The translations under genes and the position numbers were made by a program. From positions 62,001-126,000 of the forward strand of contig WIXG01000050.1 of NCBI GenBank assembly GCA_009869945.1: DNA of 64,000 bases, read 5' to 3'. Below, in pieces: positions 1 through 64,000 of this stretch; position 1 is the first letter of the stretch; every line of letters begins with the position of its first letter. This DNA is from Mesaphorura yosii (taxonomy: Eukaryota; Arthropoda; Collembola; Poduromorpha; Tullbergiidae). The notes under the pieces were generated by a model. That model was not told the DNA's origin. It searched no databases and saw only the letters and a program-made list of their open reading frames with translations.

Positions 1-657
1 CGACCACAACTCGCTGTTGACGACCTTCGCATTCAGCAGAGATGCAGCTTAGCTTAGCTTTTTGGGATAATCTCACATTGCATTCCATGCCTCATCGACT
101 CATTAACATTGTATCATCATCACTGCAGGCTATAAACACTAAAACATGTTTAAGAAGCTGTCCATGAACAGACCGATGATGTAATTACTGTAATATTTCT
201 GTATTCTTGTCCTGTATAAGAAATACGTTGAGAAGCTGGAGGAGACAAAAGGATGTGAGTATTATGGTTAAGTTGTATGCAATGCATGCCTTGATTTTAG
301 CTTTTGGTTGCGCATCATCAAGTCAGTGCGGCCGTAATAAGGAAAGTTGAAATCCAGTTGTGAATGTGAACCGGACGACAACGGAGAAGAAGGAATACTG
401 GACGGTGGAGTGACGATTTAACAACGAAGTTGGCCTAATTTCCCTGTGGCGAAGGATTTCAACCCGTCCGAAGTCCTTAGCGCCTCAAATCGTTAAAGGT
501 AAGAAAGTTTAATGAGCTTAGACACCTTTGATGTGGCGTTGCCTTGAAAAGGGTTCGTGTTCGTCCTCATGAATCATACACATTTACCATGAATCATTCT
601 TTATTTGCAGAACGCTGACCTAATTTTGCTATTTTATTTGCGCATGCGGCCGCAACA
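1..657. other. Upstream region with a probable 5'UTR intron
   Basis: No coding gene is supported here. A good donor (AAAG|GTAAGAAAG near 499) and a good acceptor (TATTTGCAG near 610) bracket a probable intron in the 5' untranslated region of the membrane-protein gene that starts at 658. A short ATG reading frame near 146 (12 codons) is not convincing. Confidence 0.5.
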
Positions 658-1230
658 ATGGACAATATGAACAAAGTCGTCAAGAAGCTGCCCGGTCGGC
701 TCTGCACTTTCATGTGCACTGGACTGATTGGCATTGCCGTCGTGTTCTTCTATGCCATACTTCCAATCGTTTACATCATCGTCGGTGCAATTTACTGGGA
801 TGCAAGCAATTGTCGAGCTGAAAATCTACAAGCTGTGCTCATCGCTGGTGGAGTTCTTGGACTCCTCTGCAATATTCTCGCAGCCAGTGAGAGACGCACC
901 AAGAAATCAGTGGAAAAGCGCACTGGCTTCTGGTTCCGGATTCTCTCTTTCGTCGTGGCTATTGCGACTTTCTGCTGGTTGATTGCCGCCTGTATCCTCG
1001 TCTTCCGTCTGCATCCGAAAGTGGAGCACGAGAACAAGAAATCAGAGAATTATTGCCATGAATTCCTGTACGACTTTTCATTCTGGAGTCTTATTTTCAT
1101 TTTGACCCTGCTGGTCATACATTTGGTTGTCCTCTTCTCAATTGCATTGTGCTGTGCCGAGAAAATTATCAAAATACTCGTCAAGCGTGAAGCCAAAGCC
1201 GGTGTCGTCAACTTCATTTCCAATGCATAA
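658..1230 (+). CDS. Four-helix membrane protein, TMEM272-like
   Basis: An uninterrupted 190-residue reading frame in the coding part of the gene. It starts at the ATG at 658, the first ATG after the inferred 5'UTR splice acceptor. Four hydrophobic segments are visible at about residues 20-45, 58-77, 94-115 and 138-165. The segment after the first helix (LPIVYIIVGAIYWDASNC) and the following ...LIAGGVLGLL resemble the TMEM272-like family of small tetraspan proteins, which are numerous in invertebrates and have no established function. The N-terminus and the loop after helix 2 are Lys/Arg rich, consistent with a cytosolic side. AATAAA signals lie at about 1359 and 1386. The membrane topology is well supported; the family name comes from recall of motifs only. 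Confidence 0.75.
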   Translation: MDNMNKVVKKLPGRLCTFMCTGLIGIAVVFFYAILPIVYIIVGAIYWDASNCRAENLQAVLIAGGVLGLLCNILAASERRTKKSVEKRTGFWFRILSFVVAIATFCWLIAACILVFRLHPKVEHENKKSENYCHEFLYDFSFWSLIFILTLLVIHLVVLFSIALCCAEKIIKILVKREAKAGVVNFISNA

Positions 1231-1358
1231 GGAGTTACACGCCGCTGTCGCTGTGCTGAATGCAGCACGTCAAATCTTACATTTGCCTGGCCAAGTTGAT
1301 CCTTATTTTGTACAAATGATAAATGTTCATTTTTCTCGGCGATGACTTAATCAAAGTT

Positions 1359-1391
1359 AATAAACTTTGGACTTAATTTTGATCTAATAAA
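1359..1391 (+). terminator. Poly(A) signals of the tetraspan gene
   Basis: Two AATAAA hexamers (about 1359-1364 and 1386-1391) lie 130-160 bases past the stop codon at 1230, a normal spacing for 3' end formation. Confidence 0.6.
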
Positions 1392-1474
1392 ATACTTGAA
1401 TATGACACCTAGACGCAATAGAACGCATTATTATCAGCGTCTGTTCATAGTGATGACTAACATGGGAATCTTAC

Positions 1475-2770
1475 GTGCTTGTCCATGTCGCATCTGAAAT
1501 AACTCAGCTTCTTGAGGCTATTCTGGCGGACTTGCGTGAACAGTTGACTGAGGGGATTAATTCCGAGAAGGCAGCCGTCCAAAATGCGTTGCGAACTCAT
1601 CGCGAGTTCCAATTGGCGATGACGGACAACACGGCGAGCGTAAGTTCGAAAAGGCAGCAACCAGTAACCATCATCATCATCATCGTGTGGGTCATCAAAC
1701 TTGACTTCAATCTGCTGTGACTTTTCAGGTTGCTATTGTCTGGTTAGAAGACAAGTTGTTCGACATTGCGAAACTCTTGAGCCTGCACTCGTGTCGATTG
1801 AAAGAACAACGTGCTGCATTAAACGAAGCTGAACTGACAGTGCACCAAATTGAGAAATAGCCTCGCCCAGGCACTCTGCCCTGGGAAGTGGACGCGATCT
1901 CGAATGTTTACAGACTTGAGAGCGAAACTGAAAACTTGAACGGTAATACACAGACCAGCCTGATTTATGGCCCAGTCCTACATGAATGACGTGGGTTATA
2001 TTTCAGTTAGCCTCGAGACCGCCAATATCCTCTACCCAAATCTTAATGAAACCAGGCAGATCCTCTGACAAGTGAAAGGCAAATATGCGCCGGTCATTCG
2101 AGGGCTCGAAGAACCAATCTCTAATTCAAAAGCCGAAGAGAAGGTCCTGCAGTCGTACGTGCTGGACACTTAGCTCTAAAGCCCTAGGCTCGGCTAATTA
2201 ATGCATTAATTGACATAACTGTAAATTCCCCAGTTCCGTGACGATGCGGTCAAGAACCTTGCATCACGGAGAAAGAGACGGTGGAGAATCGCAGGACGCG
2301 TCCTAGGCAAATGGCACAGCTTCGAAAGTCCGTAGCTGCAGTTCTTCAGAGGAACCACGCAAAGGCTAGGGAGACAGTGAAGCGGTACTCACTCGAAATG
2401 GAAGGCAGTGGCTGGACCGAAACCGGCGAAAATTGATATCTTGGAGTCAATGCGACTGAAAATAATTCAAATTGAAAATTATGAGGCCGTGTGAAACGAC
2501 TTTCGACACAATGCGAGTGCCGGGTTTGACACATATTCCGACAAGCCTTGAAGCCTTTGCGAGCCAATTTACAATACTTACAAGTTCAAATTGAAGGAAT
2601 TAAATGTGACTTGTTTAGATATCGAACCATAGTTGCAGTTGGAGAACGGCTTGCATCAGAATCAGAGAAAAAGGCACGACTGCGTGATCTTTTGCTCCGT
2701 CAGAAGAATCATCTTTACTTAATCATATGTCATTTCAGTTACACAGGAAGTCGCATTATAAGCAAGTAAG
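1475..2770 (+). pseudogene. Decayed multi-exon gene for a coiled-coil protein
   Basis: Several stretches read like exons of one coiled-coil protein. One segment around 1499-1640 (containing ILADLREQL) ends at a donor AGC|GTAAGT. The next opens after a TTTTCAG acceptor near 1728 (VAIVWLEDKLFDIAKLL) but stops at TAG at 1857-1859. The reading then continues in another frame to a donor near 1941, and a further exon after 2006 contains an in-frame TGA. A last charged segment lies at about 2548-2769 (ERLASESEKKARLRDLLL). Intact splice sites with disrupted frames point to a pseudogene rather than noise. The parent family is not recognised; weak resemblance to augmin (HAUS) coiled coils is not enough to name it. 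Confidence 0.5.
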
Positions 2771-4020
2771 TTTCACAACACGGTTTTATGTTTATACATG
2801 TTAAACATCTACATTGTAATGCCACCGATCTTGAATGCGTCGTGATTCCCATTACTCCGATTTAATCTGAAGCAGGTAACGGTCTCCAAGTCAGCGAGTT
2901 CGCACGCTGCACCACGCTCGGACACCTGTGTACTTTGACTAGAACCGCTTTTTAATTGTAAAGACAGACATCCAACTTGACGCTGGACATGAGTGTTCGT
3001 ACACGTGAAAAACATAAGGAAACACGAAATGGCTTGAAGGGTCGATGGTACAGCAATCTCTTTTTTAAAGCGAGGATCACGACATAATGGGACACACAGT
3101 TGCACACTTCATTTTCATGGCGTTATTTAATCATTCCATAATCGTACACAGCAATATTTTAGTTTCAATGATGGTATGTTGGATATATTTGCGAAATCGT
3201 GCCAACGTGTGCTTTAGTAAATCACGCGATGGCGATGGGTTTCCCAACATATCCCGTATAGCCCATCACTCCAGAATCCCATTCCAATTTCAATCAGGCT
3301 TCGACTATAAACGTGGACCCCTGCCCGAGGTCTAACCCGGCGGGCTTTAGCCCGCCACTAGCTGGATTTGCACGTACACCTCTTGGGGTGGATGGCCAAC
3401 GTGATTGGATGCGTGATTCAGAACATATGCATACGACAGACGGAGATTCTCAGCATTGTCAGTTGTAATTGCTTTCTTTGAATTAATTGAACCATTATCA
3501 CTTTAGAGGACTCAGCCGCCGACAGCATGATCTAATCAACCCACAAGTATAAAAGATTCAGTTTCCCGAAAATAATTATGCAGACGACACTTACGAAGTT
3601 GTGACCACATGCGACAGGTCTCAACTCTCAAGTCTTCTAATTGTGCCATACCTTTTGTGCACATCACTCATGAGCCGGAGCCGATGTCAGTGTTCCCAGC
3701 ATTTCAATAGAATTTGCCGACGTGACGATGATATCTAACGAAGTGAGGTCATCATGGCTTGACCTTTACTCTCATAACGCTAGTAAGGAGGATGGCATCG
3801 CACGAAACGAATCACTGGAATCACGTTTCAGACCATGTCGCCAGATCAGTTGAACTTGTTTTGAAGCAAATGGCTTTTTCTCAGCATGCATGGAAGGTTT
3901 GGAAAGTTTCATAAATATAAACACTTCGGAAGTAGGGACTCTGCCTTCACAAAGACCCAAAACAAGAAGCCGAACGTTAACTTAACACCAACAAGTGAGC
4001 CACGACTCCAGAATTCCATA
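2771..4020. other. Intergenic region with repeat copy A
   Basis: No gene seen. The stretch 3177-3370 is a dispersed repeat listed separately. The rest is ordinary AT-rich sequence with only short chance frames. Confidence 0.5.
3177..3370 (+). repeat. Dispersed repeat, copy A, with terminal palindrome
   Basis: About 195 bp recognisably similar to the reverse complement of 14395-14612. Shared blocks in order: GTTGGAT(A/T)TATTT, AAATCGTGC, TTAGTAAAT, CCCAACATA, CCAGA(A/T)TCCCAT, and a GC-rich end. The end is a near-perfect hairpin at 3339-3356 (GGCGGGCT TT AGCCCGCC) followed by ACTAG. No open frame. This looks like a non-autonomous mobile element; the end hairpin followed by CTAG recalls Helitron/Helentron 3' ends, but the spacing is not canonical, so the class is open. 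Confidence 0.6.
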
Positions 4021-4692
4021 ATGCAGCCTGCTACCGTTTTTGTCCTCCTCTTGGGAGTACTCGGTCCGTTTTATTATCAAATGGTCAAATCTTCATACAT
4101 TGGCAGCGTCAACAATGTGTTTACGATTGACGATTCTTCTTCGAATGAGCGTGCGTGGATTGACGAAGAGATCCACGGTTACCATTTCCACACGTACTTC
4201 TTCCAGAACAACGCGGGCGCTGCGCAAGAGGCTCTGACATTTCGGTAAGCGCAAGAGCGCCGTAATTTTTTATGCTCAATTCCTAAATTGGGTTTCGATT
4301 TGACAGGGTTGCAATCCAAGACAGAATCGACAACGGGATACTGCGAAATTGCAGGCTGAACAATGTCAACACTGGGCCAAGAGGTAAATTGGCCTGCACG
4401 CGAATTTATTTCGTGATGAATTAAAGTATATTAGCATGTATGAAATCTCCTTTCAGGCCCACATCCAATTGGGAGCTACGAGACTTGCTGCAACAAAACC
4501 TCAATTTCTCCAGCCATTTCGTTTTTCATGCAAAATCGTGGAAATCTTTCCATTTTACTTCACGCATTGACGCGGTACGAAGTTGCTGACCACACAACCC
4601 GGTCCATGTTTCTGGGACCCAGGCTTCCACTGGATACCAGCGCTCTTCGTGAGGACTTGGAAGATAATCTGGATTTGTGCCTTCCACTTTAA
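4021..4692 (+). CDS. DOPA 4,5-dioxygenase-like protein, copy A
   Basis: Three exons (4021-4244, 4307-4383, 4457-4692) join to 178 residues. After a hydrophobic N-terminus (signal peptide or anchor, residues about 4-20), the body matches the DOPA-dioxygenase family (Pfam PF08883): HGYHFHTYFF with H55-x-H57 as likely metal ligands, GPHP before the third block, LSILLHALTR, then ADHTTRSMFLGPRLPLD. In fungi, bacteria and plants related enzymes cleave the catechol ring of L-DOPA to betalain or muscaflavin precursors; the substrate here is unknown. The ATG at 4021 is chosen because it begins the hydrophobic leader. Intron positions match copy B downstream, so the pair arose by tandem duplication after the introns were present. 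Family membership is confident; activity is inferred. Confidence 0.82.
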
Positions 4693-4937
4693 CCTTGGTA
4701 CTTGGTACCCATTATTGTCTTACTGTTGTAGAGTTGCGATTGAATAAAAATAGACGGAGCAAAAATAACTCAGGTGGCAAGTCTCCTAAGGCCAGTGTGG
4801 GAATTCCTCGACGTTGCATGCTCTCTTTGACAAGAAGAGTATTACGCGTGTTTGAATACTCAGGTAGTGTTTCGCATATCCAGATTGCAGTTGTGGAAGC
4901 AATTGGTATATCGTTTAACTGTAAATCACAACAGATC

Positions 4938-5635
4938 ATGGCAAGTGTTAAAGCGGTCAGTTTAGCAGCAGCAGCATTTAACTTGTTCCTCCTTTGTGCC
5001 CTGTACGATTTGGCTCGTACAAATGAGGACGATCTACTGAGGAGAGTCTTCAACAAGAAAAATTGGAATTACGACCCGATTTTGGGATACCATTTCCACA
5101 CATACTTTTTCCAGAATAACATCAAAAGCATAAGCGAAGCGCTGCGACTAAGGTTGGTTAGTGTGCTTGAATTTTTGAATCATATGCTCATGCTGAGGTC
5201 ATCTTCGAACAAATTCTTGTGAAATTGACAGAGACGCGGTTCAGCACGGCATCCAAGAAAGGTATTTTCCCGAATGCAGACTTGGCCTGGTTTTCATGGG
5301 ACTGCGAGGTAAAGAAAGCAGCCGAGAGTCCACAATTTTCAAATCTACCTTCCAAATAACGACTTCTTAACCATGCAGGCCCTCATGTTCTTGGCAATTT
5401 TGAAACATGTTGCAATATGACATCGTTCACGTCAGCGCTTTCGTTCTTCATGCTGAACCACGGAAACTTGTCAGTTTTGCTGCACCCAGTCACAAGATAC
5501 GAACTTGAAGATCACACAAGGAGATCCATGTTCCTAGGACCCAGGGTTCCTGTCGATACATCCGTGTTGGCTGAAGATTTAGGAGAGCGAGTAGATTTGT
5601 GCTTCACCACCAGCTTTAAAGGAACTTCGAACTAA
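4938..5635 (+). CDS. DOPA 4,5-dioxygenase-like protein, copy B
   Basis: Three exons (4938-5152, 5232-5308, 5379-5635) join to 182 residues. The middle exon is 77 nt, exactly as in copy A. A hydrophobic leader (residues about 5-24) precedes LGYHFHTYFFQNN (H52, H54), then GPHVLGNFETCC, LSVLLHPVTRYELEDH and RSMFLGPRVPVD. One change against the family pattern is GPHV in place of GPHP. Two Cys after the GPH block are shared with copy A, in keeping with an extracellular or lumenal protein. Start at ATG 4938; ATGs further upstream are out of frame or follow stops. AATAAA at about 5824 could serve as the poly(A) signal. It is a duplicate of the gene ending at 4692, only 245 bp upstream. Confidence 0.82.
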
Positions 5636-5977
5636 TTTACGACTCAGTAGCAGCTCGTGGAGGAGAAAAAAATACTGGCGTTTAATCCAGACTTGTCGAA
5701 ATTATTTTCATCGTTTCAAAACTAGAAAGATATATTTATGGTATAAAGTCGCTACACTAAATTACAGATGAGATTTCATTTTGTACAGTGTGTACATAAA
5801 GTCAGTAAAGCTTCCAAAAATGGAATAAAATCTCGTTAATGTAATTGTTCTCTACATTACGCAGTACGTAGAAATATTGCATAAAATACGAGGCAGTAGA
5901 TTCGAACACGTTCATTTCATTAGTAAAGCGTCTTAAAATGAGGTTAATTGGTCAGAAGAATCTTGAGTCCAGGGAGA
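5636..5977. other. Convergent 3' regions
   Basis: A short AT-rich space between the plus-strand dioxygenase copy B and the minus-strand Bcl-2 family gene. It contains AATAAA near 5824 for the plus-strand gene. No coding potential was seen. Confidence 0.5.
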
Positions 5978-6930
5978 TCATTTTGTCAACAAGGAAGTAA
6001 TAAACATAGTAGCTACGATGCCCACACAAAGACCAGACAGGAGAATTGCTTTCTTAAACTGCGAGTTTCCATCAACATCAACTGGCGGAGGAAATTGCTC
6101 GACCAGCCCGTCCTGTTAAAAATGCAATTATTCTTTAAAATTATCTGCACTCTCAGTAAAAACGACGAACCAACGTCAAGCGTTCCTTACCCATCCTCCA
6201 TTCGCCCGTACAAAAGGAGTAATGTATTTGCTAACATAAATCGACAGGAACCTCGTAATCAAATCCACTCGCTCGAGGTTCTAAAATAGACATGATTATC
6301 GTATTAAAAATTGAGTCATACATTTAATCACAATAATGCTGACTCACATTCCGATGTTCTTGCGCAAGACGTACTGAGAACGCAAACAGGCTGAGAATCC
6401 GTGCCCAAGTGATGTTTAAGCGAACGGAATCGAATGAATTCGAATTCGACTGAAATTTAGAAAAAGAATACAATACGAAATTAATTACGGTTTGCTAGCA
6501 TGCTAGCTAATGCATGTAAATTGCACAAATCGTCCTTACTTCAAATAATTCATGTGCAATTGAGGCAAACATTTGGTAGTAAGAGACGTCCACTCGGTTG
6601 ACCATTCCACGGAACAGGACTGCGTGCTTTTCAAGTATTTCGCTGACACAGTGACATATGGACAAGAATACATCATCTCTTAATTGCGCCGGTGCCTTTC
6701 TGTTCATTGCCAATTCTTGAATCACTAAATAGCATAACTGGTGACCTGTATCGTATATAAAGACGCATATCATAGACACTTAGACTAGGCCATGCAAAAT
6801 TCTAGTTAAAATACTGAATTTTACCTTTCGTGGTAACGGAATCTGCAGGTGCCGCACCCATTGTTGAATCAGTTGTGTCAAAAGCATTGCTACTTTCTTC
6901 AATAGTTGTTGGTGGAATCATGTTGGTCAT
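5978..6930 (-). CDS. Bcl-2 family apoptosis regulator
   Basis: Five exons on the minus strand (6930-6825, 6745-6540, 6449-6348, 6280-6191, 6112-5978) join to 212 residues with matching phases. The order of elements is that of a multi-domain Bcl-2 protein: a disordered Thr/Ser-rich N-terminus; helices containing LFRGMVNRVDVS; a BH1-like block (VRLNITWARILSLFAF, compare NWGRI); a clear BH2 block (NGGWDGLVEQFPPP, split by the last intron); and a C-terminal hydrophobic tail ending TSLLTK that would anchor it in the mitochondrial outer membrane or ER. Multi-domain Bcl-2 proteins gate or inhibit outer-membrane permeabilisation. The BH3 region (about ICHCVSEIL) lacks the usual Gly-Asp core, so pro- versus anti-survival role cannot be told. 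The ATG at 6930 follows an apparent 5'UTR acceptor at 6970. Confidence 0.82.
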
Positions 6931-7857
6931 GTTGATAATCTCGTGTCTCGTCCGCTTGGCTTGAATTGGACTGTAGTAATTAAAATTCCATAATTTAAAT
7001 ATACACTCGCACTTCTGAAATTAATTCGACAGCAGTTATGCACCAATTGCACTTTCTATTATTACTACAAAAGAATGCAACAATGACATTTCAGTTCAGA
7101 TGTAAATACTCAGATACAAAAGCACTACAAAAATCGATACTATTTGTAAGGAATTTTCCCTGCCTGGCTTTCTGTCGACTGTGACTTGTAAGTTGCCTTG
7201 CACTTGAAATGAATGAATGGAATCAATGAGTGTGTAACGAAGTTGTAGTTGTACGGCTGTGGGCTGGAGTCGATACGCCATCAAGAGGAAAATATTTTTG
7301 TGTATGTACACGCAGTTTTAAATCCATCGCACCGCGAAGGATTTCCATTGTTGCCTTTCTTTCAAGTTGTGGAGGCAATACGCTCGTCTCGAGTCTCATT
7401 CCACATTTCGTCTTTACTCGTCTTCTCGCAAGTTAATCCGTACAGAGCTAGGCTAAAGCCTGAAAAATCTGTAACTTTCCCGTTATTCGTGATTCGTCAA
7501 TTTGTTCCACCATCCAGCAAATTAATTGCAACCTTATTTCAACTGCGTAAAGGAGTCAATCGGATTGCGAGTGGATTCGTCTGACCAAGGAATATCGGTT
7601 CCGGCAGAACATCAGACGGAAGACGAATCAATTTTACAAATTAAGTCTTACCTGTGTATCGCTGCGTGATCGCGATCGGCATTACATCCAGTGGTCAATT
7701 GAACTCTAGTTCCAGCATTTCTAAGGATCTCATATATCACGTCCCCGTGTGTTTGTGGTCAAGTTCAAATAAGTTATTTCAGTAGTTTTACTCGAAACGG
7801 TATCTTCATCCTATTTACGTTGCTTAAAATTCTGGCGCTGTTGTGTATAGGGCCACA
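6931..7857. promoter_or_regulatory. Divergent promoter region (Bcl-2 gene / CAF-1 p150)
   Basis: The two genes are head to head here. On the minus strand a strong donor (CACAG|GTAAGAC near 7652) and an acceptor (TACTACAG near 6971) suggest that a 5'UTR exon of the Bcl-2 gene begins upstream of 7650, leaving about 200 bp of shared promoter before the CAF-1 start. Open frames in this stretch are short and resemble no protein. Confidence 0.45.
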
Positions 7858-10293
7858 ATGGAAACAGAATCGAAGTCTGAAACTCCAGGAACTCCCAGTG
7901 TGGAGAATGGAAATGTTAATGGCAATGGTCAAGCTCCTGGCGCTCCTGTTCCTGTAAATGGGCACGAAGCAATGGAGCTCGAATATGTTGCAGGTGGCGA
8001 CGTTGAGAAGCAAGACGAAACGCTGGTAAGTAAAGTTGTCGCTTTAAAATTCGATATGCAGTGGTCAGTGAAGAAAATCCACATTCCTTATGCCCACGCC
8101 TTTTCTGTAATTTGTAAACCTGCATCTGTTCCTTGCATAAACTTACTACGCAGCTGAGTTTCTACACTCTGTGGGGATAGAGTTTTGGTATTTTGATGTG
8201 ATTTCAGGATAACTCAAATATTGATACTTCACCCTCAGCCGCACAACCAACTCCGAAACGCCGTAAACTTGACAAAGCTGAGAGAGAAGCTGAACGTTTG
8301 AGACGTGAGGAGGAGAAGCGGATTCGAGAACAAGAACGCCTGGAGAAGCTGCGAATTAAAGAAGAAGAGAAGCGCCGAAAGGAAGAAGAACGTCTTCGTA
8401 AGGAGGAGGAGAAGAAACGTAAGGACGAAGAAAAAGAGCAAGAGCGCTTGAAGCGCGAGGAAGAAAAGCGTCTTCGTGAAGAGGAGAAAAAACGTAAGGA
8501 CGAAGAGAAGGAGCAAGAGAGGCTGAAACGTGAAGAAGAAAAGCGACAACGTGACGAGGAAAAGAAACGCAAAGACGAAGAACGGGAGCAAGAACGCCTG
8601 AAGAAGGAAGAAGAAAAGCGGAAACGCGATGAAGAGAAGCGCAAGAAAGAAGAAGAAAGACTCAAACGTGAATTGGAGAAGAAGCAAGCACAAGAAAAGA
8701 TTGAAGAAGAGAAACAAAAGCAAGCCAATTTTATGTCGAAATTCCTACAATTCACACCCACAAGCAAAAAGACGCCAAACGCGACAGCTTTAGGCACTCC
8801 AAATGAAGGTCAAAACACAGGAGTTGAATCGTCGTCAAAGACCAAGACTCGGGCCACTCCGGAAGTAATTGATCTCGAGAACGAGACTCCCAAATCCACC
8901 TTGGGGAAGAACTTATTAGCTCGATTTAATTCAAGTGCCCATGCTGACAAAAAGGGCGACATCACATTCAGTCCCATGCCCTTTCAAGTAAAAATGGGAA
9001 TGGCGCTTGCTCCATCGTTCAGAAGGGCTTTGACACCTGAAGAAAGAACTCAGTTAGATCAAACACTAACAACCGGGCTAAGCGCAGAGGAAAGTGAAGC
9101 AGAAGCACCGGCAACTGGTGACAAAATGAATGTTGACGGTGATGCACCATCAACTGCCAAATTACTAAATGGTGATGCTGGTACGCCCGCACCAAACTAT
9201 TTGCAAGAATTAAAACGGAGACCACCAAGAAGAAGTGGAAAAACGGCAGTGAAGCACAATAATGCGACCACCAATCAAGAGGATGAAATCGAGGTGGCGT
9301 ACGACAAATCTATAAATGAAGTCCCAGTGATTGAGCCTCCGCTCGTGGAGTATCATTTCAAGCTCCTACAATTTGTGGAGAATCGTCGCCCTGCCTATTG
9401 GGGTACTTGGAAGACAAAGGCTAAGAAAGTTGCTGCTCGACGACCGTTTTCTCACGAAGAGGTTAGAACATGAAGCATCCTGATTCTAGTTCGAATTCTG
9501 AAGCATTTGGAATTTTGTACTTTTACAGGAGATCGATTATGACTTCGATTCCGACGACGAGTGGGAGGATGAGCCTGAAGATGCAGAAGAACTGAAATCA
9601 GAAAAGGAGAGTGACGATGAGGATGCAAATGCCTTGAAGAACGATGATGAGGACGACGACGATGACGAAGGCTGGATGGTCCCACACGGCTACTTGTCTG
9701 ACGACGAACGAGCCGACGCTGAAATTAGTGGCGATAAGAAAATTAAGAAGGAGGACGGGGAGATTAAAGTTTGTGACCAAGACGCCTTCAAGAAACAAGA
9801 AGAGCTCTACTACAAAGAGATTAAACAAGACAAGAAGGTAAGGTGGAGTTGTTGGAGTTATTAGTGCTGGAAGCCTAAACGCGCTGAACGGTTAATGTTG
9901 AATTAATTTTTCTTGATGTATTCTATTCTGCAGTTTGTGTTGCCATACATCCAGACCGAGAATTTGTCAGCTTATCGAATGATCTTGTTCAAGAAGAAGA
10001 AGGAACGACGACTCGTCAAGCGAAATGCTGCAACTCCATTCTACGAGAAGTTGAAGGACGCGAAGGAGGGACGTCTTGCTCTGGCCAGTTTGTACGATGG
10101 GTGTCCGTCAAGTGATGATGAAGATGGTGACTGGGAGGAAAGTTCAGACGAGGACGATGAAGTTACCAGTGATGAAGATTCGGATAAATACGTCTCTGAA
10201 GATGATTTTCTCGCGGAAATTGGTGTTAATGTTAACAACAACAAGGAGAAGACGGACAAGAACAAGAATGCAGAAGTAATGGACACTTCGTAA
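7858..10293 (+). CDS. CHAF1A: Chromatin assembly factor 1 large subunit (p150)
   Basis: Four exons (7858-8025, 8208-9461, 9529-9837, 9934-10293) join to 696 residues. Order of parts: an acidic/PQ-rich N-terminus; a long Lys/Glu/Arg-rich 'KER' helix (from about residue 70 to 235; repeated EEEKRKRDEEK-type units); the globular block with RRPAYWGTWKTKAKKV; then the acidic ED segment DFDSDDEWEDE followed by WMVPHGYLSDDE and FVLPYIQTENLSAYRMILF near the C-terminus. These are hallmarks of the CAF-1 subunit that deposits H3-H4 at replication forks together with PCNA. The ATG at 7858 is preferred because the upstream in-frame codon is GTG. It ends in an acidic tail and a Lys/Asn-rich stretch. Nuclear. 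Confidence 0.93.
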
Positions 10294-11881
10294 GCTCCAC
10301 TTAATTGTAGGTTCGGTTGGTTAGACTATATATAAGTAAGAAACTAAGCTCTGAACATAACATTGGTAATTGGTTAAGTGTAAATGTTAAGACTCATTAG
10401 CTTTCATAAGTTCGTTTCTGTTTGAACGAGTTTCTTTCTCATTAGTTAAAGACGACTATACGGCCGCGTCAAAATCCGCTTTTTTGAAGACTTCGTAAGT
10501 GTAACGTAACAAAAAAAATTTTTGCGATTAAAAACCTCCACTATACCGTATCACTGTCTGGCGTCCACTAACTGTGGAGTAGACCACTTGTTTTTGACCC
10601 AGATTGATTGCATACATGAAACATGATCTAAATTACATGATGCGCTTAGACTATATAACATGTAAGACTAAATGCTAACTCAATCGCACGTGTGCTTGTG
10701 CCATGTCTTGACGGACATTAAAAGTCCTGTCATGTTGTTGCGTGTAAGGTCGTCGTGTTGGGAGACTCTAATTTCAATGTAACTACAAATTCGTTGAGCC
10801 CATCTCCAATATCGTCTAGTCTTTGTGTCCTCTTCAGTCTTCAGTGTTTTGTGTTCTCTCGGTTTCTTCTTTCCCGCAAGAAAGACGATTGGAAAGTGGC
10901 ATGACACGAACTCAAGAACACCGTAATCACAATAGCGTTTTCTCTGTCTCAAGAACCATCGTTCAATAATTACATTTTATTTATTCGTGCATATGAGATC
11001 GGACGTAATTATTTTAATAGCTACGATAGCCACGAGCTCTCGCTTTCTTCGCTGGTCATGGATACTTACATTGGAATGTGGCTCACTCGACATCAACATG
11101 CGAGCCGACATGGCCTACCGTGTCCTAACGAGAGCATAGATTATGTCAAACATGTAAATGTAAATTAGGTGGATGGTGCATTCTTATTGGAATGGCTCCA
11201 GCTTCAAGCTTCGACATGGCATTATCTTATAAATTCGTCTCGCCCACGGGCCGGTCGTACCACAGTTGAAACGAAATTTGCTTCGATTGCGTGTTCGTGC
11301 GCTCTTGTCGTCCGTCGCTGTCTCAACTCATCCGTTGGTCAATTATTGTATCAAAGTCCAGACAAAGAAAAGAAAGTCTCCGATACGCACTCTCGAACAA
11401 CAATTTAACAAACGTTACTGGTTGACTATTGAATAGCAATTTATTTGGATATTTATTTATACACACGTGGCTTGTGACAATTATTGAGCATTTCCTATTC
11501 TTATGCCAATACGGTAAGACGGGAAATTTTCACGTAGACACCTGCAGCAGTTTAGCACAGAAGTTTCCCAGTTTTAGTTTCGATTTCGTTTAGTTTTAGT
11601 CTGGCGAAAAGCGACAGTGAGGTGATTGACGATTTCATTATAGTTAAGTTAAGCGGTGACCAGAATTCGAACGATGATGCCAGGAGGCTGCAGCATAAGA
11701 GTGAAATGTGTAGATCGGACCCATTTCTTGACTTTCGACCCGGCTTGACAAAGAACAATGGAACATTAGTGACAGCTTTTGTGTAATTGTAACAGCGACA
11801 GTGAAACTTGTTACAAGCGCAACCAAATTGTGACATTTTTGAAGCCACGTAGCGTAGCGTGTTAGTGCTAGGGTATGGAGG
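10294..11881. other. Intergenic, no gene seen
   Basis: Begins as the 3' untranslated region of the CAF-1 gene. Both strands hold only short frames (up to about 90 codons) without recognisable motifs, splice structure or codon periodicity. Confidence 0.5.
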
Positions 11882-12158
11882 ATGGATGTCAAACTCTTCA
11901 TGAAGTTACTCTTGGTAATGGTCTTTGCGGTTCTGATAATTGCACTGGTGAGTCACTCGAGCATATAAGAATGTTTCCGGAGCAAATTATAATGCGATAG
12001 ACGATTCCTTATAGATGATCCTCGGTTTCCAAATTTGGGCCCCACCCGATGAAAACAATAACAATAGCAGCGGAACTCATGCGAAACTGAATTCCAGCAA
12101 AGTCTCAAGTCCCACGCAGCACAGTGAAAGTCAAACAAACTCAACCTTCAGGCTGTAG
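11882..12158 (+). CDS. Small single-pass membrane or secreted peptide
   Basis: Two exons (11882-11947 and 12015-12158, donor CTG|GTGAGT, acceptor CTTATAG) give a 69-residue product. Residues about 3-30 are strongly hydrophobic (LLLVMVFAVLIIAL... continuing across the splice into MILGFQIW). They are followed by a Ser/Thr/Asn-rich hydrophilic tail with several N-x-S/T sites (NNSS, NSS, NST). The tail would be lumenal or extracellular if the leader is a signal anchor. No family is recognised. Support is the clean in-phase splice inside a hydrophobic segment; against it, the gene is short, so it could be a chance frame. Confidence 0.4.
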
Positions 12159-12426
12159 GAAATCTGCCCCCTCAATCCTCTGCCCTTATTTCATAGAAAT
12201 CTCAGAAACTCAGCCATAAAATTATAAGTATACTTTAATTAAGTACCTGACATAATGTAAAATGTAAATTAGCACTTAATTTTAAGCTCACTTCATTTCT
12301 CATTCCAACTTGTATTTAATGTGAATTAATAATATCATTCTGTAACATTTCTGAATTCTTCTTGAGCATTAAAGTTTAAGAATTTGTCACTGTTGTTGAT
12401 GAACTGTTAATTCTTCCACTCTGGGT

Positions 12427-13332
12427 TTAATTAGACTTCTTTGATCCACCTCCCAATATTTTCCGGCGTTGAGCAAACATGTGGAAGTACAGCTGTGGAA
12501 ATACTGAAAAGCACAAGCAAAGACGTTGAGGTACTAAATGCGGGAAGTTTTAGGTACGATGGACGAGGAATAAAACTTACTTGGAATGTAGCTCAACATT
12601 ATTCCGATCAGTGCGTAATGGTAATCAAAGGCAACGTTGAATTGGTTCGGCATTTGGATTGACAAAATGTTCTTTTGTCGGACGTAATCCAAGGAGCTGT
12701 AAATGCAGAGGAGCTCTCCAGTCACTCCGATGGGGTACAATGCAATGAAGAGCGTATATCTGGAATTTGATAGCGTTGATGTCAGAAATTGCCCCGAGGA
12801 CGTGGAGGAGCTTGAACTTTGCTCTTGCTCATGCATACCTGAACCACTGAATAATCGAGGCGAGTCCAACCAGATGAAGAACGTAGTAGCCGTATCTGAT
12901 GATCTCAGTGATGCTCCACGCCAGCAATAGGAGCGGGACTCCAACACTGACTTGAGCAGGTGGGCTCAGATTCAGTACGCCCCATAGGACAAATATACGT
13001 GACAAGACTTGGAAAAATGTGAGAAAGACACTAGAGGGAACGATACCAATAATCGTGTGAACAACCTGCAAGCAAATTATAATTTCTTAAATCATCGCGT
13101 GATTTCAATGGTCACACTTCACGAGTAAAAAATTAACGCCTTGGATTTTTACCTCAAGAACTGCGGCAGTCTGGGCAACTTTCAACGGCTTCTCCACTGC
13201 TACCCAAAGTTTTGTCCAGTCCTTCGTCTCCGAATATTTCACGACTCCAATCCACAAGACGCAAAACCATGCAGCTGTGAGGAAGCCATTGTAAAGAATA
13301 AGATATGCTTTAGCAATGCCGCTTGTCGCCAT
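12427..13332 (-). CDS. HACD2: Very-long-chain (3R)-3-hydroxyacyl-CoA dehydratase
   Basis: Four minus-strand exons (13332-13153, 13065-12839, 12759-12581, 12503-12427) join to exactly 220 residues. The protein is a multi-pass ER membrane enzyme of the PTPLA/PHS1 family, which removes water from 3-hydroxyacyl-CoA in the third step of very-long-chain fatty acid elongation. The catalytic Tyr and Glu are present with the right spacing in YPIGVTGE (Y144, E151), within the diagnostic [32 protein letters not shown] and [11 protein letters not shown] also fit the family. The C-terminus ends in GGGSKKSN, a Lys-rich tail compatible with ER retention. The symbol indicates the HACD1/HACD2-type family; exact orthology was not tested. 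The MRNIP-like gene lies just upstream on the same strand. Confidence 0.93.
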
Positions 13333-13357
13333 GATTGTGCCTTTTGATTTGCTTTAA

Positions 13358-13811
13358 TTAAGCCTGGTCTTCTGCTGATTCGGAATATTTTGTCCACTTG
13401 GAACGTTCTTTCGGAACCACGCGAAAGAACGATGCGCCGGGATCTGTTTCAGATGATTCCGTGAAGGATTTTCTCGATTCTCCGTGGTACGTTGTATTGT
13501 CGGGTTCAGGTTGGTCTTCGTGTTCCTCTTCAAAGCTTCTATCAAATTGTGCAATTTTAGCAGCCTTGACAGTTTGCTCAATTTGACCTTGTCCCAAATT
13601 CAGTTGTTGAACGATTTTACGACAGTCAATTGAAGGCCCAGTGGCAAACACCTGGAAATGCAAGAAACGGTATGTAACAATGTAACCTTCTGCGGACGAA
13701 ACTGGCATCAACCAAATACACACGCTAAAAATGTAAACGCACCTGCTGTAAACTTTGTTTCGTTCTGCACAGTTTGCAAGCCCACTTGTCGGATTTCTTC
13801 ACAATGTGATT
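13358..13811 (-). CDS. MRNIP: MRN complex-interacting protein homologue (5' end unresolved)
   Basis: Two minus-strand exons are clear (13811-13743 and 13651-13358), joined in phase. The first encodes VKKSDKWACKLCRTKQSLQQ, one Cys pair of a zinc ribbon; the second begins VFATGPSIDCRKIVQQLNLGQGQ, the conserved core of MRNIP, then an acidic linker and a short C-terminal SKWTKYS motif. MRNIP binds MRE11-RAD50-NBS1 and supports DNA damage signalling in vertebrates. The expected N-terminal exon carrying the first CxxC pair could not be found with confidence upstream (candidate donors near 14013 and 14092), so this entry is partial. About 120 residues are visible against roughly 340 in human, so the invertebrate form appears short. 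Confidence 0.72.
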
Positions 13812-14394
13812 CTAGAAATAGAATTCAATATTTCCGTCGGTCAAAAAAATGTGGAGATTCATTCGATGAGATTCAGAATTCGGATTGTATAACTGAGTTG
13901 AGTTGTCAAAAAGCCGACGATGCCCCAGCCTGGCCTGAAGCAAATTCCTTCAAGCACAACAATACCGGTTTTCTTTGTGGGTTTTACTGCGCGATGCCGG
14001 TCTTACAAGCATACAATGGTAATAATGCCAACAAACTCACTTTTTTTTGCCTAAATCCAGAACCTCAAATGGACTTCACGAGCTCTGTTGATTTCCTGAT
14101 TACACTGATGCTGAAAGTTCCAACTGCAAACATACTCTCTAGCAACTCTTAGCTCTGCCCTAAGCACGGTCGCATCCCTGTTAACTAATCGCGATCAATG
14201 GGCTTTGTGTCAACCCAATACTAATCGTCTCTCATAATGACACAAGTGCCCATAATCATACGATATTGCGAAAAGCGCTACATCGGTTAAAGGTCAAGAT
14301 CACGACGCATAATAGTTAACATGGCGTAACGCCCTTGTTGAGATCCATGCAAAATGTAAACCGTACGTAAACGTGAAGCGGCTTCAGAGAAACT

Positions 14395-14612
14395 AGCAAA
14401 GCTAGCGGCGGGCTAATGCCCGTCGGGCTTCACCTCGGACAGGGCCCCGTGTTGACAATCGAAGGCTATCGGTGTGAAGTCTTTTTCATTTAAGCATTCA
14501 ATTAAACTTTAGATTGGGATGGGAATCTGGAAGGATGGATTATGTTGGGTTATTTGCGAAATCAGGCTTATTTACTAACGCCCACGATCGCACGATTTAG
14601 GAAATAAATCCA
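14395..14612 (-). repeat. Dispersed repeat, copy B (inverted relative to copy A)
   Basis: The reverse complement aligns along its length with 3177-3370, with an insertion of about 50 bp in the middle. The end hairpin is at 14407-14424 (GGCGGGC TAAT GCCCGTC, one mismatch) and, read on the minus strand, is followed by GCTAG, as copy A is followed by ACTAG. The two copies differ at many positions, so neither is recent. Confidence 0.6.
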
Positions 14613-14754
14613 ACAGAACCGATCACTGGCACGAAAAGAATGTACCAAGTACAATTATGGAAGGAGGAAATGACGCAATGCAAACGCAGATAACGTGTGA
14701 ATATAAAAGAGCAGGCACGCAAAGACATGTCCCGGGGCGTCGCGACTCTCGCTT

Positions 14755-14795
14755 TATAAAAGAGAAGTTGTAGCGCCGCCAGTGCAGCAGTCAGT
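14755..14795 (+). promoter_or_regulatory. TATA box and initiator without an assigned gene
   Basis: TATAAAAG at 14755-14762 is followed by CAGTGC near 14780 and TCAGT at 14791-14795, an arthropod-type initiator within about 25-38 bases. A second TATAAAAG lies at 14702-14709. The first ATG downstream (14829) opens only 18 codons (begins MAPKVSW), possibly the start of a spliced gene (AAG|GTGTCC could be a donor) or the leader of a noncoding RNA. Confidence 0.4.
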
Positions 14796-15582
14796 GCAGT
14801 CTGAAAGAGTCTAGCAGCAAGCAGTAGCATGGCGCCGAAGGTGTCCTGGCACGTCGTCATCGCGCCTTCAAGTCGATGCGAGACTTAGCTTCATTTCGTT
14901 TCCCCAGTTCAGTTTCAAATAAGCGGTACGGGCTCGGATAGATGAATTTGCATATTACTCTCTTTAAAAGAGAGATAATAATGGCAAAGATAACGATAAT
15001 TATTAGGATCTTGCTTGAGACTTACCTGGAACTGGCTGCAGTTAACGCATCTCACTACATGAAAGGTTTGACTCATTTGCCTATTGGCACAATTTTAACC
15101 AATCAAAGCTTAAATTAATCAGAGCTCTCGAAGTTTTGATATGTGGGTATTTTGAGATTTTACAACCGGCAAGCCCCACGCACTAAAATTGTATGATGGA
15201 TTGGATGCTCAAATTCTCACAAAACTTCAGTACGATCTTAGCTTTCTTTGATAGTCGTCAATTGTCAATTAAATTCGCGAAATTCCACCACTCCAATTTC
15301 GGTTGAATCTGAACACTGCACCGGCCAACCAAAAATTCGCACAGAATACGATTCAAGTTTTGGCTCTGGCAAAGCGAAAGCGTGGGAACTTTGATACATG
15401 CGAAAACACATGTGAAGTGATCATTTTGTGTGGTGATCATATTTTTGCAAATCTTGTAGCTTGCACTTGCATTAGCGGATTACGAAGTGCGAATCATATT
15501 TTTGACAATAATTAGGATCTTGGTTCCTAAATTCACTAATGAATTAGTTAGATAAGTGCAAAAGAGTTTAAAACGACCAAGA

Positions 15583-17527
15583 ATGAAGGTCAAAGTTCTT
15601 TCGAGAAATCCAGACAAGTATTTGCGTGAAACCAAATTAGACATCCACAAACTGCCTAGAAATTATGATCCAGCACTCCATCCATTCGAAACTGCCAGAG
15701 AATACACCCGGGCATTGAACGCTGTCAAGTTGGAAAGGGTATTTGCAAAGCCATTTTTGGGTGCACTCGATGGACATAGCGATACAATCTCCAATCTTTC
15801 TAAGCACCCGACACAGCTGTCGTGGTTGTATTCTGGAGCTGGCGACGGTGTGGTAAGTTTAACCTATGACCCTGCACCTGTACCTTGTTGCAAGCCAGAA
15901 TATCATGAATTATGAACACTTCTGTCGTGTAGATCAAACAATGGAACATTCCGAAAAGAAAGTGCACCAGAACGATTCAGGCTCATGATGGATTTGTGCG
16001 AGGAATTTCGTTTACTTCTGATACTGAAACAATGGTGACAGTTGGTGATGACAAGACCATTCGATTTTGGCCAGCATTTGATTCCGAAAATGGGGACGAC
16101 GGACAACTCGGCAGTGAGGTCAAGAGCACAAACTCTGCGAAGCAAAGCATTGTGACAAAGGTTAGGTGTTGGAATATCGTAAAAAGTCAATTTTAAATCG
16201 CTGACACGCTGACTGAATCCTATTTCCTTTGCAGTATATTTTGCAAGATATCACCCACCACGCAAAGAAGGATATGTTCGCAACTTGTGGAGACTCTTGC
16301 TTGCTTTGGGAGGGCCAGCGACATGAACCTTTCCAGAAGTATGATTGGGGAGTTGACTCTATTACGTCCATTCGGTTTAATCAATCTCAGACGAACGTGC
16401 TAGGTACGTAATCGTAATGGAGGAATGGCCATGGCAGGGTTATTTAATTACATTTTCCATTTTGAACTTTTAGGAGCATGTGGCAGCGACAGAAGTGTAA
16501 TGCTTTACGATATTAGAGGCAATAGTCCCATCCGAAAGGTTATTTTGACATTACGATCGAATGCGTTAAAATGGAATCCGATGGAGCCGTTCGTATTTGC
16601 AGTTGCTAACGAAGATTATAAGTAAGCTTCATTCAGCAATGCTAAATCAGTATTTCACGTCAAATTCGCCATGCTATGACTATTGTGATGAAGATAACGT
16701 TGTCATTTGACTCTCTTTGCAGCTGTTACGCATTTGACATGCGAAGACTCAAGGTTCCAGTGAATATTTATAAGGATCACGTGAACGCAGTCATTGACCT
16801 GTGTTATAGCCCTACTGGAAAGGAACTTGTGACGGGAAGTTACGACAAAACTGTGCGAATATTTGAGGCTGACAAGGTATGCCTCTTTCACTGTCCTCAG
16901 TTCTGCCCCAGAATATGACATGGTCATGGAATGGTTGATTACTGAGGCTATGATTTTATTAGGGGCACTCCAGAGAAGTCTACCATACAAAGAGGATGCA
17001 GAGACTGACTTCTGTGCTATGGACCAACGATAATAAATATGTCATTTCTGGTTCCGATGAAATGAATATCAGGCTTTGGAAAGCCAGAGCTTGGGAGAAA
17101 CTTGGAGTGGTAAGAATCCCAAGTGAAACTAGGATATTCAACTTCCGAAATGAATCAGGCTACCATACAATATTTTTGCCCACCTTTTAGATGAAGACAA
17201 GGGAGCGTGATGCAGTGAATTATAACGAAGCTCTTAAGGAGAAGTTCGGCCACTTTCCCCAGATTAAACGAATCTTACGACATCGTCATGTGCCGACTCA
17301 TGTGTACAGAGCAAAACAAGAACATCGCATTATTCATGACTCCAAGAAAAGACGGTACGTATACCTCAATTTATTGTTGGGCTTCGTATTCACTTCCAAT
17401 TGCTGCATTCTGGATTGACAATTTACACTGCAATTTCAGGGAAGACAATCGACGACAACACACAAAACCCGGTGCGGTGCCATTCGTTCCAGAGAGAACG
17501 AAAAACATTGTGTCCGAGCAGGAATAA
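15583..17527 (+). CDS. DCAF13: DDB1- and CUL4-associated factor 13 (Sof1 WD40 protein)
   Basis: Eight exons (15583-15852, 15933-16160, 16235-16403, 16474-16621, 16723-16876, 16963-17109, 17191-17354, 17440-17527) join to 455 residues, close to the usual 445. The N-terminus (MKVKVLSRNPDKYLRETKLD) is the signature of Sof1/DCAF13, followed by WD40 blades including GDDKTIRFW, GSYDKTVRIFE and GSDEMNIRLWKA, and the basic Sof1 C-terminal domain (KEKFGHFPQIKRILRHRHVP, then KPGAVPFVPERTKN). The protein is a U3 small-subunit processome component needed for 18S rRNA maturation in the nucleolus and a CUL4 substrate receptor in vertebrates. The upstream in-frame codon is GTG, so the ATG at 15583 is the start. 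AATAAA at 17636. Confidence 0.96.
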
Positions 17528-18146
17528 ATCCTTCGCGTGGCTGGGCCAGGCCACGACCCACGAGACTATTGAAGCGTGTTTATTTATGTGTTCGCATTGT
17601 TGTATAGCAATCACAATGTGAACTTAAATGATTTTAATAAATTGTTCATTTACGTTGTTAGTTTTATGTTGAATCTTGTATCTCGCACATAATAATTACC
17701 CATCAGAAACTGCATGGCCGATCAGCCGGACCCCGACCGTGATCATGGGCAAAACGTAAAAGTTATTAATTCCTTCAAAAACATCTCGTGGTTTTCTCGT
17801 TCATGTGGCTGTTGTTGTTTAGATTGTCGCTTCAGACTAGACCAGACAGAAGATTCCGTGCGCACGACTCACATGTTTTGATGAAAATGTAATATCACGT
17901 GAAAATATCAGACGAGAGGAGAACTGCGAAGTCTCATAACCTGTGTTGAATTCGAATTTCTAGCTCAAATGAATTTAATTCTTCGCTAGTACTTCAGTTA
18001 TAGTTTCAGCGTTGCGAGCAACTATCAAAGAGTTCGAACTCATTAAAACCAGCAGTGTAGAAGAGCCGCATCCTGATTCCTGATTGCTCCTCATCGAATT
18101 TCGTCTCGAATCGAAGCGAATTCGATTTAGATTCGCAACCGCAATA
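17528..18146. other. Intergenic, 3'UTR of DCAF13 and promoter of FAM162
   Basis: AATAAA at 17636-17641 serves DCAF13. Nothing else codes. A run of partly palindromic GAATTCG/CGAATC motifs lies at about 18090-18140 just ahead of the next start codon. Confidence 0.5.
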
Positions 18147-18773
18147 ATGCGAACGCACAGCATCTTGAACTTGAGTCGCACCTTCTCAAGGTGGTCTACG
18201 TTAAGAACAGAGGCGGGCGGTGGCGGTGCGAAAGTTCCGACCGGAGCCCCAGCCCCAGGCTCGGCGACTGGAGGGACAGCAGGGCGTCACGATACTAGTA
18301 TGAGAGGAATCTCGCTTTTCCAACAATTGCTGATGGAGGATTAGCTCGTTTTTCGTTTAATGTGGCCTAATGTTTGCTATTTGAATGCAGGCACTTACGT
18401 GATCCCAAACGCGCTGGATAAGAAGTATTTAGTATGGTGCGGCCAATTTAAGAAAACATCCGAAATTCCAGAGCGTCTTAGGTAAGTGCTAAATATCAGA
18501 ACCCAACAAGAACTGTAGTGCTTATTCTCACTTCTATTTCTGAATTCATACTTTGGGTTTCACAGTTCGATCACCGTTACAAAAGCCAGAGAATGGGGCC
18601 GAATTCGTGTCAGTCTTGGTATCATGGCTGTAACGGTCATTGCCTGTGTGTGGATGGTGTACGAAGGAAAGTCGGCCGTGAAGCGAGGCGAAAATATTAC
18701 CGACATCAATTTGGAATGGCATCGCAAGTATAACGAAGAGCACACTCTGAAAAATCAAGAGCCTTCCAAATGA
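18147..18773 (+). CDS. FAM162A: FAM162 / UPF0389 mitochondrial membrane protein
   Basis: Three exons (18147-18297, 18391-18481, 18566-18773) join to 149 residues. The N-terminus is rich in Arg/Ser with no acidic residue in the first 23 positions (MRTHSILNLSRTFSRWSTLR), a likely mitochondrial targeting sequence, followed by a Gly/Ala/Pro linker. The conserved domain then starts: LDKKYLVWCGQFKKTSEIPE, AREWGRIRVSLGIMAVTVIACVWMVYEGKSAVKRG (split here only by quotation), with one transmembrane helix at about residues 95-115. UPF0389 proteins (human FAM162A, fly CG9231) are mitochondrial; FAM162A has been linked to hypoxia-induced apoptosis. The first donor is the in-phase ACTA|GTATGA. AATAAA at 19034. 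Confidence 0.88.
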
Positions 18774-19435
18774 TAAGGATCTGCTTGTAGTGTGTGTAAA
18801 CGTCTAGATGAACTCGGACACATTGTGTGTCCTCGTTCCCGCCACACCGCTGTCTGACCGTTCCACGTAATCAGGCAAAGCAAGAGAACAGGCCAGAAGT
18901 CATTTGTCTGCCATTTTAATTGCGGTTGGCTCCATGACCGATTATATTTCAAGAACTTGAACTTCATTCACATTGTAGTGTGTTTCAAAATGTGTGTGTC
19001 AGAACAAATCTGTGATTCTTACTAGAAGTACTGAATAAAACAAATAACGCATTTATCGGCGCCAACTTTTGCTTTACCGGAGCAGGGTGGAAGCCCCTGA
19101 GCTGTTAAGCGCTTGTGGATGGAAATAAATGTTACGACATACTCACAAACTTCATAAGTTTTCCCATTTTACTCCAAATTCGAAGGCACTTTCTCGAGAT
19201 CGAAGATGGCTAACCGCGATCACTCCATCAGAGGCTCTCTTGCTGGCCGCCACCGGGCCAGGCTTGGTTATCAAAATTATTCAAAACAACTTTCCTTAAC
19301 TAATTGAGCTACAAGTATTGTTTCTAGTATAGCACTACACATTCAGCATTCATGCTCTAAACAGAATTTCTAATGAACACAGGCTTCTCGTGAAGCCCAA
19401 GCCAATTTGCCAAAGCATTCTTAAATCTAAAACTA
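18774..19435. other. Convergent intergenic region
   Basis: Between the plus-strand FAM162 gene and the minus-strand MIX23 gene. AATAAA at 19034-19039 belongs to FAM162. No gene or repeat seen. Confidence 0.5.
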
Positions 19436-20151
19436 TCAAGCACTTTCCCCAGCCGGTTTGTAATATAGTCTGCATCTTTCATTGTAGAGTTTCAGTGTTC
19501 TACCCCGAATGACCTCCTCCACATTCATTTCTCGCTCCAGTTCACGAAGCTACAAACAAATCAATTGATTGATGCGTTTACATTTTACACGACTAATTGG
19601 ATCCAATATTTCTGCATGCAAATGACCTTAAATTGTTCTGATCTCAGTCTTTTAACAACCCCTGGATCATCTGGCGAAGAATCTCTTTCTGCTTTGTATT
19701 TCTGAACGTTTGCAGTCGTAATATTCAGACATCGTTTCAGTGTCCCATCTCGACTCGAGTGATTCTTGACTAACTGCGCAAACGGAAACAAACATGATTA
19801 TCTGTAAAACTGGATCAGATGATTTAGTGCCCTTCGTCAGCTCTGGCTAACGCTCCTCTGGCTCCTCACCTGATCGAATAGATCCTTACACGTAGACTTG
19901 GCATCCACCTTGTTGGAAAATGATTCCGTTGGAATTGACGTATTTAGAGCGTGCACAATCTTATCGTCCAGTATTCTCATTTTCTTTAGAGCATCCTGCA
20001 AAACGATAAGCCGTGCCGTGAATAATATCGAACATCTATACTATAGTATCGGGACGGAACATGAACTGTGGAACCGGCAAGGTGGGACCCGTCACCCGTG
20101 TGAACTTACCAAAAATTCACTAATGCTGTCGCAGGAAATCATTTCTTCCAT
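19436..20151 (-). CDS. MIX23: Mitochondrial intermembrane space protein MIX23
   Basis: Four minus-strand exons (20151-20110, 19995-19870, 19773-19627, 19549-19436) join to 142 residues; human MIX23 (CCDC58) has 144. Conserved stretches are evident: KKMRILDDKIVHALNTSIPT, KVDAKSTCKDLFDQL, HSSRDGTLKRCLN, RLRSEQFK and MNVEEVIRGRTLKLYNERCR. Cys residues in the second and third blocks match the family's conserved Cys positions. MIX23 is a small twin-Cys protein imported by the MIA pathway. The first exon encodes only 14 residues (MEEMISCDSISEFL). All phases agree, so the model is reliable. Confidence 0.93.
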
Positions 20152-20822
20152 AGAGGTGTACTGACTAGATTCTCGACTTCACTTCCCCTTCGCCCACTCG
20201 CTCAGGTATCTCGATAACTTAATTAATTGTGGAGATATGGAACTCTAAACTTGTCTCATTCACTTCACGTGTTTAAGTCCGTTCATTTCTACAAGCAAAT
20301 AGCAAAGTCGTGCGCCCAGCCGCAAAGAGCGAACGTTGCAACTTAAAAATGCGTGCGATCTTGGTGATGAGGCAAGCATAACTACTCAAGTGGATAAACA
20401 TAGCGTCCAACAAAAGATGATAAAGATAATGACCAGTAAATCGCTGTAGCTTACTGTAAGACGAGTTTAAGGACGACGACGCGACGGTGAGTTAATGTTA
20501 AGTAAAGGACGACGTGCACGCCCAATATTCTTCCCCACTCCAGGAGTGAATTTATTCTCAACTAAGACAAAAACAAATACAAGTATGAAAGCCCGACCCG
20601 TCACGGGCGATGAATAACGAGATGAGTAAATTGCAAATAGGAATCACACTCCTGCGTCAATCAATTAGCTCCCATAATGGCTATAGTTAGCTCTAATTTT
20701 ATTCTGTTTAACATAAGGCAACTTCATCCTACCTCACAGGCTTGGTCCACAATAAATATGAAGCATGTGACATTTACCAAGCTTGTGTCGCAAGCTTTGT
20801 AGTTTGTCGTAAGCTTGGCAGT
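20152..20822. other. Intergenic, no gene seen
   Basis: Promoter side of MIX23 and 3' side of the next minus-strand gene. Only short frames, no repeats noticed. Confidence 0.5.
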
Positions 20823-21904
20823 TTACCAGGAGGAGAAGCTGTCTTCGTCGCCGTCACCTCCGCCCCAAACATCCCAGTCGGACGATGCTTCTCGCCGGTG
20901 CTGGGACGAGTCGGGTACGGTGTCATCTTCAAAATTTTCAAGCTCAACTGAAGCTTTGCCCTCATCCATGACATCCATTGCGTATTCGTCCTCTTTATCC
21001 AGTTTCCAGTTTTCTGTATCACCCCAATCGTCGTAGGCTTCGTCGCGCTGACCGACCTTTGAGTCCCAGTCGACCTCGCATGCCAATTCAACTGGTTCAA
21101 ACAGATTTCTGTTCTGCTTCCGGGCATTTTCCCAGTCCCAGTTTCCCTTCACTACTTTATGACCCTCTCCCTTCTTGTTCTCTTCAACGAACCAGTCATC
21201 GTCTTGACCTCTAGCATGCCATTTATCCTCCCAATCTTTAACATCAACAACTGTCTGTTGCGCCTGAGATCGTAGTGCATTCAATCCACGAATAATTCGC
21301 CCACGCGGTCCAACTTCTGGAACCAACTTGTGAATGTCTGAATGTTCCAAGTGAATAAGATCGTCCATTTGAATGCATTCGCCTGTCATGTACCGTAATC
21401 ATGTAATAAAATTATGGCTAAATCAAGGTCATTCCATTATTTTGTACGATGATTCACTTACTGTGAAAGTCATGCGTGTAGTCGGTCGCCCCAACTCTGG
21501 CTAGAAAATTTTCCAAAGCAGCATATTTCACTTCACGCGCCTTTGGGCACAATCCTACGCCACAAAGAACCTTGATGCCCTTCCAGACTTTGTAGAAAAT
21601 AACTTCGTTCTTGAAAATTTGAGCCAAATGCTCAGGTTTGGCTCCAAATAGATCGTAGACACACGCGATCCCAGCATCATCTGCAAACGTAGATTACGAA
21701 ATTTTATCGGTTTGCTTTTTGATAGTTCAAACCAAGTAAAGACGCTTTGGTTCAAACACGACACGACACACGGAGAGATGTCGAGATGATACGCGTACCC
21801 TTCAGCGTGTCAGCATAGCCTTCTAAGTTCACTTTTCGAAGAACTGAACCAAGTGATCCAGTCTCCGACTGTCGAGAGTTGTCTTCGTCTCCCATGTCCA
21901 TCAT
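20823..21904 (-). CDS. Unrecognised protein with SAM-like helical repeats and acidic Trp-rich tail
   Basis: Three minus-strand exons (21904-21799, 21680-21462, 21382-20823) join to 294 residues in phase. Two helical blocks of about 55 residues resemble SAM domains: residues about 15-72 (LRKVNLEGYADTLKD ... VWKGIKVL) and 89-140 (LENFLARVGATDYTHDF ... MDDLIHLEHSDIHKL, then GPRGRIIRGLNAL). The rest is very acidic with spaced tryptophans (DWEDKW, DDWFVEE, WDWEN, YDDWGDTENW, SSDWDVWGGG), ending SFSSW. The Trp-Asp/Glu pattern could bind a basic partner, but no family is recognised. The start is set at ATG 21904; a further coding exon upstream (about 22043-22085, in frame but bounded by a TAG) cannot be excluded. 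Confidence 0.6.
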
Positions 21905-23142
21905 GTCGACTGCAGACTGTAAATTTTAGAATCAAAATAAATTGCCTGTAGAATTAACCCTTTCCTACGGATTGGGAACATTGGAAACTTTCATTCGCCA
22001 GTGCTTTCTTTCCTTGTACTTTATTTTATGAGTTAAGACACTCACCTGAACTTCTTCGTAATACCGTTCGCCAGTTCTGAATTTCTAGTTCTGAATGGAC
22101 GCAGTGGAACCACAATTAGAAACTCCAAGTGAAAACAATGGCCGCACCTCACTTGCTTGACCTTAGTGTTTGATCCTTTCGAGGAGCACTTCACAGCCTC
22201 CACTTCAGACGTCCATTCCGCGCATCACACTTTTGCACTGACTGACGAAATCCAAACAAGTGATCTTCCGCACATCCTGTTTGCCTTCGGTGCCCTTTAG
22301 ATTCCCTTGCCTTTCGTGTTATTAGCATATCACCAAGCCTTCAAGGCCGCATTTTATCTATCATTTATCGCAACGCATTCGGTCCTGAACAGCTGCGAAT
22401 TAAAATAAGGTAATTACAGAGTCACATAATTACGTACTTTTCAATGGGCCATGTAATCGTGGTAATACGGTGAGGGAAAAGTATGGAGGAGGGGCGGCCA
22501 TAACTATACAAATTGTGTGGTCCTTTCTCAGATCTCAGTCTCCATGCCGCTCATACTAAAGAAAAGCCACGCGTCTCATGCTTTCATGCCCATTTCAACC
22601 AAAATCTGTGAACCAATTAGCATTCCAATTAACAAGGTGCTTCTGAAGGATTTAGTTTGCAAAATGTCATTAATATATTATGAAATATTTCTGTCATCGG
22701 ATCAGCAGCGAAAACGGAAATGGTTCACAAGCTCTAAGCCTTTCAGGGAATTTGGAAATCGTTTCGTAGAGCGAAAAAAGACCATTCTCATCGTCGCGTC
22801 GTGCATTGCAAGCGAAGATGCAAATCTAAACCTCGCGTCTCGTGTATGAGTGATCCTCGTATACGTGGTGGGAACTCGGCATCTTTTCAATGCATAGTAA
22901 ACCTGATTTGTCATTCTAGCAAGCGAATTCGAAAAGTCATTCCTCTGGCCTGGCCTGGTAGCTCTACTGGCACTGTTCAATCATTAAGTTAATATTTGAA
23001 TTTTATCGACATTTCGAAATTGTATTAGTTTTCAGGTAACATCTAAGCTCAAATCACTAATGTTGCTGTGGTTGACTGATTGTCACATTGCCTGCATGGC
23101 TCTTCATTTTTCAGAAACTCTGAACCGAAACTAATCACCGGT
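21905..23142. other. Divergent intergenic region
   Basis: Contains a likely 5' untranslated exon of the SAM-like gene on the minus strand (donor CAG|GTGAGTG near 22043) and the promoter of PSMB7 on the plus strand. A plus-strand frame of 110 codons at 22517 has no motif and is judged chance. Confidence 0.45.
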
Positions 23143-24496
23143 ATGTCTTTAGAGGACGGCACCACTCCCATCAGCGGATTCAACTTTGGAAATGTCGCTA
23201 GGTAATTTATAACTTAACATTACGAAAGTGTTGGCGTTGGCAGAGGGGTAATTGATTGAATTGATTGATTGATTGGGTGGCTTTCATTGCAGAAATAAAA
23301 TCTTGGAGGCAAATGGATTTCCGGCACCGAAAGCCACAAAGACCGGAACAACCATTGTCGGTACAGTGTTTGCCAACGGTGTGGTACTCGGAGCTGATAC
23401 AAGAGCAACTGCTGGAAGTATTGTGGCTGATAAGAATTGCGAAAAAATCCACCGAATTGCAGCAAAGATTTAGTAAGTCCTCCGTAGTCTCTATTTTCGT
23501 GGGTAACAACTATTCTCCAGTAAAGACCTTGTCCTCCTAAGAGAGAGTACTCCTTGTAGCGGTCTCTGTCTCGTCCTGAAATCTGACAAACTGAGCAGTT
23601 AAAGTAAACTACACTTACACCTTTTAGTTGTTGCGGTGCTGGAACTGCCGCCGACACTCAGTTTACAACAGCGGATATTGAATCCCAGATGGAATTGCTG
23701 CGTCTAAATGTTGGAACTGAGATTCCTGTCGTTGTTGCTTGTCGTCTGTTAAAGCAAAAGTTGTTCAGATACCAGGTAAGATGAACGGTTTGCCTTCTTT
23801 GGTTTCTTTTGCAGGAGTCGTAAAAATCGTTATATTTGTGTCTAATTTGTAATTTCTCAGGGACATATTGGCGCTGCTCTGATTTTGGGTGGAACTGATA
23901 GAAACGGAGCTCATCTGTATCAGATTTATCCGCATGGATCTACTGATAAACTTCCATTCATTACAATGGGGTCTGGGTCATTGGCAGCAATGGCTATATT
24001 TGAGAACGGCTGGAAACCAAATCTAACGGTATAATAGAATCCGTTTTACCAATCTGCTAATTTCTTGACAGTTCATTGAATTCGAACTAAACATAAACCT
24101 CCTCTTGCAATAACAGGAAGCCGAAGCGGTTAACCTTGTTGATGCAGCGATCCGTGCCGGAATTACTAATGATTTAGGATCAGGCTCAAATGTGGACATT
24201 ACAATTATCAGAAAAGACTCCGACGAAGTCACCATTCATCGACCTTATGCAGTTGTGTGTACTAAGGGTCAAAGGTGCGTTGAATTCTTTGTCCTTTATA
24301 AATCTAATAACCCAAAAACTGATTATGAATATAAAGTGCAATGTGCAATGGCATTATAATTAACTCCGACGACTGTCTTACGTCTGTATTTAGGATTGGG
24401 AAGTATCTCTATCCACATGGAACAACTGCGACCATTGGCGCCCCACAAGTGATTCCAATCGAAGTGGTTGATGAAGAAGTTATGGAATTGGACTAA
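23143..24496 (+). CDS. PSMB7: 20S proteasome subunit beta type-7
   Basis: Six exons (about 23143-23202, 23293-23472, 23638-23776, 23861-24028, 24117-24274, 24394-24496) encode about 268 residues. A propeptide ([20 protein letters not shown]...) is removed at [11 protein letters not shown], exposing the N-terminal Thr nucleophile of the trypsin-like beta2 site. [20 protein letters not shown] carries the catalytic Asp and Lys, and [10 protein letters not shown] and [14 protein letters not shown] are typical of beta subunits. The C-terminal arm characteristic of beta-7 is present. It is part of the proteasome core in cytosol and nucleus. AATAAA at about 24649. Confidence 0.97.
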
Positions 24497-24707
24497 GTTA
24501 ATCCTGAATCCTGATGCAGTACTAGCATTAAGCTTTGATAACACATTTAATTTCTATTGTACACCCAAACTTTGCATAAAAATTATCTATTAAGAAAACA
24601 TTTATTTCCTTCCTGATAAATTAGGAAGAGCGTCATTTTAGTACATGCAAATAAATGGTGGATGCTAAGAAAATGAATGGATGATTGATAAAATCGCGCA
24701 AGTTAAA

Positions 24708-25064
24708 TTATCCTCGTCTGCCTACACGAGAAGAAACTAGTTTCGGCATGGAGACTCCTGGAAATGTCTGAGATTCAATGAAATCCAACAAAACAAGTGG
24801 GAATTGTTGTTCTTGATTTCCGAGAAGTAATTTCAAGCCGGGTTCAGCACTGCTAACATATGCAAACTTTCCTCCTAAGGCAAATAAAGAAAAATCTTCA
24901 CAAAAAATCTGCTTCGTTTTCTTCAAGGTCAACAAGTCGACTGTGTCTTCCAGTGAGTGTTGTAACAACAATTCCAAGATGACAGCATGAACTACACGTG
25001 AACATAGCGAATGCGGAGTGCACTCAGAGTGCTTGAAGTGATTCATAGGATGAATGAAATGCAA
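24708..25064 (-). CDS. Hypothetical protein, single exon, family not recognised
   Basis: An open frame of about 118 codons on the minus strand, convergent with PSMB7. The first ATG inside it is about six codons in (MNHFKHSEC...), giving about 112 residues. The composition is protein-like, with alternating helices and hydrophobic strands (VVHAVILELLLQHSLEDTVD, FSLFALGGKFAYVSS, FPLVLLDFIESQTFPG) and a basic C-terminus (SSRVGRRG). TTTATT (a minus-strand AATAAA) at 24600 fits a poly(A) signal. No signal peptide, no known motif. It may be the last exon of a larger gene, though no acceptor stands out before the upstream stop. Confidence 0.45.
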   Translation of the reverse strand: MHFIHPMNHFKHSECTPHSLCSRVVHAVILELLLQHSLEDTVDLLTLKKTKQIFCEDFSLFALGGKFAYVSSAEPGLKLLLGNQEQQFPLVLLDFIESQTFPGVSMPKLVSSRVGRRG

Positions 25065-25263
25065 ATTAAGTTCCTCAGAACTTGAGAATGTGTGGTGACT
25101 GTTGATCTATTGATCGTGATCATCCATTCTCAAACGGAGATGCGATTGCAAAAATCTCGGAGATTATTTAATGGATGAATGAGCTGGAGGTTGCTTTCAG
25201 TTAGCTTCTCTTCAAGCAACCTAGGAGACAATTACCGCATCAGTATTCAATCACAATTTCACA

Positions 25264-27177
25264 ATGGGCATCAAAGCTATGGTATTTAGGTTCTTTTTGG
25301 TGTGTGCAACGTTCTTTTCGTTGTTTCCTGCATCGCAGAGTGTGACGACGGCACCGCGTGAGAGAGCCATTTGGACGGCTGGTCAAAATAATACAAATAC
25401 ACTTCCAGCAACACAGCCACAGTCCTATTCGCTGTCCAGCTCAAAATCAGGTAAGAATTTGGAATATTAGCCTGCCTTAGTGCAACATTCTTAAATCTCT
25501 CAAGACTAATGAATTCCTAAAGGATTGGCTCTTCGTCCTAAAGTGAAAATAAAATCCATCTTGAATTTCGTGATTTAAGTCGAGACTGCTTTTTTTTTTA
25601 CAATTTTGGCATAAAGTTTCTTGTAATTTATATCAAACGTAGCGTGCTGTGCCAAATAGTTATGACTGTTGTGCCGCGTGTGACCTGGGTTGCCGTTCCC
25701 GCAGACAAACTAAGTCCCGAGCTTCACCCGCGTTCGTCTAGCCTGCGTGCTGAATCAGAATCAGAATGGGCGCAACATCCAAACTTTCATTTGCTTCCAT
25801 CGCTGAATGATTGTGGGTACGCTCAAAGTGATCCCAGGGCACGCAGCCCAAATCCCAATGCGCGTTCTCGTGTCAGACGTGTCGTAAAAGGTGTGCCGGC
25901 AGGATTTGGAATGTACCCATGGATGGTACAAATCATGCAGCGGAATAGTAAGTCGTCTAGATCTTGATGAGCTTCGTATTTCGGTATTGACGACAAATTG
26001 TTCTAATTTGATTACTTATGGCGGACGCAGCTACGACGGACAATCAGCAAAACATGTGCGGTGGGACGATCATTAATAACAAAACCATCTTAACAGCAGC
26101 GCACTGTACTTTTGATCTCGACACTGGCTATGCATTGTGAGTTCCCAGCAAGTTTAACCAATACGAAATTGTCTAGTGACCAGTGGCCATGACCATTTAA
26201 GTATGCCATTCTAAATCGTCAGGACCCACGTTGTACTCGGAAACTACAAAAATGCGGATAGACAATTTCGATACAGGAGGTCACAATATTTTGAGAATTG
26301 CGGTGAAAGAAACACATCGGAAATATGCTCAAACGCTTTTCTAGCGGAAATTGATGAAATCGTAGTCCACAAAGATTACATTTCTGGCATCTCAACGAAT
26401 GATGTGGCACTGATCAGATTGAAGGAGAATATCAATGCATTCCAACCCGACATATACTCTTTAGACTCCGCCGAAGATGAGGATGAACTGAGTAAGTACT
26501 TTACCGGCTTGCCGCCACCGTCGGCTCTTAACATCCCAATACGTACTGATTTATGCAGTCCGCACTTTACAGAAAAACTGCAGCTTATAAGACCAGTGTG
26601 TTTGCCTACCCGACGAGACATCCTGAGCATCAGACCAGAAAAGAAGATGGAGTTTGTTGGCTGGGGATACATCAGCACATACAGCGATAGTAAATCAATA
26701 TGGAATTACATGTCTGAAATTATGAAGGACAAGACGTGATTCGCGTGTGTCTTGGTTTTGCCCAGGTGTTTACATCAATGCTACACAATTGAACAAAGTC
26801 AACATGTATTTGAAGCCAAGAGAGTATTGCGCAGATCTTTTCGGTAATATGTACGGTAAAATGGACGAAACAAAGGTAAGCAATATGATTCAATTCAACT
26901 AGGAATTTTTTCTGGCTACAGAATGTTTAGAATATATCAATTTTTTGCATTTCAGATCTGTGCACTTGGCAAACCCGGGCACGCCACCTGCAAAGGCGAT
27001 AGCGGCGGTCCACTACTTAAAACAATTGAAGTGAATGGGCGACAGCAAGTATTCCAAGTGGGCGTTCTCACGGGTGGTGGATTGGGAGACTGTGGATATC
27101 AGGGGCAGGCAGACGTGTTTTCCAACGTGGTAGAGTACATGTCGTGGACTTTGGACAACTTGCAACCTGATAACTAG
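25264..27177 (+). CDS. Secreted trypsin-like serine protease
   Basis: Six exons (25264-25450, 25705-25947, 26031-26136, 26223-26689, 26766-26875, 26956-27177) join to 444 residues. Exon 1 encodes a signal peptide (residues about 6-25). A pro-region with one Cys (LNDCGY) precedes the activation site ARSRVRR|VVKG. The S1 domain has the full triad: LTAAHC (H167), TNDVALIRL (Asp) and CKGDSGGPLL (S387). An acidic insertion with a Pro-rich loop (DSAEDEDELS ... GLPPPSA) sits after the Asp. It is probably an extracellular enzyme activated by tryptic cleavage, with the pro-region Cys tethered to the catalytic domain; substrate unknown. A TCAGT initiator-like motif is at 25240. AATAAA at 27227. It may share exon 1 with the pseudoprotease unit downstream. 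Confidence 0.9.
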
Positions 27178-27226
27178 GGACTAGACTTTAGGCTGACAAT
27201 AATTTGTAAAGTAATTATAACTGAGG

Positions 27227-27232
27227 AATAAA
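27227..27232 (+). terminator. Poly(A) signal between the two protease units
   Basis: AATAAA 50 bases after the stop of the active protease and about 110 bases before the splice acceptor at 27345. It could act as a proximal, regulated poly(A) site if both units are alternative 3' ends of one gene. Confidence 0.55.
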
Positions 27233-27345
27233 TGCGTTCGCACACTTTTAGATGCCTTGCAGTTTATTTCACCATCACATTTGAATTGAGTAACATTTCT
27301 TTGCCTCGTAAAATGTAACTGCGAGATTTATTCTTTTCCTTGCAG

Positions 27346-28704
27346 GCAATCAAGTGACGGAAGGTTCTGTGGCACGACTTTCAGCTCACCCAAACTGGAA
27401 ATTGCTGCCTTCTAGAAGCATCTGTGGATTTCCCATGAAGCCGACTCATACGAACCAGACTTCCAGTTCCAGCTTAAGGTTTGCTCGTTTAACTCGCACT
27501 ATATCTGAAAATGTTGAAACGTGGGCTCACAAAACTTAAATGTCATTTCGCTTGGTTCAGAAGGAGAAAGCGTGTTGCTGGTGGTCGCATTGCCCTTCCA
27601 GGAGAACTGCCTGGAATTGCGTTATTAAATACCTGGCACCAAGATTGTAAGTTCTCATCCGTAGTTCTAGTTTCTCTTTTCAGACAGAACCCGTGAAGTG
27701 TTTTCTTCTTGCAGATGCCGACGCAAATTATGTTGGAGGGACTGGAGTGCTGATCAATTCCAGATACGCACTGACAACTGCCAGTCTTATCAGAGCAAAG
27801 CAACAAAGAGGCTACCCCGTGTATGAAAATTGCCCTCCGTGCGCAACAACGCATCTTGAGCACTGATTATTTATTTCAGGCATCTGGTGGGCTTCAGGTC
27901 CAATAAGCAATCGGATACTGACTACCACTTCCGCATTGAAAAGATAATTTTCCATGAAGGCTACCAGAGTGGGACGTATACCAACGACATTGCGTTGCTG
28001 AGGTTGGCAAAAGAGGTTGATTTCCCATGTAAGTCGCTTGCACAATACTCCACGAGCGAAGTTTTCCAAGATTTTAATTGGAACATCCGTAATTTCGTAA
28101 TTTCAGCTGAAACAAATCCCGCTTGTTTACCAAACGATTATGATCGCCAAAACCTCGATAGTGCAAGACAAGAGTGGTCGACTTGCATAACCTCAAACTT
28201 AATTGGAGCTGGATATGGCAGAAACACGGAGAAATCTAACTCCCGTATGTTCCTTAAACGAAGAACGCACTTTGCCATTTTTTACTATCGCCATTTTTCT
28301 TGTAGTTCCGATCTTCGTGAATTACATTGAAATGAAGGCCCGACCGAATGAGCACTGTGACAGGGTGTATTCAAGAAATCTGGGAAGGATGGGCCCGGAA
28401 AAGGTGCGGCACTCTGGTTTAATCTTCTGGTCTTACGTTAAGTATGTCCAGTCATCAAATCACATGATCTCGCCTTTTTCAGTTGTGCGTCTCTTCGTGT
28501 CTGGGAGAAAACACTGGGCTGTGCGGTACGACGGACGAGGGCGGCCCACTGATGAATTCGGTGGACCAGACGGACGGTCGGCGGCAGTACATGCTGTACG
28601 GATTGGCGTCGTATTACTTTGAATGTGGCGTCCAGAGCCTGCCGGCATTGTACACAAATGTTTCCCACTACGTTCCCTGGATTCTGGACAACATCCGCCC
28701 GTGA
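27346..28704 (+). CDS. Serine protease homologue (inactive), 3' unit
   Basis: Seven exons (27346-27478, 27561-27646, 27715-27820, 27880-28028, 28107-28244, 28306-28403, 28483-28704) form a trypsin fold. The exon lengths 106 and 222 equal those of the active neighbour, showing tandem duplication. The catalytic His is replaced (TTAS for TAAH) and the Ser is Glu (GTTDEGGPL for GDSGGPL); only the Asp (TNDIALLRL) remains. It cannot be a serine protease; such homologues act as cofactors or decoys in arthropod haemolymph cascades. A basic cleavage site RRRKR|VAGG is kept. The first exon opens with an acceptor (CCTTGCAG) in phase 1 and no ATG/signal peptide exon is evident between the two units; joining to exon 1 at 25264-25450 gives an open 372-residue protein. 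Confidence 0.8.
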
Positions 28705-28885
28705 AAAGAGTTGATACGATGAACGAGGCGTGATTTTAGAATCTATTTCCCAGAAATATATTTGAATTTATTTGAGTTTCGTGTAATTGTATTTTATTTC
28801 ACACAATGAATAACACAAAAATAGCTTTGTAGGACATCATGCAGTCATGCTGTTTGAAAAACATAAGTTTTTTGGTGTAATTCTG

Positions 28886-30259
28886 TTACGGCTGATCGGA
28901 ATATCGTGACATTTTTTGCTTGAACAATTCTTTAATCGCGTACCCATTTGCTATTCCAATTCCCGGTTTGGGCTCTGTCACCACCAGCGTTTGCTTATCA
29001 TCATTGTTCAAATCGTGAGCGTGACCATCCCGCACATCATCGTCGTCTGTGTTGAGCGTGACGTGTCCGATGCTGCATTTCTTCTTTTGAACCTTCCCCA
29101 GGGTGCCGTTGGTAGAAGGGATTTCCATACTCTTCAATGTGATGCAGTAGTGAATTGTCTTTGACTTCGACCTGCTGTAGGTGTTATCAAATTGTAGGAT
29201 GTAAGTCCCAGGCTTCGATAGCCGAACGGAGCCCTCCTGCTTCTCTTCATGTGAATTAACGCGTGAATACTCTACCAGAAACTTTGACTCGTCTTGATGG
29301 CAAATGGCGAATCCAATGTCGTACGAGTCGGTGCAGAATCGCCACGATAAGAGGGATTCGACAAGGTTTCCATTCGGTCCAAAGTCGTCGACCAAGTATT
29401 CAAATGATAGGCATTCCCTCGCGTTGATTTTAACCGTGAACCACTCGTCACCGTTCTCGTCAAAGTTGGACGCTTGTTTCCGCATGTAATATTGTGGTAA
29501 AGGCTCTTGGAACCACGAATCTGAACAGAAGTCATCGCAACCGGGTCTTGTGCCGCCCCAATACTTTGGCAGGACGTCACTTGGCATGACCTTGAGTAGG
29601 GCGTCCAACCATTTCTGCCGATCGGAATTGAAAATCTGAATCTTGTCCAGAGTTCTTGAGTGCAGGACTGGCTTGATGATCGCAAAGAGAATGTTGAAGA
29701 TTTTCGGGGCATTTATGACAAAGGCGTGCTTCAGCACCTCCGGGTAATTTGCTTCAAAGACGCGGAGAACTTCCACCATTCCTTGAATCACGCTTGGGTG
29801 AGCAAGCTGACGATACGAGAACCCGTCGAAATCGAGGATAACAACGCCCTCGTAGATTCCAATCTCGTTTCCGGTCGAAATCATAATTTCCAAGCACTGA
29901 TAAATGAATCGCAGTGCGGGAAGCATGTCGCCCGACTCGATGCAGCTGCGGATATCCCACCGTCCAAACGGAAGCAAGAAGACTGGAACACCATCGTAGT
30001 CAAGGTCGAGCGGAATGTAAGGAAAGAAAACTTTCGGGCTCCTCCAATCAAGCATTGCTTCAACCTCATTGATCCGTCGCCATACGAGGTGTCGACGCAG
30101 CATCTCCTCAGCCTTGTCCAGATCCAAATCACGGGCCCGCAGCCAACGAATAAGCTGTTCATTGACTCCCGGATAAATCTTGTCAACACGCGCACGGAAC
30201 TGTTCCAGTTTAAGAAGTTCTTCTGGAGTGAATTTGCTGCTCGATTTCAAGCCGGACAT
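28886..30259 (-). CDS. SEC14-like CRAL-TRIO/GOLD lipid-transfer protein
   Basis: An intronless reading frame of 457 residues from the ATG at 30259 (MSGLKSSSKF). In order: a CRAL-TRIO N-terminal helical region (LIRWLRARDLDLDKAEEMLR), the CRAL-TRIO lipid pocket (YEGVVILDFDGFS, NYPEVLKHAFVINAPKIF, LPKYWGGTRPG) and a C-terminal GOLD domain (FLVEYSRVNSHEEKQEGSVR, PGTYILQFDNTYS). This is the architecture of SEC14L1-4 (tocopherol-associated protein type), cytosolic proteins that carry hydrophobic ligands. The tail after the GOLD domain is polar and low in conservation. Lack of introns in a region of intron-rich genes suggests a retrocopy origin that stayed functional. TTTATT on the plus strand near 28792 is a minus-strand poly(A) signal. 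Codons upstream of 30259 in the frame lie outside the homology. Confidence 0.92.
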   Translation of the reverse strand: MSGLKSSSKFTPEELLKLEQFRARVDKIYPGVNEQLIRWLRARDLDLDKAEEMLRRHLVWRRINEVEAMLDWRSPKVFFPYIPLDLDYDGVPVFLLPFGRWDIRSCIESGDMLPALRFIYQCLEIMISTGNEIGIYEGVVILDFDGFSYRQLAHPSVIQGMVEVLRVFEANYPEVLKHAFVINAPKIFNILFAIIKPVLHSRTLDKIQIFNSDRQKWLDALLKVMPSDVLPKYWGGTRPGCDDFCSDSWFQEPLPQYYMRKQASNFDENGDEWFTVKINARECLSFEYLVDDFGPNGNLVESLLSWRFCTDSYDIGFAICHQDESKFLVEYSRVNSHEEKQEGSVRLSKPGTYILQFDNTYSRSKSKTIHYCITLKSMEIPSTNGTLGKVQKKKCSIGHVTLNTDDDDVRDGHAHDLNNDDKQTLVVTEPKPGIGIANGYAIKELFKQKMSRYSDQP

Positions 30260-32596
30260 TTTTATGTCGTTCACAGAAAATAAGAAAAGTTCTGTTACTA
30301 GTTCGCACATCAAGAGATTGGAACAAGAATGCAATATTCCGGTTTCGACGAATGGGAGGTGCTGACTTCCACGTTTGGATTCTGATCATTAAAAATCCAA
30401 ACGCTCAATCGCTTGCCATGTTGTCAGCCAGTTGGAACAATGACCGGATTCTATTGTTGTGTGATTACCGGCTATACCAGCCCATTTCGAGTTCGTGGGC
30501 GACCGATCGGTCATAACCACGTAATTAAAGTAAGAGCGTTGTGAAAATATGGCAACAAAGGCATGCATTTAATATTTAATGACTCGTAATCCGAAGATTA
30601 CTAGAACACTGGCATTCGATCACATGCACATAGATAAGTTAAAAACAATGATCATGGTTGAACACAATGCATTGCGTATTTATGGCCGGAAATGTGGAAA
30701 AAAAGCCCTGTTTTGTAGTTCAGCCCTTTACTCGTTGACTGGCTCCTTTACAAAGCCCAAAGGTGCTAAAAGGTGGAACCTGATTCTTATGTATTTGTAC
30801 GTTGCAATTACACCTTACTTTATAGTTCGTAAACCGTGGACACTTCGTTTTTGATTGACTGCATAAAGTTTCCAAAAACAAACGATTTAAACGGCCAAGG
30901 TTAATTAACATGCAAAAACTCCAATGCCTCATATATTCGCACAAAGCGAATGACGAAGTCAAAAATCCACGAATTCATGAACCATGAAGTTAAAAACAGC
31001 GCATCCACATGGCACGGCATGGCCATTGTCAATGCCATGAGGCCATGTCAGCCGTAGTCATGATCTCACTTTATGGCTCCAACATCCGAGACGTACACAC
31101 ATGGCTTCAGCTTTCAGCGCACAATGCCAATGCAATTTTACACGGGTAGAGCTTAGAACATTTGACATATACACATGGCAGGATGACGGCTGAGATTATC
31201 ATTATGTAACAAATTGCACAAAATGGAAAAGTACGTTCAATATTGTGACCCTGCGCATGCTTTCAGAATTAAAAAATAAGTGTGGGCAAGTGCAGTCTTG
31301 GCGTGACACTTGGCACGGGCACAGCAAGGCGGCACGAACCACGACCACAACGAGAGACACGAAAGACAGCAAGCATCTTATCGCACGTCGTTCAATTACT
31401 GGTTTACTTTTAGTCTGATTCTGGCACTGAATCCGAAATACCGATTTTAAACAAACAAGAATAAGGAATTACCCGTACCAATGTTATCGTTATGTAAGAA
31501 TCTGCTTGCTTTTTAGTACCTACTGGTATTGGCGATGTATCATGTCTTGCAGCGTCTTGTCTTTTGGGTATAGCGGGTTTATACAGTAACTCTTTCAGTA
31601 AATGATCATGTAACTATAAATACGTCGGTGCATGAGATGCGATGAGATGAGACTGTGGCCGCGACTGGCCGACTCCTGCAATGCTGAAAATTTTAAAGAA
31701 AAGTTGCACCCACTCAAATCAAAATGTTATGCTCTGCAAAACTTTTCAGTTAGTCAGTCTGTCGTTAAGTCGTTATATGCGTGCACTGCACGTTGAAAGG
31801 ATTCTCTTATTTTTGTGGGATTTCAGAATACGCTGAATGTATTTAATTTTCGAACTTTTAGCTGAAAACGAAGAGTTGCAGGAGATTCAGGGCTTCTTTG
31901 TGCTGTACGTCACGTACATTGTGCTGCTGATATGGCTTCAGTCTGAAGAGAACGCGTCGCTGTTCTAGACAAACCCTGAGTTGCCTGTGACTCTGGGCTT
32001 TCATTTGTAAGGTAAGCCTCGTAATCGTGTTGACAATTTCACACTGTTATGCTGGGTCATTCCTTGAGCAATCAATTGCAACCGGAATTAGAATATTTCT
32101 TGAGGGTTTGCTTTGCCTGATTATGTGCATATTTTAAGCGACTGTTCACCTCCTGCCTGCGAGAGAACAGCTTAAAATAAATTTGCACTGACAAAATGCA
32201 GTAAATGCAATGCGCCTTGCTGAATTCATTGAGAGCCATGGCCCACGGCTCACCACATGGTGAGGTTCCATTGTGTGCTACATTAACTAACATACGCTGC
32301 AGTCAAATGAATGCTGTTAATGTTTATGAGCTGGGTTGAGTGTTGAGTCATACCACAAGCTTTATCGTGAAACAATAAATAGACAATTGGCACTTGAACA
32401 AGCCATCAGATTAAATTTCTGAAAACAAGCATCAACTCCAGTGGTAAATTCGTGCTTTGCAGTGTCTGCGTTTGAGTTATCGCAGTGGTTTAGTGTCTTG
32501 GGACCGAGCAAGGCTGTGCTCAACTGTTAACTATTGCGCACTATTGTGTAGTTTTGCCAAACTTCCTTCTATACTGGCATAAAGTACTGTGATGTA
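30260..32596. other. Intergenic region with an orphan exon-like fragment
   Basis: Promoter of the SEC14-like gene on the left and of anoctamin on the right. The stretch 31000-31180 is dense in CATGGC-type motifs. An exon-like fragment at 31862-31968 is listed separately. No complete gene seen. Confidence 0.45.
31862..31968 (+). pseudogene. Orphan terminal-exon-like fragment with a transmembrane segment
   Basis: After a splice-acceptor-like CGAACTTTTAG the sequence reads ENEELQEIQGFF followed by a hydrophobic helix (VLYVTYIVLLIWLQ) and stops at TAG. It looks like the last coding exon of a membrane protein, but no upstream exons were found nearby. It could be a gene relic or a chance frame. 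Confidence 0.3.
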
Positions 32597-35500
32597 ATGT
32601 CAGCAACCGTCGTGAGTGAAGAAACAGACGTTACAGCCGGCAAGAAATGGAAGTTTAGAAATCTAGTCAACGCTCTTTCACATTTGCTCTGGAAATCCGC
32701 GTGGATGAAGGTGGACAGGGTGGAAAGTGTTCCTCATGATATCAGCAATCACAGCCACAGCCTAAATGATGACATGAACGTCAATTACGCCAATATTTCG
32801 CGAATTAGAGAAGGTATGCAATTTGTATAGCTTTGCACCGTTTCATACATCACATGCAAGTTCAGTTACGCACGACAAAGCCTTCATGCTTTGTGCGACG
32901 CATAGGCGTACGGTTTACTCGTTAATGGTGTCCAGTCTGCTATTGTTCCATTGATGTGCAGTCTTTTAATAACAACTCACTCCAAATTTTCATATAGAAG
33001 TGTAAGAACACCAGCTAATAGAGTAATAAATTACCAAGTGCCATGGATTCTTCGCCATTAGGAGGAGGAAGAAAATGTTGACGAAGGTCATGATTGGCGG
33101 CGATATGACCAGCACTTTTCCGTTGATTCATCAATCACCAATCATTACATTAATCTACGTTTGTTATTACAGACAAAGACGATAGTTCTGCAGAGGAATC
33201 TGAGGACTCGCCTAATAGCGACTACAGCCTCGAAGGTGCCGACGCAGGAATGGAGAACGGGGTCCTCACGAATTTTGACGTTGATGATACAACCAATCTG
33301 GAAAGTTTAATCTACGACGCGTCGGCAACCAATCCGGCCGCGTTTCCTCCAACTTATTTGGTTGTACGCTTGGGACCGAATATTAAACCCGAAGCTGTGG
33401 CGTGGCTGGCCAAAAAAATCAGCGGTAAGAAACAAGATGGCGGAGCTGAATTGTTGGCGCGATGCGAACCGTTCACAAGTTCCGGGCAAAAGCGGCAGGT
33501 ACGAGTTTATCTAGCCGGCACGGTTGAAAGTTCATCCCTAAATCGAAATGTTGACCCGCAGGGAATTGTTCTGCACGTAACAGCGAGCAAGCTAAAGTTC
33601 TTAGAAGTCGCCGAGTACCTCGAACTGAAGAAAGTAGACTGCAATGGAGTACTCAGAGAATTCTCAGTTGTGGACTTGGACAACTTTTTATACAGAGACA
33701 TACATTTGGATACTTTACTCACGCCCGCCGAGAAGCAAATGATTGTTATGCATGAGTTAGAAAATATTCGCGCACAAGCTGGCGAGGACTCGGTGCCAGG
33801 TTATCCGTCTTCTGTGCTGCACAAAGGACAATCAATTCGTAAGCTTCTTCTTACGTCAGTTCAAGTCGTAGGGAAATCTAAAAGTACCCTCGTTAATTCT
33901 TTGCAGTCGAGGTCTACTTAGAAGAAGGGCTTGTTGCACACGTCTTTCCACTTCACAATGCTCCTGAACTGGAGGCTTTAGGTGCAAAATGGTATCTCGC
34001 ATTCTTTCAGGCACAACCTTTCGGTAAGTTTCTCGTGTGGAAAGCAATCCAGCCGGGCATTTACGGCCAGGACAAGAAATGAATCTGTCGCCTTTGCAGA
34101 GGACATCCGAAGGTATTTCGGTGACGCACTGGCGCTCTACTTCTCATTTCTTGGCTACTACACGACCTCACTCTTTGTGCCTGCTGTACTTGGGCTGATT
34201 CAATTCTTGCTCCCAGAATCTTCTGCATCGTCAAACAGTCTAGTCTTCTTTTGTGTGTTCAACGTGATATGGGTCACAATCTCACAAGAAATCTGGAAGC
34301 GGCAGTGCTCAGAGCTGGCCTATGTCTGGGGTAACTTGCGGATGACGAAATGGGAAGAGCCTCGAGCCAACTTCAGAGGCAAAATGGCCATTGATCCGGT
34401 CACGGGGCGTTATCAGCCAAGGTATCCGTGGTGGAAGACTGCAGCAAAGGTATATCGTAAATTCATACATCAATGAATGAGGGTTGACTAATGCAAGAAA
34501 ATGAAATCCAATTTTCGTTGTATTAAACAGGCATATTGTGTCTCTCTACCAATTGTCCTACTATGCCTTCTTGGTTCATTCTGGATCATGCTGTACTCCT
34601 TCTGGATCGAAGAATTCTTGATTGAATCCAAGCAACGTCACGGGTCAAAGATGGCTGGAGTGTTTGTGATGCTCCCGAGCATAATTTATGCCGCGTTGGT
34701 GTGGATTATGAACTTTTACTATAGGAAGTTCGCGAACTTTCTGACTGAATGGGGTAAGTACGACTGTCTTTGCGATAAGCGATTTTACATTCACAGAAAA
34801 AAAAACGTTCACGGTCAATTTCAGAGAATCACCGAACACAAGGGCAGTTTGAACGACATCGTGTCACAAAACTCGTGCTATTTGAATTTGTGAACAATTT
34901 CATGTCGCTATTTTACATTGCGTTTTATATTCAGGACCTGGATCAACTTCGTTATGTAAGTCATCTTTTACGGTACCGTACACAGAAGTCATTCAAGAGC
35001 GTGCAAGTGACCAATAAATTTTGCCTTTCTAACAGCAAGTCACTGTGATGCTAATCATCATGCAGTTTATCAACAATTTCCAAGAAGCACTGATGCCGCT
35101 GATAATAAAGAAAGGATATAATTGGGTACTTGAATTTTCCAAAAGCAAATCTTTCGTAGAAGCTTCCGGCATGTATGATTTGTAATTTCTTGCTGCGCAG
35201 TCAATAGGCTATCTCACGGTGAAGTTTCCGAAATACTTCCGCCAGCCGAGCGTTGAATACGATGAGAAAAGGCGGATGTCTGAAGCGAATTATACAAACG
35301 ATTTGGATCCTGTTTGGTCTCCGGCAGCGCTTGGACTGCAATGTTTGCAGCATGGCGACCCTCGAATAGAAAACTGTAGAAGTGAGAGTGACATGGACCC
35401 GTATGAGGTAAATTAAAGAGCCATGCAGACGTTGCGGCAGAATGTGAGAAGGAAGATTCTTGACTCTTATCCTACTTGTGCAGGGAACATTCGACGACTA

Positions 35501-36276
35501 TTTGGAGATGTTCATTCAGTTTGGGTACGTCTTTTTATTCAGTGCCGTGTACCCGTTGGCTGGTGTTTGGGCCGTGGTGAATAATTTGCTGGAAATCCGT
35601 GCGGACGCATTTAAGCTCTGCAAAGTGTATCAGAGGCCCACAGCGAAGCGTGTGAAGGACATTGGTGCTTGGCAGGTATAAATTCAGTTATACCATCTCT
35701 CTCCACAAGCTATTCGTGGCGAATGTACATATCTGTTAAGATATTTGTACTATTTTATCTTAGATTGCATTTGAGATTATGGGAGGCATCGCCGTCATTA
35801 CGAATTGTGCCATCTTGAGCCTCTCTCCAACGCTGAGATCCTACGCTCCAAACATGAACTCGGTGGAGTGGGTGCTTCTCTTTGTGATTATCGAACATTT
35901 TCTGTTGGCCCTCAAATTTGGGCTCCGGGAATTAATTCCCGATGTGCCTTCCTGGGTCAAGATTGCGCTGGCAAGGCTTGAATATCAATCCAGACAAGCA
36001 CTGAAAAATGAGGCACGTTTCTTCAGTTTTGCTGTACTCTTTCGAAACCTAATATGTAAACCATGTGAATTGATCCATTATTTTACATTTCAGCAAGCGT
36101 TCAAGGCCAGACGCCAACTCACTCGTAGATTTAAGACGATTCATGTGGCAAGGCAGAAGAAAATGGGGATAAATGACTCCTTCAGGGCGAATACAACGGA
36201 TTCAGCGACAACAATGACGAAGAGGAAGAGTAGGAAGAGTTCCGGTAGCAATAAAAAAATGAATTCTTTGAGTTAA
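32597..36276 (+). CDS. ANO10: Anoctamin-10 like (TMEM16 family)
   Basis: Ten exons (32597-32813, 33173-33838, 33907-34023, 34100-34449, 34531-34753, 34825-34955, 35036-35125, 35201-35407, 35484-35675, 35764-36276) join to 901 residues. After a long cytosolic N-terminus, the TMEM16 core follows: [89 protein letters not shown] and [17 protein letters not shown]. These last blocks match ANO10 best. TMEM16 proteins are Ca2+-activated channels or lipid scramblases; ANO10 is linked to Ca2+ signalling and cerebellar ataxia in humans. The basic C-terminal tail ([14 protein letters not shown]) is unusual. The last exon can be read through; an alternative splice at the ATTTCAG near 36093 is possible. 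AATAAA at 36391. Confidence 0.92.
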
Positions 36277-36676
36277 AACACTTGAAACGATATTACTGTA
36301 CTTCAGCTTTAGCTTTTAGCATTTAGCTTTTAACTACCATTACACGCTGCTAGTTAAGTTGAAAGAAGTCTGTGAACAACTCGAGTGCCAAATAAATACA
36401 TGTAATATTTCTCAGATACACGCAGTGCAATTCAAACGAATGAGGTGGACTACGATTTGTTAATACAATTGCATTATGGGAATCTGCTTCGAGTTTTTGC
36501 TAATAAACCTGCGTTAATGAGTAATGCACTCGTTTCGCAATTTGGATTGCCGAGACAAGCGTAAGCGGTAGCAGTACAAAAACGGATGTGAAGACCGTTC
36601 GCTTACATTCGCTTCAACTTCGAAGTACAGCGTAGCCGCATTTGTGACCACTCGCATCAGAAGCAGTAAAACTACG
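36277..36676. other. Intergenic, anoctamin 3'UTR and promoter of FAS-like copy 1
   Basis: AATAAA at 36391-36396 ends the anoctamin transcript. No other feature seen. Confidence 0.5.
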
Positions 36677-39661
36677 ATGGAATCGGGCACCGAAGAAATT
36701 GTGATCTCAGGAATATCTGCCCGATTGAGTGGATGCGCCGGGCTGCAGGAATTCTGGTTTAAGTTAATGAAGCCTTCGACCAAGATTGGTGATGCGGAAC
36801 TGAGAAATGTAAGTGTTTCAACTGAAAAAAGTGGCATGGCCTGTGATGTCCTGGATATTCTGATCGATGTTTCAAGAGAAGCCATTCTTGATTCCGGTAA
36901 GATTCCATTAATTAAACTTCAAGCAAAAGTTGTGTAGTCAGTCCCCGTTTCAGGTGTAAACCCTGCGTCTTTGAAGAATACCAAGACCGGCCTGTTTTTG
37001 TCCTGCAACAAAGCAGAATCAAATTCAGAATTGCCCATAGCCAGTGGATTGTCTTCGTACTACAGATTTTCTGGTCCTCTTTATTCCGCGCACTCCAGCA
37101 GCACAGTTCCTTCACTGATTTCATTTCAAGAAGCATGCCAATCGCTGTCCGTGGCCAGGGCCGAAACTGAAACCTCGTATCAAAACGCTCTTGTTGGATT
37201 CGTTGACATTCAAAGTAACGGAGAGCACGCGGATGTGAATGTGATTTTCGTTCTACTACAAAAGGCGACCATTGCAAGACGGTGCTATCTTTCCGTACAT
37301 TCAGTTCATTCCAGCAGCAAGAATGCAGCTGGACATTCCGCCGGCGCCATTGCAAGCCTCCGTGAACTTTTAAATCAAGCTTACAGGGACAACGAATGGA
37401 ATAAACTCAGTTATATCGAAACATGTTTTTCGGCATCAGTGGAGGAGGAAGCGTCAAGCGTCTCAGATGAAATACGAGCCATCCTTGAAGTGTTTAGAGG
37501 TCACACCCACACTCACTCGCAGGCTTCGCCGCAGGGCAATGGCGACATGTCTTATCGTAGGACGCCGCTGTTCATTGCGAGTTCAGCATCAGAATTCAGA
37601 GGCAGCAATTATCTAGGAGGACCCTGCTCCATTTTGAAGCTCATTTTGAGTCTGCACCATAAAATATTTCCTGGAAACGCAGATCTGAAGAAGCTTTCTC
37701 ACACCGTTCAAAATCCTGAGGATGTTCAGGTAAGATTATTGCCGGTTGCGGCTGTTTACTGACAGTAACTGGCTTAGGCAACATTTTCTTGTAAGCAAGC
37801 TTCCTGGAAACGTCTCGGAACAAGTCTCCGGAAACAATAAATTATCTGCGGACAATTTGTCCTTCTGAATGATGTACACATACATCTGCGACACTCACAA
37901 TAAGCTAGAAACTTGTATTTCCAATAATGACTTTATTCAAATTATTTGTTGTGCAGATTTTGGCTGAACCAACTTCGATCAACCTGCCTGGTACCTCCAA
38001 CGAAGGTGCAGCTCCTGTCGTATTTTTGTTTGGAATCAATGCAGTTGCAACTGGTTCAGCCATGCATTTGGTCTTGAGATATACGGAGGGCAAAAATGCA
38101 AACGCTTGCGGTCACGGTCACAACAGTTCTCTTTCTACGCTACCAGCTCTAATTCTTTTTACTAGCAAAAGCCGGGAGCAACTTGAAAGCATTCTCGCGA
38201 AGGTATTTAATGCAATTTAATTGCCCTTTAGAAAATGTGCAATTAATTTCCCGGTGTCCTTTAGACTGAATCTCAAAATCGGAATCTTGAATTGGAAACG
38301 CTAATCAGGGCGGCGATGGAGGAAATGGATGATGACGAAGCAAGTCAGAAATTGTTCCGTGGATATTTGCTGAAATCTGTCAGCGAACCGACCACCGGAA
38401 TTGTTACTTCTATGCAAGTAGGCACTGCACTGTACAAAATGAATTGAAAGCATTTATCAGTAGAAATTACCTTATGACTTGCATAATTGAATTTATAGGA
38501 AACGCCGCCAGAGAAGCGTCCACTGTGGTTTGTGTTCTCAGGCATGGGAACACTGTGGGAGAAAATGCTGAGTGATCTGATGAATTTCGAGATTTTTGCA
38601 AGTAGCATCAGAAAGGCGACGGAAATCATGAGGCCATACAACATTGACTTGTTCGAGATCCTTTCAGAAGGCAGTGACTCGCTCTTGGATCGGTACATGG
38701 GCGTGTGCTTCATAGCAATCGGAGTAAGTTCTTGGTACATGTGAACAATCTGTGGCTACCTCAAATTCTTACTTTCTTACATGCGCATTATCCTGAATAG
38801 ATCGCCCTCACTGAACTCCTCATTGCACTGGACCTGAAACCTGACGGCTATTTGGGTCATTCTGGTGGGGAAATACTTTGCGCGTATCTTGACGGCTGCA
38901 TTACGCAAGCTGAGGCGCTCGTTGCGTATTTTCACAAGGACGAATGCGTACTGGAGTGCAGAGACGGTGCAATGGCGTCTATTCAGTTAACTTGGGAGCA
39001 AGCGGTGAAGAAATGCCCACCTTGGATATATCCGGCATGCCACAATTCGAAAAACAATGTCACTATCGCGGGTCTTGCGAAAGACGTGACCAAGTTCCTC
39101 GATAAAATCAAGACTGAGGAAAATATCTCCAGTTCGCTCGTGAATACAAGTGGCGTCGCCTACCACACGCGGTATTTGAAACCAATTTGGCCGAAATACG
39201 AGTCCCTTGTGCGGTCAGCGGTCACAAGCATCAAGCCGAGGTCAAGCAAGTGGTTGAGCACGTCTATACCACAGAAGGATTGGGTCACAAAGCCGTACAC
39301 CGGAATGGCAGATTATCTGCTTCACAACATGATAAATCCAGTGTTATTTTATCCTGTCCTGAAGAACATCCCGAAGAATGCGGTCGTGCTGGAAATATCA
39401 GCCAATTCCTTTTGCGTCAGTTCCATCGAGAAAAGTTTACCACGAACCTGCACCGTGTTCGGCTTAATTAGAAAAGATGGCCGTATTGCACCACGTTCTG
39501 GTGCAGCTAATGCCAATAACACGTGTGCAGAGCAATTCCTGAATGCAATTGGAAAACTTTACCAATTTGGAATGAATCCTAAAATTAATTGCATTTACCC
39601 AAAAGCGGAATACCCGTTGCGTGACAGCAGCATACCTGTGCTAAGTCAGTTTCTAGTTTAG
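36677..39661 (+). CDS. Truncated FAS-like protein, degenerate ketosynthase plus acyltransferase, copy 1
   Basis: Six exons (36677-36896, 36954-37729, 37957-38202, 38265-38417, 38499-38723, 38801-39661) join to 826 residues. Residues about 5-440 follow the fatty acid synthase ketosynthase (EIVISGISARLSG, then YRFSGPLYSAHSSS), but the active-site Cys is Ser123, EAHGTGT has become IETCFSA, and GHPE has become RGSNY, so all three catalytic residues are lost. Residues about 455-826 are the acyltransferase: PLWFVFSGMGTLW, YLGHSGGE (Ser561), CHNSKNNVTIAGL, VAYHTRYL (His662). The Arg that binds malonate in animal FAS is Lys586. The protein ends just after the acyltransferase; no dehydratase, reductase, carrier or thioesterase follows. 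Probably cytosolic; substrate unknown. AATAAA at 39689. Confidence 0.85.
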
Positions 39662-40083
39662 CTGGTTAAGATTAATGTTTATAAAGCCAATAAAATTGAA
39701 GCACCTGCGAGGCATTGCATCTTTTCGAATTGACATGTGAATTTTTGAAGTGCTATTTCCCAGAGTAAAATCGAGTCTGAGGTCGACTTCCGCCTTGATT
39801 TATGAATGCATTCTTCAATTCGTCAAACGCCATAACTTGAGAAATGCCAAATGCATAACGGGAGAGCTACGCTCTTAACTCTTCACATTAAAGAAGTCTC
39901 GTAATTATACGAGCAAAAAAATTCAGCAGAGATTTCGAAAAGATTCTTTACCTTGAAGCAACGGAAAATTTTGCTCGTTTTACGATGGGAAGGAATAAAT
40001 AAATGATGACTGACTGTACAATGCTCAGTCTTTTTCCGTTCAGTACTTCAATCTGAAGCAGTGACTGTGAGTCGCGGTTGAAA
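39662..40083. other. Spacer between FAS-like copies
   Basis: 422 bp with AATAAA at 39689-39694 for copy 1 and no coding sequence. The presence of a poly(A) signal and a fresh start at 40084 argues for two genes rather than one long synthase. Confidence 0.55.
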
Positions 40084-42757
40084 ATGTGTTCCTTGAGCAT
40101 GGCGACTACTGATTCTGTCAACGACAATTCGTCGGTTGTTATATCCGGTATCTCTGGCCGCTTTTCAAATGCGGAAAATGTAGAAGAATTCTGGGACACC
40201 ATCCTTAAAGCCAGAAAAGGTAAGTTTCAAGTCTTGCGTGCATAGAGCTTAAGCTTGAACTTTAAAATGTAAATACTTTCTAAGCAGTAGAAAATGGGCG
40301 TAACTTCGTTGGAAAGAAACTGAAGAATGACCCAAATCAGATGGATGCCGAATTCTTTGGTCTGCACTCTGGCAATGTAAGTGCTGCTACCAGGCAATTA
40401 CTGGAGGTCATTTACGAAGCCATTCTGGATTCTGGTGAGTTCTGGAACTGGAGCGTTTGACCTCGCAATTCATGGTCGCTTTCGTGTGTAGGGACTTCCT
40501 ACTCAGAACTATGCCAGAAAAAAACTGGACTCATCGTGGTTTGTCCGCGCACACTTTCAAACACTGACACACAGACGCGATTGTGCGATCGAATTGCTAC
40601 GGTCTTCAACTTTCAAGGGCCCGTGCTTTTGTTGGACAGCAAACAAGTATCTTGTTTGCGTGGTCTGCAAAGTGCATTTGATGCGATTCAATCTGGTCAG
40701 TGCGATCGTGCAATTGTGGCTGGAGTTAATCTGCACTTGGCCACGGAAGAAAACGAAGAAGCTATCGAAACCAAGGAGGAGGAGTTCGTGGCTGCCGTCA
40801 TGATCCAAAAGCGACTCGGAGCCAAGCGAGAGTATTTGCGCATTGTTGACGTGATTACGACAGCTGCCGACGTCACTAGTGCCGGTTCCGATACTTCTTC
40901 GGAAAGAACACTCGAACACGAGAATGATTTCGTCAGCCTAATCAAACTGATTTTGCACGTTCAACACAGCGTGAGGCTCGCACCAGAGACTACGAGAGAA
41001 GGCTTTGGATTTGCCGTAGCCTTGCCCGAAATGAATCAAAATCAAAATTTTGTCGAATTGCGTTTGGTCCAACAGGATTCCGAAGGGCAGACACGCGTTG
41101 TTGTGAAGGCTCCTTCCAAGCCTGCAAAAGTAAGACGAGTGTCTTCTCCGATTCCGGTCTTAATTCCAATCGCTGGTCGGACGAAGGTTGGAGTTCATGA
41201 TTCGATGCAGAAGGTAACCAAAACCAACAAACACTATGTTCTGTCAATAAATATACAAACCTTCAGATTTTTCATGTCGTTATAAGGCGAAAGAAATGAA
41301 ATGTCAACGACGTCTTGGCTTCTTTTACACAGATTTTATTTCATCCAAGAAATGCCCAATTTGACTCATTACTGCAAAAAGTTACGGAAGGCGACCAGTC
41401 CTCCAAACCTTCTTCTCCGTCTCCAGCTTGGTCAAATCCTGTACGAGGGTATTTGGTACGAGGAGAAGGATCAGTGGACTCCAGCTACAAGGTAATGCAG
41501 GATCAGCATGCATACGTAATCTGCGACCGAAACGAATGACTTCAACTCGCACGCTCAGATGCTCAACAATGAATTATTTACTCTTAAGGAAGTACCGGCT
41601 CAAAAGATGCCATTGTGGCTGATATTTAGCGGAACCCCGGGCTCGCTTTGGCCAGGAATGACAAACAATCTAATCAAGTTCAAAGTATTTGCGGACAGCA
41701 TCCAAAAATCGACGGAAATCCTAAGACCTTTTGGCATTGATCTGAACGGGATCTTAATGAAAGGAGACGCTGCTACACTTAACCGATATTTGGGGACAGG
41801 CTACATCGCAATGGGCGTAAGTCCGGTTGACTCTCGGTTAGATAAGCTTCTAGTCTTCTAGCTTACAAGGCTCGATCTATTTAAATCACAAACTCTGTTG
41901 CGCAGATTGCATTTATCGATGTTCTCCGCGAGATTGGAGTCGAAACTGACGGCTACATTGGACACTCGGGTGGAGAACTGCTGTGCGCCTATTTGGACGG
42001 TTGTTTATCCCATGAAGAGGCTCTCGTCTCCTACTTCTGGAAAGATGAATGCGTGCAGAGCTGCCTGGGTGGAACCATGGCCTCAGTCGCACTGACTTGG
42101 GAACAGGCATTGAAGAAATGTCCGCCTTGGATTTATCCCGCGTGCCACAATGCGAAGAATAATGTAACCGTCGCAGGTCTCGCAAAGGACGTGCCAGCGT
42201 TTCTGGCGGACCTGAGGGCAGAAGGCGTGCTTGGAGTTGAGGTCAATTCCGCAGGCGTCGCGTACCACACGCGGTACTTGAAACCAATGCTTGCGACATT
42301 CGAAGCTAAGCTTCGAGAATTGATTAAGCCGGAGACTGTCATCAGGCAACGCTCTAAGAAGTGGATTAGTACTTCAATTCCGGAGAAGGATTGGGCCAAA
42401 ACCCAGAGCCAAGGCGGCGATGACATGGTGGACTACATTGTCAACAATATTAAGAACCCCGTCCTTTTCCATCCTGTCCTCAAGCATATCCCGCATCATT
42501 CGGCTGTGATTGAAGTTTCTCCAAACGCACACATGATCGCCATCCTTGAAAAGGCTCTCGGCAAGACGTGCGCTGTGTGGGGCTTGGAAAAACAAGATGG
42601 TGGAAATAATGCCACGCAACTTCTGGCCGGAATTGGCAAGATTTATGAACACGGATTCGACGTGAAGGTCGCCAAACTGTATCCTGAGATGCCGTTTCCT
42701 GTTCAAATTGGAACGCCGATGATTTCACCGCTGCTGACTTGGAATCGTGCTAAATAA
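40084..42757 (+). CDS. Truncated FAS-like protein, degenerate ketosynthase plus acyltransferase, copy 2
   Basis: Six exons (40084-40219, 40288-40434, 40492-41213, 41333-41491, 41559-41816, 41906-42757) join to 757 residues. The ketosynthase part begins SVVISGISGRFSN and reaches the active-site segment GPVLLLDSKQVSCL, where Gln146 stands in the Cys position. The HGTGT region is missing and the last His motif is shortened. The acyltransferase part has IFSGTPGSLWPGM, IGHSGGE (Ser495), CHNAKNNVTVAGL, AYHTRYLKP and FHPVLKHIPHHSAVIEVSPN. Lys520 replaces the malonate-binding Arg, as in copy 1. It ends within a few residues of the end of the acyltransferase (ISPLLTWNRAK). A second in-frame ATG lies at 40099. 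The poly(A) signal AATAAA overlaps the stop codon. It is a diverged tandem duplicate of the gene upstream. Confidence 0.85.
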
Positions 42758-42758
42758 A
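42753..42758 (+). terminator. AATAAA overlapping the stop codon of FAS-like copy 2
   Basis: The last codons GCT AAA TAA A contain AATAAA, so stop codon and poly(A) hexamer share bases. If used, the mRNA would have a 3'UTR of only about 20 bases. Another A/T-rich stretch follows at about 42790. Confidence 0.4.
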
Positions 42759-42947
42759 ACTTTTCGTGCGCTCTAGACATTTTTCCGTATAAAAATACAA
42801 AAATATTTTATTCTTTGTAAATAATTGTAACAGTCATTCAGTGCTAATGAAGACACAATACTTTCCTTTACATAAAAGTACTACTTTTAGTTTAGTACGT
42901 AAAGGTTTGGTTGAAGTTGGTTTACGTATTCTGGTTATTTGCTTGAA

Positions 42948-45411
42948 CTAAAGACCTAGAATTTCATTCTCATCACTTGTGCCAACATCTGCGTCTGCTG
43001 TTTCGTTGCAGGGAGCTGAAACGCCTGCATTGTATAGCGTTTCTGAAACAAGTGGCGTAAGTATACTGTTGGTGCTGTATGTCGAAGTTAAAGTGGTAGG
43101 AATAAACACGATGTTGTTACTGTTAATTAGAAGACTTTGTGCTGACTGTGTCTGCGGGAAAAAGGGTTCTGAGATAACAGATCTTAATGGGCCGACCGTA
43201 TCAAAAGTGTGAAGGTTTCCCATGCTTGGATTTGTGGTCATCACCACTGGGCCATTAGCAATCGGAGTACTTGACACAGAGAAAGACGACGGAGTCCAAG
43301 CGAGTGGATCTACTGCAGGGGCTCGATTTAGCAGGCGACCAGTACTTGCTGAAGTTCTGAGCTTGTTAAAGACCGTTACTTCCTCTGGTGGTTTCGGTAG
43401 GATTGGCTTATGGCTGTGAAGGACTTCTTCATAGCGGCGCTTGGAGTTTGGCGATGCCATTGATGCCGTTGTCATTCCGGATTGTGCTGTTGTACTGTTC
43501 ATTGCTGTCGAGATTGGAGTAAGCGTAGCTCTAGGTGGATTTAGTAAAATGACTGAGTTCTGCGGCGGCGGCGCTTGAGACATTACGTTTGTGATCACGG
43601 GGTCATTTTCTCGCAATGAGGTAACACTGACTATGACGGGAGTTGCAGCGGCTGACGAGCTTAATATTCTTATTTGAGGACAACTGACAGAGGCCTGAAG
43701 CCGTGAACTCCCAGACTGGCTTTGCGGAATGATTGAAATCGGCGGCGCTTTATCTACTTGAGTTTTGTCTTCTGGCGGCTGACTTTCTCGGAAGTTTAAA
43801 TTGTACCGGCTGACTTTTTTCGAACCTTTTCTTAGGGGTGCGTACCGTTTTGGAGAATGTTTTACGAAATTGGGGTTGCTGTTGTTAGATGGGTTGTCAT
43901 TCACACGGATGTTACTGTTATTAAATGCTCTGTGCGTCGAACTGCTGGACGCTGTGCCATTGAAATTACTGAAGGACTTTGACGACCTCAACCCTGTCAT
44001 TGTCGCCGCGTCGGATGGCGTTATGTGAATCACATCATTCTCTCTACTTTTCTCGATGGGTTTGTGTTTCGACGCTGCGATATGCTTGTGTTGCCGACTT
44101 GGTATGAAGAGATTTGTGTCTGAATTTGAATTCGAAGTCGGAGTAATTGTAGTACCGAATCTTTTTAAAGCTGCGGCTGTTTGTTCCGGGAGTGGTATCG
44201 ACATTCTCGGCTTCTGAGTGTATAAATTGTGAACTCTACCAACTACCGTTTTCGTTTTTGTAGCTGTCAACAGCGGTGACAAAGAATTAACTCTCACAGA
44301 AGGTTGACATGTGGTAGATGAACTGCTAATCTTCGGAACAAACTCATGTTCATCGATAGAATTGGGTGGCGGTGTTGAAAATCTTGTGGGAGCTGGATTT
44401 TCTTGGCTTTGATTGTCTTCGGAAGTACAGCTTTTGTCTGGTTGAGAGGAAGGTTTCTCGCAATGTGCCGTCTTCGTTATCACTCGAACATGAGTACGTT
44501 TCAAATGACGCCGTCGTACTTTGTGGTCTTTTCGAGAAGAAGCACTTGATGTCACACCGGCTTCATCTCCTGGAACATTTTCTGGTGGCTTTTCGGCGGC
44601 TGCATCAAATAATTCCACAATATTCATTAGAAATGGAACACTGTAGCTGGAGCGCGTAAATTGCTGGATGAAATCCTCGTCGTCGATATCAACTGTTGAA
44701 CAAATTAGTTCCTTTATGCACCAATTAAATAGTTAATTAGATTCACCTGCTCCGTTAACTAAGTTAACTTACACGGCAGTCCTTTGCTTTCACCACGATT
44801 CGATAGGTACTTCTCTCGCAGGTGATCATTTATGTTGTACGACTCAAGCCCGTCTACATAAGGAGTAAAAAATGTCAGAACCTTACTCAACCAATTCAAG
44901 GAATTAATATTTCGCATTCACGTTACCTCTCACGTTTTTGTAATGGTTATGGGCATGGGTCGCTTGACGTACAATAAACTTCTTCTTTAGCACATCAAGT
45001 TTAACCTGTGCTCTGACTTTTGGAATGCTCTTCAGGTATTCCTCCTGTTCTTCCTCATCTATCTCTGAAAATTGAGCCAATGTGCAAAATTAAAATTATT
45101 ACTTATGGCGTCGTGAGAGATTCTTGCTTACCAGTGCCAAATAAAATCTCCATTTTCTCCTTCAATGCCAGTAAATCAGAGTCATCACAAGGAAATGATA
45201 ATCGCGGGATACCATCACCGTCATCGTCAGTAACGTCACCCGCCCGCCTTGGCGGCATTCGTTCATCGTTATCGTCACAATTTTCAATCGTCATCCGCTC
45301 TGGTTCAACATCACAAATTTCAATCGTCGTCCGTTCTGGTTCATCATCATCGTAACAATCTTCAATCGTCGTCCGCTCTGGTTCATCGTCGAACCAGACA
45401 GTAGCAGCCAT
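42948..45411 (-). CDS. Large unrecognised protein with acidic repeats and disordered Ser/Thr/Pro-rich tail
   Basis: Four minus-strand exons (45411-45132, 45064-44927, 44853-44773, 44692-42948) join to 747 residues in phase. The N-terminus has three near-repeats of EPERTTIE followed by acidic residues. A short conserved-looking helical region (residues about 75-190) reads LALKEKMEILFGTEIDEEEQ, KVRAQVKLDVLKKKFIVRQA, THAHNHYKN, DHLREKYLSNRGE, then DIDDEDFIQQFTRSS. The remaining ~550 residues are Ser/Thr/Pro/Asn rich and probably disordered, with basic patches (RKDHKVRRRHLKRTH; KRYAPLRKGSKKVSRYN) and a final acidic tail. It could be a scaffold or nuclear regulatory protein; I do not recognise the family. 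The helical block is the part to search. Start: first ATG in frame (MAATVWFDDEPE). Confidence 0.7.
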
Positions 45412-46984
45412 TGCTATCAATTATTGAATTGAGCTGAAACAATAAAAGACATGTACTGTTTAAGCATTGGCCATTTAGGTAAAACGATTGTTAGTGAAAT
45501 TCAATCTCCTTGCACTTGTATTTGACATAAAGAGCGCATGAGAAACCCGCCGAATATTTATGAATTAGCCAGCTCAGATTCGGTTCTTAGGAATGCTAAA
45601 TACAAGTACTGCGTCATCGCATCAGAATAATTGCATTTCCCGTCTTCCTCCGGTCTACAGTTATTGAGCGAGGTTAATGACACTTGACCCACATTTGAAA
45701 TTACGATTATTACCGAATGGATTGTTAGTTGATTTGTTTAATAAGTCGGGTTCAAGTCTTACCTTTGGTATCGGGGAAGAACACATGAATTGGTGAATCA
45801 ACTCCGCGTTATCACATTGATCATTGACATCGACGTTGCAGCTGCAGTATGAACACTTACGCAACCACCTCTTTACATTGTGCTATCTGATACGATTACT
45901 TGATGACTTTTGTGACATTTTTATTGCCCAATTATAGCTATAAACAATGCAGGGCAGGGTCAAACGAAGAATACTAAATTACAGCTTACTTGATAAACCA
46001 AATTAATGGAGCCTATTTGCTGAGTTGCATTTTCTTTTCTCTCCGGGCTCACATGAAATGAGCGAGCGCGACACTCTAGACGGAAAGAAAAATGCAAGGC
46101 AGGCAGAAAGGGATTTTAGAGTTTGAAACTTGAAACATGAAACCAACCAACGCAAGGCATGAGGGACCCAAGCCAAGCCAAGAAGCTCGCTTCGTTCCAA
46201 ATGCTGCCGAGCAGGATTGGGGCATCACGATAAAATGCCAACTGCGTGCGTGGCAGTCGTTCGCTTGCTCCTCGTTAACCAGTTGAGTTGTTGCCAGTGC
46301 CAGCGTGTTATTGGAAGCTCAGATGGAGGTTGCCGTCCTTGCCATCGCATCGCATTACCGCACCGAGTAAAGTAACTTCAAGTTTAGCCGGCGTGTGCGC
46401 TGAGTTCTGGCCTAGGTGGCATGGCGTGGCGTGGCGTCAGCGTTCAGACTTCAGTGGTTAACCCTTTGCTTACTTGCATTATCATAATGGCCGATTTATC
46501 AATAGGGAAAGAATGTAACAACCAACAGCTCGTAGATAATGATAAAATGAATGAAGTCTTCAATGATTAAATGCATGAGAGCGTCCAAGACAGATCAAGT
46601 TACAGGAGATGATTAGCCACGGAACATTGGACACCAAATTAGCAACGAGGGCGACGGCAGACCTTTTGTAACAATGACAGACGTTTCGTCCCGCCGTGGC
46701 TCGTTAGACACAAAAGAAGCTCAAGGTCGAGTCTTCAGGCCGGCCAAGCCTTCATTTTCGGCAGGTAGGCCGAATTTCGGTGAGCATTAAGCAGGAATCA
46801 GGTCACAATAGATTTAATTCATTCAAAGCTCAAATATCACATCGAAATAATTACCAATTCATGGAATCTGAATGAAGCTTAATACCAAACACCACATACA
46901 GCACGGCAAGTAGTAACACAGAAGAGTATTTTAATTACATTACAGGTACGTGGTCATTGTCTTTGAAGCTGGAGTGGCGAATGG
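45412..46984. other. Intergenic, no gene seen
   Basis: Promoter of the minus-strand gene ending at 42948 and 3' region of the GPCR. Short GC-rich motifs (GGCGTGGCGTGGCGT near 46425) occur. No convincing frame. Confidence 0.5.
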
Positions 46985-49900
46985 TCAAATGACGGAAGTG
47001 ACGGGGAAGCTGTCCATGACGACGACGACCGACTCGCGATGTGACTGTAGATTCGGGTGAGATTTCTGACTTGTCGCGTTGCTTGTGCAGTTTGTATTGT
47101 TTGTGGTATTTGGCTCGCAGGTGCATCTGACAGTTCTACAGCCGCCGCCATCACCCGCACGACGTGGGTTCGCCATTCCATGACGAAGTCGATGACTGCT
47201 AACACTCCATTTCTTCCTATCGCTCACTGTTGTGGTGGCTGCTACTCCCGTACGGGCTTCTTTCCAACCGCAGCAGGCCAGCATGGACCGGTCCTGCAGC
47301 AGACATAATTTCTGATTCCCTTTTGAATTCCTGTCGTTTCCACTGCCACCGCTGGTACGATTCCCTCGAGTGTAATTTCCATACACGAACGGATTCACAC
47401 AAGAGTTGGCGACGGCCATCATGAAAAGCCCGTCCTGGAGACCCTTGTTCAGTTGCTTAGCAGATTGGCGATCAAACATGTACCTGCAAAGAAAAGAACA
47501 AGTTAAATTCGCTTATTTTGATACCTCGCGCTTCGATTAACCGTTAAATTGCCTCTGTCCCGACCCGAGCCACTACAGACTGTTCAGGGAATTGATTAAT
47601 TCCTTCCTACCTTAGATCAAAGGGTTCCACTTCTCAATAATCACGCCGCGCATAAACACTTACCAGAGCACCATCACCACGTACGGTGTCCAGGAGACGA
47701 CAAACACCAGCACAATTATGAAAGTGAGGCGAAGTATTTTCCACTTTGCACGTGCCATCATCTGGACTGCTGCGTCATTCGTGGAGCTCATCGCATTCCC
47801 GCAAAGGGTACAAGTGGTTGTAGTTCCATTAGCGGCATTTGAACTCGGGCCGCTATGATTGTGAGTCTGGCTCTGAATATGGGTATGGCCTTGGCCGAAT
47901 CGTGATGGATTCGTACTGGCGTTTGCCTTCCTTTCCATCGCCGCCATCGTCGTCGTATTCCGCCGCAGCAGAATCACTTTCGTTGAGCCAAAGTCTTGTC
48001 TGTCTTCAGTGGTGGTGGAACCAGCCTCGGGCCCAGTTCGTAGGAGTTGGCGTCGAACCGAAGCCACTTGCTGCCTGTGCTCTCTGGATTTCCTGACGAT
48101 TTTCCACAGAATCATTGAGTATGAGAAGACGATGACGGCCAGCGGGATAAAGTACATCCCAAACACCGAGAACAGGCTGTAAATCATCTCATCCTTCTCC
48201 GTTGTCAGAAAGTTGTAGGTCACGCACTGCTGGAACGTCGTGTACTTGGGATGGCGTTGGACGCTGAAGACGAGACTCTGGAGAGGACAAGAACAAACTC
48301 TTGAATTATTAAGCTAGAATAATGAAATACCTGAACGAAAATGCAATGAATACGAGTCTAGGCAGTCAAGCGTGAAGAATCTCGCTCAGTCTCAAGAGGA
48401 AGGCTGCCAGGCGACCCAAACTTTAATCAACGAGTTCAAGGTGCAACCAGAGCATGGCGATATGATAGCATGTAATTATTTCCGAGTTCTGAGAGACAGC
48501 TGCTTGGAGCCAGGTGCCGATGCAATGAGAAATGGAAAATATGACGTGGCTGTGATGAGGAAATGATGCGATCATAAAGTTTTAATAAAATTCTGCACTG
48601 TTTCATTACATTCATAAATGCGGGCGCATAAAGTGAAAGAGATACAGGCGGATTCTTCTGCATTCTGAATCATCCGTTGCCTGTTAGCGTAGCGTGGACA
48701 GTAATTTGATTGACGCAGTTTCTAAAATGCAATTCAGGTTTTACAAGAAACCGAATCTGATTCCATAAATTCCGTGACAAGGAGAAAATAGACGACGGAG
48801 GAGGACGACCGTATCGTAAATTCTCATTATGCAGATAAAATTAGCCAAATTTTGCAGTCTAGAAGTCAAAAGCCTGTGCTCTGCTCGAAGCTGGTCGCCA
48901 GCAGCACATTCTGTATTAATTTAACAAGAAATCATCATTTCATTTCAGGCGTTCATGAAAGTTTATTGGAATTAGGAGCTTTGTTCGTTAGACATTTCAT
49001 TACACGGTTGCTTGGCGCTTAGAAGCGCTACCCTCGTCGTGGAACGAAGAGCACGAACAAAAGCATGCAAAAGCAGCAGTTTAGGAGTCCAGTATTCTGT
49101 ATTCGCATTTGTCAGGCATCCGGCTTCTTGCTTACGTAAATTGAGTTAAGCGTAGCCGTCCATTATGCATGGATATGGAACACGGCCTGGCCTTTCCCGG
49201 ATAAACTGGATCGAAATTTCGACTCGAATTTCTCAGAAACTCAGTTCTCAGAAATAACACGTTTATAACTCATTTGGCTTCTTATCCCGATGTGTATTTG
49301 TATTAGCATATAGCCTTTCCTTGGAATTGGCTCTGGCTTGTTTTTGTGTCAAGTGCGAAGCGTCAAATGTGAAAGTAACGAAACTGGCGTTACTAAAAGT
49401 AAGCACAAGCAGCAACTGGGATCAGACTTTAGACAACTCAATAACAAATGCTGATGCACGTAAGTAGATGTAAACATGTCGTTGATCGTGATGGAGAAAT
49501 CGTGTGACGGCTCCATTATCTATCTGTCTCCACTATGCTCTGTCACGTTGTCATCTTATTTATGCGCAGAAAAATGGAGGAAGGCATTCAAGCACTCCTC
49601 TCACGAAAAAGTCGAAAGGGGTATATCGCATTACGTGTTACGTATTCTCAATTTAGAAATTGGGAAACTTCATTGCAAATTAAATTCTATCTTCAATATA
49701 AGTATTGATGCTGTTGAAACTGTTAGCCTTTCGCCCTAATAGTGAAGACTTGGAGTGAAAATAAATCATAACGACAACAACGAGACACAACGCTAATCGA
49801 ACCATGGCCAGCGGGCGATGAAAATGTGAAAAAGGAGACCCGAGACGCAGTAAGACAAAAGACGAAGACAGTTAGACGTTAGACTGATTGGCAGGTGTTC

Positions 49901-50543
49901 GGAGCCCAAAACGGAATAATACATCCGCTCTTAATGTCTTAATGCATAATTCCAGGAATAACTACACAATACAATGCCCTACCTGAGGAGCTGCCGCAAC
50001 CGCCGCACAAAGCCAGGCTGCCGCGAGCATCGCCTTCACGCGCCGTCCACCACGCACCATCCTCAGCGGGTAAACAATAGCGTAAAGACGGTCCACACTT
50101 ATCACGACGATTATCATAGAACTCGCGTAGAGTCCAAATGCGCGGCCAAACTGCACCACTTTACATACAAAGTCTCCGCCGTACCACTGAATCGTGGACC
50201 GCCAAATGATTTCGCTGGGGATCACGACAGTAATTACGAGAAGATCGGCCAGAGACAGGTGGATGATGAGGATCGTGATGCGCCACTTCAGCGCAAGTCG
50301 GTGGCGGTAGAAGGAAATCAGGACGGAGAGATTGCCCGTGACGCCCAGAAATAGGAGGATCATGTAAAAGAAGATTGTGCGGAGGGAAGTTGGCGAGATC
50401 GCCGTGTACTCGAGGGGAAGGTTGAGATCAGAACCGGAATCTGAAGTTAATGACGAGTTGGGGTTGGACGTGTCCGTTAAGATGTCGCCGTCCGGTGCCC
50501 AAGAATTGTTGCCGAAGAGTAAATTGGGATTTTCGAAAGCCAT
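46985..50543 (-). CDS. Neuropeptide GPCR of the GnRH/AKH/corazonin superfamily
   Basis: Three minus-strand exons (50543-49983, 48277-47664, 47483-46985) join to 557 residues. A glycosylatable N-terminus (NNSW, NSSL) is followed by seven hydrophobic helices. Diagnostic features: LSLADLLVI in helix 2, the helix 3 Cys in [32 protein letters not shown] after helix 3, and the extracellular loop [20 protein letters not shown] leading into helix 5, typical of GnRH, adipokinetic hormone and corazonin receptors. Then [14 protein letters not shown] in helix 6 and NPFVYGNY (NPxxY) in helix 7. Intracellular loop 3 is long, with CTLCGN and low-complexity stretches. Which ligand it binds cannot be decided from sequence alone. 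It couples to G proteins at the plasma membrane. The first intron is 1.7 kb, among the longest here. Confidence 0.9.
48278..49982 (-). other. Long intron of the neuropeptide receptor
   Basis: About 1.7 kb between exons 1 and 2. Only short frames on either strand (63 and 87 codons on plus) and no repeat copy seen. Its length, against a typical 60-100 bp for this window, makes it a candidate for enhancers. Confidence 0.5.
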
Positions 50544-53500
50544 GTTGATGTTTATCAATTCAGGGATTTAGCGTTTATCACTTTTAGCCTTTCTGCGTTA
50601 ACACTTTTCACATTTGACATTGACCGTGACCGTCACGGCATTCTGAACCTTTCACCTCGAAGCCTTTAATCACACTGACTTGTCTTTGACTTTCACATCG
50701 TGACATAATGCATTCACAATGCCAGGCCTTCTTTCTTGTGTCTTTATGTAATGAGAGTGGTGATAAAACTCAAGGTTATGACAGATGATGGTGATGGAGA
50801 AAGTTTTTATCTCATCCACGGCCACAACTGTCGTCTACAAGTCATAATCGAGAGTCAAGACGACGCCTTGCTTGAGATTGCACTCTCGTGCACTTTTTCT
50901 AATCTAATCTGCTCTCTGTTGACAACCGACTTACGACTACGACTGCTTTTAGTTTGGTTTGGTCTGTGTAAAGCGAGCAATGTCAGTAATGTCAGCAATC
51001 TATTTTTGTGCTCCACCAGAGACCAGACCACCGCTGTTGTATGCGGTCTCGTTATTCCGTTATTCCAAGCTCTTGCTGCTCTGAATTGAAGAACGCGCGA
51101 TGTCGATGAGCGATGTGATCTCGGACGAAGCTCTCATTGAATTGTATCCGATTCTGAATTTTTGCAACAAACTAGAACCCGAGCAGAGTCTTGGTCTTGA
51201 ATCTCAGTGTTCAGTTCTCCGCGATGGAATGCAATGCAGAGTTCGAGATCCCCGCTGATCAACCATTTTGCCCCATTGTATTGGTTTCACACCCAATTCA
51301 CTTGCACACCATTTCGCGTTCACGATAAATTGAGCTTGGAGTCGGAGTCTTCATCCGATTTGGTAAGCGTAAAGTTGATAAATGCTAAGACGACTAAGTG
51401 CACCGGGTTGAAGGTAAAACTATTCTTTCCACTTCCGCTGCTTATATATTTGTGCAATGAAAGTCCCTGCTTGTTTCCACGAACTTTCGCAGGTGAAAGT
51501 TGGAAAGTGCAGTTTAATATGAAATGACAATGGGACCGCAGTTCGTAGTTGGGGTCTCGGGCTGCTGCACTGGAGCAAATCTTGCAACAGAATTTTATAA
51601 AGCCTCCAATGTCAATTCTGGATTAATGAAGAGCAAGAGTAGAAGCTCTTCTTAATAATGGATCACAGGAGTTGATGTTGATGTTGATGGGTGTAGAAGT
51701 TGACAAAGCAAAGTAAAGTGCAAAGTATTTGTGCTACTTCCATTAACAGCCCCAACGATTGTAATCTTCTCGCCTCCTTTCATTCCGCTTTCTGTCCGAG
51801 TTTAGAATTTTCTCTTTTGTTCTTTTTATTGCCAGTACGCTTTTCACTTCGCGTGAAAGATGTGTTGTGCCTTCGCTTTTCGTGAAAAGCGTGCACTTAA
51901 ACACTCGAAATCTCAGGACTTATGGAAGTTCGACTTCCAAACACTTAACTTGCATTCGCATTTTGGAACCTGTAAGCAGCAGATGTGCAGGCGCCTGTTG
52001 ATCTCACTTCAAGCCTTCACTATTTAACGAGAGACGACGACAGGGTCGCATCGAGGCTTAACGACGGCACATCAGTTGGCACAGTACTACGGTGGGTTCA
52101 ACTGGCACAGCACTGGTACGGCTAAGATAAACATCAAAGAAACAGATTAGATAGAACATTCTCGGATGTCGGATATCTAGTTCCAAGGATTCCTTAGAAC
52201 TAGACTTAAATTTCGAGTAGTTCCTGTTCGAACTCAAGACCTGATGAACAATGCTATTGAATTTTGAATTCTTTAAATACTTTTACTTTGTATTCACTGC
52301 ACTCTACGCTTTCGAGTTTTAAACAACTCAATACTCAACAAAGCACAGCCACTACGCTGGGTTCAAAGGGAATTGGAAGCGTCCAAGACTTTAACCGGAA
52401 CGGATTGAAAAAAGTTTAATTCGGATGATCTGAGCAAAGCAAAGGGTGAAGATTTACTTGGAGTACGAAAGCTTAGCAGAAAATCGGACCGGAATCATTC
52501 CAGGCTAACAACCACTGAACTTGAACTGCGCACTGCGATTTGCGGGTGAGAGCGAGAAGAAGAATTGAGAAGAAAATGAAATGATGAAATGAAAGCTTTG
52601 GAACACGAACTGAGGCAATGCGAGAAAAAAGCGAAACAATATTTGATTTGAATGCTGAACGTGATAGTCACTTAAATTCCATTCAGAGACGGACTCAGAG
52701 AATTCAGAATCATGTCATAAATGCATTTTTCATCATTATTTCGAAAGTGCCTATTATTTGCTTCCAGACCATGGGCAAAGCAAAGCTATGCTGGCAGATC
52801 ACATCTCGAACCAATTTCTCATGGCGTAAGATGTATTATTAAAAAGCAAAAGGTCCTGGTAAGTCCTAATACATTTTATTGTGTACACGTATGCCTATGC
52901 CTGCCTGTACACAAAGATACTGGCGGCAGTACGAATAACGAATAACTTTCACTTAATAATGCTTGAATGCGTCTTTAGAAAGAAGACGAGAAAAAGCGAA
53001 GCGCTTCAGACAGGAAACTTCCAAATAGAAATGGCTGATTCGGATTTTAGAAAACTTGACACGTTCTTCGAGTTTTCCAGTCTTTTGAGTTATTTTCCGA
53101 GATAAGAACTGAGAACTGAAATTGGCCTAAATATCTTGAGAGGATCTTGAGAATGTGACGCTGGGTTGACAGGAAACAGGCATAAAGTGCAAAAAGAAGC
53201 ATAGCCTCCGGTTAAAATGCGGATGGAGATCGAACACAACACAACGCGTCTTGAGACATAAGACCAAATAACAAGATTTCGGTTTCATGAGTCTAGTCTG
53301 GGTCTGGGTCGCGTCTAGAATCGTAAATTCGTGTTAGCTGCAAGCAAAACATTCGTTAGCGCGATCGAGCTGCTCGTGCTCGGTAATCTCAATTTCTGTT
53401 TTTGGCGAACCAGCCCTTTAGGAAAGGAAACGACCGGTTGACCTTGATAGAAAATAGCAGCGAAAGTAGGCACGATAGAAATAGATTCTTATCAATGTGG

Positions 53501-55773
53501 GGCTCGGGCTCGGCAAATAATTGAATGGGGGTTGTAAACGGGCCGTGGCATGGCCTTCCTGACTGTAAATCATAACAAAGCATGAAACCGTGCATGACAG
53601 TAGTTACCACGCTCCGAATCGTGCTGCATGCATAAGTCGTATAAATATCCAAAGCTAGTACGTGACTTTCATCAGGTATATGCGTTTATGAGTCTTCAAA
53701 CAAGCAAATGAAAATATTGACGAAGGCCGAATCTGATAAGAGGCCAACCTTGATATTGACCTGGGAAGGTCACTAGCGAGCAAGCTCAAAGACTAAAATT
53801 AAATCTCAGCTTCCAGCGAGTTCGTGGCTCGCCGAAGTTTTCAAATTCCGGGATTTAATGTTTAGTATCGCCATCCTTCGCGACTTGGTCGAAGGATATC
53901 TAACCACGGCCATGAAAACCTTTGCGCACTTCAAAGGTGAGTTTCGATTTCAAAATCCGTGCCTCTTCATTCCATTTCTGTTTGAAGTATCCAATTAGGC
54001 ACCAAAACACAATAAGAATCCAATAATAGGATAACAAAAAAGAACAAAACCTTTTCACATTGTCGCAGAGCAATGGTGGCAACTGGCCAAAGAGGTCCCC
54101 CTCGTTAGGGCTAGATTTCAGTCTCACATGTAGTCTCAAAGCGATTTGAGTTAATAATTTAGCTATACTACTCCAGCTGGCATGTTATTATTGGACCGGG
54201 TTCTAAAAACTGAAGCTGGCTAATAGGCAATCGGAAGCACTAGTTGTAGAGTTTAGAAGAGTACTTGAGGCTTGGGCCTAAAAGCGTCGCGTTGCATTCA
54301 ATACCGCAAAATCCCATTGTAGATTGTAATCTAGCCAAGTTACTCGCTGCACTGGGGTCATGCAACATTCACGCGCACACCACTAAAGAACAGAGTAGAT
54401 GGATTTGTAGCTATAAAGTTAATTATGCATCTCATCGCATATCGCATCGTTCCGTCCGTGTCTGCATCGCATTGATAGAACGCAAAGTTTTGTGCTTCTG
54501 CAGCAGTCAGGCAAAAAGAGACGAGATTATAACAATGCGTAGTACGATAGGAAAATTCCAGGTTTAATTGTTTACGTTTGGTAATGAATGACGAACTTGC
54601 ATGTGATTGTGATGCTTCAATGTGGCATGAGGGATGCATAAACTCAAAGCTAATTGGGAACACCAACATTAACAATGTTGTAGTATCAAAATAGCACCAA
54701 GACCAAGACCTGTTGGTATTAGCTCTTTGTGTCATTGAATCTACCTTTTAGCTTTTTTTAAGCTCTGGGTGGCTTTCTATCATATGTGAGTGTAACCGCA
54801 CGCACCAAGATTCTCCATCCCGTATTTCTTGTTATGAGGTTTCACTTTCAGTTCATGTTCATTCAGTTTAGTCATAGTCATGCAAGTAGTTGTACCACAG
54901 TAGTCATCGAGTGAATCCGACTTTTTTTTGCAAATTACGTACTGAGCAGTGGTTCTACGTCCTGAGTTCCGTATTGGTTCTAAGAACACGTTGCGGGTGA
55001 CAGTGACGGTACAGTCGTAGTCATTAAATGGTAAGTTTTCATGGACAATACGTTTCTTTCCTTATGCTGGCAAATTTCAACTTGGTATTTTGGGGAATAT
55101 TGCAGAAATTCCGTTTGTGGCGAGTTGGATAAGTCGAACTGAACTAGTCGAATACAACTTTTCATGAAGAATACACCAGCAGCTCTGTATTAATTCTTCG
55201 TGAAAATCTGACAAGAATACAAATAACAAATACAGTGTTTGGACAAAGCAATCATACCGGAGAATGTAAAGGTTAGCATATTTCAAGTCCTTTAAGCGAT
55301 AGACATTCAAATATTTAACTGAGAAGTTACGCGGCAAAGCTATCAGTCAATTGCTCGACTGTTGCTTTTGTGTGTTTTCAGCGATAATCTTCATAGATCT
55401 GAACAAGCACAACTGGCACCAGCCGATACCAAAGCGGACACACATGAATGATGTAACAAGAAACTACAAAAAGATGATTTGGTTTCATTTTTAGATCAAT
55501 TCCGGCAGAGACATTCCGTTCCTCCCATCGTGACTACGTGACAAACGACAAGTATTAATCACTTTATTGTATGACGCGACAGAAGAACGTGGATTAATCC
55601 TATTTAAGGCAACACAGAAGATAGAATCAATTTTATGCTTTTCACAGTTGGCAAGACTATCAGACTGTTTAGGCTGGACAGCTGCGTAAAGAATTAGGGA
55701 GTCGCTTTTATTCTCTCATTCAGTCAGTATTGTGTGGTAGAGGACAGAGGAACATCGAAATGTGCTGGTGAAG
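50544..55773. other. Gene desert between the GPCR and the Na+/H+ exchanger
   Basis: About 5.2 kb without a recognisable gene on either strand. Frames do not exceed about 125 codons and carry no motifs or splice-linked continuation. It probably contains 5' noncoding exons and regulatory DNA for the two divergent genes. A short repeated phrase (TGGCACAG) occurs near 52075 and 52110. Confidence 0.5.
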
Positions 55774-58700
55774 ATGGACATCCTGACTTGGTTACGAAAT
55801 TTTCGCTTTGGTCTAAATACACGATTGAGAAGACTCGAACAACGACTTCAAGAATCATGGCACATGGTGGTCGTCTCCAGCGTGATTGCAACGGCATCAC
55901 TGGTAGCTTCAGCTTCGACTGATACGGAGCTGGACGAGAAGGCATTGGAGAATCATCGATTGGATTCCTTAAACATCTTACTTTACACAATTCTCCTCAG
56001 TCTGACTGTGCTAACTATCTGGGCATTCCATCACCGAAGAATCCGGTTCCTGCATGAAACTGGTCTCGCTGTTATTTATGGTAAGTAACTCAGAATTTAG
56101 TAATTGTGTTCGCACGAACCGACTGATCGTGTCTATCGTCTGTCGGAAACATCGAGGAGGCCGAGGTCAAGCCATCTCGAAATCAATAACTACATGTGTC
56201 ATGTTTGAAAGAAAGAAAGCCAAGAACGCAATGCTACGTACATCATGGTACATCATTTTAAAAGCTTAGCATGAAGTCCAGCTATGATCTTGAATTCCAG
56301 TAGCGTGCAGCTTTGAGAGACGGTGCTATAATTTATTCATACAAAAGTAATTTAAATAATTCGTGGCACGTCATGCTCTTTATTTCCATTTCGCCAGCCT
56401 TGAAATTCTTATATTATAAAGCATAAAGAGATTAAATTCATTGGTTCTTGGTCAGGTAATATACCAAATAGACCTATCGTGGTACCATTTACTAAAGGAA
56501 CTGATCTGCTTCTGACGCGAGACATGAGAATAGAATGCGAATGAAGCATTAACATGGAAAGTGGAAAATGCCCTGAAATCTCTAAAATGCTGTTATTTTT
56601 ATTTACAGGCTTAATTGTTGGGGCGATCATTAAATATGCTTATTCAAGCTCTTCGGCGCAATTCCTGGACGTTGTGCCCGAAAATTCTACTGCAACTCAC
56701 AATTTGTCGGTTCCGCCTGATACTTTATGGCTGCATCTCGCATTGAATGGATCAACGACGGCGTCAATGCAGAATAAAACGTATGCGTACCTCTTCAAGG
56801 GAGAAGTATTGGAAAACAAACCGAAACAAATTGAACAAAAAGTATGTCTCAATGCTAATGAGTATGAAAAGTATGAGTACGATCTAATTAACTAATTGCC
56901 TACTTTTCAGGCCACTTTTGATCCGGAAATATTTTTCAACATCTTGCTGCCTCCGATTATTTTCAACGCTGGGTACAGTTTGAAGCGAGTACGAACTTCA
57001 TTCATTTTCGATAGCCAACAATTTTACTGGCTATTTTTGGCATTGATGTGGTCATAATTTTCTGTAGAAATATTTCTTCCGGAACTTGGGTACAATCTTC
57101 ACCCTTGCGTTTGTGGGGACCACAATTTCTGCATTTGTGATTGGTGCCATTTTGTATGGGTTCGTTGCGGTGTTTGGCGAGTGGGCAGCAGCAGCAAAGT
57201 TCACGTTTCTCGATACCCTCAACTTTGGTGCCATCATCTCTGCTACTGATCCTGTCACCGTGCTTGCGATTTTCAACGATCTTCACGTTGACGTGAATAT
57301 GTACGCACTTGTGTTTGGAGAGAGCGTCTTGAATGATGCCGTGGCCATTGTTCTCTCAGGGTAAGCTCTTACAGAGTTAGTTTATCGACGCGACTAGTGT
57401 TTAGTAATTTGTAATGATGTACAGGGCTATTCAACATTACGGGTCGGCTGGAACTGTTGGGTTTCACATAATGCCATTCTTTCAGTCGTTGGGAGTCTTT
57501 GCATGGACATTTGCCTCTTCATTTGCGATTGGGGCCAGCATGGGCTGTGCTACTGCTTTACTGACCAAATTCACTCACATTAGAGATTTTCCACTGCTGG
57601 AAACAGCGTTGTTCTTTCTGATGTCGTACAGCACCTTCTTAATTGCAGAGGTCTTGGATCTTACAGGTTCGTAATTTGCCATTACACGTTGTGCATAAGT
57701 GTGTAGCATTAAGTGTAATGTTGATCCGGAGTATCTTTTCGTTTGTACAGGAATTGTTGCCGTGCTATTCTGTGGTATTTGTCAAGCTCACTATACGTAC
57801 AATAATTTATCGCGTGATTCTCGCCTAAGAACGAAACAGCTGTTCGAATTGCTGAACTTTCTTGCTGAAAACTTCATTTTCATCTACATTGGTGTGAGCA
57901 TGTTCACCTTTCCAGTAAGCGGATTTTGTTTCCTTATGTGGTTCTCAAGAACTTACAACATTTCTACGATTTTCTCGTAATCTAATTTATCTAATCTCAA
58001 ATCTGTGCTATCTTTCAGAAACATCACTTCGAGCCCTTGTTCATCTTCGCCGCATTTGTAAAGACCACATTGCCAATATATGATTCAACGCTGGAGCATA
58101 AATTATTCGAATGCCTCAATTTCAGGTGGCTATCATAATCGGACGAGCAGCGAATATTTATCCTTTGTCCTTCTTGCTAAATTTGGGAAGAAAGAACAAA
58201 ATATCAGCTAATTTTCAGCACATGCTGTTCTTTTCGGGTTTGAGAGGAGCAATTGCCTTTGCGTTGGCTATTCGAAACACCGTTTCTGACGCAAGGCAAA
58301 CTCTACTGACCACATCCAGTGTGATTGTAATCGTGACTGTGATTGTTTGTGGTGGCTCGACAATGCAGTTGCTAAATTGGTTCGATATACCGTAAGTCGC
58401 AAAGCAGGCTTTATCTTTGCGGATTCACACAATCGCAATTGGTTTATGGTTTCTATTTCAGTGTGGGAGTTGATGACGAGACGGAGTGTATGCAAATTCA
58501 CATGCGAAGCGTAAGTGTGCCTTTAGAATCTCGTGCCGATCCTCCCCTAAGTAGTGCAGACAACGGACAGTTTCCCAATTCCGTGCCAAAGAATGCAAAT
58601 GAAGTGAATCATGAGCTAGGAAATGTTGCTACTGCCACTCCCAGCGTGTCAAGTGGTGGTGCGGGAACGTTGAGTGGAGAGCCCCAATACATTACTGAGG

Positions 58701-60160
58701 AACTTCTGGTACTTATATTTTTCCATTAAGAAACGATGGTTTAATAGCACATTTTCACTAATCACTTTTAATCGCCGTCACCTTCACGCTCACTCTTTAA
58801 CCACTTTCAACCTTTTAAAGTCAGGATGTTAATGACTGGCTCTCATCTTAATGATTCTTTGGGTTCTGTGTGCTGCAGCAGCCTTTTCACCGCCACCACA
58901 TTAAGCTTATTTTGGTTGGGGATTGGGAAAGTGTTATTGTCTTCTAGAAAGGATCTTTAAATTTGAACGAAGTAGGAATAGGTTGTATATATCCAGGCTT
59001 CGTTTTCAATTAATATTTTTTGACTCCTGGAAATGCGATTCCAGGAAATGTTTATATGCTAATTAGCTTTTGTTCTGTTGAAAACAAGTCCGCAAAACAA
59101 CCTGCTTGATTCTAAATGTTTTGTTCTTATTCTTTCCTTTTTATCTCACGAACCCCTCCTATTTGGACCGGCACATTCAATTTCTTTGTTTGAAATAATT
59201 GGACCCAAATTTGCATTGCTCATTAACTCTAAAAATAAAGATGTATTCGCCGTTGGATGGAGGGCCAAAAGTAAGTTGAATCACGGCCATCAGGCTTGCA
59301 CTCTTGCAAAACTCTCATTTCAAAATTCCTGTGATCCTGTTTGACTGTGACTTTCTATTTTAATTTACATTCGGCTTCATTCATGATTCATTCATTTTCT
59401 AATAATAATAAGTTTAAATGTGTTCAGTCTAACGAAGGGTCAAAACTCCTCTCCCTTCCATTCATGTTAAATGTTTATGGTTCTGCAATGTTTTATTATG
59501 AGCCACGTGAAATCATTACCTCACTTCGTTACTGTGTATCTTTGTACTTTCACTGCAGCCTTTGTCAGTGCTGCTACAAGTTCTTTATGTCAATAGTCAA
59601 TGCTAATCTCTTACTTGTGCTTTGAACTGATGCATTTGCCTACTTTTTCCCTTTTCTGCAAGATTTCTTACACCCAAATAGCTTGTAACAACAGCTGTTT
59701 CCAATTTTTGCAGCCGGACGGAAGTGCATCAGATCCGTATGTCGAAGGTGAACCACCGAAGCCACAAGACAAGGCCTTGTAAGAGACCATAACGCTTTAT
59801 GTCGACTCCCTTTAGGGAGAATCATATAATTCATTCCTTTGATGAAAAATTCACAGGCTCGCTAGATGGTGGCGTAATTTTGACCAACGGTATTTGAAAC
59901 CCTTCTTAACTCATAGTCGTCCAACGCTGTTGGAAACGTTGCCAATATTTTGGTAAGTAAAAGTGTAGAACCAGTACCCAAGTTGCTTTCCAATATTCCA
60001 ATCTGAGGAATTTTGGTCATGTTTCAGCACGCCTTTGGCACGACTCCTTACAACCACCGAGCAGTTGACACAAGAACGAATTGAGCCGATCAACACTTTG
60101 TCGGGAGAGGCGACCTTCACACACTACGAGGGCCAGTCAGACATTAGAAGGGTACATTAA
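55774..60160 (+). CDS. SLC9A6: Endosomal Na+(K+)/H+ exchanger, NHE6/7/9 type
   Basis: Twelve exons (55774-56080, 56609-56841, 56911-56988, 57068-57360, 57425-57666, 57751-57914, 58019-58057, 58126-58391, 58462-58708, 59714-59778, 59857-59952, 60028-60160) join to 720 residues. The ion-exchange domain has [18 protein letters not shown], the transport-site region [36 protein letters not shown] (Asp pair), [16 protein letters not shown] and [14 protein letters not shown]. The cytosolic tail motif [20 protein letters not shown] is specific to the NHE6/7/9 branch, organellar exchangers that set endosome and Golgi pH. Two long introns (528 bp after exon 1; about 1 kb after exon 9). The ATG at 55774 gives an N-terminal hydrophobic segment ([16 protein letters not shown]) that may be a signal peptide. 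AATAAA near 61373 implies a long 3'UTR. Confidence 0.94.
58709..59713 (+). other. One-kilobase intron of the exchanger gene
   Basis: Between exon 9 (ending TEELL) and exon 10 (beginning [13 protein letters not shown]). If retained, translation would stop shortly after 58708, giving a protein without the conserved tail. Frames inside are short and AT rich. Confidence 0.5.
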
Positions 60161-61491
60161 TATTCCTGGTTTGGGCTGTAGTGTTCTGCTTGTCCTTGTA
60201 CAGCTAGGCCTGCTCAATTATTCGTCATCAAAGCCTTGCTATTACTACTATTTTGTTTCAACGTTATTTTTAGACGCCACAATTGAAGTTTGCGTATGAG
60301 CCATCCCTACTTTAGCAAAGGAATGCAATCTGACATTCATCATTGCAGGTTCTTATTATGATTTATTTCGGGGTATTTGCTTGTGCTTGAAGTTGTGTAG
60401 ACGTAGGCGTGGTGGTATTTCCATTCAGTATTTGGTGGTTTGTAGTTGCGATTGGTAGCAAATGATAATTATATATGCATGAACGCGTTGGAAAATGGTT
60501 TTCGTGAATGCCCGATGCTGATATCTGACAACTTAAAGCTTGTACTTAAAATGTCTGGTCTAAATTAGCAATTTACTATCGTATTTGTAGTCGTAGAATG
60601 TAGAAGTAGAACAAAGCTTTGTAAATATTTGCCGTACTTGTGGGTCAAATGTACGTTACTTGTATTTGTGTGTAGGAAATTGGTACGAAAATTCTTATTC
60701 CTGGAATTGACGGGGACTCAATTTAAACTAGGTGCACATATAACAAGCAGGAGGAATACCGGATCAGCATCATACAATCTACTTACAGGGCGAAATAAGT
60801 AAATAAGAGAAATTAATTTATATATGTAAGTGATCTGAACCGATCTTAATGTCAAACAATCTGCTTAAACTTAAGCCATGATTGTGGTACCATCCATTCA
60901 AATTGTTTGCTCTGCTCAAATGCAAATGAGTACGTAATTGGTCATTCAGTGTCAATCCAATTTTGTGATACATGATGCTAGTGTTCGCGATACGACAGAC
61001 GCTTCTTTTATTTATGGACTATGTTCAAGCAAGGCCTTTATTGTGATTTGTGATACGAGTTCCTCTTGTAATTAACATGCCGACGCCGTAGCTATTATTC
61101 GCAGTTTTACGTTGACGAGACAGGCCATGCAAAATATGAGCGCTTCAAGTTAGTTCATGAATTCATGAAAGTCATGAACTATTATTTAATTGAATTTGTA
61201 CCTAATAATCGAGTCAGTTTGCGATTTGTAATATAATTTTTGACGGCATTGTTAATCTTTGTTCTAGTCTGGCTTCGGAATAGTTCGTGCTAGCATTGGA
61301 ATTACATGTCTGGGAATTACATTACGTATTTGTGTATTTGTTAAGTCAATCGGATCAATTTATTCAAGTTCGAATAAATAAACGACGAAATTATGATCGT
61401 GCTTGAACTAAAACATCGGTTATTGGCTTCATTATTAAAACCATTCGAAAGAAAATAAGAAATTAGTTTACATTCTAATTCTTGAAGACGC
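60161..61491. other. Convergent 3' region of the exchanger and PPWD1
   Basis: No gene seen. AATAAATAAA at about 61373-61382 is a likely poly(A) signal for the plus-strand exchanger, making a 3'UTR of about 1.2 kb. The sequence is AT rich. Confidence 0.5.
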
Positions 61492-64000
61492 TTATCTTAG
61501 CGATATATTTATGATGGAGACATCATCATACGGCTTATCCGTCTTGGGGTTGGTCTTGCACAGTGAAATATTCTGAACTGTCTCCATTCCCCGTGTCACT
61601 CGGCCAAAAACTGTGTGCTTGTTGTCCAGCCATGGCTGTAATAAAAAACGCGAAATCGGAGTCAGTGATAGAAGCAACAATGAGAGCGCGGCCAGTTTGC
61701 TTTCATATACTTACCGTTGGTGTCAACGTAATAAAAAATTGGGACCCGTTTGTATTTGGGCCTGCATTTGCCATACTTAACGTGTATGGCCTGTCGTGTT
61801 TCAGAGTTGGATGAAATTCATCTTCAAATTCATGACCCCAAATTGACTGTCCACCGGTTCCAACTCCTAAATTGTAAGGGAAAAGGATTAAAGATTCTTG
61901 CAGAAATACGCAGGAATTGTATTTCTGCGTTACCTGTTGGGTCTCCAGTCTGAATCATAAATCCTTTTATAACACGATGAAAAATGTGCCCATTGTAGTA
62001 TCCATTCTTGGCGTGCACGCAGAAGTTTTCTGCAGATCTCGGACATTCCTTTATGAAAATTTTGAGTTGGATATCGCCTTTGGTTGTATGAATGGTTGCA
62101 TTCTCGTAGACCTTCTGGGAAACTGAACATGGAGAAATTCATCAATAATTAACAATACGCCTGATGTGCAATTATTATGAATTTATTCTATATACTTACC
62201 GGCGTCGTCTGTAGCTGAAATTATATCCTCCTTTGAAGGTTTCTCGTTAAATACATCTCGACTTGTTCCACTTTCAGCATTGGTGTCTTCATCCCTTTTA
62301 GTGAACATGTAGAACCGATTCTTCTTGAAAGCGGTGCAAAATAGTGTTGGATCACTTTCGGATCCAACCAGTGTCGGATTCTCAGCAGTCTCCAACTCAA
62401 TTGTTGGTGCCGCGGCGGTTAGTTTCTTAGGCTTCCCTTGGAACAGTGCAATCTGAATTATGCGAAGATTTTCGGTTTTACCAATCAGCTTTACCAATCT
62501 GTTCGTCACAATGTTTACAATCTGGAAAAGGAAAATTCTCATTTAGCTTTCCTTACGAAGTGCGATTCAATAATGCTAAGACCTGTGCCATGCCATACCT
62601 TAACGCCCAACACAGTTGGGTACATCAAGAAGCTTGAAGTGTCGTCGAATAGCATGTTGGTAAATTTCATGAAGTCCGATTTCTCCAGTTCTCGCTCCGT
62701 TGCCATTCTTCGCCCAAATTCCATGGCTGGAATTAACTGCTTCGAGTTTTGCAGTTCAATGGTTACGCTCAGCCCTTCGTCAAACACGCGTATCAGTTTT
62801 CCTGTGCTGAATTTAAACAGGCACACTCGCCTGTCCGATGTGAGCGTTGCAAAATACCCTCCATTTGGTGAAATGGTCAGCGTCAAGAGTGTAAGCTTGT
62901 TCTGTACAAATTCGAACAAATCCGTGTCGAGCTTTGAGTCGAAAGAAACGCTGGGCCTTTTAGGGAACTCAAAGTCGTCTTTCAAGCTAGACCAGTACTC
63001 AATCATCGCTGTTGAATCGACTGAAATGACAACGTCGTGAACAGCAGAGTATTTGATAATCGTAACAGGATTCCGGTGTATTGCCGAAAGGACTTTAATC
63101 GGAGTAGATGTCGACTGTGACGAATCATAGATGTAAATCTCATTCGTAGTCATTGTGGATCTGCGAAGGATAGGATTTTAAATTAGATAAATGTGTTCGG
63201 ATTCCAAATAACAAAGATTAAGATTACGTACACTGCCAACGCTGTGACTGCATCTCCAGAACGATGAATCCACTCCGCAGTTCGTGGCTCGTAATCCAAT
63301 TTCATCATGTTGATCATGTCTGAAAATTCCAAAGTCAAAGGTCGCGTCAAAACACAATACTACGTCTCTTCTCACGGCACTTACCAAAATTAACAACATC
63401 AAAAACTTTCAAACTTTTGTCGTTCGATATTGAAACGAGTAATGTTCCAGTAGAGTTAACAGCAATTGCTTGGATATTTCCTAAATGAGATCTGAAATGT
63501 TTGACGAATTCAATTCCAAGTTCTTGTTTCTTCCAAAATTTGATGTGACCGTCTTGACTTGCAGTAATCACAAAGTCTGTCCTAAAATCAAATTAAAGTC
63601 CGTTACTGCTAAAAGTCAGATTGATTGCACTGATTGCCTACTTACTTTGTAACAGCCAAGTGCACAACCACATCACGGTGCATGTAGCTTCGTTCGTAGT
63701 ACTCGGCGCTTGGCAAATTGTCGATGTAAATGTTTTCAAATTCAAGAACTGTTGAAAAGCATTGAAGCATCATTAGTCATTCGGGTTGCATTAGTCAATT
63801 TCTTAAAACAATGGAGCCATGGGCTGTGGACATGTCTTGGCGTACCCTTCTTTTTCTTCTGCGGGACCATCACGATTTCATCTTGCCGGCCTTCTTTGGC
63901 AACTTCTGCATCCGCCTCTCCAACTTCGACCGAAACCTCCGAAGTTGGTGCCGGTTGTGGTCCTATGTCATCATCGCTTTTGTCACCACCCTTATCTGCG
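61492..64000 (-). CDS. PPWD1: Peptidylprolyl isomerase with WD40 repeats (5' end outside window)
   Basis: Minus-strand multi-exon gene running off the right edge. From the 5' side: an acidic/basic leader ([13 protein letters not shown]), [20 protein letters not shown], then WD40 blades ([94 protein letters not shown]). The linker contains [20 protein letters not shown] and [20 protein letters not shown], followed by [12 protein letters not shown]. The cyclophilin domain closes the protein ([60 protein letters not shown]). PPWD1 is a nuclear cyclophilin found in spliceosomes. The exon with the middle of the cyclophilin lies between about 61860 and 61740, read from the retained WDPFVFGPA-opposite strand; its boundaries are less certain. 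Confidence 0.95.

Follow-up and report, generated by a model that had tools for sequence, protein, structure and literature searches.

Two adjacent genes of the collembolan Mesaphorura yosii, which we call kat1 and kat2, encode two-domain proteins derived from an animal-type fatty acid synthase (FAS), and our analysis supports the conclusion that their acyltransferase (AT) domain has been preserved by selection and the catalytic residues of their ketosynthase (KS) domain have been lost. Both genes are arranged head to tail on the + strand of a 64-kb window (contig WIXG01000050.1, positions 62,001 to 126,000), to which all coordinates refer, and each starts with its own ATG. kat1 (36677..39661, +) has six coding exons (36677-36896, 36954-37729, 37957-38202, 38265-38417, 38499-38723, and 38801-39661) that encode a degenerate KS, a linker, and an AT in 826 amino acids, followed by a TAG stop codon and a polyadenylation-like AATAAA at 39689..39694 (+). 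kat2 (40084..42757, +) also has six coding exons (40084-40219, 40288-40434, 40492-41213, 41333-41491, 41559-41816, and 41906-42757, with an alternative donor after 41129 in exon 3) and encodes 757 amino acids in the same order, with a degenerate KS that lacks most of its C-terminal half; its TAA stop codon is overlapped by an AATAAA at 42753..42758 (+). The preliminary description of this region had proposed two KS-AT genes here that stop after the AT and carry their own start codons and AATAAA signals, and both the hand-built models and the Pfam matches confirm that these are real. The long open frames and six exons it reported for each gene were also recovered, with 826 and 757 codons and conserved GT-AG introns.

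Pfam scans, which reported matches with E up to 0.01, placed both proteins in the AT family PF00698, with scores of 163.6 bits for kat1 and 172.0 bits for kat2 (cut-off 32.7) and a conserved Ser-His dyad. The N-terminal KS domain matched weakly (26.4 bits in kat1 and 72.7 bits in kat2), and the KS C-terminal extension gave a below-cut-off match in both. No KS-C domain, DH, ER, KR, ACP, or TE was detected in either protein at this limit, and the complete KS-AT-DH-ER-KR-ACP(-TE) chain of animal type I FAS is therefore absent from both. The best relatives in the PDB were the KS-MAT portions of animal FAS (3hhd, 9b7z, and 5my0; best E 3e-87 for kat1 and 2.7e-106 for kat2), followed by the sacoglossan proteins EcPKS1 and EcPKS2.

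Judged from its aligned residues, KS catalysis is lost in both copies. The Cys-His-His triad of animal type I FAS is intact in all 12 other FAS-type paralogs examined (one on contig C191 and 11 more, not all of them proven to be full length). In kat1, whose exon 2 (36954..37729, +) encodes the bulk of the degenerate KS, the triad aligns as Ser, Cys, and Gly, although single aligned positions are uncertain at ~28% identity to the C191 KS; an earlier reading of Ser, Cys, and Ser agrees at the first two residues and differs at the third. The KS remnant encoded by kat2 exon 3 (40492..41213, +) has Gln in place of Cys (DSKQVSC) and a deletion of the HGTGT segment, both as first described, and Phe aligns with the second His. 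Among 75 invariant KS columns (occupied in at least nine of 11 paralogs, every occupied row agreeing with C191), 25 are kept in kat1 (12 gapped) and 22 in kat2 (27 gapped). The lesions differ between kat1 and kat2, contrary to the proposal that both share one pattern of degeneracy. KSQ decarboxylases of modular polyketide synthases (PKS) also carry Gln in place of Cys and keep both His residues. kat2 shares the Cys-to-Gln change but has one His position deleted with HGTGT and Phe at the other, so decarboxylase activity is not expected and we rejected a KSQ assignment.

The AT domains are far better conserved. Both GHSGGE and AYHTRYL, which contain the Ser and His that the preliminary description had found retained, are present in kat1 exon 6 (38801..39661, +) and in kat2 exon 6 (41906..42757, +), which encode the AT cores. 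Equivalents of Ser581, His683, and Asn738 (human FAS numbering, assigned by alignment, here and below) are present in both proteins, and of 36 invariant AT columns (occupied in at least 10 of 12 paralogs, every occupied row agreeing), 29 are retained in kat1 (2 gapped) and 32 in kat2. An AlphaFold model of kat2 exon 6, built from 11 sequences and leaving out the first ~70 AT residues, which belong to the preceding exon, predicts that this AT exon folds, with a mean pLDDT of 81.4 and a pTM of 0.77.

A new observation is that the ATs of kat1, kat2, C191, and a further paralog on contig C155 have a remodelled acyl pocket in common. All four have Lys for Arg606 (exon 6 in kat1), a gap at Phe553, and Tyr for Phe682, and the Gln of the GMGTQ motif is replaced by Leu or Val. 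In the other 11 rows of the alignment (10 paralogs and human), both Phe residues and the Gln are always present, and Arg606 is present in 10, the exception being Ala in a paralog on contig C418 (L040). kat1 and kat2 thus lack Arg606, a feature of FAS malonyl/acetyl transferases rather than of all PF00698 members. Mouse FAS uses Arg606 to hold the carboxylate of its extender substrates, with Phe553 influencing this coordination, and loss of the guanidinium group alters specificity (PMC6954729, available text). Reports on octanoyl transfer by R606A conflict between rat and mouse, the murine variant losing efficient octanoyl transfer (same source). Based on these substitutions, malonyl may not be a substrate of the four ATs, and the pocket suggests a substrate other than malonyl or acetyl, for example an acyl group that is longer or branched. 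A Lys side chain is still able to contact a carboxylate, so the idea that malonyl use has been lost is a guess. C191 and C155 share this pocket, so the change predates the two-domain form and is not tied to the free-standing state.

To place the two genes within the genome (93 Mb in 1127 contigs), we aligned 12 other FAS-type AT loci with them and with human FAS and built an AT tree from these 15 rows. kat1 and kat2 grouped together with support of 100/99, C191 joined them at 90/81, and C155 joined all three at 100/100. AT identity was 53% between kat1 and kat2 and also between kat2 and C191. Introns at alignment columns 109, 496, and 635 coincide exactly in kat1, kat2, and C191, and one at column 559 is common to kat1 and C191, with its kat2 counterpart at 549; the pairs kat1 413/C191 420 and kat2 48/C191 56 may also correspond. 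By these alignments, kat1 and kat2 are sisters, and their nearest relative is the C191 FAS paralog. Since introns were kept at shared positions, the genes arose by DNA duplication, not retrocopying. The C-termini of the two proteins fall only a few residues apart, in an exon that continues past the AT in C191, and we infer a single two-domain ancestor before the tandem duplication, which fits these near-identical ends. The C191 paralog (L039) has KS, AT, KR, and ACP matches with no TE match on its contig, and C155 (L022 and L041) has KS, AT, and KR matches with no ACP or TE match on its contig. Both have an intact KS triad beside the remodelled AT pocket, on contigs without a thioesterase match.

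Selection on the two genes was assessed with three-gene codon models (kat1, kat2, and C191; several starts, bounded parameters). AT sequences differed at 0.60-0.69 of 4-fold sites and 0.24-0.28 of second positions; synonymous sites were saturated in these comparisons, and Nei-Gojobori dS was undefined or saturated. The omega values below are rough because dS is saturated, several branch times ran up against their upper limit, and the KS sequences align poorly (24-33% identity), so the direction of the results is sounder than their numbers. A rough omega of ~0.06 was obtained for the AT, and fixing omega at 1 gave 2dlnL of 8.9 on the kat1 branch, 9.1 on the kat2 branch, and 173.6 on both. For alignable KS codons, the corresponding rough values were 0.18 for kat1, 0.14 for kat2, and 0.075 for C191, and omega of 1 on a single branch gave 2dlnL of 10.5 (kat1) and 12.0 (kat2). 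Neutrality of the linker was not clearly rejected on single branches (2dlnL 3.8 and 1.6), and the value for both branches was 11.9. These comparisons indicate that the AT has probably been under strong purifying selection after its separation from FAS. The KS remnant, too, is not just drifting freely, because its alignable codons are constrained.

The explanation we favor, with slightly less than even confidence and from one genome, is that kat1 and kat2 are tandem KS-linker-AT derivatives of a C191/C155-clade FAS that act as free-standing ATs. The 5' part of such a gene, encoding KS, linker, and AT, would have been duplicated at the DNA level with its introns, and the KS catalytic residues would have been lost after separation from the rest of FAS, differently in each copy, with the AT kept. 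The Ser-His dyad would take an acyl group from acyl-CoA, forming acyl-Ser; the acceptor in trans would then be either a carrier protein, which may belong to a C191/C155-type FAS, or water. We infer the catalytic activity, substrate, acceptor, and partner of the two proteins; their architecture, descent, KS residue loss, AT constraint, and pocket substitutions are computed. An AT-only function does not call for constraint on the alignable KS codons, and the KS remnant may have a structural role. A more specific and rather speculative version holds that these are trans-acting ATs evolved from type I FAS, with a dead KS remnant and a remodelled pocket, which would load C191/C155-clade synthases, in which no thioesterase was detected, with unusual acyl groups or edit such groups on them. 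Trans-AT logic is known from bacterial polyketide synthases, and the proposed animal system would be its counterpart.

Constraint on KS codons despite the loss of KS catalytic residues speaks for a pseudoenzyme regulator that binds intact FAS through its residual KS or linker, or sequesters acyl-CoA, and so modulates a C191/C155-type FAS. The KS provides the largest dimer-interface area in type I FAS (PMC6954729, available text), which also favors such a role. This alternative is nonetheless unlikely in our estimation, since little of the C-terminal KS half is left in kat2, making KS-type dimers doubtful, and both copies keep an AT Ser-His dyad that a binder would not need. Two suggestions in the preliminary description, a regulator that binds intact FAS and a free AT that uses the KS fold as a scaffold, are both poor fits for kat2 for the same reason, and the low number of retained invariant KS columns further weakens them; the constraint on KS codons speaks the other way, and a structural role is still compatible with it.

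A narrower form of the free-standing AT explanation, whose probability is contained within it, is that kat1 and kat2 are AT-fold acyl hydrolases that clear carrier proteins or CoA. Acyl hydrolases of trans-AT polyketide systems are a functional analogue. A retained AT dyad with no fused ACP would suit this activity, and C191 and C155, which have no thioesterase match, could benefit from release by an external enzyme. No sequence feature separates a hydrolase from a transferase, and we regard this form as possible but improbable.

Decay without function would account for the heavily degraded KS, the partial domain set, and the long AT end branches of kat1 (0.53) and kat2 (0.48), both of which evolve faster than C191 (0.22). 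Against this, frames and splice sites are intact despite saturated synonymous divergence, AT neutrality was rejected on each branch, and a simple simulation of neutral evolution starting from the kat2 coding sequence left none of 1000 runs open at any of four distances, the smallest being 0.1 substitution per site. The broken frames and neutral codon evolution of a pseudogene are thus not seen, and we consider it very improbable that the two genes are decaying partial duplicates. The earlier argument for selected function holds in this respect, and its own counter-prediction, that gene fragments would show dN/dS near 1, came out against fragments, as AT dN/dS is well below 1.

Least probable of all is that the kat exons, in models built by hand from DNA alone, are mis-modelled or belong to a larger transcript, spliced into other FAS exons or from kat1 into kat2, since each stop codon has an AATAAA behind or overlapping it and no downstream FAS exons of the kind that the preliminary description named as refuting were found in the window. 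We queried the 64-kb window with 14 frames taken from the part of C191 that lies behind the AT, and E never fell below 0.24; as a positive control, three of the 14 matched a control FAS locus at E < 1e-9. The 318-kb contig that carries both genes (C50) has no KR, TE, or ACP match, against at least 36 KR, 8 TE, and 33 ACP matches in the genome (for KR, 35 of 71 candidates were scored genome-wide). An open frame of 594 codons on the opposite strand (42948..44732, -), without a Pfam match, lies ~190 bases past kat2 and would close its 3' side if it is a real gene.

Several known systems resemble the two genes in part. Mammalian FAS KS-MAT has the same KS-linker-AT order, and its AT Ser and His are kept in kat1 and kat2, which differ in their lost KS residues, in a chain that ends at the AT, and in the changed Arg606, Phe553, and Phe682 positions. 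Because a crystal structure of the KS-MAT didomain exists (PMC6954729, available text), this region can be produced as a single piece; that didomain is a laboratory construct, whereas kat1 and kat2 are natural separate genes. AFPKs (EcPKS1/EcPKS2 and the arthropod and mollusc clades) are likewise FAS-related paralogs but are KS-bearing synthases, whereas the KS of kat1 and kat2 is dead. For mollusc AFPK mo-clade 4, only KS-AT-TE is predicted, and the available text of the same paper makes no mention of a KS-dead AT-only form among AFPKs (PMC10764717). The 800-amino-acid AaFAS-like protein of Aedes aegypti is short and FAS-derived, like kat1 and kat2, and has only N-terminal FAS domains; it differs in its reportedly intact catalytic motifs and KS-C, with KS, KS-C, and the C-terminal extension described, and its authors allow for assembly error or gene duplication (PMC9235097, available text). 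Among open-licence PMC papers, we found no KS-dead two-domain animal FAS paralog. Mitochondrial MCAT is a free-standing AT in animals, like the proposed kat ATs, but is not FAS-derived and has no KS remnant.

Candidate further two-domain copies on contigs C359 (L046), C617 (L047), and C467 (L045) looked like MCAT-like or PKS-type pieces instead. From its GQGTQ motif, we take L046 to be MCAT-like; L047 and L045 look like decayed AT pieces of PKS type, in which a stop or short frames occur, and contig C137, which has an AT match with three stops, may hold a further copy. The C418 paralog has an intact KS triad on a contig without KR, ACP, or TE matches (KR: 35 of 71 candidates scored) and is perhaps another shortened FAS. 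C1104 and C586 are candidates for a split FAS partner, one that has KR or ACP and lacks KS/AT. PKS-type frames free of internal stops, 1428 to 3211 codons long, occur on C799, C851, C225, C731, C632, C627, C641, C246, and C444 (L008-L014 and L016-L019); these long frames, which the genome has in addition to its animal-type FAS genes, may reflect horizontal gain, foreign contigs, or another origin. C420 has a 3156-codon NRPS- or PKS-like frame with three PP-binding matches and one thioesterase match. Pfam matches near kat1 and kat2 in the window were to anoctamin (33982-34476 and 35764-36276, +), a CRAL-TRIO/GOLD protein in one long frame (28886-30385, -), CAF-1 subunit A (8202-9473, +), and rhodopsin-type GPCR exons (47660-48313 and 49962-50567, -), and no lipid gene cluster was found among the 18 neighboring frames scanned.

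Animal type I FAS is the classic example of enzyme domains confined to a single chain. The sequence evidence suggests that kat1 and kat2 are free acyltransferases carved out of it. If true, an animal megasynthase can be dismantled by evolution, leaving a dead synthase half and a selected transferase half, and the pair would point to a step of its own in animal lipid or polyketide chemistry at which acyl groups are loaded or cleared. Four related ATs share one coherent change of the pocket, which poses a direct, testable question about their substrate.
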